In this document: one piece after another, positions 1-58,677 of the stretch
Numbering within the stretch: position 1 is the stretch's first letter
Layout: each line of letters starts with the position of its first letter
Virus record (IMG/VR): IMGVR_UViG_3300043429_001390
Span: 1 to 58,677 of that record
Strand: one strand, 5' to 3'
Length of the DNA stretch: 58,677 nt
Source: a virus
The notes under the pieces: generated by a model
The model's input: only the letters and a program-made list of their open reading frames with translations
What the model was told of the DNA's origin: nothing
Database searches by the model: none
Made by a program: the position numbers and the translations under genes

Positions 1-255
1 TCAGCACTTCCAGGCCCGCAGGCTCTTGTTGATCCGGCTGTTCGGGTCCTTCGCCGTCTTCTCGCTCGTCAGCTTCTTCTTCATGCCCTTCATCCGGGCG
101 CAGAACGAGTCGCGTCGAGGTCCCCCTTCCGGCTGCGGGGGCTTGAGTCCGGGCTTGCCGGGATTCGCCTTGTTGTAGCTGGCGCGCCCCTTGGCGTTCA
201 GCCCACCCTTGGGATCCTTGCCCTCGGCCCTCTGCCATGCGGGTGTCTTGGCCAT
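1..255 (-). CDS. small basic phage protein, 84 aa
   Basis: A Lys/Arg-rich protein starting MAKTPAWQ and ending SLRAWKC, of a type common as a last small gene in podovirus virion operons; its function is unknown. An upstream in-frame extension exists, but the ATG at 255 is chosen because it lies three bases after the stop of the 2608-aa virion gene, giving a coupled arrangement. The middle (GGLNAKGRASYNKANPGKPGLKPPQPEG is its Gly/Pro/Lys-rich segment, positions about 18-45) looks unstructured and nucleic-acid friendly. The stop codon is the very first triplet of the window, so nothing downstream can be seen. Confidence 0.75.
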   Translation of the reverse strand: MAKTPAWQRAEGKDPKGGLNAKGRASYNKANPGKPGLKPPQPEGGPRRDSFCARMKGMKKKLTSEKTAKDPNSRINKSLRAWKC

Positions 256-257
256 GG

Positions 258-3200
258 TCACTCCTCGTCTATGAGCTGCTCTACGAAGCGACGGGTGTCG
301 CGGTTGAACTGGATGCCGCCCAGCGTGTTGCGCTCGCGCTGGCGCTGCGACTGCTCCGACCGGATCAGGGACGACAGGGGCTGGCGCCGGTAGCCTGCTT
401 CCTCGCGGGCGTCCTGCAGCTTCGCCCACCGCTCCCGAGCCTCCGCCCGGGCGTCCGGGTCGTCCTTGGCGCGCAGGTAGGCGTTGCGGATCTTCTCGGC
501 CCTGTCCTGGAACTTGTTGTCCGCCTCGCGCTTGACCCGGTCCCGGAACTGGCGCACCGCCAGCTCGGTGGGCTGGAAGCCGATGGCCTGCCAGAAGGTC
601 TCCATGCCGGAGATCTCCTCCGGGGTGATCAGCACGTCGCCGTTGCGCCGGGTCACGCCCTCGGTGGCCTGCCGGTACGACTTCATGGCGTTGGACACGC
701 CGGTGGGCACGAGCTGCTCCAGGCCGCGGTAGTACTGCCCGTCGCGCATCAGAGCCAGACCGTCGGCTGCGCGCAACCCCAGAGAGCCAGCCGGGCCGCC
801 GAAGATGGCCGCCATGGCCGACTCCACACCGGTGCGGCTGGACAGGTCCAGATCGTTGAACGGCAGCAGCGACAGCACGTTGCCCATGCCGAGCTTGTTG
901 GACAGGTCCACGCCGAGCGCCGCAGGAGCTCCACGGGTTATCAGGGTCGCCACCTGCCCGTTGCCCAGCAGCTCGCGCAGCTCTTCCTCCAGGTTGAACG
1001 GCTCGTCGTCCCCGCCGTCCTTGAGCATGCCCAGCATCCAGGAGATGGCGGCGAAGCCCGGCAGGCCGATGGCGCCCGCCATGACAGCGGTGTGCCCCAG
1101 CAGGAACCCGAGCGCCTTGCGTGCAGCGGCTTGGTCATCGCCGGTGAAGCTGTTCTTCACGAGCTTGGCCAGCAGCGTGAGCTGGATGAGCTGGAACTTG
1201 CGGAACTGCAAGGCCACCTTGCCCGTGGCGGTGTTGAACACCCGCGGCGCGTTGCCCCGGGTGTAGTCGCCGTGGGTCTGGCTGATGATGTCGTCGGCGT
1301 ACTGCAGTGCCTCAGCGGCGTTGCCGGTCCGGGCGAGCTCCATCCGGTAGGCCGCGATGGCGGTGGACAGCCGGTTGACGGCTTCGAGCTTCTGGGCGGC
1401 GTTGCGCAGCCCGCGATCGACCTTGTTCCAGCGGTCCTTGACCGGGCCCTCGCCTTCGAGGCGGAACTCTCCCAGGTCGGTGTCCATGCCGATGTCGATG
1501 CGCCCGCGGTCCACCAGCTTGGAGATGGCGGCCCGGACATCCTGCGGCGCGGCGGCGTAGTTGAACTGCTCGCCCAGCTTGGCCGTACGGAACATAGGGG
1601 CCAAGTCCGTGTAGGCCTTGACCAGCGCAGTGCCCACCTTGAGGTAGTTGAACTTGCCCGCCATGACCGGCAGCGACATCATGAACGGCTGGGTCAGGTT
1701 CTGCAGGTAGTACGCCGGGCTCGTGGCCAGATACCAGACCGAGGTCAGCCGGGCGAGCTTGGAGGCGATGGGCGACGGGTCGTAGTCCATGGACTGCGTG
1801 TGCCGCTTCATCAGCTCATTGAACACCCCTGACTTGGTGTTCTGCGCCTCGGCGTCACCCGACTTCACCTCGCGGCGCATCGCGTTGAAGGTGTCCAGCG
1901 TCTGGTTGTTGTACTTGGCCCCGGCGATGAACTGCGCGTCCGCCCGCCCTTGGGAGGTGAAGGAGCGCAGCATGTCGATCTCGCCGGCCACGCCGCGGCG
2001 GCGCATCTCGGACTTGCGGGCCGAGCTCTCGGCCAGGGACGACAGGTACAGCTCGCCCACCACCCGGCGCGCGGCGCGCAGGGCGTTCTTCTCGCCCGGC
2101 TGGGCGTCTGCCAGCTCCGCATCGAGCTCCGCGCGCAGCTTGTTGAAGGCCGAGAGCATGCCGCCGAACATCGTGTGCTGGACGGCCTCCTTCTGGCGGA
2201 ACACCACCTCTGCGAAGGCGCCCTGCTTCTGAAGCTGCTCGACCAGCTCGCGCGCGTCGGCGGCCGACTCTGCGAACGAGACGTGGTAGTCATCGCCCGA
2301 GTTCTCCAGCTTGGCCCGGGACTTCTCGTCGGCGTCCAGGTAGGCCTGGGACTTGGCGATGACCACGTAGTCGCCGAAGCGCTTCAGCGGCGCGTAGGGG
2401 CGGAACTCCTGCAGCTCGAAGAGCGAGTTGAACCGCTTGAGCTGGTCGGCCTTGTCCGCATCCAGGCGCGCAGCCTTCTTGGTGTCCCCGAGCTTGCGGG
2501 CGGCCGCGATCAGTGCGTCGTACTCGGAATCGGTGGCCTCGATGACGGTCTGCTTCTTGAGCGACAGCACCTCGTCGCCATGCTTGAAGACGGCCTCCAC
2601 CAGAGCCTTGGACTCCTTGGACAGCGCATCGAAGCGCTGCTTCATCTCAGGGTCGACCTTGACGTTGGCGCTCGTGCCCTTGCGCCAGTCGGGCTTGAAG
2701 CCCCACTTGCCCTCGCGCGTGGCGTCGTAGAGGAACTGGTTGGCCGACTTCGGGCCGGTGCCGCGCTCGGCCTGGGGCACCTTGTTGTACAGGTCCGCCA
2801 CGCGCTCGACTTCGCGCTCCAGCTTGCCTGTGAGCGCCGCACGCTCCTGGTACACGCGACGCAGGTTGCCCGCAGCCTCCACCCCCAACGAGATGGCGCG
2901 GTTGATGACGTCCTCGGTGAACGTCAGCGTGTTCAGCGCCGCGTTGCCGACGTCGCGCAGCGTGTTGGTGACGACACCGACGGGCTTCTGGAGCTCTGTC
3001 GGCAGGCGCTCGGTGGGGTTCTTGCCGAAGCGCATGCGCTGCTTGTCCGCAGCCACCTGGGCGCCCACGCGGAAGATGTTCTTGTCGTTGAAGATGACGA
3101 GGTTGCTGGTCCGTACTTGCGACTTGGCGCTCTCAAGGGCCGCTTCAGCGTCTGCAACGGCTTTTTGGCCGTCAACGACCTGCTTCTCGTGGTAGCGAAC

Positions 3201-6200
3201 AGCCGCGCCGAGTTTGTTCTTCAGGCCCACCACAGATGTGGCTCTCGTCTTCTCCGCGCTCTTGGCGATGTTGTCGCGAATGAAAGCCGGAGCGCTGTCA
3301 ATCAGGTCTTGAAGCTCTTTCTGACTGCGTTCAAGCGCCTCTTGCGGGTTGGTGTCGGCAAACGCCCGCGCAGCTTTTGCCTTTTCCAGGGCCGCGCGGC
3401 TGGCCTCAAGGCCGTCTCTTGCGGCGTCAAGGCGGTCCTGCGCGCCTTTCACTGAATCGCTGCGACTGCGAGCGTCCAGGAACCTGATGCCCTTGATGCC
3501 GATGGAGTCGAGCCACTCAGACGCAGCCTTGTCGGAGCCGAACTTGTTCTCAAACCAGTTGTACAGGTTCTCGCCATCTATGCGCGGGTCGTCCCACGCA
3601 TCATCGAAGTCCTCCGCGTATTTAGAGTTCTCGATGGCCTGACGCACTTTGGCGCTTTGCTTGCTCAGTGGCTTGTCCCAGTCCAGCAGCTCGTCGTCGG
3701 CGACGGCGGTGTCCACGCGCATGAGCGAACCTTCTGGGTTAGGGCCCGCCCGCATCTCAACTTCGCGCCCTCCGGTGATGGCCAGCAGTCGGTCCCAACG
3801 CGACTTGTTGCTCTTGCTGGCAAACTTAGTCTTGCCGTCGAACAGCAGCTTGTTGTACAGCTCGCGCAAAACAGACGCCGGCACCGGCTGGCCCGTGTCG
3901 GAGTACACCGGCTGGGCGCTTTGGCTCTTACGATTGACGTCAGCCTCGAAGTACCCCTTGGCGATGCCGAACCGCTGCGCCAGATAGGTGCCCCAGCCGT
4001 ACGCTTGCGCACCCTCACCCGACCCCATGAACTTGTGGTCGAACTTGCGGAACGCCGCCGCCGTGCCATGCCACGTGCCGGTGATCTCCAGGCGGGCTGC
4101 ACCGAACGCGAGGTTGACGATGTCCTGTGCGGTCAGGCTCTCGGGCTTCAGGCCCAGCCGGCGCACCGCGACCTTGAACGCAGCCCACAGGGTGCGGAAC
4201 CACTCCCGCAGTCCAGCAGACCCGCGCATCGTCTCCGCCGTGGGGTCGATGCCTCGCTGCACAGCCTCTTCGAGGAAGTAGGCCAGGATCTCGGCCCGGC
4301 GGTCTTCCTTGGGCGTGTTTGCGTCCATCGTGCGCTCGACGGCAGCCAGGGCGACTTCGCTCTCGGTGGACCCGTTGTCCTGCTTGGCCCAGGAGATGAT
4401 CTGGTCGACGAGCTTGTCGTACACCGCCTTCGGCAGCAGGTTCTCCAGCCCCAGGTGGCCGCCCACCTCGTGCATGAACTTGGCCCGGCCACGCCCCTTG
4501 GCGATGCGGTCCGCCACGAGATACGCCACCCCGTCAGAGGCCACACCATAGGCGCCTTCGAGGGCCATCTTGGCGCCCAGTACCTTCTTCGTGCGGTCCG
4601 AGGAGGTCAGCAGGTCGCCGATGGTGTCCACGATCACGAGCTTGCGCCCCAGCACATCGGCGCGGATGAAGGCCTTGATGTCGTCAATCAGCTCGGCGGC
4701 GGTGTAGCCGTTCTTGACGGCGCCGGCACCCTTGGTCTTGCCGAACTGCTGCCCGCCCCCCTTCATGGCCTGGACCATGCGGTTCCAGTCGCGCGGGGCG
4801 ATGTCCAGCACGGCGGCGTACTGGAAGGGTGCTTCGGGGCGCAGGGCCCCGGACTCCACCGCGGCGCGGGCGGCTTCGAGCGCGTCCTCCATCGAGACGA
4901 ACTTGCCGGTGGTGGCCAGCATGACGTCGCCCGGCTGCTCCTTGTCACGGGACTTGGCGCGCAGGTCGCGCTCGCGCTGGGAGGTCGAGTTCTGCGAGGT
5001 GCGGGAGTCTGGACCGGATGATGACGATGTCCATACCGGCCACGGCATAGAACGCTGCATCAGCGACACGACGTCCTGGCGGGTCCAGTTGTTCTCGCCG
5101 TAGCCCACGAACTCCTTGCGAGTGGTCTCAGGCAGGTCCGCCCACTTGGGTGCGCCAGGGATGGTGTTGGCGGCTTGGTCCCACGCCCGGCCAGCCTGCT
5201 CGGTCGGAGTCAGGACCTTGTCCACGGGTGCTGCCGGCGCGGGCGCTGCAGCCTCTGCCTTCTTGACGCGGCGAACCTTGGGAGCCTTGGGAGGCTCGGC
5301 ACCCTTGGCCTTGCGCACCGCTCCCCGCTGAAGGACGCCCTCGGCGCGCTCGATCTCGGCCTCCGCCTTGGCTTGGAGCTCCGCAGCCTCCTGCTCCAGT
5401 TGCGCGACGGGCACCATCTTGTTGTTGACTGAGACCTCGGTCTTGCCGGCGGCGCGGGCCTGGGCGATCTGCTCGGCGCGCTTGGCGGCCTTGTCCTGCA
5501 AGTCCATCGCCTTCTGCGTGAACTTGGCTGCGACCTCGCCGGGGGTCAGGTACTTGGCTTCGATCTGGGAGATCGCAACGTCGGCCTCCTCGACCTTGTC
5601 GTTCTTGCCGGCTTCTTCCGCAGCGGCGCGCTGCTGGTACAGGGAGTCCAGCTTGTCCTGATCGGCCTGTGAAACGTCCTCGCGCCCGGCCAGCTCACCG
5701 GAGTCGCGCCAGTTGGAGACTGAGCCGCCCAGTGACGCACTGGTGGAGAAGCCCGCCTCGCGCAGGCTGGGGTCGCGCCCGCCCATCTCCGGGGCGGTGT
5801 CAGCGCCGAAGGCGGACTCCGTGGCTTCCAGATCAACCTCGGTGCGCCCGCTCGTGGGGGCGTCAACCTCGGTCTGCGTCTGCGCAGGCGCGAGTCGAGC
5901 AGCCAGCCTCGCCACGTAGTCATCGGTCCAGCCGAACTTCTTCTGGGCGTTCTTGATGCGGGTCGCCCGGGTCTTGGCCCCGAGCTCGCCCTCGCCCGTC
6001 ACCTTCTGCACGGTCTGCCGCGACAGCCCGTACTTGTTGGCGATGGCCTCCTCGGTCATGTTCTCCACGTAGCGGTCGTAGAGCATGGCCGCATCGCGCT
6101 CGCCGAAGATCTGGTTGAGTGTGGTCAGCGTGTCGTCATCGCTCTCGTTGGTGTCGCCCTGCTCGGCGACGATGTCCTCGGCGATCTTGAAGAGGTTGAC

Positions 6201-8084
6201 TCGGCGGCCCTGCGCTTTGGCGGCGCGGGCCTCTGCCCAGACCTGACGCAGCGACGGTGTGAGTGCTGCGAGCGCCGGAGCTCCGTCGGGCTTGGAGTCT
6301 TCCCAGTCGCTCTCGTCCGTGGCCTCGGCAGCCTCGGCTTGCTCAGCAACGGGTTCGGGGGCAACGAAGGCCTGCGACTGTGCCAGGGCGGCCGGACTCA
6401 CCAGCCTGCGCTTGCGCTGGACTACAGGCTCGGTTGGCGCAGCGGGAGCTGCGGCATCTTGTGCGGGGGCGGCTGCCACGGCAGCTTCTGCCGGCGGCGC
6501 TGCTTGGACGGCTTGACTGGCTTGGACATCGGCGGGGACCTCCGTGGCCGTTGGGGGAGTTGCCGGCGCGGGCTCGACCACGGGAGCCACGACAGGCACA
6601 GGAGCCGCCACAGGGGCAGGCGCAGCGACGGGAGCAGCCACCGGAGCCTTCTTGGACTCGATGATGGCCGCGGCCAGGAGCTTCTTGGCCTGCGCGTTCT
6701 TGCGCTCGGACATGGCGGTGACCACCGGGGTCAGCGACTCCAGGGGGAGCCCGGACGCCTTGATCTCGGAGAGCAGCTCCAGTGCCTTGCCGTTGGGCAC
6801 GACGCCCATGTCGATGAGTTCCTGCTCCTCCGGCGTATAGACCTTGGAGGCGGGCGCGGGCGGCGGAGCCGGCGCAGCGGTCGGCGTAGTGGGCAGCCCT
6901 TGGGAGAGCATCGACGCCTCGTAGGCCGACAGCTCGCGCTCGGTGCCATCCGGCCCTGCGACACGGACACCCGACGGGGCGTCGAACGCTGCGGTGATGT
7001 CGGCCTCGCGGGCCTCGCGCTGCTTGTCGTCGAGCGGCGCGCCCACGCCAGCCTGTTGCTCGACCCAGTTCTTGAGCGGAACGCCCGGGTTGTCGCGGAT
7101 GAGCCCGAGGATGGGCGCGAGCTGCTCCTGACGAGCCTTCTCGGCGTCGGCAGCGGCCTTGTCCCTGCGCAGAATGTCGGCCTCGATGGCGCGGTTGTTG
7201 AGCGCGCCGAACCCACCACCCGTGGCGACCCCGGCCAGCATGCCCATGGCGCCGGCGTTGCCCACACCCTGATCCCAGGGCCTGCCCAGCGCGACGTTCT
7301 GCCAGACCTGCTCCTGCATGGACTGGGGCAGTTCCTCGAACACGCCTTCGGACAGCGCGCTGCCACCGATGTTGCGCAGCATCCCGCGCTTGCCGGTGCC
7401 CATGGCGCCTTGCGCGAGCGCAGTGTCGATGTCGCCCAGCCCCACGCGGTTGGCCAGCCGGCCGCCGGCAAGACTCAGAACGCCAGCGCCGAAGCCCGAT
7501 GCGGCAGCGGCAGCCCCCTGCCACGGGGTGAGGAGTCCGTCCTTGGTCTCTGCGCGGATCTGAGACGCCGCAGAGCCGGCCCCGAGGATGCCTTCGCCCG
7601 CAGCGCCGGCCACCACAGGAGCGACCTTCGGGGCGACTCGCAGCAGTCCGCGGGCGATGCCGGCGCCGCCGATCATCTGAGGCAGCGACTCCCCCGCAGC
7701 AGTCAGGATCGTGCTGGGGTTCTGGAGCGCAGTGCCTACGGTGTCGAGGAACCCGTCGGCCTGCTTGACCTTCTCGTTGGCCGCCTGCTGCGCCGGCGAG
7801 TACCACGAGTCGATGAGCTTCTGAGCCTCTTCGGGGCGGTAGCCCAGCTCTTCGAGCGCCTTGCCGACGCGGCCACCCGTGGGGATGTCCGCCAGACCCG
7901 CGAACGCCTGCGGCAGGCCCACCGCGCCCTTGAGCGCGACGACGCCCACGTCCCCCATCGTGCCGAGGATGGTGCGCTCGGGATCCTTGGGTGGCAGCGG
8001 CGAAACGAAGGTCGGGGTGAACCCCTCGACGGGCGCAGCCGAGCGCCGAGATGTGGCTTCGGTGAAACCCTCGATGATCGGCAT
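258..8084 (-). CDS. giant polyvalent virion protein with metallopeptidase-like and ADP-ribosyltransferase-like domains, 2608 aa
   Basis: Very large protein, likely packaged and injected with the DNA. Residues 1-330 are Ala/Gly-rich with hydrophobic stretches; about 480-560 is an Ala/Pro/Val linker; a helix-turn-helix-like segment (KYGLSRQTVQKV) lies near 670-690; coiled, charged segments follow. A zinc-peptidase-like HEVGGH is at 1205-1210, with a downstream EILAYFLEE helix that could supply a third ligand. From about 1335 the pattern WHGT, then GSGEGAQAYGWGTYLA, then GIRFLDARSRS and VIFNDKNIFRV matches the ART-PolyVal type of ADP-ribosyltransferase found in polyvalent proteins. The C-terminal 500 residues, with YLQNLTQPF and hydrophobic segments near 2120 and 2323-2352, resemble large polyvalent-protein-associated domains (LPD38-like). 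Enzyme activity is inferred from motifs only. It is the penultimate gene of the leftward operon. Confidence 0.85.
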   Translation of the reverse strand: MPIIEGFTEATSRRSAAPVEGFTPTFVSPLPPKDPERTILGTMGDVGVVALKGAVGLPQAFAGLADIPTGGRVGKALEELGYRPEEAQKLIDSWYSPAQQAANEKVKQADGFLDTVGTALQNPSTILTAAGESLPQMIGGAGIARGLLRVAPKVAPVVAGAAGEGILGAGSAASQIRAETKDGLLTPWQGAAAAASGFGAGVLSLAGGRLANRVGLGDIDTALAQGAMGTGKRGMLRNIGGSALSEGVFEELPQSMQEQVWQNVALGRPWDQGVGNAGAMGMLAGVATGGGFGALNNRAIEADILRRDKAAADAEKARQEQLAPILGLIRDNPGVPLKNWVEQQAGVGAPLDDKQREAREADITAAFDAPSGVRVAGPDGTERELSAYEASMLSQGLPTTPTAAPAPPPAPASKVYTPEEQELIDMGVVPNGKALELLSEIKASGLPLESLTPVVTAMSERKNAQAKKLLAAAIIESKKAPVAAPVAAPAPVAAPVPVVAPVVEPAPATPPTATEVPADVQASQAVQAAPPAEAAVAAAPAQDAAAPAAPTEPVVQRKRRLVSPAALAQSQAFVAPEPVAEQAEAAEATDESDWEDSKPDGAPALAALTPSLRQVWAEARAAKAQGRRVNLFKIAEDIVAEQGDTNESDDDTLTTLNQIFGERDAAMLYDRYVENMTEEAIANKYGLSRQTVQKVTGEGELGAKTRATRIKNAQKKFGWTDDYVARLAARLAPAQTQTEVDAPTSGRTEVDLEATESAFGADTAPEMGGRDPSLREAGFSTSASLGGSVSNWRDSGELAGREDVSQADQDKLDSLYQQRAAAEEAGKNDKVEEADVAISQIEAKYLTPGEVAAKFTQKAMDLQDKAAKRAEQIAQARAAGKTEVSVNNKMVPVAQLEQEAAELQAKAEAEIERAEGVLQRGAVRKAKGAEPPKAPKVRRVKKAEAAAPAPAAPVDKVLTPTEQAGRAWDQAANTIPGAPKWADLPETTRKEFVGYGENNWTRQDVVSLMQRSMPWPVWTSSSSGPDSRTSQNSTSQRERDLRAKSRDKEQPGDVMLATTGKFVSMEDALEAARAAVESGALRPEAPFQYAAVLDIAPRDWNRMVQAMKGGGQQFGKTKGAGAVKNGYTAAELIDDIKAFIRADVLGRKLVIVDTIGDLLTSSDRTKKVLGAKMALEGAYGVASDGVAYLVADRIAKGRGRAKFMHEVGGHLGLENLLPKAVYDKLVDQIISWAKQDNGSTESEVALAAVERTMDANTPKEDRRAEILAYFLEEAVQRGIDPTAETMRGSAGLREWFRTLWAAFKVAVRRLGLKPESLTAQDIVNLAFGAARLEITGTWHGTAAAFRKFDHKFMGSGEGAQAYGWGTYLAQRFGIAKGYFEADVNRKSQSAQPVYSDTGQPVPASVLRELYNKLLFDGKTKFASKSNKSRWDRLLAITGGREVEMRAGPNPEGSLMRVDTAVADDELLDWDKPLSKQSAKVRQAIENSKYAEDFDDAWDDPRIDGENLYNWFENKFGSDKAASEWLDSIGIKGIRFLDARSRSDSVKGAQDRLDAARDGLEASRAALEKAKAARAFADTNPQEALERSQKELQDLIDSAPAFIRDNIAKSAEKTRATSVVGLKNKLGAAVRYHEKQVVDGQKAVADAEAALESAKSQVRTSNLVIFNDKNIFRVGAQVAADKQRMRFGKNPTERLPTELQKPVGVVTNTLRDVGNAALNTLTFTEDVINRAISLGVEAAGNLRRVYQERAALTGKLEREVERVADLYNKVPQAERGTGPKSANQFLYDATREGKWGFKPDWRKGTSANVKVDPEMKQRFDALSKESKALVEAVFKHGDEVLSLKKQTVIEATDSEYDALIAAARKLGDTKKAARLDADKADQLKRFNSLFELQEFRPYAPLKRFGDYVVIAKSQAYLDADEKSRAKLENSGDDYHVSFAESAADARELVEQLQKQGAFAEVVFRQKEAVQHTMFGGMLSAFNKLRAELDAELADAQPGEKNALRAARRVVGELYLSSLAESSARKSEMRRRGVAGEIDMLRSFTSQGRADAQFIAGAKYNNQTLDTFNAMRREVKSGDAEAQNTKSGVFNELMKRHTQSMDYDPSPIASKLARLTSVWYLATSPAYYLQNLTQPFMMSLPVMAGKFNYLKVGTALVKAYTDLAPMFRTAKLGEQFNYAAAPQDVRAAISKLVDRGRIDIGMDTDLGEFRLEGEGPVKDRWNKVDRGLRNAAQKLEAVNRLSTAIAAYRMELARTGNAAEALQYADDIISQTHGDYTRGNAPRVFNTATGKVALQFRKFQLIQLTLLAKLVKNSFTGDDQAAARKALGFLLGHTAVMAGAIGLPGFAAISWMLGMLKDGGDDEPFNLEEELRELLGNGQVATLITRGAPAALGVDLSNKLGMGNVLSLLPFNDLDLSSRTGVESAMAAIFGGPAGSLGLRAADGLALMRDGQYYRGLEQLVPTGVSNAMKSYRQATEGVTRRNGDVLITPEEISGMETFWQAIGFQPTELAVRQFRDRVKREADNKFQDRAEKIRNAYLRAKDDPDARAEARERWAKLQDAREEAGYRRQPLSSLIRSEQSQRQRERNTLGGIQFNRDTRRFVEQLIDEE

Positions 8085-8096
8085 GACGAGCCCTCG

Positions 8097-9338
8097 CTAC
8101 TTCTTGCCCGGCTTGGCCGCGGCGGCCTCTTCGAGCGTGCTGTACGGCAGGCCATCGCGGCCGATGAACGCCACCGCCGGAGCTCCGTCCGGGCCCTTGC
8201 CCAGCGCAGCGCGAACGCCGGCCTTGCTTGCCTCCCGCTGCATGCGGGCCCAAGAGGTGTTGTCCACGCCCAAGGGGGCTTCGAGCCCGCCGTTGACCAC
8301 GTTGTAGAGCGGGCGTCCGTCTTCGGCGTGCGCGGTGTGCGTGCCGTCTTCGCCCTTGAGGAACTTGGCGGGTCGCGGACCCTTCTCGCCAGTGACCTTG
8401 GGGAACAGGCCCGAGTAGCCTTCCGGCACCGGGACTTCCCTCACGCCGCTGCCGACGCGCCCGAGGATTCGGCGACCGTCGTCGGACACTCCGATGGGGT
8501 TGAAGATGTCGGCGGACGTGGGCGGACGCTGGAACATGCCCCCGCGCTTCTTGGCCTCGTACTCGTCGCGCTCCAAACCGAGCTTGTCGCCGTAGTACTT
8601 CTGCATGAACTCCCGGTAGGCCTTCTCGTCGGCGATCTTCTGGTCGCCCTGGCGCACACCTTGGAACTGAGCCCAGGCAGACGGATCGAGGAACCGCTGC
8701 GCATGCGTGAGCGCGGCCTCCACGTTCTCCCGTGTGACGGGGACCGGGGGTTCCACCCACTTGCCGTCAGGCGTGGCGAGGCCGAACCGACCGTCCTGAG
8801 AGACGACCAGCTTGCGCCCGTCGGGGTAGCTCTCGTAGCCGGTGGAGAGCTCGCGCAGAGCGCCACCAAGGTCGCCCCGAGAGTAGCGAAGCCCCGCTCG
8901 CTGCCAGCCCTCCATCGCCGCGGCGCGGCGTTGAGCGGCTTCGGCCGCCGTGATCTGAAAGCCGGTGAGCCTGCGGGTGTTGGCGCGGTCCGTGTCGGCT
9001 TCGTTGAGCGCGATCATCTGCTCAGCCTCGGCCGGCCGCCCGAAACGACGGTAGACGTTGGCCGTGTCACGCCGCACATCGGCGGCCGAACGCGTCACGG
9101 GCTGGGAGTAGGCCACACCCTCACGGGTGGGGTCGTCCACGGGGGCGTTGGACGTGCCCTCGGGCTGGATGCCGCGCAGCGCAGTCTGGAACTCGTCGTC
9201 CTGCTGCTGCTGCTTCAGCATCCGCTCACGCTGGGCTGCCTGGAACTTGCGGTCCTCGTCCTGCTGCGCCCAATCGCGGCTACGTTCATAGCCGCGGACG
9301 AACCCGTCAACCAGTCCAGCGAACGCGCCAGCGGCCAT
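8097..9338 (-). CDS. putative internal virion protein, 413 aa
   Basis: Hydrophilic, Gln/Arg-rich N-terminus (a run of Q near 43-46) with helical character, then a mixed alpha/beta C-terminal half. There is no recognisable enzyme motif. It lies between the 398-aa glycine-rich virion protein and the giant 2608-aa protein, the place where podoviruses encode ejected core proteins, so an internal/ejection role is inferred from context. Start ATG at 9338; the stop is 13 bases before the next gene. Confidence 0.75.
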   Translation of the reverse strand: MAAGAFAGLVDGFVRGYERSRDWAQQDEDRKFQAAQRERMLKQQQQDDEFQTALRGIQPEGTSNAPVDDPTREGVAYSQPVTRSAADVRRDTANVYRRFGRPAEAEQMIALNEADTDRANTRRLTGFQITAAEAAQRRAAAMEGWQRAGLRYSRGDLGGALRELSTGYESYPDGRKLVVSQDGRFGLATPDGKWVEPPVPVTRENVEAALTHAQRFLDPSAWAQFQGVRQGDQKIADEKAYREFMQKYYGDKLGLERDEYEAKKRGGMFQRPPTSADIFNPIGVSDDGRRILGRVGSGVREVPVPEGYSGLFPKVTGEKGPRPAKFLKGEDGTHTAHAEDGRPLYNVVNGGLEAPLGVDNTSWARMQREASKAGVRAALGKGPDGAPAVAFIGRDGLPYSTLEEAAAAKPGKK

Positions 9339-9348
9339 GATCTACTCC

Positions 9349-9639
9349 TCAGAGGTCCAGTTCGAGCTGCTCGGGGATGACATCCACCTCGGCAGCCTCA
9401 GCCTTGCGACGCCCGCGCTTGGGCGCAGGAGCTTCCGGGGGTTCAGCGGGTTCCGCGGGTTCGGCAGGCGCCTCGAACGACAGCTCGTTGCTGATCTTCA
9501 GGCCCAGCTCGTTGAGAAACGGCATGCCGTCACTGCCCACCGCGGTGAGGTACTGCTTCTTGCCGTCGACCACGGCGATGAGCCGGCCGCCCACGATCTC
9601 GCCGCCGACCTTCTCTGCCAACACGTTGATGTCCATCAT
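9349..9639 (-). CDS. hypothetical protein with Pro-Ala-Glu repeat, 96 aa
   Basis: The N-terminal half (MMDINVLAEKVGGEIVGGRLIAVVDGKKQYL) reads as a small beta-rich fold; the C-terminal half has an AEP/EPA repeat (about 57-72), a basic patch PKRGRRK, and an acidic/leucine end EQLELDL. Two start codons in a row (9639 and 9636) are possible; 9639 gives a four-base ATGA overlap with the stop of the upstream gene at 9636. Function unknown; its position suggests a minor virion or assembly component. Confidence 0.65.
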   Translation of the reverse strand: MMDINVLAEKVGGEIVGGRLIAVVDGKKQYLTAVGSDGMPFLNELGLKISNELSFEAPAEPAEPAEPPEAPAPKRGRRKAEAAEVDVIPEQLELDL

Positions 9640-10832
9640 GCCCTTCCAATTCCTAACTGCTTCTCGAACTCCAGCCCGGCCTGACGCATCTTCTCCAACT
9701 TGTCGATGCCGAACTTCTTCACGGTGCCCACCGGCATGACGAACTCACCGTCCGACAGCAGCGCGGGCACACGATCATCCTTGGGGCCTCCGGGGCCCGA
9801 GACCTTGCCCCCGCTCTGAGTCGTGGACCCGGGGCGCATCTTGGGCGGGCGGGCGACCGGGCCGCCGGACTTGTAGCCCATGACGGAGTTGACCTGCATC
9901 TCGGCAATCGAGCGCGGGTCGTAGGCGTCCTCCATGACTTCGCCGCCGTCGGCGTACTTCTGGATGAGGCCGCCGTTGGCCTTCCCTCCCGGCGGGCCGA
10001 ACAGCTTCCCACCGACGGCGGCGCCCATGGGGCCGCCAACAGCCATACCGGCCAGCGAGCCGACGGCGCTCATTGCGCCGCCGATAGCCTGCTGCTGCGC
10101 CTGATAGCCCTGCATGTTGTAGTTCGACAGCCCCATTGCGAGGTTGCCGGCGTTGCCGTACATGCTGCCGGACATGCCGTAGCCGCCGCGCATGAAGTCG
10201 TTGCCCTGGCCCATGATGCCCATGCCCTGGGCGGAGTTCCCGCCGGCCGCTCCGCCGGCCGCGTTGGCGCCCTGCATGAAGTTGCCGGTGTCCATGACCA
10301 GCCCTCGGCCCATGCCGGCGACGGAGGCCTTGCGGGCGAAGTTCTCGCCTTCGGCTGCGGCGCGGATGTTGGTGCCAAGGCCCGCAGCGCCCAGGGCGTC
10401 CGCGTTCTTGTTGGCCGCCATCGCGTAGGCCATGGCCGTGCCATTGCCCATGTTGTTGCGGTTGGCCTCGCGCATCATCTGCTGGTTGCGCAGCGAGCTC
10501 TGCTGACTGAAGTCGGCCAGCCCGCGGTTCACGCGGCCCTCGATGTCGATGCCACGCTTGGCCTCGGAGACCAGATCGTCTTCCAGCGGCGCGTAGAGGT
10601 CCTTGTAGCGCCCGAACTGGTAGTCGGCGTACTCGTCCTGCTTGCGCATCGAGCCGAGGTAGGCGTCCTGGAGCTGCTCACGCAGCGCCGCGTCGCGCTG
10701 CATGGCGGGCAGGTAGTCCCGCTCGTAGACCTGCTTGGACCAGTCGAACTGCTGCTTGGCCAGCTCGGACTGCTTGTCGATGGCTTCCCCGACACGCGGG
10801 TCCGGCGGCGGAGGACTTCCTGACCATCCCAT
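9636..10832 (-). CDS. glycine/methionine-rich virion protein with tape-measure-like C-terminal motif, 398 aa
   Basis: The N-terminal 130 residues are helical and charged. The middle is rich in Gly, Ala, Met and Asn, and a hydrophobic Gly/Ala segment (about 255-290) could insert in a membrane. The C-terminal part carries KYADGGEV and ALLSDGEFVMP, a motif seen at the ends of many phage tail and internal virion proteins. The ATG at 10832 is preferred over longer in-frame starts because it sits directly after the stop at 10835-10837. Probably an internal or ejected virion protein, analogous in position to T7 gp14-type proteins; that equivalence is inference. Confidence 0.75.
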   Translation of the reverse strand: MGWSGSPPPPDPRVGEAIDKQSELAKQQFDWSKQVYERDYLPAMQRDAALREQLQDAYLGSMRKQDEYADYQFGRYKDLYAPLEDDLVSEAKRGIDIEGRVNRGLADFSQQSSLRNQQMMREANRNNMGNGTAMAYAMAANKNADALGAAGLGTNIRAAAEGENFARKASVAGMGRGLVMDTGNFMQGANAAGGAAGGNSAQGMGIMGQGNDFMRGGYGMSGSMYGNAGNLAMGLSNYNMQGYQAQQQAIGGAMSAVGSLAGMAVGGPMGAAVGGKLFGPPGGKANGGLIQKYADGGEVMEDAYDPRSIAEMQVNSVMGYKSGGPVARPPKMRPGSTTQSGGKVSGPGGPKDDRVPALLSDGEFVMPVGTVKKFGIDKLEKMRQAGLEFEKQLGIGRA

Positions 10833-10834
10833 GG

Positions 10835-11290
10835 CTACTTCTCCAGGTACTCTTCCAAGGTGTCGTTCTGCACCAGGAGCTTGACCTCCGGTGCGACCTC
10901 GATGCCCCACTGCATGCCGCCGATGAGGCGCGCCATGTGGATGAACAGGTCCCCGATGCCGTGCCGGATCACGTTGGCGATCTCAAGGCTCTTCCTGTCG
11001 CCTGCGGCCTCGAAGCGGTTGGCCGTCAGCCAGTTCACTACGCCGAGCTCCAGCACCGGGAGCAGCTCCTCGATGTGCTGGCGATAGAACCTGTTGCGCG
11101 GCATGGCACACGTGGCGAAGAGGAAAGCCTTGTTCAGGTCCTCCGCCTTGACTTCGCTGTCACGGTCGATCAGGTCGTCCCACACGTCCGCGATGTGGAT
11201 GACCATCAGTGCCAAGTTCACCGCATCCTCGTTGCCTTGGAAAAAGCGGCGGAACTTGTCGACAGTGACCGAGTCTCGCATGGCGGGCAT
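10835..11290 (-). CDS. all-helical phage protein with WDDLIDRD motif, 151 aa
   Basis: A predicted helical protein with a WDDLIDRD acidic motif (about residues 37-44) followed by FLFATCAMPRNRFYRQH. Comparable proteins of unknown function recur in T4-like cyanophages and other environmental phages; the acidic cluster could bind metal, but no function is established. It lies downstream of the desaturase gene. A start at the ATG at 11290 is the longest; a second ATG at 11281 (residue 4) would fit a leaderless transcript from the candidate promoter at 11289-11316. Confidence 0.75.
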   Translation of the reverse strand: MPAMRDSVTVDKFRRFFQGNEDAVNLALMVIHIADVWDDLIDRDSEVKAEDLNKAFLFATCAMPRNRFYRQHIEELLPVLELGVVNWLTANRFEAAGDRKSLEIANVIRHGIGDLFIHMARLIGGMQWGIEVAPEVKLLVQNDTLEEYLEK

Positions 11291-11316
11291 TGTACGTTAG
11301 CAGGTGCTCACTGCAA
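11289..11316 (-). promoter_or_regulatory. candidate sigma70 promoter for the 151-aa gene
   Basis: Reading leftward, TTGCAG (11316-11311), a 16-base spacer, and TACAAT (11294-11289). The -10 box overlaps the ATG at 11290, so a transcript from here would begin near 11282 and be almost leaderless for the ATG at 11281. Sequence match only. Confidence 0.4.
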
Positions 11317-11320
11317 CTAC

Positions 11321-12046
11321 TCAGTTTGTGCGGATCAGGCGGATGAAGGCGGCCCCCAGGTCCAGGTGCCACCACTTCGTGCGGAAGTCGGCCCGGCCTG
11401 GATGGTCGTGGTGCGTCTTGTGCATCCACTCACCACCTGTAGGCAGCACGTACTCGAGCCACGCAAGATTGCGAGGTTCCCCTCCCCTGTGACTCGTGAC
11501 CTGATGGATAGCCCCCACCAGATGTGCACTGCCAAGCGGCACGATGTACAGGAACAGGAATGCGGTCGGCGAGATGGCCAGCGCCAACGCTACGAACCCA
11601 AGCCACAAGGTGAGCCCATGCCGATGTACGAAATCCAGAGTCGGGTCGCCCACCAGACGCTTCAGGCGCCCTTTGACCATCGGTACATCACGGAACTGCT
11701 TGTCGATCACGTACCGCCAGGTGGCGTAGTGCGGGTCGAGGGGCGTATCGGAATGCACATGGTGCGTCGTGTGTGCCGCTGCCCATGCGTGAGGCGAGCC
11801 GTAGAGCATCAAGACGCTCCACCCAGCCATGAATCGATGCCAGAACGGCGTCGTCTTGAAGGAGCCGTGCGAGAAATAGCGATGCAGGCCTGCGGACACC
11901 ATGATGGTGTTGAAGGCATGCAGGAAGGGCCACGGCAGAAGCCACGCCCAGTGCGCCTTTCCTGTCGCCACCAGCCAGATAGCCAGCACGATACCGAGAT
12001 TGCCGCCGATGTGGCCGACGGTCACCATCCACTTAGACTGCTTCAT
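11321..12046 (-). CDS. fatty acid (acyl-CoA/acyl-lipid type) desaturase, 241 aa
   Basis: Integral membrane di-iron desaturase of the delta-9 class, predicted to introduce a double bond into a fatty acyl chain using O2 and an electron donor at the cytoplasmic membrane. All three histidine boxes are visible: HRYFSH at 55-60, HTTHH at 92-96, and HKTHH at 209-213. Hydrophobic spans at about 9-28, 34-52, 70-86 and 150-185 give the usual topology. At 241 aa it is short, close to bacterial minimal desaturases and lacking a fused cytochrome b5. The ATG at 12046 follows a good GGGAGG ribosome site and overlaps the upstream gene by 14 bases. It sits in the tail-gene block, so it is probably expressed late. 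Phage-borne auxiliary metabolic gene; the substrate is not determinable here. Confidence 0.9.
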   Translation of the reverse strand: MKQSKWMVTVGHIGGNLGIVLAIWLVATGKAHWAWLLPWPFLHAFNTIMVSAGLHRYFSHGSFKTTPFWHRFMAGWSVLMLYGSPHAWAAAHTTHHVHSDTPLDPHYATWRYVIDKQFRDVPMVKGRLKRLVGDPTLDFVHRHGLTLWLGFVALALAISPTAFLFLYIVPLGSAHLVGAIHQVTSHRGGEPRNLAWLEYVLPTGGEWMHKTHHDHPGRADFRTKWWHLDLGAAFIRLIRTN

Positions 12047-12590
12047 TCCTGCCTCCCGCAAACACGAATCCGTAGGTCTGGGCCCAGGACACAAGTCTGG
12101 CGCGCGACACTTCGAACGAATCACCCGGGCCGTAGCGATCGAGCGAGCCTGCGCACACAAGCACCTTCGCACCCGACTCGAGAAACACCTCGCCACCTTC
12201 CGGCAGCTTGATTGGCGTCAGCACCGGGAGCGCGCCTCGATTGGCGTGCCAGTTGAAGCACCAGAACTCGGTCTCCTCGATTGCCTTCAGGGTGACAATT
12301 CCGCTCGGGTGCGGACCTCGGTCGCCCGAGTACATGCCAGGCATGCGATCCAGAAACCGCTCCTCCGTACCGTCGTCGGACTTCTTGCTGATCGTGGCAA
12401 AGCCGCGCACGTACATCGTCAGGTTGGGGGCCGACTCCCGCTGCACGTCTATCGCGGACGTGAGCACGAGAGTCGAGCCTTCCGGCATGACGTGCTGATG
12501 AACTTTCCAGCCGAATGCCTCGTGTTCTCGCACACGAATGGCGGCCGGGTTGGCGTATGCGCCACGCCATTCGCGACGCGACGGGATCAC
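12033..12590 (-). CDS. beta-rich (cupin-like?) hypothetical protein, 185 aa
   Basis: Alternating hydrophobic strands (STLVLTSAIDVQ, GGEVFLESGAKVLVCAG) and EETEFWCFNW suggest a compact beta-sandwich such as a cupin, but no metal-binding histidine set can be assigned with confidence. It overlaps the gene before it by four bases and the desaturase after it by 14, implying coupled translation. Its role may relate to fibre modification or to the desaturase; both are guesses. Confidence 0.65.
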   Translation of the reverse strand: MIPSRREWRGAYANPAAIRVREHEAFGWKVHQHVMPEGSTLVLTSAIDVQRESAPNLTMYVRGFATISKKSDDGTEERFLDRMPGMYSGDRGPHPSGIVTLKAIEETEFWCFNWHANRGALPVLTPIKLPEGGEVFLESGAKVLVCAGSLDRYGPGDSFEVSRARLVSWAQTYGFVFAGGRNEAV

Positions 12591-12982
12591 GGCCCCACCC
12601 CGTAGACGACCACCGACCCAGGCACCACCGAGTTGTCCTTCGGATAGGCCGCTTTGACGGCCTTGATGCGGCTGTACATCGGCTCGATTTTCGGCAGCAC
12701 CCCGGTGTCCATCGCATGCCAGAGCATGTCGAGTTGCTCGTTCACGGGCGGGTACTGCTCCAGGCGGGCCTTGCGATAGTCCATGTCGATCGGAGGCGGA
12801 GGCTTGCCACCTTTCACGACTTTCTTGAGAACCGGGTCGATCACATCCTGCTCGACATCGGACTCGGCCTCGATGACATGCTCGCCAGGAGCTGCCTGGG
12901 CTTCGACCATGTCGGCTTGGCAGATGCCGCTGCGAAGGATCTCGCCGGTCTCGTTGTAGACGGTGAAGTGCTTCATGCTCAT
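12587..12982 (-). CDS. putative tail fibre assembly/chaperone-type protein, 131 aa
   Basis: Begins MSMKHFTVYNETGEILRSG, and its second half contains YRKARLEQYPPVNEQLDMLWHAMDTG followed by IKAVKAAYPK (positions about 80-118). The 'RxxxYPPxxEQLDxLW' pattern is common in small phage proteins encoded directly after fibre genes and annotated as tail fibre assembly or hypothetical. The ATG at 12982 gives an ATGA overlap with the 1234-aa fibre gene; ATG 12976 is an alternative. It also ends with a four-base overlap into the next gene. Confidence 0.65.
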   Translation of the reverse strand: MSMKHFTVYNETGEILRSGICQADMVEAQAAPGEHVIEAESDVEQDVIDPVLKKVVKGGKPPPPIDMDYRKARLEQYPPVNEQLDMLWHAMDTGVLPKIEPMYSRIKAVKAAYPKDNSVVPGSVVVYGVGP

Positions 12983-15900
12983 CGCTTCAAGACCACGACG
13001 CCGAGGCGCATCGTGCCCGTGTAGTAGGCCCGCGAGACCGTGATGGTGTGGTTGCCAGCACTGGGGCTGACGATGATCGAGCCGGTCGTGTTGCCGTTGT
13101 CGGTCAGCCCGGTGATGACCGGGCCGTAGGTGAAGGTGCCGCCGCCGTCCTTGCCGCCGCCTCCGGTGTACGTCACCGTCGAGGGGCCGAGGAAGTAGTC
13201 GATCAGGAGTGCGCTGGCGTTGGCTGGAACGTTGACCGTGACAGACACAGATGCCCCTGTCGTCGTGACGACAGAACCGACGGACGCGGCGTTGCCAGTG
13301 ATCGCGTTGGTGTCGATGACGTTCGCGGAGACCGTGCCGCTGAAGACCGCACTCCCGCCGCTCGTGATCGACAACCCCGGCATCGAGACGTTGCCGCTGA
13401 CATCCGCGTAGAAGTACTTGTTGTCGTTGGCGTTGCCAATCAGAAGACCGTTGGGGCCAAGGTAGAAGCCCTTCTTGTTCTGGCCGGCCGGCGGCCACGT
13501 CCAACCAGTGATGTCGCCGCCGGAGATGTCTCCTCGCACCGCGACTTGGTTGAAGTAGGCCGCACCGGCCTTGGTGATTCGCCAGCCGGCAGACCCTGCG
13601 CTGTAGTTCGTGGTCTGGATGTCCGTGCCGAGCTTCGTGATGCCGATGCTGTCGTCGGCGACGTACCCCATCGGGTTCCAGGGGCCTGCGTCGGTAGCGT
13701 TATCAGCGACCTGCTCTACTTGAACCCGGCCCACGAACATGTAGCTATCGCCGTAGCCGGACTTGGTGTCGATCTTGCGCAGATGGACCCTCAAGTAGGC
13801 GGCGGTCGACGGCATCGTGAGCACGCCGACTGTTCGCTTGTAGCCAGTCAAGCTCGTGCCGCCGGACGCCTCCTCGTTGTTCTCGACGTTGCCGATGTAG
13901 GTGTTTCCGACGACGGCGCCGGACGCGTCATGGATGTAGGCGAAGACTGCGACCCTGCAGCGATGTGCCCCCGTGTACGCAGAGATGGCGTATCGCTTGC
14001 CCCCAATGACCGTGCAGGTCCTGCCGGCGATCTCGTAGTAGTTGTTCTGGTTGTTCGTCGTGCCGATCTGGCGGCTCCACAGCACGGAGGTGCCGGGCCC
14101 CGTGTAGGGCGCAAGGTAGTAGCCGCTGAGGTTGACGCCCCACGAGTCTTGGGAGATTCCAACGCCCCCGGCGTACGTCCACCCGTCGAGCCCGTTCGAG
14201 AAGTCCGAGTTGTACTGGAGGTTGACGCCGTTCGCGATGTACGTGTTGTCGACCTGGACGCTACTCGTGCCGATGCCCTGCAGCACGCCGGAGCTGACGG
14301 TGATGTTCTGGTTCAGCGTGTCCTGCGGAGACGGCGTCCACGAGCTGGGCTGCGTGCCCAACTCGACCTTCGGGCAGCAGATGTCGATGACCGACCCACT
14401 GGGCAGAGACCCGGACACGCTCCACGACAGGTACAGCTCACCGACGGGCGTCTGCGCGTTGCTGTTGGGGATGCCCCGGAACACATACCGCTGCCACGAT
14501 CCAGTCAACGCGGGATTTTCGAGCACCGTCGTGCTGTTGAACCCCATGTTGCTGTCGTACCCGTTCATGTACTTGCCGACAGCGCCGCCAGACCCCCTGG
14601 CCCAGTAGCTGATGCAGTAGAACAGCCCTGGCTCCCAGGCCTTCACGGAGTCAGTGCTGTTTCCGGCGACAGCTATGCCCATCGTCGCGGTCGTGCTGGC
14701 GTTGGTAGTAACGCGGTAGTAGTTCTGCCCGAACAGACCGCCCGACTGAACAGAAGTAGTGACCGAGATGCCGAGGTTGTTGTAGACGAACCAGTTCGTC
14801 GGCAGCGTCCCGTTGTGCTTCAGGAAGCCGCTGTTGCCGACGAGGTTCACGCCCCCAGCGCGGACCTGATCATTGGCTACAACAGTGCCGGCCCCGGTGC
14901 CGATGCCCTGAATGGCGCCGCCGCTCACCGTGATGTTCGAGTTCAGCCACCCCGACGCAGCGTTCACGCGGCTGGAGTCGATGTTGTTGTTGACCCCGAA
15001 GAGGATGTTGCCGCTGTTGTCGCGGATCGTCAGGCCGTTGCTGTTGATCTGGGCGGCCGTGAGCTGGCCTCGGATCGAGGCGGCCCCGAGCTCCGCGGTG
15101 CCGTTCTTGTTGATGTGCCAGCCGGAGGTGCCCGCCACGTAGTTCGTGGACTGGATGAAGTTGCCGATCTTGGCGTTGGTGATCTGGCCGTCACCGATGT
15201 TGGCCTCGACAATCGTCCCGGCTGCGATCTTCGCGCTGCCGTCGATGGTCAGGGACTGAATCATCGCGTTGGTGATGGCGCCGGTCTCGACGGCAGCCGT
15301 TCCGACAGAGATGGCGTTGGCCGAGAGCTTGGTGGCCGTGATGGCGCCGTCGACGATCAGCTCGGCGGTGTTCGCCTTGCGCACGTGGATCTTGGTGACG
15401 AACCAGTTGCCCGCGGGAGACGCGACCCCCACAGTGCCGAACGCGATCAGAGCGCGTGCCGGCACGTACGTGGTGCTGTTGTACGTGAACGTGGCAGGGA
15501 TCGTGATCTGGCCAGAGTACCGGGCCCAGCCGGTCGCGTTGCTCGGCGTCAGCGGGATGCTGGGCCAGTAGTAGCCCACGCCGGTCTGGTCGTTGATCTG
15601 GAGGAAGATGCGGGTGGGGCTGTTCGCGGTCGCGTCCGAGGCAGCGTAGAACTCCGCGTAGTAGACCTCTCCGGGCCTGACGTCGAACGTGCCGATCGCG
15701 GCGCAGTCGTTGTTCGCGTTCGTGAGCACCGGGTTGCGCACGACGTACGCGGCCGGCGCACCGGAAGGAACTCCGGCAGCCCCCCTGGCGACGACCGAGG
15801 ACGACCCCGTCAGCACCCAGCCATCGCTCGAACCGCCGCTGAAAGAGGGGTTCTTGATGAGGTTCGTGGTGTCGACGACGGCGAGCTTGCTGGCCGTGAT

Positions 15901-16683
15901 CGCGTTCGCGGCGATCTGGTCGGAGCCGATTGCGCCGGCCTGGATCTTCCCGCTCGTGATCGTGCCGGTTGTGATCTTGTCCGCCGACAGTGTGTTGTCG
16001 ACGATGACGTCGCCGCCGAAGAACGCCGTCAGCACAGTCCACGTTCCGCCGGAACTGCGCACGCGGGTCTGAGTGAAGCTCGACCCAGTGTTGTACAGGG
16101 TGACGACGTCGCCCTGCAGCGGGCTGCCCCCACCCGCGTTGGAGATGGCAGTGGCCGCCTCCGCGTCAGACCATGCCGTGCCGGTGATCGCCCGTGCGGT
16201 GGTGATCGTGCCGCGCGTGCCCGTTGGGCCCGTTGGACCCGTTGCGCCCGTTGCGCCCGTCGCACCCGTTGCACCGGTGGCCCCCTGTCGGGCCTTGGCG
16301 ACGCTGAAGCGCTTCGTCAGGTTGACGCCGCTCTTGCTGGCCGTGATGTCCAGGTAGGACAGGTCCTGCGTCAGGGAGACGACGCGCACGTAGCCCGTCG
16401 TCCCCGTGATCAGCCCGTTCGTGGCGCCCGTGCCAGTCCGATCCGACGTGTCGTCGCTGTCCCTGTACGCGATACCGCCCCCGGTGGCGGAGACGTAGAA
16501 GGACCACGTCGAGCTGGTGTCGACGCCCGCCTCGAAGACCTTGAGCTGGGTCTCGGCCCCGGTGAACGACGCCACGTTCCCCGCGCTGTCCGCGGCGATG
16601 ACGTAGCTGTCGTTCGTGAGCAGGCTGCCAACACCGTCGTTGACATCGACGATGGTGATCGCACCAGTACTGACGACGGGCAC
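12979..16683 (-). CDS. large tail fibre / receptor-interaction protein with collagen-like repeat, 1234 aa
   Basis: Starts with GTG at 16683 behind an AGGAG ribosome site. The N-terminus MPVVSTGAITIVDVND is nearly the same as that of the neighbouring 488-aa protein, suggesting a shared attachment domain. Residues about 135-158 form a collagen-like Gly-Ala-Thr/Gly-Pro-Thr repeat encoded by a 9-bp tandem DNA repeat. The long remainder has repeated 'AITNAMIQSLTIDGSAKI...ATKLSANAI' and 'GDITGWTWPPAGQ' segments typical of gpJ- or DUF1983-like central fibre domains, and carbohydrate-binding-like jelly-roll stretches around 280-440 and 640-1000. Probably trimeric and exposed at the tail tip. Confidence 0.8.
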   Translation of the reverse strand: MPVVSTGAITIVDVNDGVGSLLTNDSYVIAADSAGNVASFTGAETQLKVFEAGVDTSSTWSFYVSATGGGIAYRDSDDTSDRTGTGATNGLITGTTGYVRVVSLTQDLSYLDITASKSGVNLTKRFSVAKARQGATGATGATGATGATGPTGPTGTRGTITTARAITGTAWSDAEAATAISNAGGGSPLQGDVVTLYNTGSSFTQTRVRSSGGTWTVLTAFFGGDVIVDNTLSADKITTGTITSGKIQAGAIGSDQIAANAITASKLAVVDTTNLIKNPSFSGGSSDGWVLTGSSSVVARGAAGVPSGAPAAYVVRNPVLTNANNDCAAIGTFDVRPGEVYYAEFYAASDATANSPTRIFLQINDQTGVGYYWPSIPLTPSNATGWARYSGQITIPATFTYNSTTYVPARALIAFGTVGVASPAGNWFVTKIHVRKANTAELIVDGAITATKLSANAISVGTAAVETGAITNAMIQSLTIDGSAKIAAGTIVEANIGDGQITNAKIGNFIQSTNYVAGTSGWHINKNGTAELGAASIRGQLTAAQINSNGLTIRDNSGNILFGVNNNIDSSRVNAASGWLNSNITVSGGAIQGIGTGAGTVVANDQVRAGGVNLVGNSGFLKHNGTLPTNWFVYNNLGISVTTSVQSGGLFGQNYYRVTTNASTTATMGIAVAGNSTDSVKAWEPGLFYCISYWARGSGGAVGKYMNGYDSNMGFNSTTVLENPALTGSWQRYVFRGIPNSNAQTPVGELYLSWSVSGSLPSGSVIDICCPKVELGTQPSSWTPSPQDTLNQNITVSSGVLQGIGTSSVQVDNTYIANGVNLQYNSDFSNGLDGWTYAGGVGISQDSWGVNLSGYYLAPYTGPGTSVLWSRQIGTTNNQNNYYEIAGRTCTVIGGKRYAISAYTGAHRCRVAVFAYIHDASGAVVGNTYIGNVENNEEASGGTSLTGYKRTVGVLTMPSTAAYLRVHLRKIDTKSGYGDSYMFVGRVQVEQVADNATDAGPWNPMGYVADDSIGITKLGTDIQTTNYSAGSAGWRITKAGAAYFNQVAVRGDISGGDITGWTWPPAGQNKKGFYLGPNGLLIGNANDNKYFYADVSGNVSMPGLSITSGGSAVFSGTVSANVIDTNAITGNAASVGSVVTTTGASVSVTVNVPANASALLIDYFLGPSTVTYTGGGGKDGGGTFTYGPVITGLTDNGNTTGSIIVSPSAGNHTITVSRAYYTGTMRLGVVVLKR
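16213..16284 (-). repeat. 9-bp tandem repeat encoding collagen-like GATGATG/GPT segment
   Basis: On the coding strand GGC/GGT-GCA/CCC-ACG-type 9-mers repeat about seven times, giving Gly-Xaa-Thr triplets in the 1234-aa fibre. Such tracts expand and contract by slippage and act as stalk segments in phage fibres. Confidence 0.7.
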
Positions 16684-16698
16684 TGCTGTGGGCTCCTG

Positions 16699-18165
16699 TT
16701 ATGGACGGTTGGCTTCGCAGAGGATGCGGGCCTTCACGTCCACCTCGTCGCCGGTGACGGTGATCGAGGCGCCGGCGCTCGTGGTGCGGGTCCCGCCGTT
16801 GGCGGTGCAGCCGTACAGCTTGCCGCCCACGAAGTCGCTCGCCGACGAGGGAGCCGGGAAGTCGGTGAAGTTCAGCCACGTGTTCGTCGACGGGGTGCGG
16901 ATCGTGACGACGTTGGTCGTGCTCGATGCCACCTCGTAGAAGAACGCCGTGCCGTCCGGCTTCACTGCCTTCACGATGTCGCCGGCCGCGAACGCGTAGC
17001 TCGTGCCGCCGTAGGTGATCGTGGCCGAGGTGCCGGTCGTGTTGGCCGAGATGGCAGCGCCGCCGGCAGTGCTGATGCGAGCCGTGTCGACGAAGCCACC
17101 GCGCTTGCCGTTGCGGTCGTACAGGTACCACGTGAAGGACCACCCCGTGAGGTTGGTCACCTCGGTCGGGCCGTAGAACACACGCGGCGAGAGGGCGGTG
17201 CTGCCCTGCCCGTTCTGCAGCTTGTCACCCGACGTCGACTGGACCTGCGTGGTGTACAGGTCGCTGATGTCGTAGACGGTGAAGTACTGGCTGTACGTCT
17301 TCGAGTCCGAGTCGGTGATGTCCACCCGGAACACGCCGATGTTGGCGATTGCGCTCTCGTTGATCACGAGCGTGTTGAAGGCATTGCCGCTGCCAGATGC
17401 GGGCACGTTGACGCCGAGATCGGAGCCGGACGCGGTCGGCGTGACGCCGGTGGCCGTCGTCTTCATGCCGTACTTCGTCGCGAAGCTGCTCGTCGAGGTC
17501 GAGATCTGCGTCGACGCGTTGCCGTCGTACCAGCGGTACGTCAGGCCGCTCGTGTCCACGCCGCTCGAACGCACGAGGTCGGCCGTGATGGCGACGTTGT
17601 TCTTGGTCGAGCCCGTGGCCTGCTCGATGTTGGTCTGGCCGCGCGTCGTGATGTAGACCGCGTTCGTGCCCGTCTTCACGGTGTTCAGAGTGATCTGAGC
17701 CGTGATGTGGGTCGTCAGGCTCGTGACCGGGTCGACGAAGTCCGCATCGAAGAAGAGCGCCAGGGACGCGACGGAGTCCTTCAGGTTGCCAGCGATGGAG
17801 ATCGTCGAGGCGGTGGACGATCCGTTCGCGGCGTGCGAGACCGTGAAGGGGTTGTTGACCTGCACGTCCGAGTTGTTCACGAACGAGGTAGACGTCGAGC
17901 CCGTCGTCAGGGCCGTGCCACCAGCAGTCAACGCGAACTGCTTGTTGACGAGTGCCGCCCAGGCCTGCGCGTTGTTCAGGCCGCCGATCGAGATCTGCGG
18001 CGTGATGACCAGCGCACTCGACGCCCACGAGGGGGTGTACGAGATCGTGGACTCGTCCTTGGTGTAGACCTGCTGCGTACCGCCGTTGGCGGTCAGGGCG
18101 AGGGTGATTGACCGCGCATCGTTGGTGTCAACGATGGTGATCTGACCGGTTGAGACAAGAGGCAT
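16699..18165 (-). CDS. tail protein sharing an N-terminal module with the fibre gene, 488 aa
   Basis: Begins MPLVSTGQITIVDTND, closely matching the first 16 residues of the 1234-aa fibre encoded downstream. The body is rich in Thr, Ser, Ala and Val with Ig-like beta patterns (for example SSALVITPQISIGG and YTKDESTISYTPSW) and no coiled coil, consistent with stacked beta-sandwich domains of a baseplate or fibre-base protein. It lies between the 459-aa FN3-like tail protein and the large fibre. Confidence 0.7.
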   Translation of the reverse strand: MPLVSTGQITIVDTNDARSITLALTANGGTQQVYTKDESTISYTPSWASSALVITPQISIGGLNNAQAWAALVNKQFALTAGGTALTTGSTSTSFVNNSDVQVNNPFTVSHAANGSSTASTISIAGNLKDSVASLALFFDADFVDPVTSLTTHITAQITLNTVKTGTNAVYITTRGQTNIEQATGSTKNNVAITADLVRSSGVDTSGLTYRWYDGNASTQISTSTSSFATKYGMKTTATGVTPTASGSDLGVNVPASGSGNAFNTLVINESAIANIGVFRVDITDSDSKTYSQYFTVYDISDLYTTQVQSTSGDKLQNGQGSTALSPRVFYGPTEVTNLTGWSFTWYLYDRNGKRGGFVDTARISTAGGAAISANTTGTSATITYGGTSYAFAAGDIVKAVKPDGTAFFYEVASSTTNVVTIRTPSTNTWLNFTDFPAPSSASDFVGGKLYGCTANGGTRTTSAGASITVTGDEVDVKARILCEANRP

Positions 18166-18176
18166 TTCAAACTCCC

Positions 18177-19556
18177 TTACGAACTGATGACGTCACAGAA
18201 GAACGTGGCTCGGGCGTACACATCGTCGACGTTGATGGAGACCTGCGTGTAGCCCGTCTGGTACAGGTTGTTCCACGTGGCATCGTCATTGGGTGGCGCC
18301 TGCGGGATCGCAGACACCCTCCGCCAGCGAAACCACCCGGTCGGCGTGACGTCGGTCACCTCCGCTCCGTTCTTGAAGAGGTGCGCCTTCAGCAGCGTGG
18401 TCGTGCTCTGGCCCCTCCTGAAAATCGTCCCATTCGTCGACTCGATAGTCAGCGTGAATGACTGGCCGTCCGCCAAGTACACAACCCACCCAAGAGGCGT
18501 GCCGGTTAGCACGTAGCTCTTGCCGTCGGTCGAGTTCTTGTAGACCGAATTCTGCCTCCACGAGGCGCCGAGCTGAGCCTGCGTCGGGGCGCTCGCGAAC
18601 TCGCCCACGTAGTTCAGGGACGGCACCAGCGAGTTCGCGGCCACTGTCGACAGCAGCACGTTGTTGCTGTTGACGTTGACGTAGGCCGTGGATGAGATCT
18701 CGCCCGTGGAGGAGAAGACCGGGGTGCCGTCCGAGGAGAGAATGTTCAGTCCCCGAGCGTCTACGTCGGAGGCCGGCGTGTCTTTCGTGTACGCGGTGCC
18801 GTTCCAGCGGTACAGCTTGCCGGTCGTGGTGTTGAAGATGTTCGCCGTGACCCTGGTTGTCGGGATGGACGTAACGAGCGTGACGGGCTCGATGTCGTTG
18901 GCGAACTTGGTGGCGTCGACGGCCAGGGGCGCCAGCTTCGAGGCCGAGACGGACCCGTTCGCGAGGTTGCCGGCCTCCACGATCAGCGGGCTCAGGTCGA
19001 CGTTGCCGATCTTGCCTGTCGTCGCCTGCACGCCATTCGTGCTGTTGTACGGCCCCGTGACATCCGCAGTCGAGCGAAACCGCACCCAGTAGAAGTAGGT
19101 GACCCCGGTCGAGCCGATCGCGTCGCTGTAGAAGCGCGTGTCGGAGGTGCCGATCAGGAGCGCGTTGCCGATCACATCGGTCGAGCTGCGCCAGATCTCG
19201 GTGTAGGCGTGGTTGCCATAGCTCCAGGCGGCCCACTCCAGGATGATGAGCGCGAGGCCGGCCGAGGCCGTGAGCCCCGTCGGCTGGGGCGGGGGCGTGA
19301 GGTCCGGCTGCTCCGTGTTGCCCGACCCGAGGCCGGGCGCCGGTGAGATGTTGACCGAGCCGGACCCGCCGCCGCGGGAGACCACGGTCGCATCCGCGAG
19401 CCCACCATCGACGAGGTCGCGCAGCGTGACGTTCCTGTCGAGCGGGTCTCCGATCAGCCCCTCGCGCACATCCAGTACGTTCTTGACCGCGCGAGCAACG
19501 TCGCGCAGGTTCGCGTCGGTGGGCGCGGGGATCGCTGCTACGCGGGTCTTGGTCAT
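18177..19556 (-). CDS. tail protein with fibronectin III-like domain, 459 aa
   Basis: After a short helical N-terminus and a Gly/Ser linker (about 65-75), the segment PPPQPTGLTASAGLALIILEWAAW and TYFYWVRFRS (about 90-150) has FN3-type spacing, as in host-specificity proteins of the lambda gpJ kind. A later 'VSASKLAPLAVDATKFAND' segment is also typical of this group. Its start overlaps the stop of the 540-aa gene (ATGA). Likely a tail-tip or fibre-anchor component. Confidence 0.7.
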   Translation of the reverse strand: MTKTRVAAIPAPTDANLRDVARAVKNVLDVREGLIGDPLDRNVTLRDLVDGGLADATVVSRGGGSGSVNISPAPGLGSGNTEQPDLTPPPQPTGLTASAGLALIILEWAAWSYGNHAYTEIWRSSTDVIGNALLIGTSDTRFYSDAIGSTGVTYFYWVRFRSTADVTGPYNSTNGVQATTGKIGNVDLSPLIVEAGNLANGSVSASKLAPLAVDATKFANDIEPVTLVTSIPTTRVTANIFNTTTGKLYRWNGTAYTKDTPASDVDARGLNILSSDGTPVFSSTGEISSTAYVNVNSNNVLLSTVAANSLVPSLNYVGEFASAPTQAQLGASWRQNSVYKNSTDGKSYVLTGTPLGWVVYLADGQSFTLTIESTNGTIFRRGQSTTTLLKAHLFKNGAEVTDVTPTGWFRWRRVSAIPQAPPNDDATWNNLYQTGYTQVSINVDDVYARATFFCDVISS

Positions 19557-21175
19557 ACACGCCGCAGCTCTTCAATGGAAGTTGCCATGCTGACCTGCGA
19601 GACGTCGATGGCGCCCGTGATCTCAAGCTGCCAGTCCACGCCCCGGAACCCGCCGGGCAGTCGGAAGATGTTGGCGCTGGCCACGCTCTGCGTGTGGCGC
19701 AGGCTGCCGTCGACGTAGACCTTCAGGGTCACTGGGTACGAGCTCGCATAGACCAGGGCTGCGCCGAAGTTCGTCGGGTATGGCTGGCGGAACTTCTTCG
19801 AGCGCCACGTGTACGTCAGTGACGTACCCGCGTTGAACCTCACGATGTTGGTGCCCTGCGCCATGTACAGCGTGTCGCTGCGCGGGTCCGAATAGGCGGC
19901 CGTGATCGCCGTGGCGGCGTTCAGGTCGCTGGCCTGCATGGTCGCGCCCTGCCCCGAGAAGTCGAAGATGAGCATGCCCCGCGTGCCGCCGCTCGTCGTG
20001 TAGAGCATGTGGTAGCGGTTGTCGTGCACGTATGCCGAGATGCTCGACGGGTTGTACGCCTGCCACTGGTCGCGGGTCATGAAGTCCGACGTCAGCAGCT
20101 TGATGCCGCCAGGGCTGATGCCCACGAGGCCGTCGGGGCTCGCGTACATGACGCCGTCACCGGTGTCGACGATGGACCGCTTGGAGACGCAGGCCTGCGG
20201 CAGCTCCATCTTCTCCTTGCTCATCGCCTGCGGGTCGGCGCCGGACAGCAGGACCGGGTAGCTGTTGGTGAGCAGGACCGCGGACTGCCGGAACACGCCG
20301 ATGCCCACGATGGTCTCGTCGATCGGGTACAGGTGCGGCCACGCGTGGGGCAGGTTCGGCTCGGAGAAGTACGCCGTGTTGTCCTTGAACCCGATGGCCG
20401 CGCCGTTGGCCATGAGCTTCAGGCCCTTGAGCCCGACAGGCGGCGCGAACCAGTTGTCCGTGGCGAGCACCTCGCCCAGCAGGGACTGCGACACGGTGTC
20501 GGTGTAGGACGTGACGGCCACGGCGACTTCGGCCACGAACTGGAACTGCGCACTCGTGCCGGTCGCCGACGACCGGTAGATGCGCTTCTTCGTCACGTTG
20601 TAGCTGCCGGACGGGGCCGTCGAGGGCAGGCTCACAGTGACCGACGCAGAAGGGTCCAGCGTCACCGGAGTCGAGGCATCGCTGGGCGGCCCCTCCTCCT
20701 CGTACGCCGTCACGTACGTGTACACGTAGGTGCGGGTCTCCGCCGTGGTGCCCGAGCCGGCAGTCGACGATGTGATGGAAGGCGCGCTCGCGGGGGACGG
20801 AACCCCGAGGGTGTAGGAGCCGCCGGGGTAGCTGGCTCCCGACAGGGCGAGGGTGTTCGGCGCGTACTTGGGCGTGCCGCCGTCAGTCCAGTAGACCCGG
20901 CCATACGGGTCGCTGGCCACGGGCGAACGCATGACGTCCGTGTCGGCCAGGAACTCCAGCCAGTAGTTGGTCTCGGTGGCGTCGTTGCCGTAGCGCCAAA
21001 TGGTGGCCGGCGCGGTCTTCGTCAGAGCCTTGAGCGTCGTCGTGCCCTTGAGCGGCGAGAGCGCGCCCGACAGCAGTCGCGTGTTCAGCGCAATCGTCGC
21101 CTCCGAGTCCTTCAGAAGCTGAGCGTCCTGAACGGGCCGCAGCCCGTCGAACACCTTGATCGTGATCACGCCCAC
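19553..21175 (-). CDS. tail hub / tail-tube-B-like structural protein, 540 aa
   Basis: GTG start at 21175, six bases after the endolysin stop, with a GGAG ribosome site spanning that stop, so translation is probably coupled to lysis-gene translation. The sequence has repeated beta-strands (IGFKDNTAYFSEPNLPHAWPHLYPIDETIVGIGVF, positions about 265-300; DGLVGISPGGIKLLTSDFMTRDQW) that look like a beta-propeller; similar proteins in podoviruses act as the tail nozzle or hub. No enzyme motif. The role is assigned by fold-like pattern and position. Confidence 0.7.
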   Translation of the reverse strand: MGVITIKVFDGLRPVQDAQLLKDSEATIALNTRLLSGALSPLKGTTTLKALTKTAPATIWRYGNDATETNYWLEFLADTDVMRSPVASDPYGRVYWTDGGTPKYAPNTLALSGASYPGGSYTLGVPSPASAPSITSSTAGSGTTAETRTYVYTYVTAYEEEGPPSDASTPVTLDPSASVTVSLPSTAPSGSYNVTKKRIYRSSATGTSAQFQFVAEVAVAVTSYTDTVSQSLLGEVLATDNWFAPPVGLKGLKLMANGAAIGFKDNTAYFSEPNLPHAWPHLYPIDETIVGIGVFRQSAVLLTNSYPVLLSGADPQAMSKEKMELPQACVSKRSIVDTGDGVMYASPDGLVGISPGGIKLLTSDFMTRDQWQAYNPSSISAYVHDNRYHMLYTTSGGTRGMLIFDFSGQGATMQASDLNAATAITAAYSDPRSDTLYMAQGTNIVRFNAGTSLTYTWRSKKFRQPYPTNFGAALVYASSYPVTLKVYVDGSLRHTQSVASANIFRLPGGFRGVDWQLEITGAIDVSQVSMATSIEELRRV

Positions 21176-21178
21176 TTG

Positions 21179-21640
21179 CTACTCCAGCAACGAACATTCT
21201 GCCTGTCGACGCCTAACAAGCCCGGGCAGAACTTTACCTCCTCCACGCACCCACAACAGCAACTGTTCTCGGGAACCTTCCCAGTCAAGCGCACGCAGCT
21301 TGCGCCGCAACGTGCTGGTCTGCAGCCGGCCGGCGCCAAGGTTGAACGTGAAGTCCACGATGGCGCAGAACGGCCGCCACTTGCCGTTGGCCACGCTCCA
21401 GGCGAAGAGCTCCGGCACGAGACGGATCACCGCAGGTGCGGACACCTTGTTGAGCTCCCACAGCAGCAGCTCCTCGGCGCGCTGCGGGGTGATGGGTGGG
21501 TCACTCAGCGAGACCCGCTTGCCGTCCTCGTAGTACGTGGCGCCGTAGCCGATGGTGGGGATGCCGGCAGGGCACAAGTAGGGCTTGAGATACAGGCCCT
21601 CGAAGTGCTTGCACAGCGCAATGGCAAATTCCAGCGTCAC
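21179..21640 (-). CDS. endolysin, T4-lysozyme-type muramidase (GH24), 153 aa
   Basis: Cleaves the N-acetylmuramic acid to N-acetylglucosamine bond of peptidoglycan. The E-8-C-5-T form of the catalytic triad is visible: Glu14 (HFEG), Cys23 (YLC) and Thr29 (IPTIGYG). Cys in place of the usual Asp is a known variant in this family. NFTFNLG-like FTFNLGAG follows later. Full family length with no N-terminal signal or SAR segment, so it should need a holin. The GTG start at 21640 overlaps the holin-like gene stop (GTGA); longer in-frame starts would run through that gene. Confidence 0.85.
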   Translation of the reverse strand: MTLEFAIALCKHFEGLYLKPYLCPAGIPTIGYGATYYEDGKRVSLSDPPITPQRAEELLLWELNKVSAPAVIRLVPELFAWSVANGKWRPFCAIVDFTFNLGAGRLQTSTLRRKLRALDWEGSREQLLLWVRGGGKVLPGLVRRRQAECSLLE

Positions 21641-22134
21641 GCCAGCCCACGCCTTTGCAGCGTCCGGTCGAGGAACCAGTAGTTGATCGTGCCGCCCAGC
21701 AGCGCCGCGAAGTCGGCCGTCATCATGGTCTTGAAGACCACCTCGGGGGGCATGCCCTTGAGCCACGCGTTCCAGGCGAACCACACGTGGATGAACGACC
21801 AGACGAACAGGATCCAGTAGGTCACGACGGGGCGCACGCTGGCCGACAGCGAGGCGACCCAGCCGCCAGCGGTCTTGACCATCTCCGTCTGCTGCTCGAT
21901 GGCCGACTTGAACGCGGCGAGCACGCCGGCATCCACCGCCATGTCGCGCTGAGCGCCGATCTCCTGGAGCTTCTGCGCGCCGCGCACCTTCTCCAGCTCG
22001 CACTGCTTGTCGAACATGGCGAGCTCGTGGGCCCGCTCGTTCTTCTTGTCGAGCCACTTGAGGACCTCGGGCGCGAGGCGGAACAGGCCGCCGAAGATGG
22101 AGCCGATCAGGCCACCGCCAAGAATCTCACCCAT
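21637..22134 (-). CDS. putative holin (3-TM, GTA-holin-like), 165 aa
   Basis: Amphipathic Gly-rich N-terminus (MGEILGGGLIGSIFGGLF), a charged helical middle (about 25-90), then RPVVTYWILFVWSFIHVWFAW and AALLGGTINYWFLDRTL as membrane spans. This order and the 'RP..TYW' pattern resemble the three-span holins of gene-transfer agents and many tailed phages. Position immediately before the endolysin supports a role in timing lysis. The other small membrane genes upstream are competing candidates. Confidence 0.65.
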   Translation of the reverse strand: MGEILGGGLIGSIFGGLFRLAPEVLKWLDKKNERAHELAMFDKQCELEKVRGAQKLQEIGAQRDMAVDAGVLAAFKSAIEQQTEMVKTAGGWVASLSASVRPVVTYWILFVWSFIHVWFAWNAWLKGMPPEVVFKTMMTADFAALLGGTINYWFLDRTLQRRGLA

Positions 22135-22136
22135 GC

Positions 22137-22490
22137 TCACCCCTTCATACCGCTCTTGAAGTGCTCCCAGGCCGCGACGCACAGGAACGCCAGCGCCGCC
22201 CACAGGCCCATCGAGGCCGTCTTGGCGAACGCGTCCGACTTCACCTTGTCCCACCAGTTGGCCGACGCAATGGCCTTCTCGTGCGCCACCCGATGGCCGT
22301 GCGGGTCACCGTTCGGGAACGCCTCGGCAAAGGTCAGCTTGAGCTGCAGGAACTGCTTGTCCATGTGCGCCGTCAGGTGCTGCTCGTGCGTGGTCAGCGC
22401 CTGCTGCACGGCGGCCTGGATGAGGAGCTTCACTCGGTCTTCGGTGATCGCTTCGGTGCGGCGCTCCGGGCCGTCGTACGGTGGGCTCAT
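22137..22490 (-). CDS. small protein with one C-terminal membrane span, lysis cassette, 117 aa
   Basis: A soluble helical N-terminus with several His residues (PHGHRVAHEKAI, about 62-73), then a single C-terminal span GLWAALAFLCVAAWEHF. It starts with an ATGA overlap with the preceding 82-aa membrane protein and is followed closely by the holin-like gene. It may be a holin partner or antiholin, or an accessory membrane protein. No spanin lipobox was found. Confidence 0.6.
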   Translation of the reverse strand: MSPPYDGPERRTEAITEDRVKLLIQAAVQQALTTHEQHLTAHMDKQFLQLKLTFAEAFPNGDPHGHRVAHEKAIASANWWDKVKSDAFAKTASMGLWAALAFLCVAAWEHFKSGMKG

Positions 22491-22735
22491 AGGGTCAACT
22501 CCAACAATCCCCAGGCGACCCAGCCTGGTAGCGCGGTTGCGGCAGCGTCCCACGGGTCCGGCTGCCCCTCCTTGCGGATCCACTGGTTGACCTCGTACAG
22601 AGCGCCGTACGCAGTGGTCTGGAAGGCCAGGAAGGCCCCCGCTCCGAAGCGGGACAGGACCCAGTAGCTGACGACCACGCAGAGCAGCCAGAGGCAGCCC
22701 AGGCCGATATGCAGAAGCTTGTCGCGCGGGATCAT
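22487..22735 (-). CDS. small membrane protein, lysis cassette, 82 aa
   Basis: Predicted spans at about 9-30 (LLHIGLGCLWLLCVVVSYW), 34-48 and 64-80, with DKL near the start and a conserved-looking YEVNQWIRKEGQPDPWDAAA loop. It could be a holin or a regulator of lysis. ATG at 22735 chosen for its position after the 212-aa gene stop (22753) and plausible upstream GAG-GAG ribosome site. Confidence 0.6.
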   Translation of the reverse strand: MIPRDKLLHIGLGCLWLLCVVVSYWVLSRFGAGAFLAFQTTAYGALYEVNQWIRKEGQPDPWDAAATALPGWVAWGLLELTL

Positions 22736-22752
22736 GGGCTCTCCTCGGGCTG

Positions 22753-23391
22753 TCACCAGATACGCTGGAGGCGAACCCGCATCGGCGCGTGGTTCATGCC
22801 GCCATTGACGAACGCGCGAGCGCGGTTGGTCCCGGCGATGAACAGCGCGCGGTAGGCCATCGCGCCGGCCGGGTCCGTGTACGGCTGGTCCGGTGTGAGC
22901 TTCAGGCGCGCGATGGCGCCGTTGGCGATCTCGTCGAGGTAGCGCTCCAGGACGAGGTCGTTGACGTCGGTCGAGGTCCGGGTCGGGGTGATCGCGATGC
23001 GCCCGGTGAGCCCGCTGTCAGCCTGCTCCGAGGGGTTGAGGGCCACCGTGATGGTGTCCGGGGTGAGCTGCGTGAAGACCCTCGGGGTGCCGGCCAAGCT
23101 CTGCCAGTCGCGCGTGTAGAGGCGCTCCAGTTCGAGCTGGCTCTTGCGCTCCATGCGCGCGCCCTTGTAGTAGAGCGAGAGCACCTGCGAGAGCACGTAG
23201 CCTGTCGGCACGGCCACGGTGTACGTGTTGTTGCCGGCGACCACGTTAATCGCTGTCATGTCCTGCTGCAGCACGAGCGAGTCTCGACAGAAGTCGATGC
23301 ACGCGTTGCGCACGGCCGTGACGGCCTGCGGCTCGAAGCACGCAGGCACGTACGGCAGCACGTGCGGCAGGAACGACTCGTAGGCCGCCAT
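22753..23391 (-). CDS. head-tail adaptor or tail-tube-like protein, 212 aa
   Basis: Begins MAAYESFLPHVLPYVPACFEPQAVTAVRNACIDFCRDSLVL (helical), then beta pairs (GNNTYTVAVPTGYVLSQVLSLYYKG) and ends in helices with RALFIAGTNRARAFVN. This helix-beta-helix order is common to the ring proteins that join portal and tail in podoviruses. It follows a related-looking 229-aa adaptor with a 3-bp gap. Role from fold pattern and context. Confidence 0.65.
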   Translation of the reverse strand: MAAYESFLPHVLPYVPACFEPQAVTAVRNACIDFCRDSLVLQQDMTAINVVAGNNTYTVAVPTGYVLSQVLSLYYKGARMERKSQLELERLYTRDWQSLAGTPRVFTQLTPDTITVALNPSEQADSGLTGRIAITPTRTSTDVNDLVLERYLDEIANGAIARLKLTPDQPYTDPAGAMAYRALFIAGTNRARAFVNGGMNHAPMRVRLQRIW

Positions 23392-23394
23392 GGC

Positions 23395-24084
23395 TTACTT
23401 CGTGCCGCCGGGGAGGTTCGGGTTGAAGCCGCCCAGCGAGGCGTTCGGGTTGGAGGCAACCTCCGACGCCGTCTTGCCCTGCATGATGGCCTGGAACTGC
23501 GTGTAGTACGCCGTGGCGAGCTGTGCGTTGTTCGCGTACTCGGCGTCCTTGGTGTAGGCCCGGAACAGGATGTAGTTCAGAAGCGCCGTCATGTAGATGT
23601 CGTCGATGGTGATCGTGCTCACCAGCGTCGCGTCCGTCGGCGAAGCCACGTAGATGATCTCCACCTGATTCATGCCGGTGGACGGCTGCGGCGGGTAGAC
23701 GTAGAACGTCTTGGGGTCCAGCGGCGTGTAGACGTAGTGCTTGGCGGTCGCGCTGGCCGTCGAGCTGTGCCAGTTCTTGATCTGGGCGTCCAGGATCTCG
23801 CGCGTGACCACGCGGATGGCGTCGCCCGGCGTCGAGCCGTTGGTGCCCATGTTGCGCACCACGTCGATGAGCGACACGCCATCGGCCGGCAGCGCCTGCT
23901 TGGTGCCGGCCACGAGCTGCACCGGGATGTTCTTGACGAAGACGTTGGGCTTGAAGAGCGCGATCTCGCGCTGCCCGTCGTTCAGCCAGTCCAGCAGTTC
24001 ACTCTGGGGCCAACGGATGTTCGTCGGGTCCTGAAGGACGACGGCGGCGCGGTTGAGCAACGACGCCACTGTGGTGACAGCCAT
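23395..24084 (-). CDS. phage adaptor protein (DUF6682-like), 229 aa
   Basis: Opens with ASLLNRAAVVLQDPTNIRWPQSELLDWLNDGQREIALFKPN (positions about 7-47), a well-known start of portal-associated adaptor/gatekeeper proteins of podoviruses, followed by strands with FYVYPPQP and a final helical tail (ILFRAYTKDAEYANNAQLATAYYTQFQAIM). Probably assembles as a ring under the portal. It is the first gene after the hairpin that follows the capsid gene, so a separate lower-level transcript or read-through controls it. Confidence 0.75.
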   Translation of the reverse strand: MAVTTVASLLNRAAVVLQDPTNIRWPQSELLDWLNDGQREIALFKPNVFVKNIPVQLVAGTKQALPADGVSLIDVVRNMGTNGSTPGDAIRVVTREILDAQIKNWHSSTASATAKHYVYTPLDPKTFYVYPPQPSTGMNQVEIIYVASPTDATLVSTITIDDIYMTALLNYILFRAYTKDAEYANNAQLATAYYTQFQAIMQGKTASEVASNPNASLGGFNPNLPGGTK

Positions 24085-24126
24085 TGAAGACTCCTGACTG
24101 CGTTAGGACTTACTCACATGCTAACA

Positions 24127-24148
24127 CAGGGGCCCCGAAGGGCCCCTG
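24127..24148 (-). terminator. UUCG-loop hairpin after the capsid gene
   Basis: A perfect nine-pair stem (CAGGGGCCC / GGGCCCCTG) closed by a four-base loop that reads UUCG on the transcribed strand with a C-G closing pair, an especially stable loop. It lies 15 bases past the capsid stop. No clean T-run follows, so it may be a partial terminator or an mRNA 3' stabiliser for the capsid message. Confidence 0.75.
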
Positions 24149-24162
24149 CATCAGCTACTGCG

Positions 24163-25152
24163 TCAGCCCTTGACGACCGCGTAGGTCAGAGCTTCCGGCT
24201 TCACGGTCTTGCGACCGTAGATCATCAGGCCGCGCACCAGGGTCCCGAAGTCGTTCGGGTTGGGCAGGCTCTCGACCTTGTTGATCTGGCTGGCGAACGT
24301 CATGGCCGACTTGTGGCCGGCGATCATCACGTGCCGCTTGATCTTGCCGGCGTCCGCGCCGCCCGTGTAGTTCTGGTTGGCGGCGGCCTTCGGCAGCAGG
24401 TTCGACACGTAGATGTCGAAGCGGTCGATGCGCCCGATCTTGCCGTTGCGCAGGATCGACTGGCTGTCACCGGTGACGTACGCCTGGGCCAGGGGGGACT
24501 GCATCAGGAGCTGGCGCTCGTAGGGCGTCAGGACCAGGAAGCGGTCGCTCTCCGGCACGTTCTGCTCGTCCAGGATGTTCCCCATGGACACGATCGTGTT
24601 CAGGATCTGCGGCGCGTTCGAGGCCGCGGCGTAGTCCAGCGGCGAGGCGTCGGTGCCCAGGTTGTACTGGCCCGACAGAGCGCCGGCGGTCGCGCCGACG
24701 TTGGCCGCAGCCGCGTCGCTGAACGTCCCCAGGAAGCAGTCGGTGTCGACCTTGATCTTCATCTGGTTGGCCGCGTCCGTGGTGAACATGTCCATCAGGT
24801 TCGGCTGGGACTGGTACTCCAGCACGTCCGAGACGTTCACGCCGAAGTAGAAGCCCTTGTCGATCTGCAGCTCGATCGTGTTGGGCGTCGGCACCTCGTA
24901 CGACAGCGACTGGCCCACCGTGTAGGTGTTGATGCTGATCGTCGGGATGTTGTTGATGATGACCTTGTCGCCCATGTTCTTGATGTCGCCTTCCCAGTTG
25001 GTGTTGGAGACATCGCCGAAGGTCGTGTTCGCGTAGAACTTGACGTTCAGCTTGGACGACCAGATGGCCGGGATGAAGGTGCCGGAGTACGACGGGCTCG
25101 TATTGAACGGCGACTGGACGGCATAGGCGGCGGCGGGGGTGATGGTGGACAT
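24163..25152 (-). CDS. major capsid protein (HK97/P22 coat-like), 329 aa
   Basis: Forms the icosahedral shell. Supported by length, by location after the scaffold-like gene, and by typical coat features: an N-terminal arm with FIPAIWSSKLNVKFYANTTFGDVSN, the strand EVPTPNTIELQIDKGFYFGVNVSDV (about 86-110), and a C-terminal KRHVMIAGHKSAMTFASQINKVESLPNPNDFGTLVRGLMIYG region (about 275-318), which resembles the P-domain and 'pump-handle' strands of P22-type coats. The stop is followed by a strong hairpin. Confidence 0.85.
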   Translation of the reverse strand: MSTITPAAAYAVQSPFNTSPSYSGTFIPAIWSSKLNVKFYANTTFGDVSNTNWEGDIKNMGDKVIINNIPTISINTYTVGQSLSYEVPTPNTIELQIDKGFYFGVNVSDVLEYQSQPNLMDMFTTDAANQMKIKVDTDCFLGTFSDAAAANVGATAGALSGQYNLGTDASPLDYAAASNAPQILNTIVSMGNILDEQNVPESDRFLVLTPYERQLLMQSPLAQAYVTGDSQSILRNGKIGRIDRFDIYVSNLLPKAAANQNYTGGADAGKIKRHVMIAGHKSAMTFASQINKVESLPNPNDFGTLVRGLMIYGRKTVKPEALTYAVVKG

Positions 25153-25199
25153 GGCAAAAGCTCCTGGTTCACGGTTTTCAACTCACCACCCCCGGGGAC

Positions 25200-26201
25200 T
25201 TACGGCGTAACCCGTCCCTCCACGAGAGCAGCGTTCAGCTCTGCTTCGAGCCGATTGGCCTCGTCCAATGCCCCCTTCTGCATCAGCCGCATCAGGCGAT
25301 TGCTCTCGACCTGATACTCGGCACCCGTGTAGGTGCGCTTGGTGTTCGCAGTGGGGGCAGAGGCGCTCGACTTGCTCGGCGCGACTTGACGTTGAAGCTC
25401 TTGCTTGGCGGGTGCCGGGGCCGGCTCCGGCGCCGGAGCGCTCGGGTTCAGCGTCGGGTGCTTGCTGAAGAAGTTCTCGAAGACTTCGAGAACCGTCTTC
25501 ACGTCGCGGCGGCTGGCTGCGTCCTTCAGCGCCATGTCCCACGTCACCGTGGTCCCTGGGATCCGGTTGCCGAGCCATTCCTGGCATTCGGCCGTTGCCT
25601 GCACTCTGTCCCAGCCCGGAAGGCGAGCATCGAGCGCCTCGAAGAAGCGTTCGTTCGCCGTCTTGGCCGTGGACTCCACGACTTCACCGACCTGACCCTT
25701 GGCTTCGGCGAGCTGCCCCTGCAGCGCCTCGATTCGCTCGATGTACTTCGACTCGCGCTTGCCGAACTCCTCTTTGGCTATGCGGCGAGCGAGGTCCACC
25801 AAGTCCTCACCAAAAGCGTCAACGTCCTTCTTGGTCACCAGATCGGCTTCAGGTGCGGGCTGGGGGGCCGGGGCCTCCTTCGCCTTCAACTGCTGCGTGA
25901 GCTGCGCCACCGACTCCGTCAGCGTGTGCACCTGCTGCTGTAGAGCAGGCACTTGGCTGTTGTACTGACCCTGCAGCGACAGGTAGCGCTGGCGCCACGT
26001 GTTGCTGTCGTCATCAGTCGGCTTCGGCGGATCAGCCGGCGCAGGTGCCGGGGCTGGTGCCGGGGCATTTCCTTGCGGGTCCTTGGGCGGGGTTTCCGAG
26101 TTGTCGGGCGGCTTGGGTTCGGCGCCGCGCGCCTCCTCAAGTTGTCGCTCGTACTGCTGTAGCGCATCGGCCTGCGCCTGGACCTGTTTCGGCAATGCCA
26201 T
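25200..26201 (-). CDS. scaffold-like protein, 333 aa
   Basis: Acidic/Gln-rich helical N-terminus, an APAPAPAPA linker (about 45-58), a coiled coil (RYLSLQGQYNSQVPALQQQVHTLTESVAQLTQQL, about 70-105), a conserved-looking core around residues 190-245 (ERFFEALDARLPGWDRVQA), a second Pro/Ala linker and a charged helical C-terminus. This low-complexity, coiled-coil plan directly upstream of the capsid gene is typical of capsid scaffolds. The ATG at 26201 (MALPKQ) is preferred over a longer in-frame start without support. Confidence 0.75.
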   Translation of the reverse strand: MALPKQVQAQADALQQYERQLEEARGAEPKPPDNSETPPKDPQGNAPAPAPAPAPADPPKPTDDDSNTWRQRYLSLQGQYNSQVPALQQQVHTLTESVAQLTQQLKAKEAPAPQPAPEADLVTKKDVDAFGEDLVDLARRIAKEEFGKRESKYIERIEALQGQLAEAKGQVGEVVESTAKTANERFFEALDARLPGWDRVQATAECQEWLGNRIPGTTVTWDMALKDAASRRDVKTVLEVFENFFSKHPTLNPSAPAPEPAPAPAKQELQRQVAPSKSSASAPTANTKRTYTGAEYQVESNRLMRLMQKGALDEANRLEAELNAALVEGRVTP

Positions 26202-26264
26202 GAATACTCCGTCGCCGGCCCCGCAAGGTAGGGGCTTGGGCAAGTTGAAAACCGACGCCGGGCT

Positions 26265-26507
26265 TTAGGCCTTGGGCTGTCGGGACTTCTCGGCCACTGC
26301 GGGGGCACCCCGCAGCAGCTCGATCAGCTCGTACACCTCGGAAGCTCGTCCTTGCAGCTTCGAGGTCACGTCGCCGGACGAATCCAGCAGGTTCAGTTGC
26401 AGCCTTCGGAGTTCGGTGTCCAGCAGCGCCAGGAGCACCTCTCCATCAGGGTTGCGGGCCAGCCGCGCCAGTGCTTGGTACTGGTGAGCGTCCGGCCGGG
26501 TAAGCAC
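26265..26507 (-). CDS. small helical head-region protein, 80 aa
   Basis: Predicted almost entirely helical: ALARLARNPDGEVLLALLDTELRRLQLNLL and SEVYELIELLRGAP. It lies between a 168-aa Gly-motif protein and the scaffold, with start one base after the previous stop. Small helical proteins in this position occur in many podoviruses without known function; an assembly role is a guess. Confidence 0.65.
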   Translation of the reverse strand: MLTRPDAHQYQALARLARNPDGEVLLALLDTELRRLQLNLLDSSGDVTSKLQGRASEVYELIELLRGAPAVAEKSRQPKA

Positions 26508-26508
26508 T

Positions 26509-27015
26509 TCAGCAGGCCTTGCCGTGCGACTTCAGCTTGCCCAGGCGGACCAAGCCGCCGGAGGCCAGTTTCACCACGGACTTGCCGGTGCGCTCCGACT
26601 CGGCCGCCTTCTCGTAGGCGGCGCGGCTGGAGTCGCGCATCTTCGTAAGTGCCTCGCGAGCGCTCGGGCTCGTCTCGGCAGGCATGTTTCGGTAGGCCCG
26701 GTCCACGGCGGCGTACTTCTCGCCCAGCCCCTGCGACAGCGAGCGCGAAGGCTTGGGGGCCGCCGGCTTGGACGAGGCCATCTCGGTCGTGTACTTCTTG
26801 CCCTTCCACTCGAAGGTCTTGGCGCCGCCCTTGCGCGCCGAGGCGAAGGCCTCCTTGAACGAGCTGGGCTCGGGAGACGACGTCGGAGCCGCAGGGCTCT
26901 CGCCCGAGGTCTTCGGGCTCATGTCGTTGACCACCTCGGTGCCGTCGGTCATCGTGGTGACCTCGCCGCCATCGGCGAAGCGGCCGACCTTCTTGGCCTT
27001 CATGAGCGACTTCAT
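26509..27015 (-). CDS. hypothetical virion-region protein with FADGGEV and C-terminal SHGKAC, 168 aa
   Basis: A basic protein with FADGGEV at 13-19, a Ser/Pro-rich linker (about 35-55), FEWKGKKYTTEM, and a terminal KSHGKAC. The same KSHGKAC ending occurs in the 60-aa protein just upstream, and a YADGGEV motif occurs in the 398-aa internal virion protein. Function unknown. Start overlaps the previous stop (ATGA). Confidence 0.65.
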   Translation of the reverse strand: MKSLMKAKKVGRFADGGEVTTMTDGTEVVNDMSPKTSGESPAAPTSSPEPSSFKEAFASARKGGAKTFEWKGKKYTTEMASSKPAAPKPSRSLSQGLGEKYAAVDRAYRNMPAETSPSAREALTKMRDSSRAAYEKAAESERTGKSVVKLASGGLVRLGKLKSHGKAC

Positions 27016-27194
27016 CGGCAGGCCTTTCCGTGCGACTTGGCGGTCATGCGGGCCTTGACGGACCCACCCGAAGCGAACTTCACGCCCTTCTTGGCGTACT
27101 CCTCGCGCTCTTCGGCCATGAGCTGCTTGGACGCGCCACCGCGCCGGAGGGCCTTGGCCTCTTCGTTCGCGTGCTCTTGCAGTTTGCGCTTCAT
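27012..27194 (-). CDS. small basic protein with FASGGSV and KSHGKACR end, 60 aa
   Basis: Highly charged N-terminal helix (MKRKLQEHANEEAKALRRGG), then KFASGGSVKARMTAKSHGKACR. It appears to share its last 20 residues' design with the next gene, suggesting duplication of a C-terminal tag. First gene behind the well-formed promoter at 27218-27246. Confidence 0.6.
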   Translation of the reverse strand: MKRKLQEHANEEAKALRRGGASKQLMAEEREEYAKKGVKFASGGSVKARMTAKSHGKACR

Positions 27195-27217
27195 GGGTTC
27201 AGCTCCTAACAGTCGCG

Positions 27218-27246
27218 GTTGTATCCGAAGTAGGTACTAACGTCAA
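27218..27246 (-). promoter_or_regulatory. sigma70-type promoter upstream of the capsid-region genes
   Basis: Leftward TTGACG (27246-27241), exactly 17 bases, then TACAAC (27223-27218); both boxes match consensus at four or five of six positions. It overlaps the portal stop codon and would fire the 60-aa, 168-aa, 80-aa, scaffold and capsid genes, a sensible way to boost capsid over portal. Confidence 0.6.
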
Positions 27247-29315
27247 GCCCCCGTGGGCTCGAAGTTGTCCGTCACAGGGGCACCATCCATCAGCTCCTGG
27301 CCGCCGGGCTTTTCGGCGGGGCCGCCGATCGCGGGGCTGGCGGCGGGCGGCATGCCCTGCTGCATCATCTGCTGGATCTGCTGCTGCACGCGCAGACGCT
27401 GCGGGGGAGGCACCACGTCGTCGGGGTTCACGTCGAGCTGCTTGGCGGTCTCGCGCAGCAGCGTGGCCCGGCCATCGAGGCCCATGATCTGCATGTCGAT
27501 CGGGTTGGCGGTGGCCGCCAGGAACTCGTTGCGCCGCACCTGGGCGGCTTCCTTGGCCAGCACGCTGGAGACGCCGCGCGCCATGATGTTGACGTCACCC
27601 TTGAGCTCGGGGTCCTCGCTGTACTTCATGTTGTGGAAGTACAAGCGCTCCAGCAGCTCGGTCATGGCGCGGTCGATGTTGGCCACCACCTGCTTGATCG
27701 ACTTGTTGGCGTTGTTCATGAGCATGCTCATGCCGGACGCCGTGCGCCCTGCTCCGCCGGTTGGCGAGCTGCCCGTCATGTAGCGCGGCACGCCCGAGTA
27801 CTCGTCGGCCAGGATGGAGAACTTCTCGTAGACCGCCATCAGCTCCTGGGCGTTCGAGTTGGGCTGGAAGAAGCCCACCGGCGCGGCCGAGGAGCCCATC
27901 GGATCGCTCGTGACCTGATGGATCTTCCACGGGTACAGGTTCGTGATGTCCTCGCCCGCGGGGATGCGATCGACGTTGACCCAGACCTGGGGCCCCGAGC
28001 TGATGCCCATGTTGTTGGCCAGGGCCCGGGCTGCCGAGTTGCACATCTCCTGGCAGTCCTTGATGAGGTCGTAGACCGAGTTGCCCCAGAAGGTGCCCGG
28101 CACGTCCTCGTAGGACGCCTTGTAGTACGGCTTGCGCCCCAGCGGGTCGAAGTTCAGCGACGCCTTGATGACCTTGTCGCCGATGAGCCACGCCTCGCAG
28201 GGGTACTGCTTGGCGATGTCGGGCACGTCGGCCTCGGACAGGCCCCAGTCGCGCAGCATCTGGCCAGAGACCATGCCCCAGAACTGGAGCGCGTCGATCA
28301 GGTGCTCGGAGTTCTGCATGACCGCGGTCGTGGACCGGCCCTCGGCCTGCGCCTTGGTCGAGTCGACGATGAGCCACTCCTGCAGGCCGCCGCGGCCATA
28401 GGCCTCGATCACCATGCGGATGGCCTCGTCGTCGTAGCCCTCGACGCCGATCAGCGCCTCCAGGTCGGCTTGGCGCAGCTTGTGGCGCTCGATGAGGTAG
28501 CCGTCCTGAATGCCCGTGGAGGCCGGGCTGGGGTACACCATGAACGGGTCGACGCGCTCCCACTCCATCACGAGGTCGTCCACGACCGAGAGCTGGTAGC
28601 CGCCGGTCAGCGCCGCGTTCCACTTCAGGCGCGGCTTGCGACGGATGATCGGGCCCTTCAGGAACGCGCAGGGGAACGTCGTGAGGTCGTCGATGAAGGC
28701 GTCGATGGCGTTGAGGAACCCGCCCTCGATGAGCTGGTCCTCCATCTTGTCTTCCATGCGGCGCGTGTTGTACTTCGCCTGCTCCTGCAGGTTGTAGACG
28801 TACTCCTCGCGCAGCTCGTTGAGGTAGCGCCGCAACTGGATGGGCGGCAGGGCCTGCCCCGTGGTCTGGATGACCATGGCGACCTGCTGGACCGCGTGCT
28901 GGCGCAGCTCCTCCATCAGCTCCGGCGGCAGCTCCGGCGACGGCGTGGGCCGCAGCGTCCAGGGCTTCTCGCTGCCCTGACCGAGCATGACGTCGCGCAG
29001 CCAGCTCGAAGCGCCGCGGCACTTGTTGCTCATGAGCATCATGTAGATCTCGGAGCCGCCCTGCTCGCGGATCTTGGTCAGGATGTCGGGGTCGTACTCC
29101 CCGCGCCGGGCGCGAACCGCCTTGAACATGCGCGGCTCGACGGTCTGCTCCTTGGCCTTGCGGGCCTCGGTCCAGCACTGACGGACGTGACTCGCCAGAC
29201 CCCTGATGAGGGGCTGGGCCTGTGCGACCTCAGCCGCCTTGCGTTCCTGCTCGGCGATGGCGCTGGCAGACAGGGCCGGGAGGATGCCGCCCACGCTGAT
29301 CCCGAGAGGCTGCAT
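27243..29315 (-). CDS. portal protein, 690 aa
   Basis: Dodecameric DNA channel at one capsid vertex. Length and order (between terminase block and capsid block) fit podovirus portals. Visible family-like segments include EQVQRRNEFL-type AAQVRRNEFLAATANPIDMQIMGLDGRATLL (about 590-620), TGGAGRTASGMSMLMNNANKSIKQVVANID (about 510-540), and ADEYSGVPRYMTG (about 490-503). The C-terminal 40 residues are Gln/Met/Pro-rich. Start at 29315 follows a reasonable AGGAG site. Confidence 0.85.
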   Translation of the reverse strand: MQPLGISVGGILPALSASAIAEQERKAAEVAQAQPLIRGLASHVRQCWTEARKAKEQTVEPRMFKAVRARRGEYDPDILTKIREQGGSEIYMMLMSNKCRGASSWLRDVMLGQGSEKPWTLRPTPSPELPPELMEELRQHAVQQVAMVIQTTGQALPPIQLRRYLNELREEYVYNLQEQAKYNTRRMEDKMEDQLIEGGFLNAIDAFIDDLTTFPCAFLKGPIIRRKPRLKWNAALTGGYQLSVVDDLVMEWERVDPFMVYPSPASTGIQDGYLIERHKLRQADLEALIGVEGYDDEAIRMVIEAYGRGGLQEWLIVDSTKAQAEGRSTTAVMQNSEHLIDALQFWGMVSGQMLRDWGLSEADVPDIAKQYPCEAWLIGDKVIKASLNFDPLGRKPYYKASYEDVPGTFWGNSVYDLIKDCQEMCNSAARALANNMGISSGPQVWVNVDRIPAGEDITNLYPWKIHQVTSDPMGSSAAPVGFFQPNSNAQELMAVYEKFSILADEYSGVPRYMTGSSPTGGAGRTASGMSMLMNNANKSIKQVVANIDRAMTELLERLYFHNMKYSEDPELKGDVNIMARGVSSVLAKEAAQVRRNEFLAATANPIDMQIMGLDGRATLLRETAKQLDVNPDDVVPPPQRLRVQQQIQQMMQQGMPPAASPAIGGPAEKPGGQELMDGAPVTDNFEPTGA

Positions 29316-29333
29316 GCCTTACTCCTTGGCGCT

Positions 29334-29498
29334 TCAGTCGGGCAGCAGCGTCGGCTGCACTGCCTGTTCGCTGCCGCTGTCCTGCGAGACCTCGGTCTGC
29401 TGCGTGGTCACGTGGCCAGCTTCGTCCGTGAAGGACTCGGCCAGCCACAGGACCCCGTCGGGGTCTCGGAAGAACACCTCTCCGGTCTTGGTCAGCAT
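29334..29498 (-). CDS. small acidic hypothetical protein, 54 aa
   Basis: Read directly: MLTKTGEVFFRDPDGVLW then LAESFTDEAGHV, ending QPTLLPD. A GGAGGGG ribosome site sits four to ten bases before the ATG. It fills the gap between the 863-aa structural gene and portal with no overlap. The N-terminal beta-turn pattern (GEVFFRDPDGVLWLAE) suggests a small beta domain. Function unknown. Confidence 0.6.
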   Translation of the reverse strand: MLTKTGEVFFRDPDGVLWLAESFTDEAGHVTTQQTEVSQDSGSEQAVQPTLLPD

Positions 29499-29511
29499 CT
29501 GCCCCTCCAGA

Positions 29512-32103
29512 TCAGTCGTGCGCCTTGATCATCACGTAGCCGGCCGTCACGCCGACGCCCGCCGTCGACACCCGGGCCCGGATCAGCGCCGAGTTGATGT
29601 CCACCGCCGTGAGCTGCACCGTGGAGCTGGCCACCGCGGTGAGCGGCGAGCCGATCGCGTACCACGAGGCGCCGTTGTCGTCCGAGCCTTCGAGCTGCAG
29701 GGCCGGCGCGGTCGTGGTGATGGCGCCGACGTTCACGACCATCTGCACCCGGTTGCCCGCATCGCGCGCATCCAGGCTGGGGGTCGTGCTGTTGAGCGTG
29801 GTGAGCACCACGCTGCGGTCGATCAGTTGCCGCACCGGCTCGCTGTTGCTGCTCGACTGCAGGCGGTTGATGGCCCGCGTGAAGCTGGGCGTCGTGCCGC
29901 TCACGGTCTGCACGTAGCGCACTCGGTTGCCGGTCATGCGGATGATCGGCGAGCGGTACATGCCGGTCGCGGTGATGCGCGGGAAGTCGTAGACGCGGAA
30001 CCAGTTGGTGCCCGAATCGTCGCTCTCCTCGATGCTCACATCGAGCGTCGGGGTCGTGCCGGTCACGGCAGTCACCGGGATGCTCACCGAGTAGGCCGTG
30101 CCGAAAGTGGGTGTGAAGGCCGCGGTCGTCGCGGTCGACGTCAGCGCGGCCGAGGCCACGTCGGCAATGATGCCGGGGATGCCCAGGTTGGCCGCCGTGA
30201 CTGCGGAGACCGTGGTCACGCCCGTGACAGTGGTGACCGTGCTGACGGTGGTGACGGTGCCGCTCGACACGGTGACCGCCGGCGTGTTGTTGACCGCCAC
30301 CGGGAGCGAGGCCGCGATGTCGGACGCTGGACGGGATAGAACCTCGACGCGCTGGCGCTCGTAGTCGAACACCCGCACGAAGCTCACCCGCAGGTCCGTG
30401 CGCTTGATGACCGCGCCACCGCAGTTCACGGAGCCGAAATCTGCCGGCAGTGTCATGCTGCCCGAGTACGGCAGCACCAGCGTCAGCGCGGTGGAGACGA
30501 TGTTGGCAACCTTCCACGCGCCGTCCACTCCGACCGTGGCGCCCGCGGTGTTGTCGCGGCAGCCGACCACGTTGACCAGATCGCCGATGCTCAGCCCACC
30601 CCAGGCCGCAGAGCCGGTCAGCACCAGTTGCCGGGTGCCATCGGTAAGCGTCGAAAGAACTGCCGACTGAATCACCTGAGCGACCGCGCCCAGCGCGGAC
30701 ATCAGGTTGCCACCCTGCACCTTGGCGACGTAGCCGCCGTAGGAGGTCACGGTCGAGGCCGTGCCGATCACGATGGTGAAGGTCGTGGCGTCAACCACCG
30801 ACGCGACCGCCGTGGCTGTCAGAAGGTTCGGGAAGCTCGCCGCCGCCTGATCCCGGATCCCGTAGATCACCACCGGGTCTGCAGCAGCCAGACCGTGGGG
30901 GGTGGCCGTGACGACGGTCGCGGTGGTGGTGCCGGTCTTGGTCGCCGACACGATCTGCGCGTTCGGCACCGTGAGGGACTTGTTGTTGACCGCGCGCAGG
31001 CGAAGCTCGTACTCGGCGTCCGGGTCGGGGCACACCTGACTGCGCGCCAGGCGGCTCGTCATGGCGGCAGTGGTGTCGACGGGAGCGTCAGCCCACTGCG
31101 AGCGGTCGGTCTGCACCAGCAGCTTGAACTCGGTTGTGGGCGACCAAGCGTACTGGTAGGCGGCGCTGACCAGGGCGATCGGGGCGGTGGTGCCGAAGGT
31201 GAGCGACTGGTTGCCGGCGATGGCGCCGCTGGGCAGGCCGTCGCCAGACTCGGACCGGATGTACGCGCTGGCGTTGGTGACGGTCGCGTTCTCGAAGATC
31301 ATCGAGACGCCGTTGTTGGCCCGGCCGAGGCGCTCGCGCTGGTAGACGAATCCCTTGGCGCCGGTCGGGTTGGTGATGGTCTGCGAGGCGATCGTGCCGC
31401 CCGGACCGGCCGTGGCCGTGAACTGCGTGGGCGTCGGGGTCGAAGCCACGACCAGCGACGGATAGTTGGCCAGCGGGTTGGAGCAGTCCCGGATGCCGAT
31501 GCAGCGGCCCACGCTCAGGCCGTGGGGCAGCACCGTATCCACCGTCAGGGTGGTCGTAGCCTGGGAGATGCTGCTGATCGCAAGGTCGGAGAACGCCGCC
31601 AGGGGCGTTCCGTTGTCCACCACCTCGACCGCGAACTCCTGCCCCAGCGTGCGCTGCGACATCGACAGGCCGATGGCCACCTCGACGGGCAGGCTGAAGG
31701 CCAGGATCGACTCAAGGCGGCTCTCGGTGCCCGCGCTCAGCGGGTCCTTGGAGATGACGAGGTAGCTCGCGCCGGCAGCGTTGCCATCGACGTAGACCAG
31801 ATCGCCTGAGGCCTTGGTTTCCGTCCACTTGCTGCCGGGGGTGTAGACCTCGAAGGCGTCACGGAACTTGGTCGTGATGTTCTTGGTGTACGCGGAGATC
31901 GGCACGCCGTTGTCGATGCCCTGGACGGCCTGAGCAGACGTGCCATTGACACCAGCCGCCGTGACGCTGCCCGAAGCACCGCCGCCGCCACCTCCGCCAC
32001 CGACGACCGAGACGACCTCGGCGAAGGTGCCATCGCCCATGTCGACGTACTTGACGTCGGGCTTACGGTAGCCGCTACCGTCCTTGAACACAACGTCGGC
32101 CAT
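29512..32103 (-). CDS. large beta-rich structural protein between terminase and portal, 863 aa
   Basis: Thr/Val/Ser/Ala-rich with repeated valine-threonine strands (VTTVSTVTTVTGVTTVSAV, near 640) and two tandem C-terminal beta-sandwich-like units each containing a 'SDD(S/N)G..W' turn (SIEESDDSGTNWFRVYD and QLEGSDDNGASWYAIGS, about 690 and 815). This suggests a head fibre, capsid decoration or tail appendage protein. The position next to terminase rather than in the tail block argues for a head-associated role, but that is inference. ATG at 32103 is preferred; GTG at 32115 is possible. Confidence 0.65.
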   Translation of the reverse strand: MADVVFKDGSGYRKPDVKYVDMGDGTFAEVVSVVGGGGGGGGASGSVTAAGVNGTSAQAVQGIDNGVPISAYTKNITTKFRDAFEVYTPGSKWTETKASGDLVYVDGNAAGASYLVISKDPLSAGTESRLESILAFSLPVEVAIGLSMSQRTLGQEFAVEVVDNGTPLAAFSDLAISSISQATTTLTVDTVLPHGLSVGRCIGIRDCSNPLANYPSLVVASTPTPTQFTATAGPGGTIASQTITNPTGAKGFVYQRERLGRANNGVSMIFENATVTNASAYIRSESGDGLPSGAIAGNQSLTFGTTAPIALVSAAYQYAWSPTTEFKLLVQTDRSQWADAPVDTTAAMTSRLARSQVCPDPDAEYELRLRAVNNKSLTVPNAQIVSATKTGTTTATVVTATPHGLAAADPVVIYGIRDQAAASFPNLLTATAVASVVDATTFTIVIGTASTVTSYGGYVAKVQGGNLMSALGAVAQVIQSAVLSTLTDGTRQLVLTGSAAWGGLSIGDLVNVVGCRDNTAGATVGVDGAWKVANIVSTALTLVLPYSGSMTLPADFGSVNCGGAVIKRTDLRVSFVRVFDYERQRVEVLSRPASDIAASLPVAVNNTPAVTVSSGTVTTVSTVTTVTGVTTVSAVTAANLGIPGIIADVASAALTSTATTAAFTPTFGTAYSVSIPVTAVTGTTPTLDVSIEESDDSGTNWFRVYDFPRITATGMYRSPIIRMTGNRVRYVQTVSGTTPSFTRAINRLQSSSNSEPVRQLIDRSVVLTTLNSTTPSLDARDAGNRVQMVVNVGAITTTAPALQLEGSDDNGASWYAIGSPLTAVASSTVQLTAVDINSALIRARVSTAGVGVTAGYVMIKAHD

Positions 32104-32135
32104 AGCAGTACCCACCCCAGAAGTGCACCTGGCGC

Positions 32136-32146
32136 GATGTTAGCAC
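32136..32146 (-). promoter_or_regulatory. GTGCTAACATC element, candidate extended -10
   Basis: Leftward GTGCTAACATC contains TGC-TAACAT, an extended -10 shape. The identical 11-mer occurs upstream of the first leftward gene (34649-34659). Here it lies between the terminase hairpin and the 863-aa gene. Confidence 0.45.
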
Positions 32147-32154
32147 TTCCTATC

Positions 32155-32173
32155 ACGGGCCGGAAGGCCCCGT
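32155..32173 (-). terminator. hairpin after large terminase gene
   Basis: ACGGGGCC-TTCC-GGCCCGT on the transcribed strand, one bulged G, 12 bases past the terminase stop. It is followed by GATAGG rather than a T-run, so termination may be partial. Confidence 0.55.
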
Positions 32174-32184
32174 CAACAAGTTCC

Positions 32185-33654
32185 TCAGTAAACCCGCTCG
32201 ACCTTCTTGACTTCGCGCCGGCCGGACTGCAGGGCCACCCCTCTCACGTTCATGTCGATGACGCTGTCGGCGTACTGGTTGGCGTCGTGCACGTGGGAGA
32301 ACGAGTTCTTGTCCGGGCGGTCCTCCAGCTCACCGTTCTTCTTGATCTTGTACCGGTAGCCGTAGCGAAAACCCCGGATCAGCGTCTCGCACGAGGGGTC
32401 GATGAGGTACATCGCCTTGCCCTCCAACTGTTGAACGAGCAAGCGTTCGACGGCCTGGATGCGCCGCTCGGGGTCGTTGGTGGGTGGGCGCACGCACTTG
32501 AAGCCGGCCTTCTTCAGCACGTCGACGAGGCTCATCTCGTTCATCTGCTGCTTGGCGAAGCCGGCCGGGTCCGGGGCGCACACGAACGAGCCGCCAGCAA
32601 AGTTGTTGGCGATGAAGGGGTTGAGCCGCGTGCTGATGAACGTCTCGATGCCCATGTTCTCCGCGGTTATCTCCCCCAGGGTCAGCACGCGCCCACGCGG
32701 GTCGCGCTGCTTGAACACCGCTGCGGGCGTGCGGCCGAAGTCCACGCCGATCACGATGGGGTATGACTCCCCGCGGATGTACTTCAGCGGCGTCTCGCTC
32801 ACGTGGAAGTCGTACGTGAAGGTCTTCTCGTAGACCGGCGTGCCGGACAGGGACCGGCCGTACTCCGAGCGCAGGTACACGCGCAGCCAGTCCTCGGTCT
32901 TGCCCGGGATCAGGTTGGGGTAGTAGGCCTTGGGCAGGTGGTCGTAGTTGTCGCACTCGGGGTTGACCGCCCACTCGTTGAGGTCCTTGTCCTCGAAGAC
33001 CTCCTCGGGCTCCTCGCCGTAGAGCTCGACGTAGCGCTCGGGCTTGAGGATGGCAGCCGGCTGCTTGTAGACCGCCCAGTTGCTAGGCGGGTTCTCCATC
33101 TTGTCGTGCCACCACGTGTCCTCATCGGGCATGTTGGTGTCGAAGAGCGCGCAGCTCCGGGTGGGCCCGCCGTCCTTCATCGAGGGGTATCGGTTCAGGC
33201 GCCCCAGCAGGCCGTCCACGACCTCGCTGTGCAGCTCGCGCGCCTCGTTGCCCCACAGGAACGTGGTCTCCAGCGACAGCGCCTTTCGCACGTCGTCCGG
33301 GGTGTCCAGCGCGATGAACAGCCACTCCGACTCCACCCGGGTGCCGTCTGGCAGCGTGGCCATCAGCGTGAAGGTCTTCTCCACGGCCTTCCACACCCCG
33401 GCCTCGCCCGGGGGCAGCCAGTCGAAGACGGTCTTCCTGGTGGTCAGCGCCAACTGGTCGGCGGTGTTTCGCACGATGACAGCCCGGGTCTTCCTCACCC
33501 CGTTCTTGTTCGGGGCCTGCCCGCAGGCAAGGCGCACGAGCTCGTGCACACAGGTCACCGACTTGCCACCGCCCACGGGGCCGGCCAGTACGCGCACGTA
33601 GGCCTCATCGAGCATGAACGCGCGCTGGGTCCTGGTCGGGTCGTAGACGCTCAT
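32185..33654 (-). CDS. terminase large subunit, 489 aa
   Basis: Packaging motor ATPase and headful/site nuclease. Walker A GPVGGGKS at 25-32; a Walker B-like strand TFLWGNEARE; then the RNase H-fold nuclease start YPIVIGVDFGRTPAAVF with a metal-binding Asp, and a late KNSFSHVHDANQYA that supplies further acidic and His residues. The ATG at 33654 overlaps the stop of the small 56-aa gene (ATGA); a longer frame upstream is not used. It ends before a hairpin. Confidence 0.9.
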   Translation of the reverse strand: MSVYDPTRTQRAFMLDEAYVRVLAGPVGGGKSVTCVHELVRLACGQAPNKNGVRKTRAVIVRNTADQLALTTRKTVFDWLPPGEAGVWKAVEKTFTLMATLPDGTRVESEWLFIALDTPDDVRKALSLETTFLWGNEARELHSEVVDGLLGRLNRYPSMKDGGPTRSCALFDTNMPDEDTWWHDKMENPPSNWAVYKQPAAILKPERYVELYGEEPEEVFEDKDLNEWAVNPECDNYDHLPKAYYPNLIPGKTEDWLRVYLRSEYGRSLSGTPVYEKTFTYDFHVSETPLKYIRGESYPIVIGVDFGRTPAAVFKQRDPRGRVLTLGEITAENMGIETFISTRLNPFIANNFAGGSFVCAPDPAGFAKQQMNEMSLVDVLKKAGFKCVRPPTNDPERRIQAVERLLVQQLEGKAMYLIDPSCETLIRGFRYGYRYKIKKNGELEDRPDKNSFSHVHDANQYADSVIDMNVRGVALQSGRREVKKVERVY

Positions 33655-33821
33655 TGCAGCCGCAGCTCCCCGCTCTCGTACTTCTCGCGCCCATCCAGGC
33701 TGTGGTGGACGTAGACCGACGGGTCGTCCTCCAGTGGTGTCGGGTGGCACCAGCAGCCGACACTGACCTCATGCTCGCGCAGGTCGTTCAGCGGCACGAC
33801 GTGGACGAAGTCTTCCCTCAC
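33651..33821 (-). CDS. small conserved-looking phage protein, 56 aa
   Basis: GTG start at 33821 overlaps the small terminase stop (GTGA) and its own stop overlaps the large terminase ATG (ATGA), so three genes are chained. The sequence VREDFVHVVPLNDLREHEVS followed by CWCHPTPLEDD and VYVHHSLDGREKYE is a recurrent phage type: a small domain with CWC and several His residues that may bind metal. Sandwiched between terminase subunits in many podoviruses; function unknown. Confidence 0.7.
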   Translation of the reverse strand: MREDFVHVVPLNDLREHEVSVGCWCHPTPLEDDPSVYVHHSLDGREKYESGELRLQ

Positions 33822-34330
33822 TCGGCCTCCAGCACGTTGACGTCCTGCACGGCCTGGATGGGGCGCGGCCCGTTGGTCATGCTGATGCTCTTGTCGCCCA
33901 GGTTGATCTGGATCGAGAAGCCAGTGCCCGCACCGGCCGGGCCCTTGACCTCCTTGGGTTCGAGGTTGCCGAGCTTGGCGAAGGTCTTCAGGGCCTCCAG
34001 GCGCTGCGGAAGGCTCACTTCGGGCCCCATGGCCTGGATCCACGTCTTGTCGCGCAGCTCCGCGGCCTGCATGGCGGCCATGACCTGGAAAGTGATGCCG
34101 TCCTTGTCCAACTGGGCCCGTTGCGCAGCCAGAGCGACCTGGAAAGGGCGCAATTGGCTCAGCCGCTGGTAGTCCTCGACCGAAAACCCGTACCTGGATG
34201 CCACCACGAGCTCGTCTTCGCGCCCAAGGGCGAGGTAGAAGAGCATTTCAGGGGGTACCGGGGGCAATGAAACCGGCCGAAAGTCCGGTTCGAGGGGTGA
34301 ATCGTCGATTTCGTCGTCACTGGGGCCCAT
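33818..34330 (-). CDS. putative terminase small subunit, 170 aa
   Basis: DNA-recognition subunit for packaging, inferred mainly from position two genes before large terminase. The N-terminus is acidic; the middle is a helix-turn-helix-like segment (ELVVASRYGFSVEDYQRLSQLRPFQVALAAQRAQL, about 37-75), then helices and a beta-rich C-terminus (GFSIQINLGDKSISM). This plan matches phage small terminases. Overlaps the RHH gene by 14 bases. Confidence 0.7.
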   Translation of the reverse strand: MGPSDDEIDDSPLEPDFRPVSLPPVPPEMLFYLALGREDELVVASRYGFSVEDYQRLSQLRPFQVALAAQRAQLDKDGITFQVMAAMQAAELRDKTWIQAMGPEVSLPQRLEALKTFAKLGNLEPKEVKGPAGAGTGFSIQINLGDKSISMTNGPRPIQAVQDVNVLEAE

Positions 34331-34478
34331 TTTTCGCCTCCGCAGCCTTCCTGACGGCCATCAGGTACTTCTCCAGGGCGGTTCTTACCACGTCAGCGAG
34401 CGGAACCCCCCGTTTCTGGGCGAGTTTCCGGGCCTCGGCGACCAGTTCGTCGGGCAAGAACATGTTGTGGCGCTTCAT
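34317..34478 (-). CDS. ribbon-helix-helix type DNA-binding protein, 53 aa
   Basis: Direct translation gives MKRHNMFLPDELVAEARKLA, then QKRGVPLADVVRTALEKYL and a charged tail. The strand (HNMFLPDEL), helix (VAEARKLAQKRG) and second helix (PLADVVRTALEKYLMAV) match ribbon-helix-helix repressors such as Arc/CopG. Probably a dimeric transcription regulator. As the second gene of the leftward arm it could autoregulate the terminase operon or act on the hairpin-rich intergenic region. Confidence 0.7.
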   Translation of the reverse strand: MKRHNMFLPDELVAEARKLAQKRGVPLADVVRTALEKYLMAVRKAAEAKNGPQ

Positions 34479-34488
34479 CGGCGGGCTT

Positions 34489-34626
34489 TCAGCAGCCGTA
34501 TCCGAGGCAGAACAGCCAGACAGCGACCCTCAGAGCCGCCCCGATCGCGAAGATGCAGAACGCCCACAGGGCGAACAGCGCCATGAGGTTGGCTGTGGCG
34601 TCCCAGAAGTCCCATCGTGCGCGCAT
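34489..34626 (-). CDS. small membrane protein, 45 aa
   Basis: ATG at 34626 has an AAGGAG site at the right distance. MRARWDFWDATANLMALFAL starts the protein; a long hydrophobic stretch from residue 13 to 42 (FALWAFCIFAIGAALRVAVWLFCLGYG) gives one or two membrane spans. First gene of the leftward arm. Function unknown. Confidence 0.6.
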   Translation of the reverse strand: MRARWDFWDATANLMALFALWAFCIFAIGAALRVAVWLFCLGYGC

Positions 34627-34648
34627 CAGTAGCTCCTTGTGCGCCTGG

Positions 34649-34659
34649 GATGTTAGCAC
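34649..34659 (-). promoter_or_regulatory. GTGCTAACATC element, candidate promoter of the leftward arm
   Basis: Same 11-mer as at 32136-32146, with TGC-TAACAT as an extended -10, 23 bases before the first leftward ATG. The -35 match is weak (TACACA at 17 bases). Confidence 0.5.
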
Positions 34660-35101
34660 GTGCATGGCAACGTGTGTATGTCGTGGGGGTCGGGTCGCTG
34701 TGGGAGCGCGCCGTCAGGCAGGGGGCGTGGGCGGGTGGGGGGTGGGGCCACCCCGGGGGTCGGGTAGCAGGGCCGCCCTAGGTGTCAGGGCAGCTCCTAA
34801 CGGTAGCAAGCCCGCCGACAGTGGAGAGACCCGGCGTCCAGCGCACGACGCGAATAGCCGGGGGGTGCGAGTAGGTACCCCCATGGGCTCCCAGTGCGGG
34901 GGTTCATGGGACTCTGAGGCCCCGTGGATAGTGACACGCCAACACGTCATGGTGGGCCGGGTCTCATGCCACAACCTGCCCAGCAGGATGGTTTCCGCAC
35001 ACGGATAACCCGCAATCCCGCGGGCCGCGCCGTGTTCCCGGAGTTCCCACAAAAACGTTCCATATCGCGGATTGACGGTTCCGACCAAGCAACTGACCGT
35101 C

Positions 35102-35117
35102 GCGCCTCGGGAGGCGC
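35102..35117 (+). repeat. perfect hairpin GCGCCTC-GG-GAGGCGC
   Basis: A seven-base inverted repeat with a two-base centre; too tight for an RNA hairpin without opening the loop, so it may be a protein-binding palindrome. Confidence 0.6.
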
Positions 35118-35140
35118 AAGTATCCCTGCACCATCAGCTA

Positions 35141-35169
35141 ATGCGCACTCGCAATCACGGGGTGCGCAT
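35141..35169 (+). repeat. inverted repeat ATGCGCAC-N13-GTGCGCAT
   Basis: Eight-base arms 49 bases before the first rightward start codon. The position suits an operator or a 5' leader hairpin. Confidence 0.6.
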
Positions 35170-35217
35170 TGTCGGGCGGTGCCCGAGTCCCCTCAATCAT
35201 TCACTGGAGTACACCAC

Positions 35218-35748
35218 ATGGACATCAAGCAACTCATGCAGGCCATCGGTCGCATCGGCAAGGCCGCGGCCAAGCTGACGAAGGACGTGCAGACCGTCGC
35301 GGTCGAGGCGGCCCTGCACGCCGTCGATCACGGCAACGTGACCCCCGCCAACGAGCTCGTGGAAGCCATCGGCAAGGGCATGCGCCGCGCCTCGCTGCGG
35401 GCGTGGTTCGAGACGAACACCCCGATGTTCATCCCCAAGGGCAAGGACAAGTTCGGGTTCGACTCCGAGCGCGCCAAGGCCATGAAGGCCGAGGACCGTG
35501 CCGCCCTGCGGGAGCGCCTCATGGCCCTGCCCTGGGAGGAGGCCAAGCCCGAGGAGAAGGTCGTCTCCGTGTTCGACGTGTCCGAGGCCTTCGACAAGTT
35601 CATCAAGCGCGTGGAAGGCATGGTGAAGGACGCCAACGTGAGCGTGCGCAACCGCGAGCTGCTGGAGCTGCTCAACCAGCAGGTCTCCATCTACCACGCC
35701 AAGCGCATCCTGGCCAACGTGAAGACCGACGGCGCCGACGAGGAGTGA
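35218..35748 (+). CDS. first rightward-arm protein, helical, 176 aa
   Basis: MDIKQLMQAIGRIGKAAAKL opens a helical, Lys/Ala/Glu-rich protein with RASLRAWFETNTPMFIPKGKDKFGFDSERA in the middle (about 57-87). The ATG at 35218 follows CTGGAG; longer in-frame starts run through the hairpins. It is followed by a compact hairpin, so it may be its own short transcript, as expected for an early protein. The mid-protein 'W...N.P......KFGF' pattern recurs in uncharacterised phage early genes. Function unknown. Confidence 0.75.
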   Translation: MDIKQLMQAIGRIGKAAAKLTKDVQTVAVEAALHAVDHGNVTPANELVEAIGKGMRRASLRAWFETNTPMFIPKGKDKFGFDSERAKAMKAEDRAALRERLMALPWEEAKPEEKVVSVFDVSEAFDKFIKRVEGMVKDANVSVRNRELLELLNQQVSIYHAKRILANVKTDGADEE

Positions 35749-35760
35749 GCCTAGCGGGTT

Positions 35761-35776
35761 GGCCCCTACGGGGGCC
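35761..35776 (+). terminator. hairpin GGCCCC-TACG-GGGGCC
   Basis: A perfect six-pair stem with TACG loop 13 bases after the stop of the 176-aa gene, followed by TTCC. Likely an early-transcript terminator, possibly leaky. Confidence 0.65.
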
Positions 35777-35804
35777 TTCCCAGTAGGTTTACGAAGGAGG
35801 CAAC

Positions 35805-36080
35805 ATGCCCACCGTGTATCGCGTGACCGCGGGCACCATGCCCGCAAGCGGGCGTCGCACTCAGCCCGATGCGCTCGACTTCGATGCGGTCATCCGTGCC
35901 CGCATCCCCCAGACGGCCACGCGCCCCGGTTACACCGGCGTGCGTGCGGGTGCAACGCTCAAGACCCCGGCCATCTACGCGGCCGCGCGCTCGGGCGGGT
36001 TCCGCTACCCCAACCAGTTCAAGGAGCCGGGCCCCGGCCGGTTCTGGGTGGCCAAGCACGCGAAGGACACTACCCGGTAG
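35805..36080 (+). CDS. small basic protein before the repeat region, 91 aa
   Basis: ATG at 35805 with a GAAGGAGG site. Arg/Ala/Pro-rich; GYTGVRAGATLKTPAIYAAARSGGFRYPNQFKEPGPGRFWVAKHA (about 43-87) looks like a small basic, perhaps nucleic-acid-binding fold. Its last codons run straight into the first ACACTA-N5-TAGTGT palindrome (36067-36083), so the repeat forms part of its C-terminus (KDTTR). No homologue recognised. Confidence 0.6.
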   Translation: MPTVYRVTAGTMPASGRRTQPDALDFDAVIRARIPQTATRPGYTGVRAGATLKTPAIYAAARSGGFRYPNQFKEPGPGRFWVAKHAKDTTR

Positions 36081-36157
36081 TGTGACACTAGCGGATAGTG
36101 TGTCCGGGGGCTGCGCACGCGCAGCACTCATCGCGCCGCCATGGCTGCCGGTGTTAC

Positions 36158-36339
36158 AAAATCATCGTGACACACTACCGGATAGTGTGTCCCCGGTTTT
36201 CGGCCGTGTGCGCCCAGGCAGGGACACTACCGGCTAGTGTCCCCCATGCAATTAGACAAGGGACACACTACCGTCTAATTGCTTGTCTAATTGCAAAACG
36301 GCCAAAAGACACTATCCGGTAGTGTGTCACGATGATTTT
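36158..36339. repeat. perfect 31-bp inverted repeat pair flanking 120 bp
   Basis: Positions 36158-36188 and 36309-36339 are exact reverse complements over 31 bp (AAAATCATCG then the palindrome ACACTACCGGATAGTGT region). Between them lie a further full palindrome (36221-36243), a half site, and three TGTCTAATTGC elements. It could extrude as a cruciform or reflect an inversion/duplication event. Confidence 0.85.
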
Positions 36340-36598
36340 CAGCTTGTAATTAGACAATTAGACAATAAGACAAGAAAAAAGGATCCGTGTACGTGAGGCG
36401 ATGACGGGGTCTGAGAGCGGCCCGCGTCATGGTCACAAAGGCCCCTCCAAAAATCCGCTCTGCCAATTCCGGGGTTGTCTAATTACAAGCCCGCACCCCC
36501 CAAAAACCCCCACACGACACTACCCGCTAGTGTTTCCGCCCCCCTTTTGCATTTAGACACGGCCTGTCTAATTGCCCCCTCCCACCCTGTCTAATTAC
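36248..36598. repeat. second iterated element, TGTCTAATT(G/A)C
   Basis: Copies in both orientations: GCAATTAGACAA 36248-36259, GTCTAATTGC 36273-36282, TTGTCTAATTGC 36283-36294, CTTGTAATTAGACAA 36343-36357 with tandem 8-bp copies ATTAGACA/ATAAGACA to 36372, TTGTCTAATTACAAG 36475-36489, a variant GCATTTAGACA 36549-36559, TGTCTAATTGC 36565-36575 and TGTCTAATTAC 36588-36598. AT-rich in a GC-rich genome, as for origin iterons or unwinding elements. Confidence 0.85.
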
Positions 36599-36607
36599 GA
36601 GCCCCTC

Positions 36608-36736
36608 ATGGACGAACGCGACCTTGCCCACGAATCCGACCTGCGCCAGCGTGAACTCGAAGCCCTGATGCTGGACTGCGAGGGCGAGGAGCCCGTGCCC
36701 TGCGAGCCGTGGCCCCTGGAGGACCTCGACTTCTGA
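36608..36736 (+). CDS. very acidic mini-protein inside the repeat region, 42 aa
   Basis: Direct reading gives MDERDLAHESDLRQRELEAL then MLDCEGEEPVPCEPWPLEDLDF. Fifteen Asp/Glu against three Arg gives a strongly negative protein with two Cys. No good ribosome site is seen, but it is the only start-to-stop frame in this stretch with codon use like the neighbours. Small acidic phage proteins can act as DNA mimics; that is a suggestion only. Confidence 0.45.
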   Translation: MDERDLAHESDLRQRELEALMLDCEGEEPVPCEPWPLEDLDF

Positions 36737-36874
36737 GCGCACACACTACCCGCTAGTGTGTCAACACCTTGGGACGCTACCGGATAGTGTCCCTGCCCGC
36801 TCGGCGGTTCAGCCGCTAACCCAGACACACTACCGGATAGTGTGTCCCCCACCCACACCCCATTGGAGGACGTC

Positions 36875-37402
36875 ATGCGCACGCACACCCGTCACGCCCA
36901 CGTGGGCAAGCGCAGCAACAACCAAGGCCTGTTCAAGTTCTGGGCACGTGACTACAAGCGCACGGCCAAGCTGGCCGACCGGGCCCTCGCCCGGCGCGAA
37001 GCCGAGGACGAGCTCAACCCCCGGCGCGAAGCCGAGGACGAACCCAATGAGGAGCGCGACTCCGAGTACGAGCGAGCGGTCGAGCACTCACGCCAGGAGG
37101 CCAACGCCCGGTTCCTGCGCCGCATGGGCGAGGGCACCGTGTTCTGGGAGCAGGTGCGGTCCCTGCGCTCCGATGTCAGCGTGCAACTGCTGCGGGTCAA
37201 CCGCGACCGGGAGTCGTACCTGTTCGATGACATCGAATGGTGGGCTTCCACGCTGGCGACCGTCGAGCTCGACCGGGACGCATTCGAGTGGCGCATCCAC
37301 GTGCGTGGGCGCGAGGACAACAACCTCACCCTGCCCTTCGACCGGTACACCCTGGAGCAAGCGCTGGCCGTGGCCCACACGATCCACCACCTCTACACCT
37401 GA
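36875..37402 (+). CDS. hypothetical protein with internal tandem duplication, 175 aa
   Basis: ATG at 36875 after TTGGAGGA, 28 bases beyond the last palindrome, so the palindromes may control it. A basic N-terminus (MRTHTRHAHVGKRSNNQGLF) is followed by two near-identical 10-residue units RREAEDELNP/RREAEDEPNE (about 41-60; a 30-bp DNA repeat), a charged helix, and an alpha/beta C-terminus ending in EQALAVAHTIHHLY. Candidate for a protein that acts on the adjacent repeats; no DNA-binding fold is recognised. Confidence 0.65.
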   Translation: MRTHTRHAHVGKRSNNQGLFKFWARDYKRTAKLADRALARREAEDELNPRREAEDEPNEERDSEYERAVEHSRQEANARFLRRMGEGTVFWEQVRSLRSDVSVQLLRVNRDRESYLFDDIEWWASTLATVELDRDAFEWRIHVRGREDNNLTLPFDRYTLEQALAVAHTIHHLYT

Positions 37403-37415
37403 CCCGGAGCCCTCG

Positions 37416-37730
37416 ATGGCCGACATGCCCAAGTTCGAGCCCAAGCCCAAGCCCACACTGGACAACATCAGCTTCAACTGGTCCGGTGCCAGAACCGAGG
37501 TGGGGGCCAAGTTCACCGTGATCCCCGAGCGAATCGAAGTCATAGCCGCCTCTGACCGTCACGCATCGTGCCCCCACTGCGCGGCAAAGCGTGGGCAGTT
37601 GAGCGGGCGCCCCGGCGCAATTGGGTGCCAGGACGTGCCGATGTGCGCAGATATCACGTTCATCCCCAACACACCCGAGGGCCGCGCACTCGTGGCCGCC
37701 GCCATCCTGACTGGAAAGAAGCAGCAATGA
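37416..37730 (+). CDS. small zinc-finger-like protein, 104 aa
   Basis: Lys/Pro-rich start (MADMPKFEPKPKPTLDN), a short beta segment GAKFTVIPERIEVIAAS, then CPHC with two later Cys (GCQDVPMC) forming a C-x2-C...C-x5-C set (about 58-82). It probably binds zinc; function unknown. Ends in an ATGA overlap with the next gene. Confidence 0.6.
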   Translation: MADMPKFEPKPKPTLDNISFNWSGARTEVGAKFTVIPERIEVIAASDRHASCPHCAAKRGQLSGRPGAIGCQDVPMCADITFIPNTPEGRALVAAAILTGKKQQ

Positions 37731-37975
37731 GCCTTCGCGACCAACGCAACGCGCTGCGCAAGCAGCGCATCCGTGAGGGGCTCCACACCCTCTCACGCAT
37801 CGTCGGACCTCGGTGCCCGGACTTCGAGCCGGGCTGCTTCGTGTGCCAGTCCTACCACCTGCTCGACACGCTGCAACGCCTGCCGGGCTACGAGCCCACG
37901 CTCAGGCGAGTGCGCAGCACTCACGAGGCCGCACCCCCAGCCCCCACCCCCACCCCCACCAAGGAGGGCTCGTGA
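37727..37975 (+). CDS. small hypothetical protein with CFVCQ motif, 82 aa
   Basis: MSLRDQRNALRKQRIREGLH is a basic helix; RCPDFEPGCFVC contains three Cys (possible metal site); the C-terminus is a Pro/Thr tail (PPAPTPTPTKEGS). Overlaps both neighbours by four bases. Confidence 0.55.
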   Translation: MSLRDQRNALRKQRIREGLHTLSRIVGPRCPDFEPGCFVCQSYHLLDTLQRLPGYEPTLRRVRSTHEAAPPAPTPTPTKEGS

Positions 37976-38067
37976 GACTCGACGACAACCCCACCGCCAA
38001 CGCCCTGCTGTACGCCGCCTACGCGGCAGCAGCCATCGTCCTCGTCCTCACGTGGAGTACCCCATGA
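37972..38067 (+). CDS. single-span membrane mini-protein, 31 aa
   Basis: GTG start at 37972 with a strong AAGGAGGG site five bases before it and overlaps on both sides. VRLDDNPTANALLYAAYAAA then AIVLVLTWSTP: one membrane span from about residue 10 to 28. Function unknown. Confidence 0.55.
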   Translation: MRLDDNPTANALLYAAYAAAAIVLVLTWSTP

Positions 38068-38327
38068 ACCCACGCGTCATCCCGGCGTCCCTGTACGAAG
38101 CCGCCAACCAGGAGGAACACCGCCCAGTCGTGGCCGTGCACGTGCGTGACCAGTACGGCACCAAGGCCTTCCACCCTGCCAACGACGCCGCGCACTCGTT
38201 CGCTGCCATCGCGGGCACCAAGACCCTCACGCTGGCCACGCTCGGCCACGTGCTCAAGCTGGGCTTCGACATCAAGTACATCCACCCCTTCGACGACCCG
38301 CTCGCTCAACTCAAGGAGGCCGCGTGA
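38064..38327 (+). CDS. hypothetical protein, 87 aa
   Basis: Starts MNPRVIPASLYEAANQEEHR, with VVAVHVRDQYGTKAFHPANDAAHSF and LATLGHVLKLGFDIKYI, a small mixed alpha/beta plan. Overlaps both neighbours by four bases. No motif recognised. Confidence 0.6.
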   Translation: MNPRVIPASLYEAANQEEHRPVVAVHVRDQYGTKAFHPANDAAHSFAAIAGTKTLTLATLGHVLKLGFDIKYIHPFDDPLAQLKEAA

Positions 38328-38539
38328 AGACCAAGCCCAGCACCGACCCCAAGGTGCGCTGCACTGTGTGCAGCCGCGACACCGAGCCCAAGATCACATT
38401 CCATGAGCCCCGATGGGAATGCTCGCACGTGGACTGCCCGCACAGGCGCAGCTCGTGGAGCGAGCGCCCTGAGCCCCCGCCGTCCAAGCCGGACGGCATC
38501 TTCAACCCGTACGCCAAGTACATCCCCGAGGACCCCTGA
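38324..38539 (+). CDS. zinc-ribbon-like protein, 71 aa
   Basis: GTG start overlapping the previous stop. CTVC at 13-16 and C-x4-C (CSHVDC, about 33-38) make a four-Cys zinc ribbon around a WECSH core, followed by a Pro-rich tail and a hydrophobic YAKYIPEDP end. Probably nucleic-acid or protein binding. Confidence 0.6.
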   Translation: MKTKPSTDPKVRCTVCSRDTEPKITFHEPRWECSHVDCPHRRSSWSERPEPPPSKPDGIFNPYAKYIPEDP

Positions 38540-38775
38540 TGACCCACGCATCGACAACCCTGGCCCCAGGCCACGTGGCCAACTTCAAAGCCATGCTGCG
38601 AGCAGCCCTCAACAAGGACCTCGCGCTCATCCAGTGCACCGATGCCAAGACGGGCGAGCCCGTACCCACCATCTGCATGGTCAACAAGGACGCCGAAGGC
38701 AACGTGGAGTTCATGCCCGTGGCCCGGATGTTCAACACCAACCCCTATCAGGAACTCTTGCCGCCCAGCATCTGA
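38539..38775 (+). CDS. DUF6117-like protein, 78 aa
   Basis: VANFKAMLRAALNKDLALIQCTDAKTGEPVPTICMVNKD... then PVARMFNTNPYQELLPP. This 'NFKxxLRAAxxxDLALxxCxDAxTGEP' order is the hallmark of a small family common in tailed phages and proteobacteria, with no known role. Start directly after the previous stop (TGATG). Confidence 0.7.
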   Translation: MTHASTTLAPGHVANFKAMLRAALNKDLALIQCTDAKTGEPVPTICMVNKDAEGNVEFMPVARMFNTNPYQELLPPSI

Positions 38776-38831
38776 TTCCGTTAGGATCTCACCCCTCGTT
38801 CCCTTTCTCATTCATTCAATCAGGAACTAAC

Positions 38832-39836
38832 ATGCGCTACCAGCACATCAAGACCTCGATCCTCGAACAGTTCAAGGCCCCCAACGGCAACAAGATCGTG
38901 CCGTTCATCCTGGGCGCCCCCGGTGGCGGCAAGTCCGCCTGCGCTCGTGACGTGGTTCAGTCCCTGAACATCGACCCCGAGAAGGTCATCGAGTTCAACG
39001 CCTCGCTGCGCGACCCGGTCGACATCCTCGGCCTGCCGTCCTCCAAGGGCGATCACTCCGACTGGCTGGCGTCCAAGGAGTTCTGGACCGTGCGCCGTGG
39101 CCAGGGCCGCGCAGCACTCATCCTGGAGGAGCTGTCCGACGGCAGCGTGGCCATGCAGAACGCGCTGTGCCGCGTCATCTACGACCGCCATGCCGGCCAG
39201 CTCCCGCTGTCTGACGAGCTGTTCATCATCGCCACGGGCAACCGCACCGAGGACAAGTCCGGTGCCAACCGCATCACCAGCAAGCTGGCCAACCGCACGC
39301 GGCGCTTCGAGTTCACCGAGAACCTCGACGACTGGACCGAGTGGGCGCTCGACAACAACCTGCCCGCCGAGCTCATCCAGTTCATGCGCTTCCGTCCGGG
39401 CTTGCTCTCCGAGTTCGATCCCAACCGCTTCTGCAACCCGACGCCCCGCTCCTGGGAGCGCGTGGCGTGCATCCCCGACTCGCTGCCCGAGCAGCTCTAC
39501 TTCGACAACGTGGCCGGCGAGGTGGGCGAGGGCGCGGCGGCCGAGTACACGGGCTTTCGTCGCATCTACCGCCAGCTCCCCAACATCGACGCGCTGCTGC
39601 TCGACCCCAAGGGTGCCGACGTGCCCGATGACCCGGCGGTGCGCTTCGCCATCACCGGTGCGCTGGCCCGCAAGGCCACGAAGGACAACTTCGACCGCAT
39701 CACGACCTACACGGCGCGACTGCCCAAGGAGTTCGACGTCATGACCGTCAAGGACAGCATCAAGCTGTGCCGCGAGGTGCAGAACACGCGCTCCTTCGTC
39801 GAGTGGGCCACGCGTAACGCCGAGGTCCTGATGTGA
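38832..39836 (+). CDS. MoxR/CbbQ-type AAA+ ATPase, 334 aa
   Basis: Walker A GAPGGGKS at 28-35; Walker B ALILEE with Glu99-Glu100; sensor-like FIIATGNRTEDKSGANR and arginine KLANRTRRFEF. This is the MoxR order (Walker B followed by 'LxRVIYDR.AGQLPL...F.I.ATGN'). MoxR ATPases remodel or load a partner with a VWA domain; such a partner is encoded at 42029-43144. ATG at 38832 has CAGGAAC upstream. Cobalt-chelatase CobS annotation is possible for relatives, but no corrin genes are present here. Confidence 0.85.
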   Translation: MRYQHIKTSILEQFKAPNGNKIVPFILGAPGGGKSACARDVVQSLNIDPEKVIEFNASLRDPVDILGLPSSKGDHSDWLASKEFWTVRRGQGRAALILEELSDGSVAMQNALCRVIYDRHAGQLPLSDELFIIATGNRTEDKSGANRITSKLANRTRRFEFTENLDDWTEWALDNNLPAELIQFMRFRPGLLSEFDPNRFCNPTPRSWERVACIPDSLPEQLYFDNVAGEVGEGAAAEYTGFRRIYRQLPNIDALLLDPKGADVPDDPAVRFAITGALARKATKDNFDRITTYTARLPKEFDVMTVKDSIKLCREVQNTRSFVEWATRNAEVLM

Positions 39837-40033
39837 CCAAGCCGTTCAACCCGCACCGGGAGTACAAGGTCCGGCAGCAGGTCAAGCGCGGCAAGAAGAC
39901 CGGCAAGTGGTACGTGCAGTTCTACGAGCCGGCGCCCCACTACGGGTTCTGGAAGGTCGGCGGTGCCCAGGGTGACTTCACCTCCAAGGAAGAAGCTAAC
40001 AACTGGGTGCTCGCCATGCGGAGGCTGACATGA
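39833..40033 (+). CDS. small basic hypothetical protein, 66 aa
   Basis: GTG start overlapping the ATPase stop. RQQVKRGKKTGKWYVQFYEPAPHYGFWKVGGAQGDFTSKEEANNWV is a beta-strand-rich segment with a final helix, in the style of a small DNA-binding (AP2/integrase-arm-like) domain; that similarity is only by eye. Ends with an ATGA overlap. Confidence 0.55.
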   Translation: MTKPFNPHREYKVRQQVKRGKKTGKWYVQFYEPAPHYGFWKVGGAQGDFTSKEEANNWVLAMRRLT

Positions 40034-40302
40034 GCCGCCTGGAGTGGCGCTCTGCCATGCGATACAGCGTGGAAGTGTGGAACCTGCGCAGCACGGGCGA
40101 CAACGTCACGTGGGACAGCATGAACGGGTCGATCGTCGGAACCATCACGTACGTGGGCTGGAACCGCCGCGCCGACTGGGCCGACAGGAAGCAGCGCTGG
40201 CGCATCACTCGCATGGGCGGCGGCGACCTCGGAGAGATCGAAGTCAAGGACCTCGAAGAGGCCAAGGCCACGGCCCTGGCCATCCTGCAACTCACTAACT
40301 GA
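40030..40302 (+). CDS. hypothetical protein, 90 aa
   Basis: MSRLEWRSAMRYSVEVWNLR, then beta-strands (GSIVGTITYVGWNRRA, RWRITRMGGGDLGEIEV) and a C-terminal helix. Translationally coupled to the 66-aa gene and, like it, strand-helix in plan. Unknown. Confidence 0.6.
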   Translation: MSRLEWRSAMRYSVEVWNLRSTGDNVTWDSMNGSIVGTITYVGWNRRADWADRKQRWRITRMGGGDLGEIEVKDLEEAKATALAILQLTN

Positions 40303-40314
40303 AAGGGGAGCAAC

Positions 40315-41193
40315 ATGCTCACTCGCGTATCCAAGCTGGCCGACAAGGCCATCCTCGTCAAGCTCACCATCCGTCGCGCAGCACTCACTCGGCGCGACAA
40401 CGCACTGACCGCCAAGGTGCAGGCCGCAGAGCAGGACGTGGGCATCACCGTGCTCACCAAGCTCTTCACGGACAAGGCCTCGCCGATCAACAAGATCATG
40501 CGAGCAGTCAACGAGGTGTACTCGTACCACAAGACGCAGACCCTGCCCTACGTGGACGCCGGCCCGCGCATCCTGCCCAACGCGAACTACTTCACCTACA
40601 CCCACGAGGTGCAGCACAAGATCGCGCTCGTCGAGAACATGCTCGACACCTACATGCCGTACTACGACCAGCTCGTGCGTGATGACGTCATGTACCGCAA
40701 CGCGGGCCGGGCTGCTGGGCGCGCACACGTGGACGAGTACCCCAGTGCGGACGCGTTCCGACGCAGCATGTCGCTGGAGTACAAGTTCAGCCCCATGCCC
40801 GATGCGAGGCACTTCCTGTTCGACCTGTCCGAGGCCGACATGCAGGCAGTCGAGCAGGCCGAGAACGACGCGCTGGCCGCCGCCAACGCCGACACCATCA
40901 ACCGCATGCTCAAGCCGCTCGGCGCGCTCGTGGAGCGCCTGGGCGAGTACCAGGGCGGCAAGGGTGAGCGCTTCCACCCCACCGTCATCAGCAACGTGCT
41001 CGATGGCATCAAGGAGGCGCGCTCGCTGATGCTGTTCCCCAACGCCGAGCTCGAAGAGCACATCGCTGCGCTGGAGACGTTGACCAAGAAGTACCTGGAC
41101 AACGTCGAGATGGTCAAGGGCAGCGCCGTGGTGCGCGACGACGCACGGGCCAAGCTCAAGGAGGCCGCGGACAAGATGTCCGCGTACTTCTGA
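40315..41193 (+). CDS. DUF3150-like protein of the MoxR-VWA module, 292 aa
   Basis: All-helical, with ALTRRDNALTAKVQAAEQDVGITVLTKLFTDKASPINKI (about 23-60), GPRILPNANYFTYTHEVQHKI, and coiled C-terminus ending ADKMSAYF. Composition and the position between a MoxR ATPase and a VWA protein match DUF3150 proteins, which recur as the third member of this gene set in phages and plasmids. Role unknown; it may be the scaffold of the complex. Start ATG has GGGGAG. Confidence 0.65.
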   Translation: MLTRVSKLADKAILVKLTIRRAALTRRDNALTAKVQAAEQDVGITVLTKLFTDKASPINKIMRAVNEVYSYHKTQTLPYVDAGPRILPNANYFTYTHEVQHKIALVENMLDTYMPYYDQLVRDDVMYRNAGRAAGRAHVDEYPSADAFRRSMSLEYKFSPMPDARHFLFDLSEADMQAVEQAENDALAAANADTINRMLKPLGALVERLGEYQGGKGERFHPTVISNVLDGIKEARSLMLFPNAELEEHIAALETLTKKYLDNVEMVKGSAVVRDDARAKLKEAADKMSAYF

Positions 41194-41411
41194 TGGAAGC
41201 ACGCATGGGCAAGCCCTTCAAGCCGCTGCCGAGAATGACCATGCGGTCCCGCACCGTTGCCATCAACGTCGTGCAGTTCAACGACAACCGCACCACGGTC
41301 AACGTGTTCAACGACGGTAGGGCCGAGAGCAGCCACGGGCTGCCCGGCCACGTGTCTCTCGCCGAAGCCCTCATCTGGTACGGCACAACCCTCAAACTCC
41401 AAGGAGAGTAA
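41193..41411 (+). CDS. small beta-rich protein, 72 aa
   Basis: Starts by TGATG overlap. RTVAINVVQFNDNRTTVNVFNDGRAES is a beta hairpin pair, followed by a helix (SLAEALIWYGTTL). Unknown. Confidence 0.55.
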   Translation: MEARMGKPFKPLPRMTMRSRTVAINVVQFNDNRTTVNVFNDGRAESSHGLPGHVSLAEALIWYGTTLKLQGE

Positions 41412-41415
41412 CCCC

Positions 41416-41982
41416 ATGGGCACTGCAAAGATGTTCCAAACCGCACGGGTAGCTGCGCTGCCCGGCGTCGAGACCACGATGGTCTTGTACCCGCAGAACA
41501 TCCCCATCCGCACCCGCAAGGCAGCAGCACGCATGCTCGCCGGTGGGGTGGCTGTCGGTGGCTGGGCGTCCAAGTCCCTGAAGATCGCGCGCATCGTCGC
41601 CGAGCACTTCGGCATCGCGCTGGCCCGCGTGCACACCCACAGCAGATACGTCGAAGTGCCGCACGACAACAAGGTTCGTGAGGATGTCCTGCGCGTCTTC
41701 GATGTCGACAGCGTGCAGTACATGCTCACCGCCAACGAAAGCCGCCACCACTTCAACCCCAGTCTGTTCAAGGAACGCCGCGCGCGCCAAGTCTCGCAAC
41801 TACTGGCTGGCGAGTCCGACTCACTGGGGTTCGTGTCCCGGGCTCGCTTCAACGAGGCGAAGGCCATCGTGGTCGAGTACCACCGCAGGGCCGCATCCAC
41901 CGACCACCACAACAAGCGGGCCGCAGACTTCATGCTCGGCACCGAGCCGATCACCTTGACGCACATCCCCAAGGGGTTCTGA
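41416..41982 (+). CDS. hypothetical protein in the MoxR-VWA module, 188 aa
   Basis: Alpha/beta start (FQTARVAALPGVETTMVLYPQNIPIRTRKAAARMLAGGVAVGG) then mostly helical with several His and Arg. It sits between the DUF3150-like and VWA genes and so is probably part of the same unit. No catalytic motif is seen. ATG at 41416 behind AAGGAGAG. Confidence 0.6.
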   Translation: MGTAKMFQTARVAALPGVETTMVLYPQNIPIRTRKAAARMLAGGVAVGGWASKSLKIARIVAEHFGIALARVHTHSRYVEVPHDNKVREDVLRVFDVDSVQYMLTANESRHHFNPSLFKERRARQVSQLLAGESDSLGFVSRARFNEAKAIVVEYHRRAASTDHHNKRAADFMLGTEPITLTHIPKGF

Positions 41983-42028
41983 CAGCAACCCACCCACCCG
42001 CTTACCCACTGACTGAGAGGACAACACC

Positions 42029-43144
42029 ATGACCGTCACCAAGCTCGACAAGGCCAAGGTCGCCATCGTCACGCAGCAACCGTTCTTCGCCTCCATCCTG
42101 TTGAAGCGCAAGCTCATCGAGGACAAGTCGATCCCCACGGCCGCCGTCGACCAGCGCGGCCAGATCTACTACAACCCCGACTTCATCGAGAAGCTCACGG
42201 TCGACCAAGCCGTGTTCCTCCTCGCACACGAGGTCGGCCACGTCATCGGCCAGCACGCTGCGCGACGTGGTGCACGCACCGCCCGACGCTGGAACATCGC
42301 CGGCGACGCCTGGATCAACGACATGCTCAAGGACGCCAAGGTCGGCGACTTCATCACCGGCGGCGTGGACATGCCCGGCTCCAAGGACGACACGGTCGAC
42401 GCCATCTACAACCGGCTGCCCGAAGACGACGGCCAGGACGGCTCCGGCAAGGTGCCGGGCATCGGCGATGACCTCATCGAGCGCGGAACACCACTCACGC
42501 AAGACGAGGCCGACAAGATCGACGCCGAGACGCGCGTGGAGGTCGCGCAGGCCGCACAGGCCGCCAAGATGCAGGGCAAGCTGCCTGCCGCCATCCAGAA
42601 GATCGTGGCCGACCTGCTCGACCCGGGCACGCCCTGGTACGAGATCCTGGAGCGCTACATGACCTCGTTCAAGCGCGGCGAAGTGTCGTGGGCGCGCCCC
42701 AACCGGCGCTTCGAGCAGTACCTGCCGTCGCCCGGCAAGGTCGCCGAGATGGGCGAGGTCGTCATCCAGATCGACGTCAGCGGCTCCATCAGCCCGCGCG
42801 AGCTGAACTACTACAACGGCCACCTCGCTCGCATCCTCGAGCAGTGCGCCCCGGAGCGCGTGCACGTCTTGTACACCGACACCCGCGTGTGCAAGCACGA
42901 CGTCTTCGAGCGCGGTGAGGAGTTCGCCCTGCAGTTCTACTCCGGCGGCGGCACCGACATGGAGGCCGGCTTCACCTACCTCGACGACAAGGGCATCGAC
43001 CCCGAGGTGTTCGTCTGCCTGACCGACGGCTACACGTCCTTCAACGTGGGTAGCAAGCCCGCCTACCCTGTCGTGTGGTGCATCTCGTCTGACGTGGAGG
43101 CGCCGTACGGCGACGTCATCCACTTCACCATGGACGCATCATGA
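42029..43144 (+). CDS. metallopeptidase-like (HEVGH) plus VWA domain protein, DUF2201-type, 371 aa
   Basis: N-terminal zinc-peptidase-like domain with LLAHEVGH (His67, Glu68, His71). The C-terminal von Willebrand A domain has the full MIDAS set: DVSGS (Asp249, Ser251, Ser253), GGGTDM (Thr309) and LTDGY (Asp333). This peptidase-VWA pairing is known from DUF2201 proteins, which go with MoxR ATPases. A MIDAS metal would hold a partner; the peptidase half may be active or only structural. The linker (about 125-205) is acidic, Gly- and Gln/Ala-rich. Probably the effector of the module. Confidence 0.85.
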   Translation: MTVTKLDKAKVAIVTQQPFFASILLKRKLIEDKSIPTAAVDQRGQIYYNPDFIEKLTVDQAVFLLAHEVGHVIGQHAARRGARTARRWNIAGDAWINDMLKDAKVGDFITGGVDMPGSKDDTVDAIYNRLPEDDGQDGSGKVPGIGDDLIERGTPLTQDEADKIDAETRVEVAQAAQAAKMQGKLPAAIQKIVADLLDPGTPWYEILERYMTSFKRGEVSWARPNRRFEQYLPSPGKVAEMGEVVIQIDVSGSISPRELNYYNGHLARILEQCAPERVHVLYTDTRVCKHDVFERGEEFALQFYSGGGTDMEAGFTYLDDKGIDPEVFVCLTDGYTSFNVGSKPAYPVVWCISSDVEAPYGDVIHFTMDAS

Positions 43145-43290
43145 AAGAGCTAGACGAACTCCTGGCCGCCTTCGAGCGGCTGCTGAAGATCTGCCACGAG
43201 GCGCTGTCACCGACGGCAACGCCCAGGCAGAAGAGCGAAGCCAGAGCGGTCATCAACGACTGGCTTTCGACCCGAGGGCAATCGCGTTAG
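43141..43290 (+). CDS. small helical protein, 49 aa
   Basis: Direct translation: MKELDELLAAFERLLKICHE, then ALSPTATPRQKSEARAVIND and a short tail. Two helices with a Pro/Thr turn. ATGA overlap with the VWA gene suggests it is co-expressed with that module; the hairpin at 43306 follows. Confidence 0.6.
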   Translation: MKELDELLAAFERLLKICHEALSPTATPRQKSEARAVINDWLSTRGQSR

Positions 43291-43305
43291 CGTCTGCCTA
43301 CACAC

Positions 43306-43327
43306 GGGGCCTGGTACGCCAGGCCCC
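43306..43327 (+). terminator. strong hairpin GGGGCCTGG-TACG-CCAGGCCCC
   Basis: A perfect nine-pair stem and TACG loop after the MoxR-VWA block and before the 238-aa gene. No T-run, so partial termination or transcript processing is more likely than full stop. Confidence 0.65.
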
Positions 43328-43357
43328 AGCAACTCACTCACTCAGAGGTTACACACC

Positions 43358-44074
43358 ATGGCACTCGTACGTATCTCCCGACAGCTCATCTCCGACGTCG
43401 AAACCCGGTGCAACGTCATGCGCAACGCCGAGGTCAATGAGCAGGATTACCCGTCCACCGAACGGCAAGGGTCCGCCCCCGAACTCGCCACGATCCAGGC
43501 CTTCATGTGGGGGGACCACGAGCACCTGCGCACCTTGATGCCTACCGACTGGTGCGCGGTCGCAAACGACTTCTCGGTCACCACCACGTACAGGCACGAC
43601 GACGGCCACCTTGAGACCACCGCGCCCGTGACGTTCACGTTCAGCAGCCTCATGACCCTCCCGCCCAAGACCAGCTTGGGGTACCGCAACGGCAAGTACA
43701 ACTGCGCCCAGGTCAACGTCCAGTACGAGGTCATCGAGCAGGCCTTCGAGGACCCGAAACACCCGCATCACATGGTGGCCTGCGCGGTGATGGCCATCGT
43801 CGACCGCGAGAAGCGCCAACGCAAGATCGAGACGGTGTGGCGCGTGCGGGTCGCCAACCTCAAGGACTTCCTGGGCAAGTGCAAGAGCCTCAACGAGGCC
43901 ATCAAGCTCTGGCCGCAGGTCAAGCTCTACGTGCCGCAGAGCTACATCGACACGGTGGAGACGCCGGTCGTGCGCACGCAGGCTGCGGCGCGCAAGGAGA
44001 AGGTCACCGAAGGGCTCGACACCGACGGTCTCACGGCCGCTGCCATCGCAGCCAAGCTCGCGGGGGTGCTGTGA
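43358..44074 (+). CDS. Nmad5-like (nucleotide-modification-associated) protein?, 238 aa
   Basis: Helical N-terminus (VRISRQLISDVETRCNV), a beta-rich middle, and a C-terminal 'FLGKCKSLNEAIKLWPQVKLYVP' ending that is like the 'TLxxLlxxWPExxxxvP' end of Nmad5 domains. If correct, it would relate to modified DNA bases, but no modification enzyme is recognised in the window and the match is by eye. ATG at 43358. Confidence 0.45.
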   Translation: MALVRISRQLISDVETRCNVMRNAEVNEQDYPSTERQGSAPELATIQAFMWGDHEHLRTLMPTDWCAVANDFSVTTTYRHDDGHLETTAPVTFTFSSLMTLPPKTSLGYRNGKYNCAQVNVQYEVIEQAFEDPKHPHHMVACAVMAIVDREKRQRKIETVWRVRVANLKDFLGKCKSLNEAIKLWPQVKLYVPQSYIDTVETPVVRTQAAARKEKVTEGLDTDGLTAAAIAAKLAGVL

Positions 44075-44289
44075 TGTTCTCCCTGTCGCGACTGCGCTCG
44101 ATCGGCGCCATGCCCACTGCGAAGACGCTGGCCGAGCGGGCACTTCGCCGCGCCGAGCGCGAGCTGCTAGAAGCCCACGACGCTGTGGAGCAGGCCACCT
44201 ACGACCTGCACGCGGGCAAGCAGCGCGTGCAGAGCTACCAAGTCAAGATCGCACGGCTGCGTGCGTACATCGAGGAGGCCGGGGGGTGA
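44074..44289 (+). CDS. small coiled-coil protein, 71 aa
   Basis: KTLAERALRRAERELLEAHDAVEQATYDLHAGKQRVQSYQVKIARLRAYI is a continuous coiled coil (about 18-67). Starts by TGATG overlap and ends by GTGA overlap. Unknown. Confidence 0.6.
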   Translation: MFSLSRLRSIGAMPTAKTLAERALRRAERELLEAHDAVEQATYDLHAGKQRVQSYQVKIARLRAYIEEAGG

Positions 44290-44741
44290 ACACCCTACGA
44301 GCTGCCGCCCAGCAGGCGCTGGAGGCGTTGGAGAACAGCAGTCCGGACAACGCGAGGCCCGAGTGCGTTTTTCTTGACAAACACCAAGAAGCCATCACCG
44401 CCCTCCGCACCGCGCTGGCGCAGCAGGAGCAGGAGCAGGAGCCGGTGGCGTGGAGCACGCGAGAGCACTTCTATGAAGCGTTGGATCGCGCCGTTGGAAA
44501 CGTCCGTCAAGAGATGCGGATCAAGACTGTGACGATGCGCCGCAAAGACCACGACATTGCGCTGCCGATCATCGACGCCTATTCCGGCCATGTGTTTGTG
44601 GGCGACCTACCCCGCCGCGAGTGGCAGTCGCTGCCCGCGTGCGAGGACAAGCCTCATGCAGTGCTGGTAAATGGGTATGGATACGTCGATGTGCGTGCGG
44701 TACGCGCCATCGAGGCCGCGCTGAAGGAGCGAAACACATGA
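44286..44741 (+). CDS. conserved phage protein with EPVAW motif, 151 aa
   Basis: GTG start. N-terminal helix AAAQQALEALENSSPDNA, then ALRTALAQQEQEQEPVAW, a recurring signature in beta-proteobacterial phages, joined to a unique second half (FVGDLPRREWQSLPACEDKPHAVLVNGYGYVDVRAVRAIEAAL). Function unknown. Confidence 0.65.
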   Translation: MNTLRAAAQQALEALENSSPDNARPECVFLDKHQEAITALRTALAQQEQEQEPVAWSTREHFYEALDRAVGNVRQEMRIKTVTMRRKDHDIALPIIDAYSGHVFVGDLPRREWQSLPACEDKPHAVLVNGYGYVDVRAVRAIEAALKERNT

Positions 44742-44750
44742 CCTAATCAC

Positions 44751-44779
44751 TTGCTAACTCGTTAGCCTCCTGTCACAAT
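44751..44779 (+). promoter_or_regulatory. sigma70-type promoter
   Basis: TTGCTA (44751-44756), 17 bases, CACAAT (44774-44779), in a 70-base gap and 35 bases before the next ATG. It would serve the HTH-like gene and the small genes behind it. The gap also has GTTAGC twice. Confidence 0.55.
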
Positions 44780-44813
44780 CGTTAGCACCTGTTCAACAAC
44801 TCAGTGATTCACC

Positions 44814-45233
44814 ATGAACATGTACACCGTCTCCGACCTCCGCTCTGAGGTCAACTGGCTGCCCCACACCAAGCTTCTCGCCTTCCTCAAGGCCAAGAAG
44901 ATCGCGCCTGCCCACCAAGTCGTGGCCGGCAAGCGCACGTTCCGCCTGTACGACGAGGCAGCACTCATCAAGTGCCGCGCGCTGCGCAAGGCCTACGACG
45001 AGAAGCGCGGCCTGACCAAGAAGTCGCCCGAGCCCGCGCCCGCGCAGCAGCCCTACGCCCCCTCGGTTGCCGCACTGCACCTCGCCATCGAACGCATGGC
45101 CGAGCAGATCACGCGCATGGGCACGCAGCTCGACATCCTGGTCAAGGAGCTGGGCAGTACCGCCAGCTTCGATGACGCGCCCGCGCCCGCACCGGCACCC
45201 GCACCCGCACCCGCGGTCGGAGGCACAGATTGA
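44814..45233 (+). CDS. putative DNA-binding protein, 139 aa
   Basis: An N-terminal winged-helix-like segment (YTVSDLRSEVNWLPHTKLLAFLKAKKIAPAHQV, about 4-36) then RLYDEAALIKCRALRKAYDEKRG, as in MerR/phage regulatory domains; a helix for oligomerisation (AALHLAIERMAEQITRMGTQLDILV) and a Pro-Ala tail. Probably a transcription regulator; it has its own promoter just upstream. Confidence 0.55.
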   Translation: MNMYTVSDLRSEVNWLPHTKLLAFLKAKKIAPAHQVVAGKRTFRLYDEAALIKCRALRKAYDEKRGLTKKSPEPAPAQQPYAPSVAALHLAIERMAEQITRMGTQLDILVKELGSTASFDDAPAPAPAPAPAPAVGGTD

Positions 45234-45469
45234 AGTGCCCAACGTGCGGCGCCTGGACCCAGGTGCTGGAGACGCGATCACACCGCCGGGCGAACGCCAA
45301 GAGGCGTCGCTACGAGTGCGCGAACCAGCACCGGTTCACAACCCTGGAGTCCGTCATTTCCCCGCGTGGCCCTTCCTTCGCGTCTGGAGAGACGGAGTCC
45401 TCTACATCAACCGAGCCCCGCGACGAAAGCGGGATCTCAAGAGTTACGGAGAAGCACCATGGTGAATAG
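45230..45469 (+). CDS. NrdR-like zinc ribbon protein, 79 aa
   Basis: TTG start overlapping the previous stop. MKCPTCGAWTQVLETR...RRRYECANQHRFTTLE matches the zinc-ribbon half of NrdR (Cys3, Cys6, then a C-x3-H pair in place of C-x2-C), without its ATP-cone. DNA binding by such ribbons makes it a possible phage regulator. The C-terminal half is Ser/Glu-rich and unstructured. Overlaps the next gene by 11 bases. Confidence 0.65.
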   Translation: MKCPTCGAWTQVLETRSHRRANAKRRRYECANQHRFTTLESVISPRGPSFASGETESSTSTEPRDESGISRVTEKHHGE

Positions 45470-45665
45470 CTTTGGATGCAAGGGCCCGTGCGACCAAGGC
45501 CGCAAGAACTGCCCCCACCCGCAGGCCTGCGAGCTCGACGACGAGCCGGAGTACGGGCCTCGCGAGTGGTTCGACAGCACCCTGTTCGATGCGCTGTGTG
45601 TCGTGGCGGTCATCACGTGCGTCCTGGCTGTCGCGGCCGCAGCGTACTGGGCGGGTTCGCAGTGA
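45459..45665 (+). CDS. Cys-rich membrane-anchored mini-protein, 68 aa
   Basis: MVNSFGCKGPCDQGRKNCPH then PQACE gives four Cys in 22 residues; a C-terminal span LCVVAVITCVLAVAAAAYWAG. Common small-gene type in phages of high-GC proteobacteria. Topology suggests a small metal-binding head on a membrane anchor. Confidence 0.6.
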   Translation: MVNSFGCKGPCDQGRKNCPHPQACELDDEPEYGPREWFDSTLFDALCVVAVITCVLAVAAAAYWAGSQ

Positions 45666-46021
45666 TCACACCGCCCAACAACAAGGGCCGGCGCATCTTC
45701 AAGATCAACGCCTTCACGCAGGCCAAGCTGGTCAAGCTGATGCTCGAAGGCACGTACACCTGTGCGGAGCTGGCCGAGCAGACAGGCCTTCACTACGTGA
45801 CGGTGCTGGGCTACTGCCGCGCGTTCCACCGCGAGGGCGCAGCTCACATCAGCATGTACGAGAAGGACAGCCGAGGCCGCGACTCGCTGAAGGTCTACAA
45901 GATCGGGCCGGGCAAGGACGCCAAGCGCTCCAAGCTCACACCGGCACAGCGACAAGAGCGCGTGCGCAAGCGCAAGCAGATGGCCGCCATGCTCGGGCTC
46001 ACCGCAGGATCGCCATCATGA
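45662..46021 (+). CDS. helix-turn-helix protein, 119 aa
   Basis: GTG start. FTQAKLVKLMLEGTYTCAELAEQTGLHYVTVLGYCRAFHREG (about 18-60) is a resolvase/sigma-like helix-turn-helix with the recognition helix after 'TGLHYVTV'. The C-terminal third is Lys/Arg-rich. Probably a DNA-binding regulator. Confidence 0.65.
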   Translation: MITPPNNKGRRIFKINAFTQAKLVKLMLEGTYTCAELAEQTGLHYVTVLGYCRAFHREGAAHISMYEKDSRGRDSLKVYKIGPGKDAKRSKLTPAQRQERVRKRKQMAAMLGLTAGSPS

Positions 46022-46197
46022 AAGACCAAGACATCCTCGGTCGGCTCGTGCGCATCGAGACTCGACTGAGCAAGCTCATGACCTTCTTCGGGCTCAACCC
46101 GCACACGGGCGAGCCCTTGCCCAACGACAAGCAAAGGACCAACGATGGACCGCGAACCCAAAAGATCGAGCGCCAACAACGTCCAGATAGGCGGTGA
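46018..46197 (+). CDS. small hypothetical protein, 59 aa
   Basis: MKDQDILGRLVRIETRLSKL, a helix, then a polar C-terminus that reads through the start of the next gene in another frame (53-base overlap). ATGA overlap with the previous gene supports the start; the long overlap makes the C-terminal part uncertain. Confidence 0.45.
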   Translation: MKDQDILGRLVRIETRLSKLMTFFGLNPHTGEPLPNDKQRTNDGPRTQKIERQQRPDRR

Positions 46198-46378
46198 CCA
46201 CTACAAGTCCAAGGCGATCCAGCCCTGGGACTACATCGCAGCCAACAACCTCGGGTTCTTCGAGGGGAACATCGTGAAGTACATCACCCGCTGGAGAGAC
46301 AAGGGCGGCCACGGCGACCTGCTCAAGGCCCGCCACTACCTGGACAAGCTCATCGAGCTTGAGGAGCAAGCGCAATGA
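46145..46378 (+). CDS. DUF3310 protein, 77 aa
   Basis: NNVQIGGDHYKSKAIQPWDYIAANNLGFFEGNIVKYITRWRDKGGHGDLLKARHYLDKLIEL is the DUF3310 signature (GGDHY...iQPidyi...nL.F..GNviKYi.R). These small proteins are common in phages and sometimes called nucleotide kinase-like without proof. Ends by ATGA overlap. Confidence 0.85.
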   Translation: MDREPKRSSANNVQIGGDHYKSKAIQPWDYIAANNLGFFEGNIVKYITRWRDKGGHGDLLKARHYLDKLIELEEQAQ

Positions 46379-46731
46379 GCCCCGACAAACCCCACGAGGA
46401 CCCGTCGCCCCATGACGAGTACCGGCGCTACATGGACGAGTTGAATCGGCGGCAGATGATGAACGCCTACCCGCCCGGCTTCATCGACCAGCTCAAGCAG
46501 GCTGAATACCACAAGCACATGGCGGCGCAGCAAGCCGCGATGATCAACCAGATGGCATCCAACGCCCACTCGCCCCCGCGGGCCATCACTGTCGGGAAAA
46601 CTCAACTCCGCGAGGACGACGTGCTGGATATGCGCGCCGCCGTTGCGTTCATCCGGTTCGCCATCGAGGCCGACGAGGAGATGAATAGGCTGTGGACCGC
46701 CTTCAAGGTGGCCAGAAAGCTGGAGAGCTGA
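46375..46731 (+). CDS. hypothetical protein, Met/Gln-rich, 118 aa
   Basis: A Pro/His-rich start (MSPDKPHEDPSPHDEYRRYM), a Met/Gln helix (HKHMAAQQAAMINQMAS) and a helical end (DMRAAVAFIRFAIEADEEMNRLWTAFKVA). Coupled to DUF3310 by overlap. Unknown. Confidence 0.6.
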   Translation: MSPDKPHEDPSPHDEYRRYMDELNRRQMMNAYPPGFIDQLKQAEYHKHMAAQQAAMINQMASNAHSPPRAITVGKTQLREDDVLDMRAAVAFIRFAIEADEEMNRLWTAFKVARKLES

Positions 46732-46733
46732 AC

Positions 46734-47009
46734 ATGGGCATCCGCAAGTGGCTCCGCAACTGGCTCACCAGTGACGTTCCTCAGGGAGGAGCGATGGCGT
46801 CCATGGACCCTCCCTCGCAGCGGGACACTACCCCCACGTGCCGTGTGTCCGTCCTCAAGGCGATGAACGGGCGCGTGCTGGAGGTGGGGATCTACAAGCC
46901 CAACCCCCGAGGCCCCGACTGGACGTTCGAGCTGTTCATCGTCCCCGAGAACGCGACCATCGCGTCTGCCATCACAACCGTGTTCGCCATGAAGGCGTTG
47001 GAGAACTAG
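46734..47009 (+). CDS. hypothetical protein, 91 aa
   Basis: MGIRKWLRNWLTSDVPQGGA then CRVSVLKAMNGRVLEVGIYK and DWTFELFIVPENATIASAITTVFAMKAL: a beta-hairpin and C-terminal helix. The codons for Arg-Asp-Thr-Thr happen to spell GGGACACTACC, a half of the palindromic repeat (see rejected list). Unknown. Confidence 0.6.
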   Translation: MGIRKWLRNWLTSDVPQGGAMASMDPPSQRDTTPTCRVSVLKAMNGRVLEVGIYKPNPRGPDWTFELFIVPENATIASAITTVFAMKALEN

Positions 47010-47327
47010 ATGAGACCGAGCTACCGAGAAGTGGAGATGGACGTCCTGCGCTGGGCTGAGGCCCGCAGGATCATTCCCAACAGCACCCCGGCCGCGCAGT
47101 TCATGAAGGCTGTGTCGGAGATGGGTGAGCTGTCGGATGCGCTGACCGAGAACGACCGCGAGGCCACGAAGGACGCAGTGGGTGACGTCATGGTGTGCCT
47201 CGTGAACATGTGTGCACTGCTTGACCTCGATGTCGTGGACTGCATGGCGCACGCGTACAACCAGATCAAGGACCGCACGGGCACGATGCTGCCCGGAGGC
47301 GTGTTCGTGAAGGACCCTGCCCCCTGA
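47010..47327 (+). CDS. MazG-like nucleotide pyrophosphohydrolase, 105 aa
   Basis: A four-helix NTP-PPase with the metal site pattern EMGELSDAL...DAVGDVMV (about 37-59; usual E-x2-E...E-x2-D, here with Asp for the third acid), SEMGEL preceded by FMKAV. Such enzymes hydrolyse (d)NTPs or stress nucleotides. Directly before DNA polymerase and after DUF3310, so a nucleotide-pool role is plausible. Starts within one base of the previous stop. Confidence 0.8.
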   Translation: MRPSYREVEMDVLRWAEARRIIPNSTPAAQFMKAVSEMGELSDALTENDREATKDAVGDVMVCLVNMCALLDLDVVDCMAHAYNQIKDRTGTMLPGGVFVKDPAP

Positions 47328-47479
47328 GTTGCTCACCCGCATTGCACATACGGCCGTGCGCAGCGCGGGGGCAGGATGTGCTGTAGACGCTGCGCGCGGG
47401 AGGTCTCCATAACGAGTAACGCCATCGGAATGTGCATCGGCGTGACAGCACGGAGAGACGGCACTTACAAGGACAACGA
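47328..47479 (+). promoter_or_regulatory. leader of the polymerase gene with long inverted repeat
   Basis: A gap of 152 bases with GCGCAGCG at about 47355 and CGCTGCGC at about 47391 (22-base loop). No convincing -10/-35. It may be an attenuator-like leader or a processing site. Confidence 0.45.
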
Positions 47480-49432
47480 ATGAGCTTGACACCCACCTAC
47501 ATCGACTTCGAGACGTACTGGTCCGCGGACCACTCGCTAACCAAGATGTCTCCGACCGAGTACGTCATGCACCCGGACACCGAGATCATCTCGGTGGCCA
47601 TCAAGGTGGGGAACGCACCCACCGACGTCATCTTCGGCGAGAGTGAGATCAAGCGTCACCTGGACGCACTCGACTGGTCGGCCAAGATGGCCATCGGCCA
47701 CAACATGAGCGGCTTCGACGCCATGATCATGGCCTGGAGGTTCGGCATCCACCCGAAGATGTGGGGGTGCACGGCAGCCATGGCGCGCAGCAAGTACGGC
47801 AAGACGTGCGGCGTGTCGCTCAAGGCCCTGTCCAAGGAGCTCGGCATCGGCGCCAAGCTCGACCTGGAGGCCACCAACACCAAGGGCAAGCACCTCAAGG
47901 ACTTCACGCCCGCCGAGCTGGCCGCGATGGAGGAGTACAACAAGATCGACACGGAGCTGTGCGCTGCTCTCTTCAAGGCGCTCGCACGCGGCTTCCCCAG
48001 GAACGAGCTGGTGCACATCGACATGACCACGCGCATGCTGGTGGAGCCCAAGTTCGAGCTCGACGTGGCGCGCGTGGAGAGCGCGCTCGATCAGGTGCGC
48101 GAGGAGAAGAAGCGTTCGCTCATGCACTTGGCGATGCAGCTCGGCATCGAGGAGTTCGTGACCCGTGCGCTGGATGGCGAAGCCTCCATCGAGGAGCAGG
48201 TGCGAGAGCAGCTCGCCTCGTCGATCAAGTTCGCCGCGCTGCTGGACCGCCTGGATGTGGAAGTGCCCATGAAGCCCTCGCCCACCAACTCCGGCAGGCT
48301 GGTGCCGGCGCTGGCCAAGACCGACGAGGCGTTCCTCAAGCTGCAGGAGCACCCCAACCCCATCGTGGCTGCGGCCGCGCGTGCCCGGCTCGACGTCAAG
48401 TCCACGCTGCTGGAGACGCGACTGCAAGCCTTCCTGCGTGCGGCCAAGGCGTGCGGCGGCAGGCTGCCCGTGCCGCTCAAGTACGTGGGCGCAGACACCA
48501 CTGGGCGCTGGTCGGGCGAGCAGTACAACATGCAGAACCTGCCGCGCATCCCTCGTGACAAGGAGGGGAACATCATCGACAAGCCCAGCAACGCGCTGCG
48601 TCTGAGCCTGCGTGTCCCCGAGGGGCACAAGGTCATCGTGGCGGACCTCTCCGGCATCGAGCTGCGGGTCAACCACTTCCTGTGGAAGGTGAGCTCCTCC
48701 ATGGCGCTGTTCAAGGCGGACCCGGCCAAGGCGGACCTGTACAAGGACTTCGCGTCCATGCTGTATCAGATCGCCAAGGAAGAGGTGACCAAGGACCAGC
48801 GACAGGTGGGCAAGGTCGCCCACCTCGGGCTGGGGTTCGGTGCCGGCGCAGCCACGTTCAGGAAGGTCGCCAAGCTCATGGCCACCATCGACCTGAGCGA
48901 GGAGGAGGCGCAGACCGTGGTCCTCGCGTGGCGCAGTGCGTACAGCGAGATCGTCGCCGGCTGGGCGTCGTTCCAAGAGCACCTGCCCAAGATCCTTGAG
49001 GGCGTCGAGTCATCCATCGACCCGTGGGGTCTTTGCGTGACCGAGAAGAACGCCGTGCGGCTGCCGTCCGGGCGTCGCATCTACTACCCTGCCCTCACAC
49101 GCCATCGCGACGAGGAGACCGGCAAGTCCGAATGGTGGTACGGCGTGGGCCGGCACCGGGCCCGCATCTACGCCGGCAAGGGGGTGGAGAACCTCGTGCA
49201 GGCGCTTGCCCGAGACGTCATCGCGGACAACGCCCTGGCGTTCCGAAAAGCCACCGGGCTCTCACCGGCGCTCACTGTCCATGACGAGCTCGCTTACGTG
49301 GTGCCGCAGAAGCAGGCCGACAGCCTGCTGGAGCAACTGCAGGCCACCATGCGCATCGCGCCGACGTGGTGGCCGGAGCTCGTCACGTGGAGTGAGGGCG
49401 ACGTGGCGGACTGTTACGGCGAGGCGAAGTAG
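47480..49432 (+). CDS. DNA polymerase, family A, with 3'-5' exonuclease, 650 aa
   Basis: Exonuclease motifs: IDFETYW (Asp9, Glu11), GHNMSGFD (Asp80), Tyr153-x3-Asp157. Polymerase motifs: A, DLSGIEL (Asp389, Glu394); B, R441-x3-K445-x3-L449-x3-F453-G; C, VHDEL (Asp602, Glu603). Leu449 is at the position of E. coli Phe762 and Phe453 at that of Tyr766. Leu at 762 is known to lower the rate and raise fidelity in Pol I and is used as a marker group for viral polymerases. Replicates phage DNA with the primase-helicase and SSB-like proteins. ATG at 47480 after AAGGAC. Confidence 0.95.
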   Translation: MSLTPTYIDFETYWSADHSLTKMSPTEYVMHPDTEIISVAIKVGNAPTDVIFGESEIKRHLDALDWSAKMAIGHNMSGFDAMIMAWRFGIHPKMWGCTAAMARSKYGKTCGVSLKALSKELGIGAKLDLEATNTKGKHLKDFTPAELAAMEEYNKIDTELCAALFKALARGFPRNELVHIDMTTRMLVEPKFELDVARVESALDQVREEKKRSLMHLAMQLGIEEFVTRALDGEASIEEQVREQLASSIKFAALLDRLDVEVPMKPSPTNSGRLVPALAKTDEAFLKLQEHPNPIVAAAARARLDVKSTLLETRLQAFLRAAKACGGRLPVPLKYVGADTTGRWSGEQYNMQNLPRIPRDKEGNIIDKPSNALRLSLRVPEGHKVIVADLSGIELRVNHFLWKVSSSMALFKADPAKADLYKDFASMLYQIAKEEVTKDQRQVGKVAHLGLGFGAGAATFRKVAKLMATIDLSEEEAQTVVLAWRSAYSEIVAGWASFQEHLPKILEGVESSIDPWGLCVTEKNAVRLPSGRRIYYPALTRHRDEETGKSEWWYGVGRHRARIYAGKGVENLVQALARDVIADNALAFRKATGLSPALTVHDELAYVVPQKQADSLLEQLQATMRIAPTWWPELVTWSEGDVADCYGEAK

Positions 49433-49497
49433 CTTGTCTCGGGGGGCAACTATGTGTAATGTGATGGCAATTCTGCTAACACCTTACAGGGTTTCCC

Positions 49498-50100
49498 ATG
49501 ATCAGCTACGACCTCATGCGAGCGAGGATGGCTGTGCAGTTCCTTGTCGACAGCTCGTACTTTCATCAGCACGTCCGCAAGCTTCGCACTGCCGTGGTGC
49601 GCCCCAGAGCCATGCCGTTCAAGGCCGACGCCGAGCCGCTCAACGAGCTGCTGGTGATTGGCCGGCAGAACGTGCAGGCGATGGAGAACCTGATCGAGGT
49701 CGCACAGATCAAGCGCGACGGCCGCAACGACTACCAGCGCCAGTACATGGCGGCCAAGCGCCAGCGCGACCGCAAGGTCGTCGAGTTCGAGGAGCGCGTG
49801 CTTGGCAAAAAGCTCGCGCCGGAAGCCAAGGTCCAGGTTCTGCACCGGCAGTACGCCACGTGGAACCGCGAGCGCGACGCCTACATCAAGTCCATGGGCG
49901 AAGTGACCTGGACAGAACGCAACGACCGGCTGCGCGAGTTCTGGGCCCGCAAGGAGCGAGAGATCGACGCCCTGATCGAGGAGGCCAAGGTCAACGGTCC
50001 GGTCAAGCGCAAGCGCATCGTCAAGGTTGCACCAAAGCCGAGCACGGCGTTCGGCGAGAAGCTGACCAAGGCGATCCAGTACCCGCCCTCGAAGCGTTGA
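49498..50100 (+). CDS. basic helical protein, 200 aa
   Basis: MISYDLMRARMAVQFLVDSS then helices rich in Arg/Lys/Gln (YQRQYMAAKRQRDRKVVEFEERVLGKKLAPEAKVQVL) and VKRKRIVKVAPKPS. Probably binds nucleic acid. A 65-base gap before it holds TGCTAACAC; two hairpins follow. No family recognised. Confidence 0.6.
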   Translation: MISYDLMRARMAVQFLVDSSYFHQHVRKLRTAVVRPRAMPFKADAEPLNELLVIGRQNVQAMENLIEVAQIKRDGRNDYQRQYMAAKRQRDRKVVEFEERVLGKKLAPEAKVQVLHRQYATWNRERDAYIKSMGEVTWTERNDRLREFWARKEREIDALIEEAKVNGPVKRKRIVKVAPKPSTAFGEKLTKAIQYPPSKR

Positions 50101-50109
50101 CAGTTCGAC

Positions 50110-50131
50110 GGCCTGACCCTACAGTCAGGCC
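50110..50131 (+). terminator. hairpin GGCCTGA-N8-TCAGGCC
   Basis: A seven-pair stem ten bases after the 200-aa gene, without T-run. A second hairpin lies close behind it. Confidence 0.5.
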
Positions 50132-50144
50132 CTAACTCAATGGA

Positions 50145-50170
50145 CCCCAGCGACGAATGTCGTCCTGGGG
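50145..50170 (+). repeat. hairpin CCCCAG-CGAC-GAAT-GTCG-TC-CTGGGG
   Basis: A ten-pair imperfect stem with a GAAT loop ending 10 bases before the nuclease ATG; could hide or expose that ribosome site. Confidence 0.5.
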
Positions 50171-50179
50171 CGTAACCGC

Positions 50180-50848
50180 ATGAAGATGCCAGCCTGGACC
50201 TACTCGCAGCTCGACTCGTTCGAGAGCTGCCCCAAGAAGTTCTACCACCTGAAGGTAGTCCGAGATGTGGTGGAGCCGCCCTCGGTACATACCGAGTGGG
50301 GGACCAAGGTCCACACCGCTTTCGAGGACGCCATCAAGAAGGGTGACCACCTACCCGAAGGGATGACCCAATGGCAAGTTCTAGCCAACAAGTTGGCCAA
50401 GCTGCCCGGGGAGAAGCTCACCGAGGTCAAGTTCGCGATCGACCGCTCGTTCCAGCCCGCTGACTGGAAGAACTCCTGGAGCCGCGGAATAGCCGACCTT
50501 CTCGTGGTTTGCGGGGAGAAAGCCGCGGTAATGGACTACAAGACCGGCAAACGCAAGCCCTCCGAACAGTTGGACCTGTACGCCAATTACGTCTTCCACC
50601 ACTACCCGCAAGTCAACAAAGTCACCACAGGCTTCGTGTGGTTGAAAGATAGACGCATCGACTGGAAACCCATTACAAGGTCTTCACTATCAGAGACTTG
50701 GCAGTCATTATTGCCACGGGTTCGCAAGTTAGAGTCAGCGTACGAACGCGATAGCTGGCCGGCGCGACCCTCGGGGCTGTGTAACGGCTGGTGCCCCGTC
50801 ACTTCGTGTCAGTTCAACAAGGACAGATCGGGGAAAGGACGTGGTTAG
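50180..50848 (+). CDS. Cas4/RecB-type PD-(D/E)XK nuclease, 222 aa
   Basis: The pattern SQLDSFESCPKKFY at the start, EWGTKVHTAFEDAI, GIADLLV (catalytic Asp), VMDYKTGK (D-x-K), EQLDLYANYV, and three Cys at the end (CNGWCPVTSC) with Cys near 17 that together could hold an Fe-S cluster, as in Cas4 and AddB. Probably a single-strand-preferring exonuclease for recombination or replication, next to VRR-NUC and SNF2 genes. ATG at 50180; a second ATG at 50186. Confidence 0.85.
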   Translation: MKMPAWTYSQLDSFESCPKKFYHLKVVRDVVEPPSVHTEWGTKVHTAFEDAIKKGDHLPEGMTQWQVLANKLAKLPGEKLTEVKFAIDRSFQPADWKNSWSRGIADLLVVCGEKAAVMDYKTGKRKPSEQLDLYANYVFHHYPQVNKVTTGFVWLKDRRIDWKPITRSSLSETWQSLLPRVRKLESAYERDSWPARPSGLCNGWCPVTSCQFNKDRSGKGRG

Positions 50849-51005
50849 GACTGAATACTCGTGGTTGACCAGCGAGGAGCTGGTCATCGTGGCCTCCAAC
50901 AAGAAGTCAGCAACTCCCCTGGAGATCGAGCTGGCTCAGAGGCTGGCCGTTTACATCGAAGACCAGAAAGGGGCTGATGAATGCCCACCCCAGAAGGACG
51001 AGTGA
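50841..51005 (+). CDS. small acidic protein, 54 aa
   Basis: GTG start with GGAAAGGAC. VVRTEYSWLTSEELVIVASN then KKSATPLEIELAQRLAVYIE, ending PPQKDE: helical and acidic. Overlaps both neighbours (8 and 25 bases). Resembles the small T7-group helical proteins between replication genes; function unknown. Confidence 0.6.
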   Translation: MVRTEYSWLTSEELVIVASNKKSATPLEIELAQRLAVYIEDQKGADECPPQKDE

Positions 51006-51319
51006 AGGAGTCCGTGAGGAAGTTCCTCAAGGACAAGGGGGTCTGGTACTACCAGCCCGTGCAGAACGGCATGGGTGTGGTCGGCATCCCCGACTTCGTG
51101 TGCTGCTGGCACGGCAGATTCATCGCCATCGAGACCAAGGCGCCCGGCAAGGTGTTGGCCACCACGCCCAACCAGAACCGGGTGCTGCAAGCCATCTACG
51201 ACCACGGGGGCTACACCATGGTCGTGGACGACATCGCCCTGCTGAAGAAGCAGTTCACCGCCATCGAAGTCGCGCTCGCACTGGAAGGAGTTCAACATGC
51301 CAAAGTCAACCGCGCGTAA
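50981..51319 (+). CDS. VRR-NUC nuclease, 112 aa
   Basis: Minimal VRR-NUC domain: PTPEGRVKESVRKFLKDKGVWYYQPVQNG, GIPDFV (catalytic Asp), FIAIETKAPG (E-x-K), then NQNRVLQAI with Gln. Phage stand-alone VRR-NUC proteins act as structure-dependent endonucleases, for example on Holliday junctions. Overlaps both neighbouring genes. Confidence 0.85.
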   Translation: MPTPEGRVKESVRKFLKDKGVWYYQPVQNGMGVVGIPDFVCCWHGRFIAIETKAPGKVLATTPNQNRVLQAIYDHGGYTMVVDDIALLKKQFTAIEVALALEGVQHAKVNRA

Positions 51320-51563
51320 GCTGGAGTACCAGAAGGCGTACAACGCCCGACCGGAGGAAGTCGCCAAGCGCGTGAAGAACAACGCCGCGCGCCGCGAGGC
51401 CATCAAGCAGGGCCGAGCCAAGGTGGGCGACGGCAAGGACGTGGCTCACAAGGTGAGCCTGGAGAACGGAGGCACCAACGCGGCGGGCAACCTCGCAGTG
51501 CAGTCCCGCGCCAAGAACCGCGGGTGGAGGAAGGGCAGTGGCTCTTACAACCCAGACAAGTGA
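51297..51563 (+). CDS. HNH-like DNA-binding/nuclease protein, 88 aa
   Basis: A basic start (KSTARKLEYQKAYNARPEEVAKRVKNNAARREAI) and KDVAHKVSLENGGTNAAGNLAVQSRAKNRGW, which follows the HNH order (His, Gly-Gly-x-Asn, Asn-Leu, Asn-Arg) but with one His only in the first strand. Could be an HNH nickase or a binding relic. Overlaps the VRR-NUC gene. Confidence 0.65.
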   Translation: MPKSTARKLEYQKAYNARPEEVAKRVKNNAARREAIKQGRAKVGDGKDVAHKVSLENGGTNAAGNLAVQSRAKNRGWRKGSGSYNPDK

Positions 51564-51780
51564 GCACCTGTACGAGAGGGCTATGTTCGCGAAGCTGCGT
51601 CAGCAGGGTCTGACCCACGTGACCCACCTTCGGCGGGCGTACGAGATCGAGACCGCGACGCAGAAGTGGGCCTGGAAGACCAAGGCCGGCAACATCGGGG
51701 TCTTCGACATGGTCGATACGCTGAACCCAACCACCGAGGAGCTGACCGCGATGTTCGTGGCCATCAAGCTCACTGACTGA
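51538..51780 (+). CDS. hypothetical protein, 80 aa
   Basis: GTG start at 51538 with AGGAAGGG; an inner ATG at 51583 is an alternative. HLRRAYEIETATQKWAWKTKAGNIGVFDMVDTLNPTTEELTAMFVAIKL gives a small alpha/beta plan. Unknown. Confidence 0.55.
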   Translation: MALTTQTSEHLYERAMFAKLRQQGLTHVTHLRRAYEIETATQKWAWKTKAGNIGVFDMVDTLNPTTEELTAMFVAIKLTD

Positions 51781-51791
51781 CCCCCACAACA

Positions 51792-52073
51792 ATGACCTTC
51801 GACTTCTCCTCCCCCAAGCTGTGGCAGTTCAGCGGGCACGTGCACTTCATGGTGCAGCCGACCCCCGCCAACAAGCTTCCCCAGCCCATGCGCCAGTTGC
51901 GCGCCAAGACCTACGGCGTCGTCGCCAAGAGCTTCGACTCCGCGCTCGTCAAACTGAGGTCCGCAGTCCCGGAAGACCAGTTCCGCGTCCAGAACGTCGG
52001 CATGCACGATGTGCCCATCGACCTCATCGCCGACGACCCGGTGGCTCACTGGGTGGCCGCGTCACTGGAGTAG
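51792..52073 (+). CDS. hypothetical protein, 93 aa
   Basis: MTFDFSSPKLWQFSGHVHFM followed by VAKSFDSALVKLRSAVPEDQFRVQNVGMHDVPIDLI: strand-helix-strand plan. It sits two bases before the SNF2 gene and probably is translated with it. Unknown. Confidence 0.55.
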   Translation: MTFDFSSPKLWQFSGHVHFMVQPTPANKLPQPMRQLRAKTYGVVAKSFDSALVKLRSAVPEDQFRVQNVGMHDVPIDLIADDPVAHWVAASLE

Positions 52074-52075
52074 GC

Positions 52076-53656
52076 ATGCTTATCCACAAGCGCAAGAAGG
52101 CAGTCGTCCTCAAGCTGCGCAACCCTGAACGCGTAACGACCGTCATCCCGACGGCCATCCAGGTCAACGCCCACATGGTGGCGGTTCCGCACCGCCCCGA
52201 TGAGACAAGGGTGCTGCGCAACCTGGGCTTCGAGGTCCCCGACCCGATGCCCATTCACTACGACTGGCCCAAGGTCAACGGCCACCACGATCCGTTCGCG
52301 GCCCAGCGCACGACGGCCAACTTCCTGGCCATGCACTCGCGTGCCTACTGCCTGAACGGCATGGGCACCGGCAAGACGAACTCGGCGCTGTGGGCCTACG
52401 ACTACCTGCGGCGCACCAAGCAGGCCAAGCGCATGCTGGTCGTGTGCCCGCTGTCCACGATGGAGCGTACCTGGGCGGACTCGGTGTTCTTCACCTTCCC
52501 CCACCTCGACTGCGCGGTGCTGCACGGCACTCGCAGCAAGCGTCTGAAGCTGCTTCAGCAGGACGTCCACATCTACATCATCAACATCGACGGGCTAAGC
52601 ACCATCCGCGACGAGCTGGCCAAGCGCGACGACATCGACTTGGTCGTCATCGACGAGCTGGCCTTGGCGCGCAACTCGGGAACCGAACGATGGAAGACCC
52701 TGAACACGATCTGCAACAAGCAGCACAGCCGCAGGGTGTGGGGGATGACTGGCTCGCCCACCCCGAACGCCCCGACCGACGCATGGGCGCAGTGCCGGCT
52801 GGTGACCCCCGACAACCCCGACGTGCCGAAGTACTTCGGCAAGTTCCGGGACATGGTCATGAAGCAGTTGAGCCCCTTCAAGTGGGTGGCTCGCCAGAAC
52901 GCGATGGAGACGGTGCACAACATGATGCAGCCGGCCATCCGGTTCGCGCTGGAGGACTGCGTGGACTTGCCCGAGCAGACCTTCATCACCCGCGAGGTGG
53001 CGATGACTGCGGAGCAGGCCAAGGCCTACAAGGACATGCTGGCCAAGCTTTCGACGGAGTACCAGGGCGGGCAGATCCTGGCGGTCAACGAGGCGGTCAA
53101 GGCCAACAAGCTCATCCAGATCGCCTGCGGCGTCGCCTACGGTACCGATGGCACCGAGGTCGTGATTCCCTCGACCCCGCGGCTGGAGGTGCTCAAGGAG
53201 CTCATCGAAGAGTCCACCGGGAAGGTGATCGTATTCGTACCCCTGACTGCTGCGCTGGAGTCTGTCGCCCAGGCGCTGAAGGCCGACTGGAGCGTGGAGG
53301 TCGTCCACGGCGAGACCAGTAAGGCCGAGCGCGACCGCATCTTCGGCGACTTCCAGCATCAGATCCACCCACGGGTGCTGGTGGCCAACGCGGCGACCAT
53401 GAGCCACGGCCTGACCCTGACGGCTGCCACCACCATCGTGTGGTACGCCCCAGTGCACAGCAACGAGATCTACGAGCAGGCCTGCGCCCGGGTCCGCCGG
53501 CCCGGCCAGAAGCGCACCACGGTCATCGCCCACATCGCCGGCAGCGACATCGAGCGCCGGGTCTACAAGCGCCTGCAGGACAAGCAGTCCATGCAGGGCC
53601 TGCTGCTCGATCTGGTCCGAGAAGGGAGCAAAGGTGAGTTAGCAACTACCCCTTGA
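52076..53656 (+). CDS. SNF2-family DNA helicase/translocase, 526 aa
   Basis: Superfamily 2 ATPase. Q-like/N-terminal part, Walker A GMGTGKT (95-101), motif Ia VVCPLSTMERTW, motif II DELA (193-196; usual DEAH), motif III WGMTGSPTPN, motif V and VI AATMSHGLTLTAATTIVWYAPV and EIYEQACARVRRPGQKRT, as in phage and SWI/SNF helicases. Likely unwinds or remodels replication intermediates with the nuclease set. ATG at 52076 after TAGGC; a longer frame upstream overlaps the 93-aa gene and is rejected. Confidence 0.9.
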   Translation: MLIHKRKKAVVLKLRNPERVTTVIPTAIQVNAHMVAVPHRPDETRVLRNLGFEVPDPMPIHYDWPKVNGHHDPFAAQRTTANFLAMHSRAYCLNGMGTGKTNSALWAYDYLRRTKQAKRMLVVCPLSTMERTWADSVFFTFPHLDCAVLHGTRSKRLKLLQQDVHIYIINIDGLSTIRDELAKRDDIDLVVIDELALARNSGTERWKTLNTICNKQHSRRVWGMTGSPTPNAPTDAWAQCRLVTPDNPDVPKYFGKFRDMVMKQLSPFKWVARQNAMETVHNMMQPAIRFALEDCVDLPEQTFITREVAMTAEQAKAYKDMLAKLSTEYQGGQILAVNEAVKANKLIQIACGVAYGTDGTEVVIPSTPRLEVLKELIEESTGKVIVFVPLTAALESVAQALKADWSVEVVHGETSKAERDRIFGDFQHQIHPRVLVANAATMSHGLTLTAATTIVWYAPVHSNEIYEQACARVRRPGQKRTTVIAHIAGSDIERRVYKRLQDKQSMQGLLLDLVREGSKGELATTP

Positions 53657-53708
53657 CGGCCGGGACAACTGGCACCACAATTCACTTCCTTACAAAAGGA
53701 GCTAACAC

Positions 53709-54095
53709 ATGAAACTGTCCGAAGCAGTTAGCTTGTACATTCGACTGCGTGACCGTAAGGCCGAGATCAAGGCCCAGATGGACGAGCAGATCGCACCCAT
53801 CCAAGAGAAGATGGACAAGCTGGAAGCCAAGCTGCTGGAGGCCTTCCAGGCCACCGGCGTGGACTCGGTGAAGACCGAGTTCGGCACCGCCTACACGAGC
53901 GTTCGCACGACGGCCAGCGTGGCCGATCGCGACGCCTTCATGGAGTTCGTCAAGGCCCGCGGAGAGTGGAGCCTGCTGGAGGTCCGCGCCGCGAAGACCG
54001 CCATCGAACAGTACCGAGCCGCCAACGACGACGAGCTGCCCCCGGGTGTCAACATCCGTGAGGAAAGGGTCGTCAACGTCCGTCGGTCCGCGTAA
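53709..54095 (+). CDS. conserved phage protein with N-terminal coiled coil, 128 aa
   Basis: Coiled coil RDRKAEIKAQMDEQIAPIQEKMDKLEAKLLEAF (about 15-46), then GVDSVKTEFGTAYTSVRTTASVADRDAFMEFV and PPGVNIREERVVNVRR. This family is frequent in podoviruses next to SSB-like genes; role unknown, perhaps a recombination or ssDNA accessory. Good AAGGAG site; TAACAC lies upstream. Confidence 0.7.
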   Translation: MKLSEAVSLYIRLRDRKAEIKAQMDEQIAPIQEKMDKLEAKLLEAFQATGVDSVKTEFGTAYTSVRTTASVADRDAFMEFVKARGEWSLLEVRAAKTAIEQYRAANDDELPPGVNIREERVVNVRRSA

Positions 54096-54118
54096 ACTCA
54101 TCGTCCCCAGGAGTACCA

Positions 54119-55087
54119 ATGAACATCATCCCGTTCGAGGGCAAGACCCTCCCCGCCTACCTCAAGAAGTTCGACGTCTCGGCGCTGAACGCGGACCTGA
54201 CCGCCCACGCCGGCGGCGGCTTCCCCGTGCTGTCCACCAAGGGCAACAAGTGGGCCGTCGTGCGCGACGGCGAGCGCACCGTGCTGCCCAACCCCAAGGA
54301 CCCGGAGAGCCCGGCGACCTACGTGGACGTGGTCATCATCAAGGCCAACAAGGACAAGTCCAAGGTCTTCTACCTGAAGGGCTATGACCCGGAGTCCAGC
54401 GAGAAGCAGAAGCCCGACTGCTACTCCCCCGACGGCATCGCCCCCGGCGCGGACGCGGCCGCCCCACAGGCCAAGAAGTGCGCCACCTGCCCGCACAACC
54501 AGTGGGGCTCGAAGATCGGCGACAAGGGCGCCACCAAGGGCAAGGCGTGCAGCGACAACGTGCGGCTGGCGGTGGCCCCCGCCGGGCAAGTCAACGACCC
54601 GATGCTGCTGCGCGTGCCGCCTGCGTCCATCCGCAACCTGGGCGAGTACGGCCAACTGCTGGCCAAGCGCGGCGTGGGCTACAACATGGTGGTCACCAAG
54701 ATCGCCTTCGACCCCGACTCGCTCGGCAAGATCACGTTCAAGCCCGTGGGCTTCCTGGACGATGCGTCCTACGCCGAAGTGCAGGAGGTGATGGACTCCG
54801 ACCTCGTGCGCGACATCACGGGCGGTAGCCTCACGCAGGTCATCGAGTCCGTGGCTGCCGCCGATGCGCAGGAGATCGCCAAGGAAGCCGAGGCCAAGGA
54901 AGTGGTCAAGCAGGCCGTCTCCAAGGCCAAGCAGGTCACCGACGAGGAAGTCGAGACCGCCGTGCGCGCCGCAGAGAAGCCCTCCAAGGCCAAGCCGGCC
55001 GAAGACAAGCCCAAGGCCAAGGCGAGCCCGGTCGTCAGCGAAGATCTGGACGTCGACCTCGACGGCATCAGCTTCGACGACGAGTGA
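54119..55087 (+). CDS. single-stranded DNA-binding-like protein with acidic tail, 322 aa
   Basis: A beta-rich core with KVFYLKGYDPESSEKQKPDCYSPDGIAP and KKCATCPHNQWGSKIGD...KACSDN, giving four Cys that suggest zinc (about 101-145), then a helical Lys/Ala/Glu linker and a strongly acidic end DLDVDLDGISFDDE. Acidic tails with an aromatic near the end recruit polymerase or helicase partners in phage SSBs. Location between the accessory coiled-coil gene and primase supports the role. Confidence 0.7.
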   Translation: MNIIPFEGKTLPAYLKKFDVSALNADLTAHAGGGFPVLSTKGNKWAVVRDGERTVLPNPKDPESPATYVDVVIIKANKDKSKVFYLKGYDPESSEKQKPDCYSPDGIAPGADAAAPQAKKCATCPHNQWGSKIGDKGATKGKACSDNVRLAVAPAGQVNDPMLLRVPPASIRNLGEYGQLLAKRGVGYNMVVTKIAFDPDSLGKITFKPVGFLDDASYAEVQEVMDSDLVRDITGGSLTQVIESVAAADAQEIAKEAEAKEVVKQAVSKAKQVTDEEVETAVRAAEKPSKAKPAEDKPKAKASPVVSEDLDVDLDGISFDDE

Positions 55088-55147
55088 ACCACAACACGGG
55101 GGAGGCGCGAGGGCGACCTCCCCCTTCTGTCTGCACCTGGGGCTTGC

Positions 55148-55399
55148 ATGTCATACAACATTGAACCGAGGAAAGTTGCCGGCGTGGTCAAGGAGGCCAG
55201 CGCCGCGCTCGAAGGCAAGGACTTCAACCACGGCGAAGTCCTGGTTGGACTGGCTGAACTGCTGGGCCGTGTCATCGTGGACGTGGGCAAACACCACGTC
55301 CACATGGATGACATGAAGAAGGTCGTCGTCGACCACCTGGAGCGGACTGTCCGCATCGGGGCCCACGCCACGGAGAAGAGTATCGCCGCACGGGGGTGA
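55148..55399 (+). CDS. small helical protein before the primase, 83 aa
   Basis: MSYNIEPRKVAGVVKEASAA, GEVLVGLAELLGRVIVDVGKHHVHMDDMKKVVVDHLERT: two or three helices. One base before the primase ATG. Unknown; perhaps a cofactor. Confidence 0.6.
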   Translation: MSYNIEPRKVAGVVKEASAALEGKDFNHGEVLVGLAELLGRVIVDVGKHHVHMDDMKKVVVDHLERTVRIGAHATEKSIAARG

Positions 55400-55400
55400 G

Positions 55401-58388
55401 ATGGACACCCTTGAGTTTCTGCGCACGATCCTGCCCGACGAGGGCATCTACTATCTGGCCCTCTTCCGCGAGGGCTACCAGTTCCCGGCGCACCGCGCCT
55501 ACACCGACCTGGAGACCATGGCCTACGCCGTCGAGGAGATGGCGGACAAGAAGGGCCTGTCGGTCTACCACGCCTGCGCCAGCTACCAGAAGGCAGTCAT
55601 CGAGATCGAGTCCGATGACCCCGACAAGCCCAAGCGCAAGTACCGCATCCCCGAGAACTGGGACCGCGCCAAGGCGTTCTGGGTCGACATCGACTGCGGC
55701 CAGGAGAAGTTCGACAAGGGCGACGGCTACATCACCAAGGCTGATGCGGCCAAGGCAGCCTTCAAGTTCGCCGACACCATCGGCTGGCCGCGCCCCATGC
55801 TCGTGGACTCGGGCAACGGGCTGCACGCCTACTGGCCGCTGATCAAGCCGCTGAAGGCCGAGAGCTGGCGCAAGATCGCCAACGTGTTGAAGGCCACGCT
55901 CGCCCACGAGGGCGTGCGGGCTGACCCCACGCGCACGGCCGACTTCAGCTCCATCCTGCGCCCCGTGGGCTCGGTCAACCGCAAGAACGGGGGGTCGAAG
56001 GCCGTCAAGGTCAAGTCGCTTTGCGTTGCCCAGGATGCAAAAGCGTTAGCAACTGCCCTGCTGAAGTACGCCACCGAGCACGGCGTGAAGCAGCCCAAGG
56101 CGGCAGCACCGTCCAAGCCTCGGGGTGGCGCGGACCTGAACTCGGACCTGACTGGGCACCTGTCGTACCCGGACATCCCGAGCAAGGGGGCCGAGGTGGC
56201 CTCCAAGTGCGCCCAGGTCGCTCTCATGCGCGACACCGCCGGCGACGTGAGCTACGAGCACTGGCGTGGGGTCATCGGGCTGCTCACCCACTGCGAGGAC
56301 GGACGCGAGCTGGCCGAGGCCTGGAGCGCGGAGCGGGAGAACACCGGCCACGCGCAGACCGACTGGCATACCCGGTTCGACACGTGGGGCTCCGGCCCGA
56401 CCACCTGCGAGTTCTTCGAGAAGTGCAACCCCGACGGCTGCACGGGCTGCGAGTTCAAGGGCAAGGTCAAGTCCCCCATCATCCTGGGGCGGGTCATCCC
56501 GATCGCCGTCGAGTCCGAGGTCGAAGTCATTAGCAACGAGGGCGAGTCCGAAGTCGTCACGACTCCGGCGCTGCCCACGTCTTACGTGTACTCCAACGGG
56601 CTGCTCACACGCCTGCTGCCGGACAAGGACGGGGTGCTGCAGTCGTTCCCCTTCTGCACCCTACTCTTCTACCCCACGGCGCGCATCCGGGCCGAAGACG
56701 GCACCTACCGCATCGGCATGCGCATGCACCTGCCCAACAAGCGCGTGCGCGACTTCGAGATGACACACGAGTCCATGGCCTCGCAGACCGACATGCTGAG
56801 GGCGATGGCCAAGTACGAGCTCACGCAGAGCAACCACAAGGACGCAGGCTCACACATGGCTGCCTACCTTCGAGACCAACTGGAGGCGCTCAAGCGCCAA
56901 GTCGAGGAGGTCAGCACGCTGACCAGCTTCGGCTGGAAGTCTGACGGCGCGTTCCTCATCGGGGACCGCCTCTACGGCGCCGACGGCTCGGTGCGCAAGG
57001 TGCTGCTGGGCGGCTCGGCCACCAAGTACTCGGCGAGCCTGCCCGCCCCCAAGGGCACGCTGGCCGGCTACGCCTCGGCGCTCAACTTCATGTACAACCG
57101 CGCCGGCATGGAGCACTGGCAGTACGCCATCTGCTCCGGCTGGGGGTCGATGCTGACACCCATGTGCGAGGAGCTCTTCAAGGGCCTTCTGGTAGCGCTG
57201 CGCGGAGGCGACTCGGGCAAGGGCAAGACCACCTGCTGCTACGCGAGCCTGTACGCCTTCGGCAACGCCGAGGGCATGTCGCTCAAGTCCAAGGACGGCT
57301 TCACGTACAACGCGCTGTGGGCGGTGCTCGGGGCGTTCAACAACCTGCCGGTGCTGCTCGATGAGCTCACCAACATGGACGCGGCGATGTTCTCCGACCT
57401 CGCCTACGGCGTGTCCAACGGACAGGAGAAGATCCGCCTGACCTCCAAGGGCGGCAGCGTCGGGTTCGCCAACACGATCCAGTGGCGGCTCTCCCCCTTC
57501 GTGACCGGCAACCGCGACTTCCACGGACTGCTCGCCACCACCCAGGCGAACTCGCAGGCCGAGGCCGTGCGCCTCGTGCAGATCAACGTGGACACCTACC
57601 CCGTGGTCCACCTGGACGAGGACCCCCAGCGCGAGGCCGAGATCGCGCAGCAGTGCATCGAGGCCATGAAGGCCAACGCCGGGTGCGCCGGCGACGCCAT
57701 GATCCGCTACGTCGTGCAGAACGTGAAGGCCCTCACCGACGAGGTGCGCGCCACGACGCTGGAGCTCGCCCGGCACCTGCCCGACACGAAGTACCGCTTC
57801 TACCGCGCGCACGGCGCATGCACGCTCACCATGTGCAGAGTTGCCCGCGACCTGGGCATCGTCGAGTTCGATCTCGATCGGCTCTTCGAGTTCACGGTCG
57901 AGCTGCTCAAGGAGCTGGCCGAGAACGTCGCCATCACCAACACGGTGACCATGGAAGACGCCTTCAGCCGCATGATGGCCGAGCTCGCCAGCCGCATCAT
58001 CGTAACCCACGAGTTCCGCGACGCCCGCCACAAGAACGGCCCGGAGACGCCGCGCAACCGCATCCAGGGTGCAGTGGCCGGGCGCTACGTGCTGGGCACC
58101 ACGACGTCGCGCGACTGCGCCGGGTACATCATGCTCAACCAGAAGGAGGTGCGCGACTGGTGCATGCGCAACCGCACCGACTACAACGCCATGGTCGGGC
58201 AGCTCGAACGCGACGGCGCGCTCGTCAAGCGCATGGACAAGATCACGCTCACGCGCGGCACCGACTTCCCCACCGTGCAGGCCCGCTGCATCATCGTCAA
58301 CTCGTACAAGCTGGACAAAGAGGCGCTAACTCTTGTTAGCAACAGTGTAGGCGAAGAGGGTGACAGACAAGCGGTCGGAGAGGTATGA
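55401..58388 (+). CDS. primase-helicase (AEP primase plus DUF927-type ATPase), 995 aa
   Basis: N-terminal archaeo-eukaryotic primase-like domain with WVDIDCG (Asp96, Asp98) and SGNGLHAYW (His142), then a Cys-rich region (CEFFEKCNPDGCTGCEFKGK, about 338-357) that could bind zinc. The C-terminal domain is a DUF927-like superfamily 3/AAA ATPase with Walker A GDSGKGKT (603-610), a Walker B-like NLPVLLDELT, and arginines in VTGNRDF. Joins primer synthesis to unwinding at the phage fork. Its 3' end also encodes the promoter for the following gene. Confidence 0.85.
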   Translation: MDTLEFLRTILPDEGIYYLALFREGYQFPAHRAYTDLETMAYAVEEMADKKGLSVYHACASYQKAVIEIESDDPDKPKRKYRIPENWDRAKAFWVDIDCGQEKFDKGDGYITKADAAKAAFKFADTIGWPRPMLVDSGNGLHAYWPLIKPLKAESWRKIANVLKATLAHEGVRADPTRTADFSSILRPVGSVNRKNGGSKAVKVKSLCVAQDAKALATALLKYATEHGVKQPKAAAPSKPRGGADLNSDLTGHLSYPDIPSKGAEVASKCAQVALMRDTAGDVSYEHWRGVIGLLTHCEDGRELAEAWSAERENTGHAQTDWHTRFDTWGSGPTTCEFFEKCNPDGCTGCEFKGKVKSPIILGRVIPIAVESEVEVISNEGESEVVTTPALPTSYVYSNGLLTRLLPDKDGVLQSFPFCTLLFYPTARIRAEDGTYRIGMRMHLPNKRVRDFEMTHESMASQTDMLRAMAKYELTQSNHKDAGSHMAAYLRDQLEALKRQVEEVSTLTSFGWKSDGAFLIGDRLYGADGSVRKVLLGGSATKYSASLPAPKGTLAGYASALNFMYNRAGMEHWQYAICSGWGSMLTPMCEELFKGLLVALRGGDSGKGKTTCCYASLYAFGNAEGMSLKSKDGFTYNALWAVLGAFNNLPVLLDELTNMDAAMFSDLAYGVSNGQEKIRLTSKGGSVGFANTIQWRLSPFVTGNRDFHGLLATTQANSQAEAVRLVQINVDTYPVVHLDEDPQREAEIAQQCIEAMKANAGCAGDAMIRYVVQNVKALTDEVRATTLELARHLPDTKYRFYRAHGACTLTMCRVARDLGIVEFDLDRLFEFTVELLKELAENVAITNTVTMEDAFSRMMAELASRIIVTHEFRDARHKNGPETPRNRIQGAVAGRYVLGTTTSRDCAGYIMLNQKEVRDWCMRNRTDYNAMVGQLERDGALVKRMDKITLTRGTDFPTVQARCIIVNSYKLDKEALTLVSNSVGEEGDRQAVGEV

Positions 58389-58389
58389 T
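58360..58389 (+). promoter_or_regulatory. sigma70-type promoter inside the end of the primase gene
   Basis: GTGACA (58360-58365), 18 bases, TATGAT (58384-58389): five of six matches in both boxes. Transcription would start near 58396 with a leader of about 78 bases. Confidence 0.65.
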
Positions 58390-58473
58390 GCGCCCCGTTA
58401 GTTCCTACAGGTGCTTTCTCCGGGGTATGGGTTGGGAGTTCTCGGCCGCCCCGGATCTTTTTCCGAGGCTGCG
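58390..58473 (+). promoter_or_regulatory. leader with alternative hairpins
   Basis: TCCGGGG (58419-58425) can pair with CCCCGGA (58449-58455); a competing small stem CGGA-TCTTTT-TCCG (58452-58465) and CTCGG/CCGAG (58441-58445 and 58463-58467) use the same bases, with a T-run in the loop. An attenuator is possible. Confidence 0.4.
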
Positions 58474-58677
58474 ATGAAACTGACCCTAGATGCCAAAGGC
58501 CTCGCCGAGGCCCTGAGCCTGCCGGTGCGCACTGTCCAGCAGTACGCCTCCCGCTACCCCGACAGGCTGCCCCCGCGGCTCAATCTGCCCAGCCGAAAGC
58601 TGATGTGGGCTGTGGCTGACGTGCAGGAGTGGATCGAGCGCCATCGTGCAGCTTCGCAGCCAGCTCCGCAGGAGTAG
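58474..58677 (+). CDS. excisionase/AlpA-like helix-turn-helix protein, 67 aa
   Basis: MKLTLDAKGLAEALSLPVRT, VQQYASRYPDRLPPRL and LMWAVADVQEWIERHRA follow the MerR/AlpA winged-helix plan: helix, turn, recognition helix, wing with 'R.LMW...DV.EWIE'. Small size fits a phage transcription regulator or excisionase. The ATG at 58474 is preferred to one at 58411 that would run through the leader hairpins. The stop is the last triplet of the window. Confidence 0.7.
   Translation: MKLTLDAKGLAEALSLPVRTVQQYASRYPDRLPPRLNLPSRKLMWAVADVQEWIERHRAASQPAPQE

Follow-up and report, generated by a model that had tools for sequence, protein, structure and literature searches.

A clade-specific array of palindromic sites within a conserved, origin-like iteron region of a podophage group

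Introduction

At the ori1/crr system of phage P4, octamer iterons in both orientations are used by the alpha primase-helicase as initiator. A second relevant class comprises the iteron origins of SaPI and SCCmec elements, which are served by Rep, Cch or Cch2 (Ubeda 2007, as cited in PMC7581432); Cch-type helicases are initiators, the C-terminal domain of which recognises origins made up of short iterons (PMC7581432). In several iteron plasmid origins, including those of pSC101 and R6K, initiation is supported by IHF, which is required at pSC101 (PMC4980987).

Here we describe a region, positions 36067-36843, of a 58,677-nt virus record (IMGVR_UViG_3300043429_001390, G000; the whole stretch analysed is termed the window) that combines elements of all three systems. 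With P4 it shares octamer iterons in both orientations and a primase-helicase as proposed initiator, but the iteron sequence is different, the region is single and compact, and bender slots and palindromes are present. With the SaPI/SCCmec origins it has in common a DUF927-type self-loading helicase, short iterons and AT-rich DNA; unlike those origins, it belongs to a phage, the primase is fused to the helicase, the putative origin lies ~19 kb from the initiator gene, and IHF or palindrome slots lie beside tandem iterons. Iterons, an AT-rich stretch and, in the phage group, IHF sites are shared with pSC101 and R6K, whereas the phage is without a RepA-type initiator and the IHF sites are missing from the clade that carries the palindromes. 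Among cultured phages, the corresponding regions of Rollin and RHph_TM27A also have IHF sites in an AT-rich intergenic stretch, and Rollin has a palindrome array of its own; the palindrome sequences differ, however, and those of RHph_TM27A are genome-wide. A literature search found no description of such an origin type in this phage group. The array is real and clade-specific, and consists of candidate protein-binding sites within a conserved origin-like region, which appears to be a new variant of the iteron origin.

Results

The genome is that of a podophage. Leftward genes encode structural proteins, including portal/head-tail, capsid and internal virion proteins, and rightward genes encode early and replication proteins, including an ATPase akin to those of N4-like phages, a VWA/metallopeptidase-like protein, DNA polymerase A, an exonuclease, a SNF2 helicase and a primase-DUF927 helicase. 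Two further leftward genes encode a 2608-aa polyvalent protein with similarity to DarB-like antirestriction proteins and ADP-ribosyltransferase (258-8084) and a membrane fatty acid desaturase-like protein (11321-12196), with histidine boxes, such as HRYFSHG and HTTHH, recognised by eye, which is retained in the close relative G005. The closest cultured phages, all distant, are Rollin (OR577172; L078) and the group of Rhizobium phage RHph_TM27A (MN988461; L080). Relatives were contigs retrieved via the ATPase gene, at which G003, G004 and G005 (L011, L013 and L030) are 88-89 % identical to the window; each of these three has seven perfect palindromes, and the near-identical contig G001 (L009) carries the first five palindromes of the window.

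The array follows two early genes, encoding a 176-aa phrog_1448 protein of unknown function (35218-35748, +) and a 91-aa protein (35805-36080, +), and ends just upstream of a gene for a 175-aa protein (36876-37402, +), the N-terminal stretch of which is kept in the clade. The latter gene has an internal 30-bp tandem duplication at 36990-37049. A preliminary description made from the window alone had counted nine full copies of ACACTA-N5-TAGTGT plus a half site in under 800 bases. Eight copies are exact and the half site stands, but the ninth has a single mismatch (ACGCTA); all lie within 780 bp, at 36067-36843, and no further copy occurs in the rest of the record, so that the absence of full copies and of comparable motif density elsewhere is confirmed by a whole-record scan. 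From dinucleotide composition 0.0002 exact copies are expected. The hexamer ACACTA, counted on both strands, occurs 18 times in the array versus once outside it.

The first copy, A1 (ACACTACCCGGTAGTGT, 36067-36083), overlaps the 3' end of the 91-aa gene and, as had been noticed, forms its C-terminal codons (K-D-T-T-R-stop, the gene ending at 36080); its orthologue in G005 is at L030 6788. A2 (ACACTAGCGGATAGTGT, 36085-36101) is absent from L030, whereas A3 (36172-36188) and A4 (36224-36240) have orthologues at L030 6894 and 6945. The half site (ACACTACCG, 36265-36273) runs into an iteron. A5 (36309-36325) and A6 (36517-36533), which are 208 bp apart, are followed by a 42-aa acidic ORF (36608-36736, +) and by A7 (36743-36759), the mismatched A8 (ACGCTACCGGATAGTGT, 36774-36790) and A9 (36827-36843), the last being just ahead of the 175-aa gene. 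Extension of the arms to nine bases, reported for several copies, is seen at 36172, 36224 and 36827. The centres do vary, but the CCGG-like core proposed for them gives way to a stricter pattern, N-C-(C/G)-G-N, in 16/16 copies from two genomes. The preliminary description overlooked three further features of the region: interleaved octamer iterons, an AT-rich trough and a 31-bp perfect inverted repeat (36158-36188/36309-36339), the left arm of which contains A3.

Comparison of the window with L030 reveals that the arms are conserved and the centres drift, the outcome that the preliminary description had asked relatives to decide. At five orthologous sites, 0/60 arm positions have changed, versus 7/25 centre positions and 68/150 flanking positions (15+15 bases, ungapped comparison). 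Four copies in the window and two in L030, one of these inside the 91-aa gene, are unshared. Together, these results imply strong sequence constraint on the arms, with the copies themselves coming and going. Among 2.9 million viral contigs, arrays are confined to this clade, 16 other contigs having one copy each. Bacterial and archaeal genomes (257 Gb) yielded 97 scattered stretches, of which the 80 listed had a single copy each, and the extended form GACACACTA.. was absent; a site for a host regulator was rejected on these grounds. A DNA search in cultured phages gave chance matches only. A mobile repeat was rejected in view of the five orthologous positions and the zero copies elsewhere, and an RNA element because Rfam gave no match.

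The palindromes are best read as double-stranded DNA sites for a dimer rather than as hairpins, given that the arms are invariant, that centres and flanks drift, that the two variable centre positions are complementary in only 1/16 copies (two genomes) and that no compensatory arm change is seen. The single strands can nonetheless fold to 6-9 bp stems with 3-5 nt loops, and the ATPase is akin to those of N4-like phages, which raises the alternative that, as in phage N4, the palindromes extrude hairpins that serve a virion RNA polymerase as promoters. Since loop orientation is not conserved, the arms never change compensatorily and an RNA polymerase was not recognised among the scanned proteins, we consider such promoters extremely unlikely.

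The second motif, interleaved with the palindromes, consists of ten octamer iterons (TTGTCTAATT / AATTAGACAA) within ~350 bp (36250-36596); none occurs elsewhere in the genome. The basic form is TGTCTAATT, from which three of the ten differ by one mismatch. On the left are an iteron TGTCTAATT at 36250-36258 (-) and two at 36272-36292 (+; CGTCTAATT at 36272 and TGTCTAATT at 36284), followed by three in tandem with an 8-bp period (AATTAGAC AATTAGAC AATAAGACA, 36348-36372, -) and then a AAGAAAAAAGGATC box; the remainder lie at 36476-36484 (+), at 36551-36559 (-, one mismatch) and, as a pair starting at 36565 and 36588, at 36565-36596 (+). An AT-rich trough spans 36240-36360 (GC 0.40-0.43 vs 0.65), and the scanned stretch 36100-36650 contains the most AT-rich 100 bp of the genome, as does the corresponding region of both G008 and RHph_TM27A.

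In contrast with the palindromes, the iteron layout has been kept in at least eight lineages whose iteron sequences have diverged (L010, L015/G008, L023, L026, L027, L028, G016, G019 and L019). Distant relatives without the palindrome have an iteron array in the corresponding position, downstream of the gene for the 176-aa protein and of small genes, and its iterons are related ones (AATTAGACA, AATAAGACA, AATTATCCA, TAATATCCA and TAATTATCT); the iteron DNA of G016 is TAATATCCAA. Single iterons recur, relative to the tandem triple, near -75 to -98, -42 to -77, +107 to +151 and +173 to +268, and the nearest left iteron lies 42-45, 55-57 or 64-65 from the triple, i.e. in steps of about one helical turn.

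The proposed iteron-binding initiator is a 995-aa protein (55401-58388, +), a primase fused to a DUF927 helicase (DUF927 E 1e-20) of the SCCmec Cch / SaPI Rep type. A profile of eight of its relatives matched PDB 5dgk ('Active helicase', Cch-type) with E 3e-7 and, weakly, the pathogenicity-island protein 8tch; at pLDDT 45 its predicted structure is too low in confidence for the C-terminal domain to be judged. The preliminary description had suggested, from the density of the palindromes, a replication origin, a partition centre or an operator cluster. The first of these is strongly supported by the comparison with relatives and is retained with moderate confidence, albeit on a different basis, i.e. 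the iterons together with the AT-rich trough and with the IHF slots described below; being clade-specific, the palindromes are not the core of the putative origin. The GC-skew profile that had been recommended does not discriminate, there being no consistent sign change across the region, where gene direction switches nearby make skew uninformative.

In most relatives the exact IHF consensus WATCAANNNNTTR occurs on both sides of the tandem triple, starting at -44 to -19 and at +147 to +186 relative to it, with a pair spacing of 186-207 bp in the IMG/VR relatives. These sites account for all exact matches in the genomes of G008 (2 in the region/2 in the whole genome; 59 kb), RHph_TM27A (2/2; 61 kb, in a 770-bp intergenic gap), L010, L015 and L028 (2/2 each) and for some of those in L027 (2/3), G016 (2/8), G019 (1/2) and Rollin (1/2); a concentration of this kind would arise by chance with a probability of 6e-5 in G008 and 2e-4 in RHph_TM27A. 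In the palindrome clade the origin-like region has no exact match to the IHF consensus. Instead, both slots are filled by palindromes: A5 starts at -39 relative to the tandem triple, in the slot of IHF site 1, and A6 at +166/+169, in that of site 2, and the distance between them is 205 bp in L030. When the sequences are aligned, A6 coincides directly with IHF site 2 of L010.

Random placement of the palindromes fills both slots with a probability of 0.04-0.11, so the slot match is only suggestive. Taken together with the missing IHF sites, it makes replacement of the IHF bender sites by sites of a clade-specific protein likely, a reading that we hold with moderate confidence. The slots are not universal, however: the region is without any IHF match in L023 and has a single one in each of G019 and L026; in these three the second slot is without an IHF site and has, by eye, a GGGTAAACCCTA dyad. 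Seven of the nine palindromes lie outside both slots, and the coexistence in Rollin of an IHF site with its own palindromes implies that palindromes need not replace IHF.

Repeats combined with IHF sites are also a feature of P1 pac and lambda cosB, which the region recalls. It might thus be a pac/cos-like site for initiation of DNA packaging, with small terminase on the iterons and a bend made by IHF, and genes for the large and possibly the small terminase subunit are indeed present at 32185-34330, 1.7 kb away. Further genes separate them from the region, though, and the contig ends of G019 overlap inside the ATPase gene, so that there is no fixed contig end at the region. The AT-rich minimum and an iteron-binding type of helicase suit an origin better, and a packaging role appears unlikely.

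With respect to what binds the palindromes, a cognate DNA-binding protein is likely. The preliminary description listed four candidates, but one not on that list, gp139 (44814-45233, +), fits better. Its homologues were found only in G005 and G021, both in the clade (G021 and G004 are from the same metagenome), and no relatives were found in plasmids and phages. It is predicted to have a MerR-like winged helix (residues 1-66) followed by a coiled coil (85-116); the model has pLDDT 70 overall and 81-86 in residues 1-60, and most structure matches of residues 1-66 are MerR-type domains, the best with a middling Z of 6.9. Sequence libraries do not name it, there being no MerR family match in Pfam and NCBIfam. 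The case for gp139 as the palindrome binder, which we grade as weak to moderate, comes from one clade and is therefore confounded with common descent.

The model of gp139 also matches RacA (Z 6.8) and the DNA-binding domain of pSK1 Par on centromere DNA (8csh; Z 6.4, rmsd 1.8, 53 aligned). With its winged helix and coiled coil layout, gp139 might then act in the manner of RacA or of Par from plasmid pSK1, gathering on the palindromes beside the putative origin so as to place or segregate phage DNA. Z scores below 8 are middling, however, and general MerR regulators score equally; the scanned proteins (a subset of ORFs) included no recognisable ParA or ParB, and a lytic podophage has no evident need for partition. 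We regard a centromere-like function as very unlikely.

The four listed candidates fared unevenly. The 91-aa protein fits less well, since it occurs also in relatives without the palindrome. The 119-aa HTH protein, gp118 (45665-46021, +), a winged HTH protein, has distant relatives elsewhere and is an alternative candidate for the binder, as is the 175-aa protein. The zinc-ribbon protein, gp79 (45230-45469, +), has lost ground because members of its family are common among phages that do not have the palindrome. A 53-aa Arc/CopG-type repressor, encoded at 34317-34478 (-) beside a divergent promoter region, is conserved through the phage group; it was rejected as a binder because its putative contact residues are retained in phages without the palindrome.

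The zinc ribbon of gp79 bears on a separate proposal. The NrdR box consensus is reportedly acaCwAtATaTwGtgt, according to Rodionov and Gelfand, the arms of which equal those of the palindrome. gp79 (79 aa) matches the NrdR zinc ribbon (PF22811, E 1.6e-10) and keeps most NrdR recognition residues (D15 as E), although TIGR00244 is matched by its first 42 residues only, the ATP-cone domain being missing. NrdR boxes are 16-bp palindromes (PMC12051234), and NrdR kinks DNA by ~90 degrees per box (PMC9110341); gp79 or host NrdR might therefore bind and kink the palindromes, which would link the putative origin to the supply of nucleotides or titrate host NrdR. The palindrome is, however, 17 bp long, with a centre that is one base longer and GC-rich; its sole near pair, A7-A8, has a 14-bp spacer, NrdR-box spacers usually being 15-16 bp; and gp79 is without the ATP cone. 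Moreover, ~100 phage relatives of gp79 (15 further genomes), mostly with the same residues, do not accompany such palindromes. Identity with an NrdR box was rejected on length and on these relatives, and an NrdR-related role seems most improbable. As an observation in its own right, stand-alone NrdR-type zinc ribbons without an ATP cone form a phage family with at least 101 members in viral contigs (loci L103-L182).

Discussion

The motifs themselves, the constraint on the palindrome arms, the conserved iteron core and the IHF consensus sites of the relatives are strongly supported. Our results leave the chances about even that 36067-36843 is a podophage replication origin at which bender sites have been replaced by sites of a clade-specific dimeric protein, with gp139 as the leading candidate. 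The core would consist of the ten octamer iterons around the AT-rich stretch; the primase-DUF927 helicase would bind the iterons through its C-terminal domain, melt the AT-rich stretch and load itself there. In the sister phages, host IHF would bend the DNA at two fixed slots flanking the tandem iterons, whereas in the palindrome clade the 17-bp palindrome stands in each of these slots as well as at several other points around the core, where a dimeric sequence-specific protein, most likely gp139, may determine the architecture of the origin complex or gate it. A further probable role of the outer copies is control of the early genes on either side.

The presence of two palindromes at the IHF docking sites of the sister phages suggests that the lineage replaced a host part with its own. 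More tentatively, it may have swapped a host-dependent, two-IHF-bend architecture for a self-encoded winged-helix palindrome binder, unrelated to IHF, in both slots and in added ones, thus freeing replication from a host factor; we consider this wider scenario less likely than not. The region provides a precise origin candidate, with every element placed to the base, for a group of uncultured phages that has RHph_TM27A and Rollin as cultured cousins, and it would represent a natural experiment, other sites having taken the place of those for a host factor with geometry unchanged. If true, the modularity of replication origins becomes testable, as does whether phages escape dependence on nucleoid proteins via benders of their own.

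In other lineages this core is surrounded by palindromes of different sequence, namely GTGTGTATACACAC in G019, CCCTCTGCCCTAGGGCAGAGGG in L010 and AAGGTAG-N7-CTACCTT in Rollin, which implies that palindromes are a recurrent, fast-changing layer on a conserved iteron core. This layer probably serves early-gene control as well, and, with moderate confidence, in the clade of the window it has also taken the IHF slots. The palindromes could alternatively be an operator cluster alone, binding a phage repressor or activator of the flanking early genes, with the iteron core separate and merely sharing the intergenic space. Consistent with this, copies are found where small genes end or begin (A1 overlaps the 3' end of the 91-aa gene, and A9 precedes the gene for the 175-aa protein), the 91-aa gene of L030 has copies ahead of it and within it, and RHph_TM27A, G022, G038 and G042 have lineage-specific dispersed palindromes. 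The palindromes of those phages are spread over kilobases or the genome, however, compared with 780 bp here, A5 and A6 lie in the IHF slots between iterons and away from gene starts, and neither a sigma-70-type promoter nor a terminator was recognised in the region. We consider an operator cluster without a part in the putative origin to be doubtful rather than improbable.

Several related arrangements were observed in the course of this work. In L030, a short tandem repeat, GCACGGTAGCACCCAT, lies directly ahead of an early gene (8450-8520). RHph_TM27A (MN988461.1) has ~25 GTTACC(T)-N4/6-(A)GGTAAC palindromes genome-wide (e.g. at 5843, 8332, 20130, 20436 and 25690), and those copies that were read in sequence adjoin gene starts, where they overlap the probable Shine-Dalgarno sequence. 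In Rollin (OR577172.1), positions 1-500 of L078 hold an exact IHF site surrounded by an array of 25-bp palindromes (AAAAGGTAGCAAGTTACTACCTTTT), together with a TATGCAA repeat cluster; this stretch is likely the origin of that Pseudomonas phage. Dispersed palindromes also occur in zinc-ribbon phages, namely GGTTAGA-N3-TCTAACC in G022 (8 copies, 53304-58906), TTCATAC-N-GTATGAA in G038 (12 copies, 10113-18658) and CTAACA-N-TGTTAG in G042 (from 28854 on).
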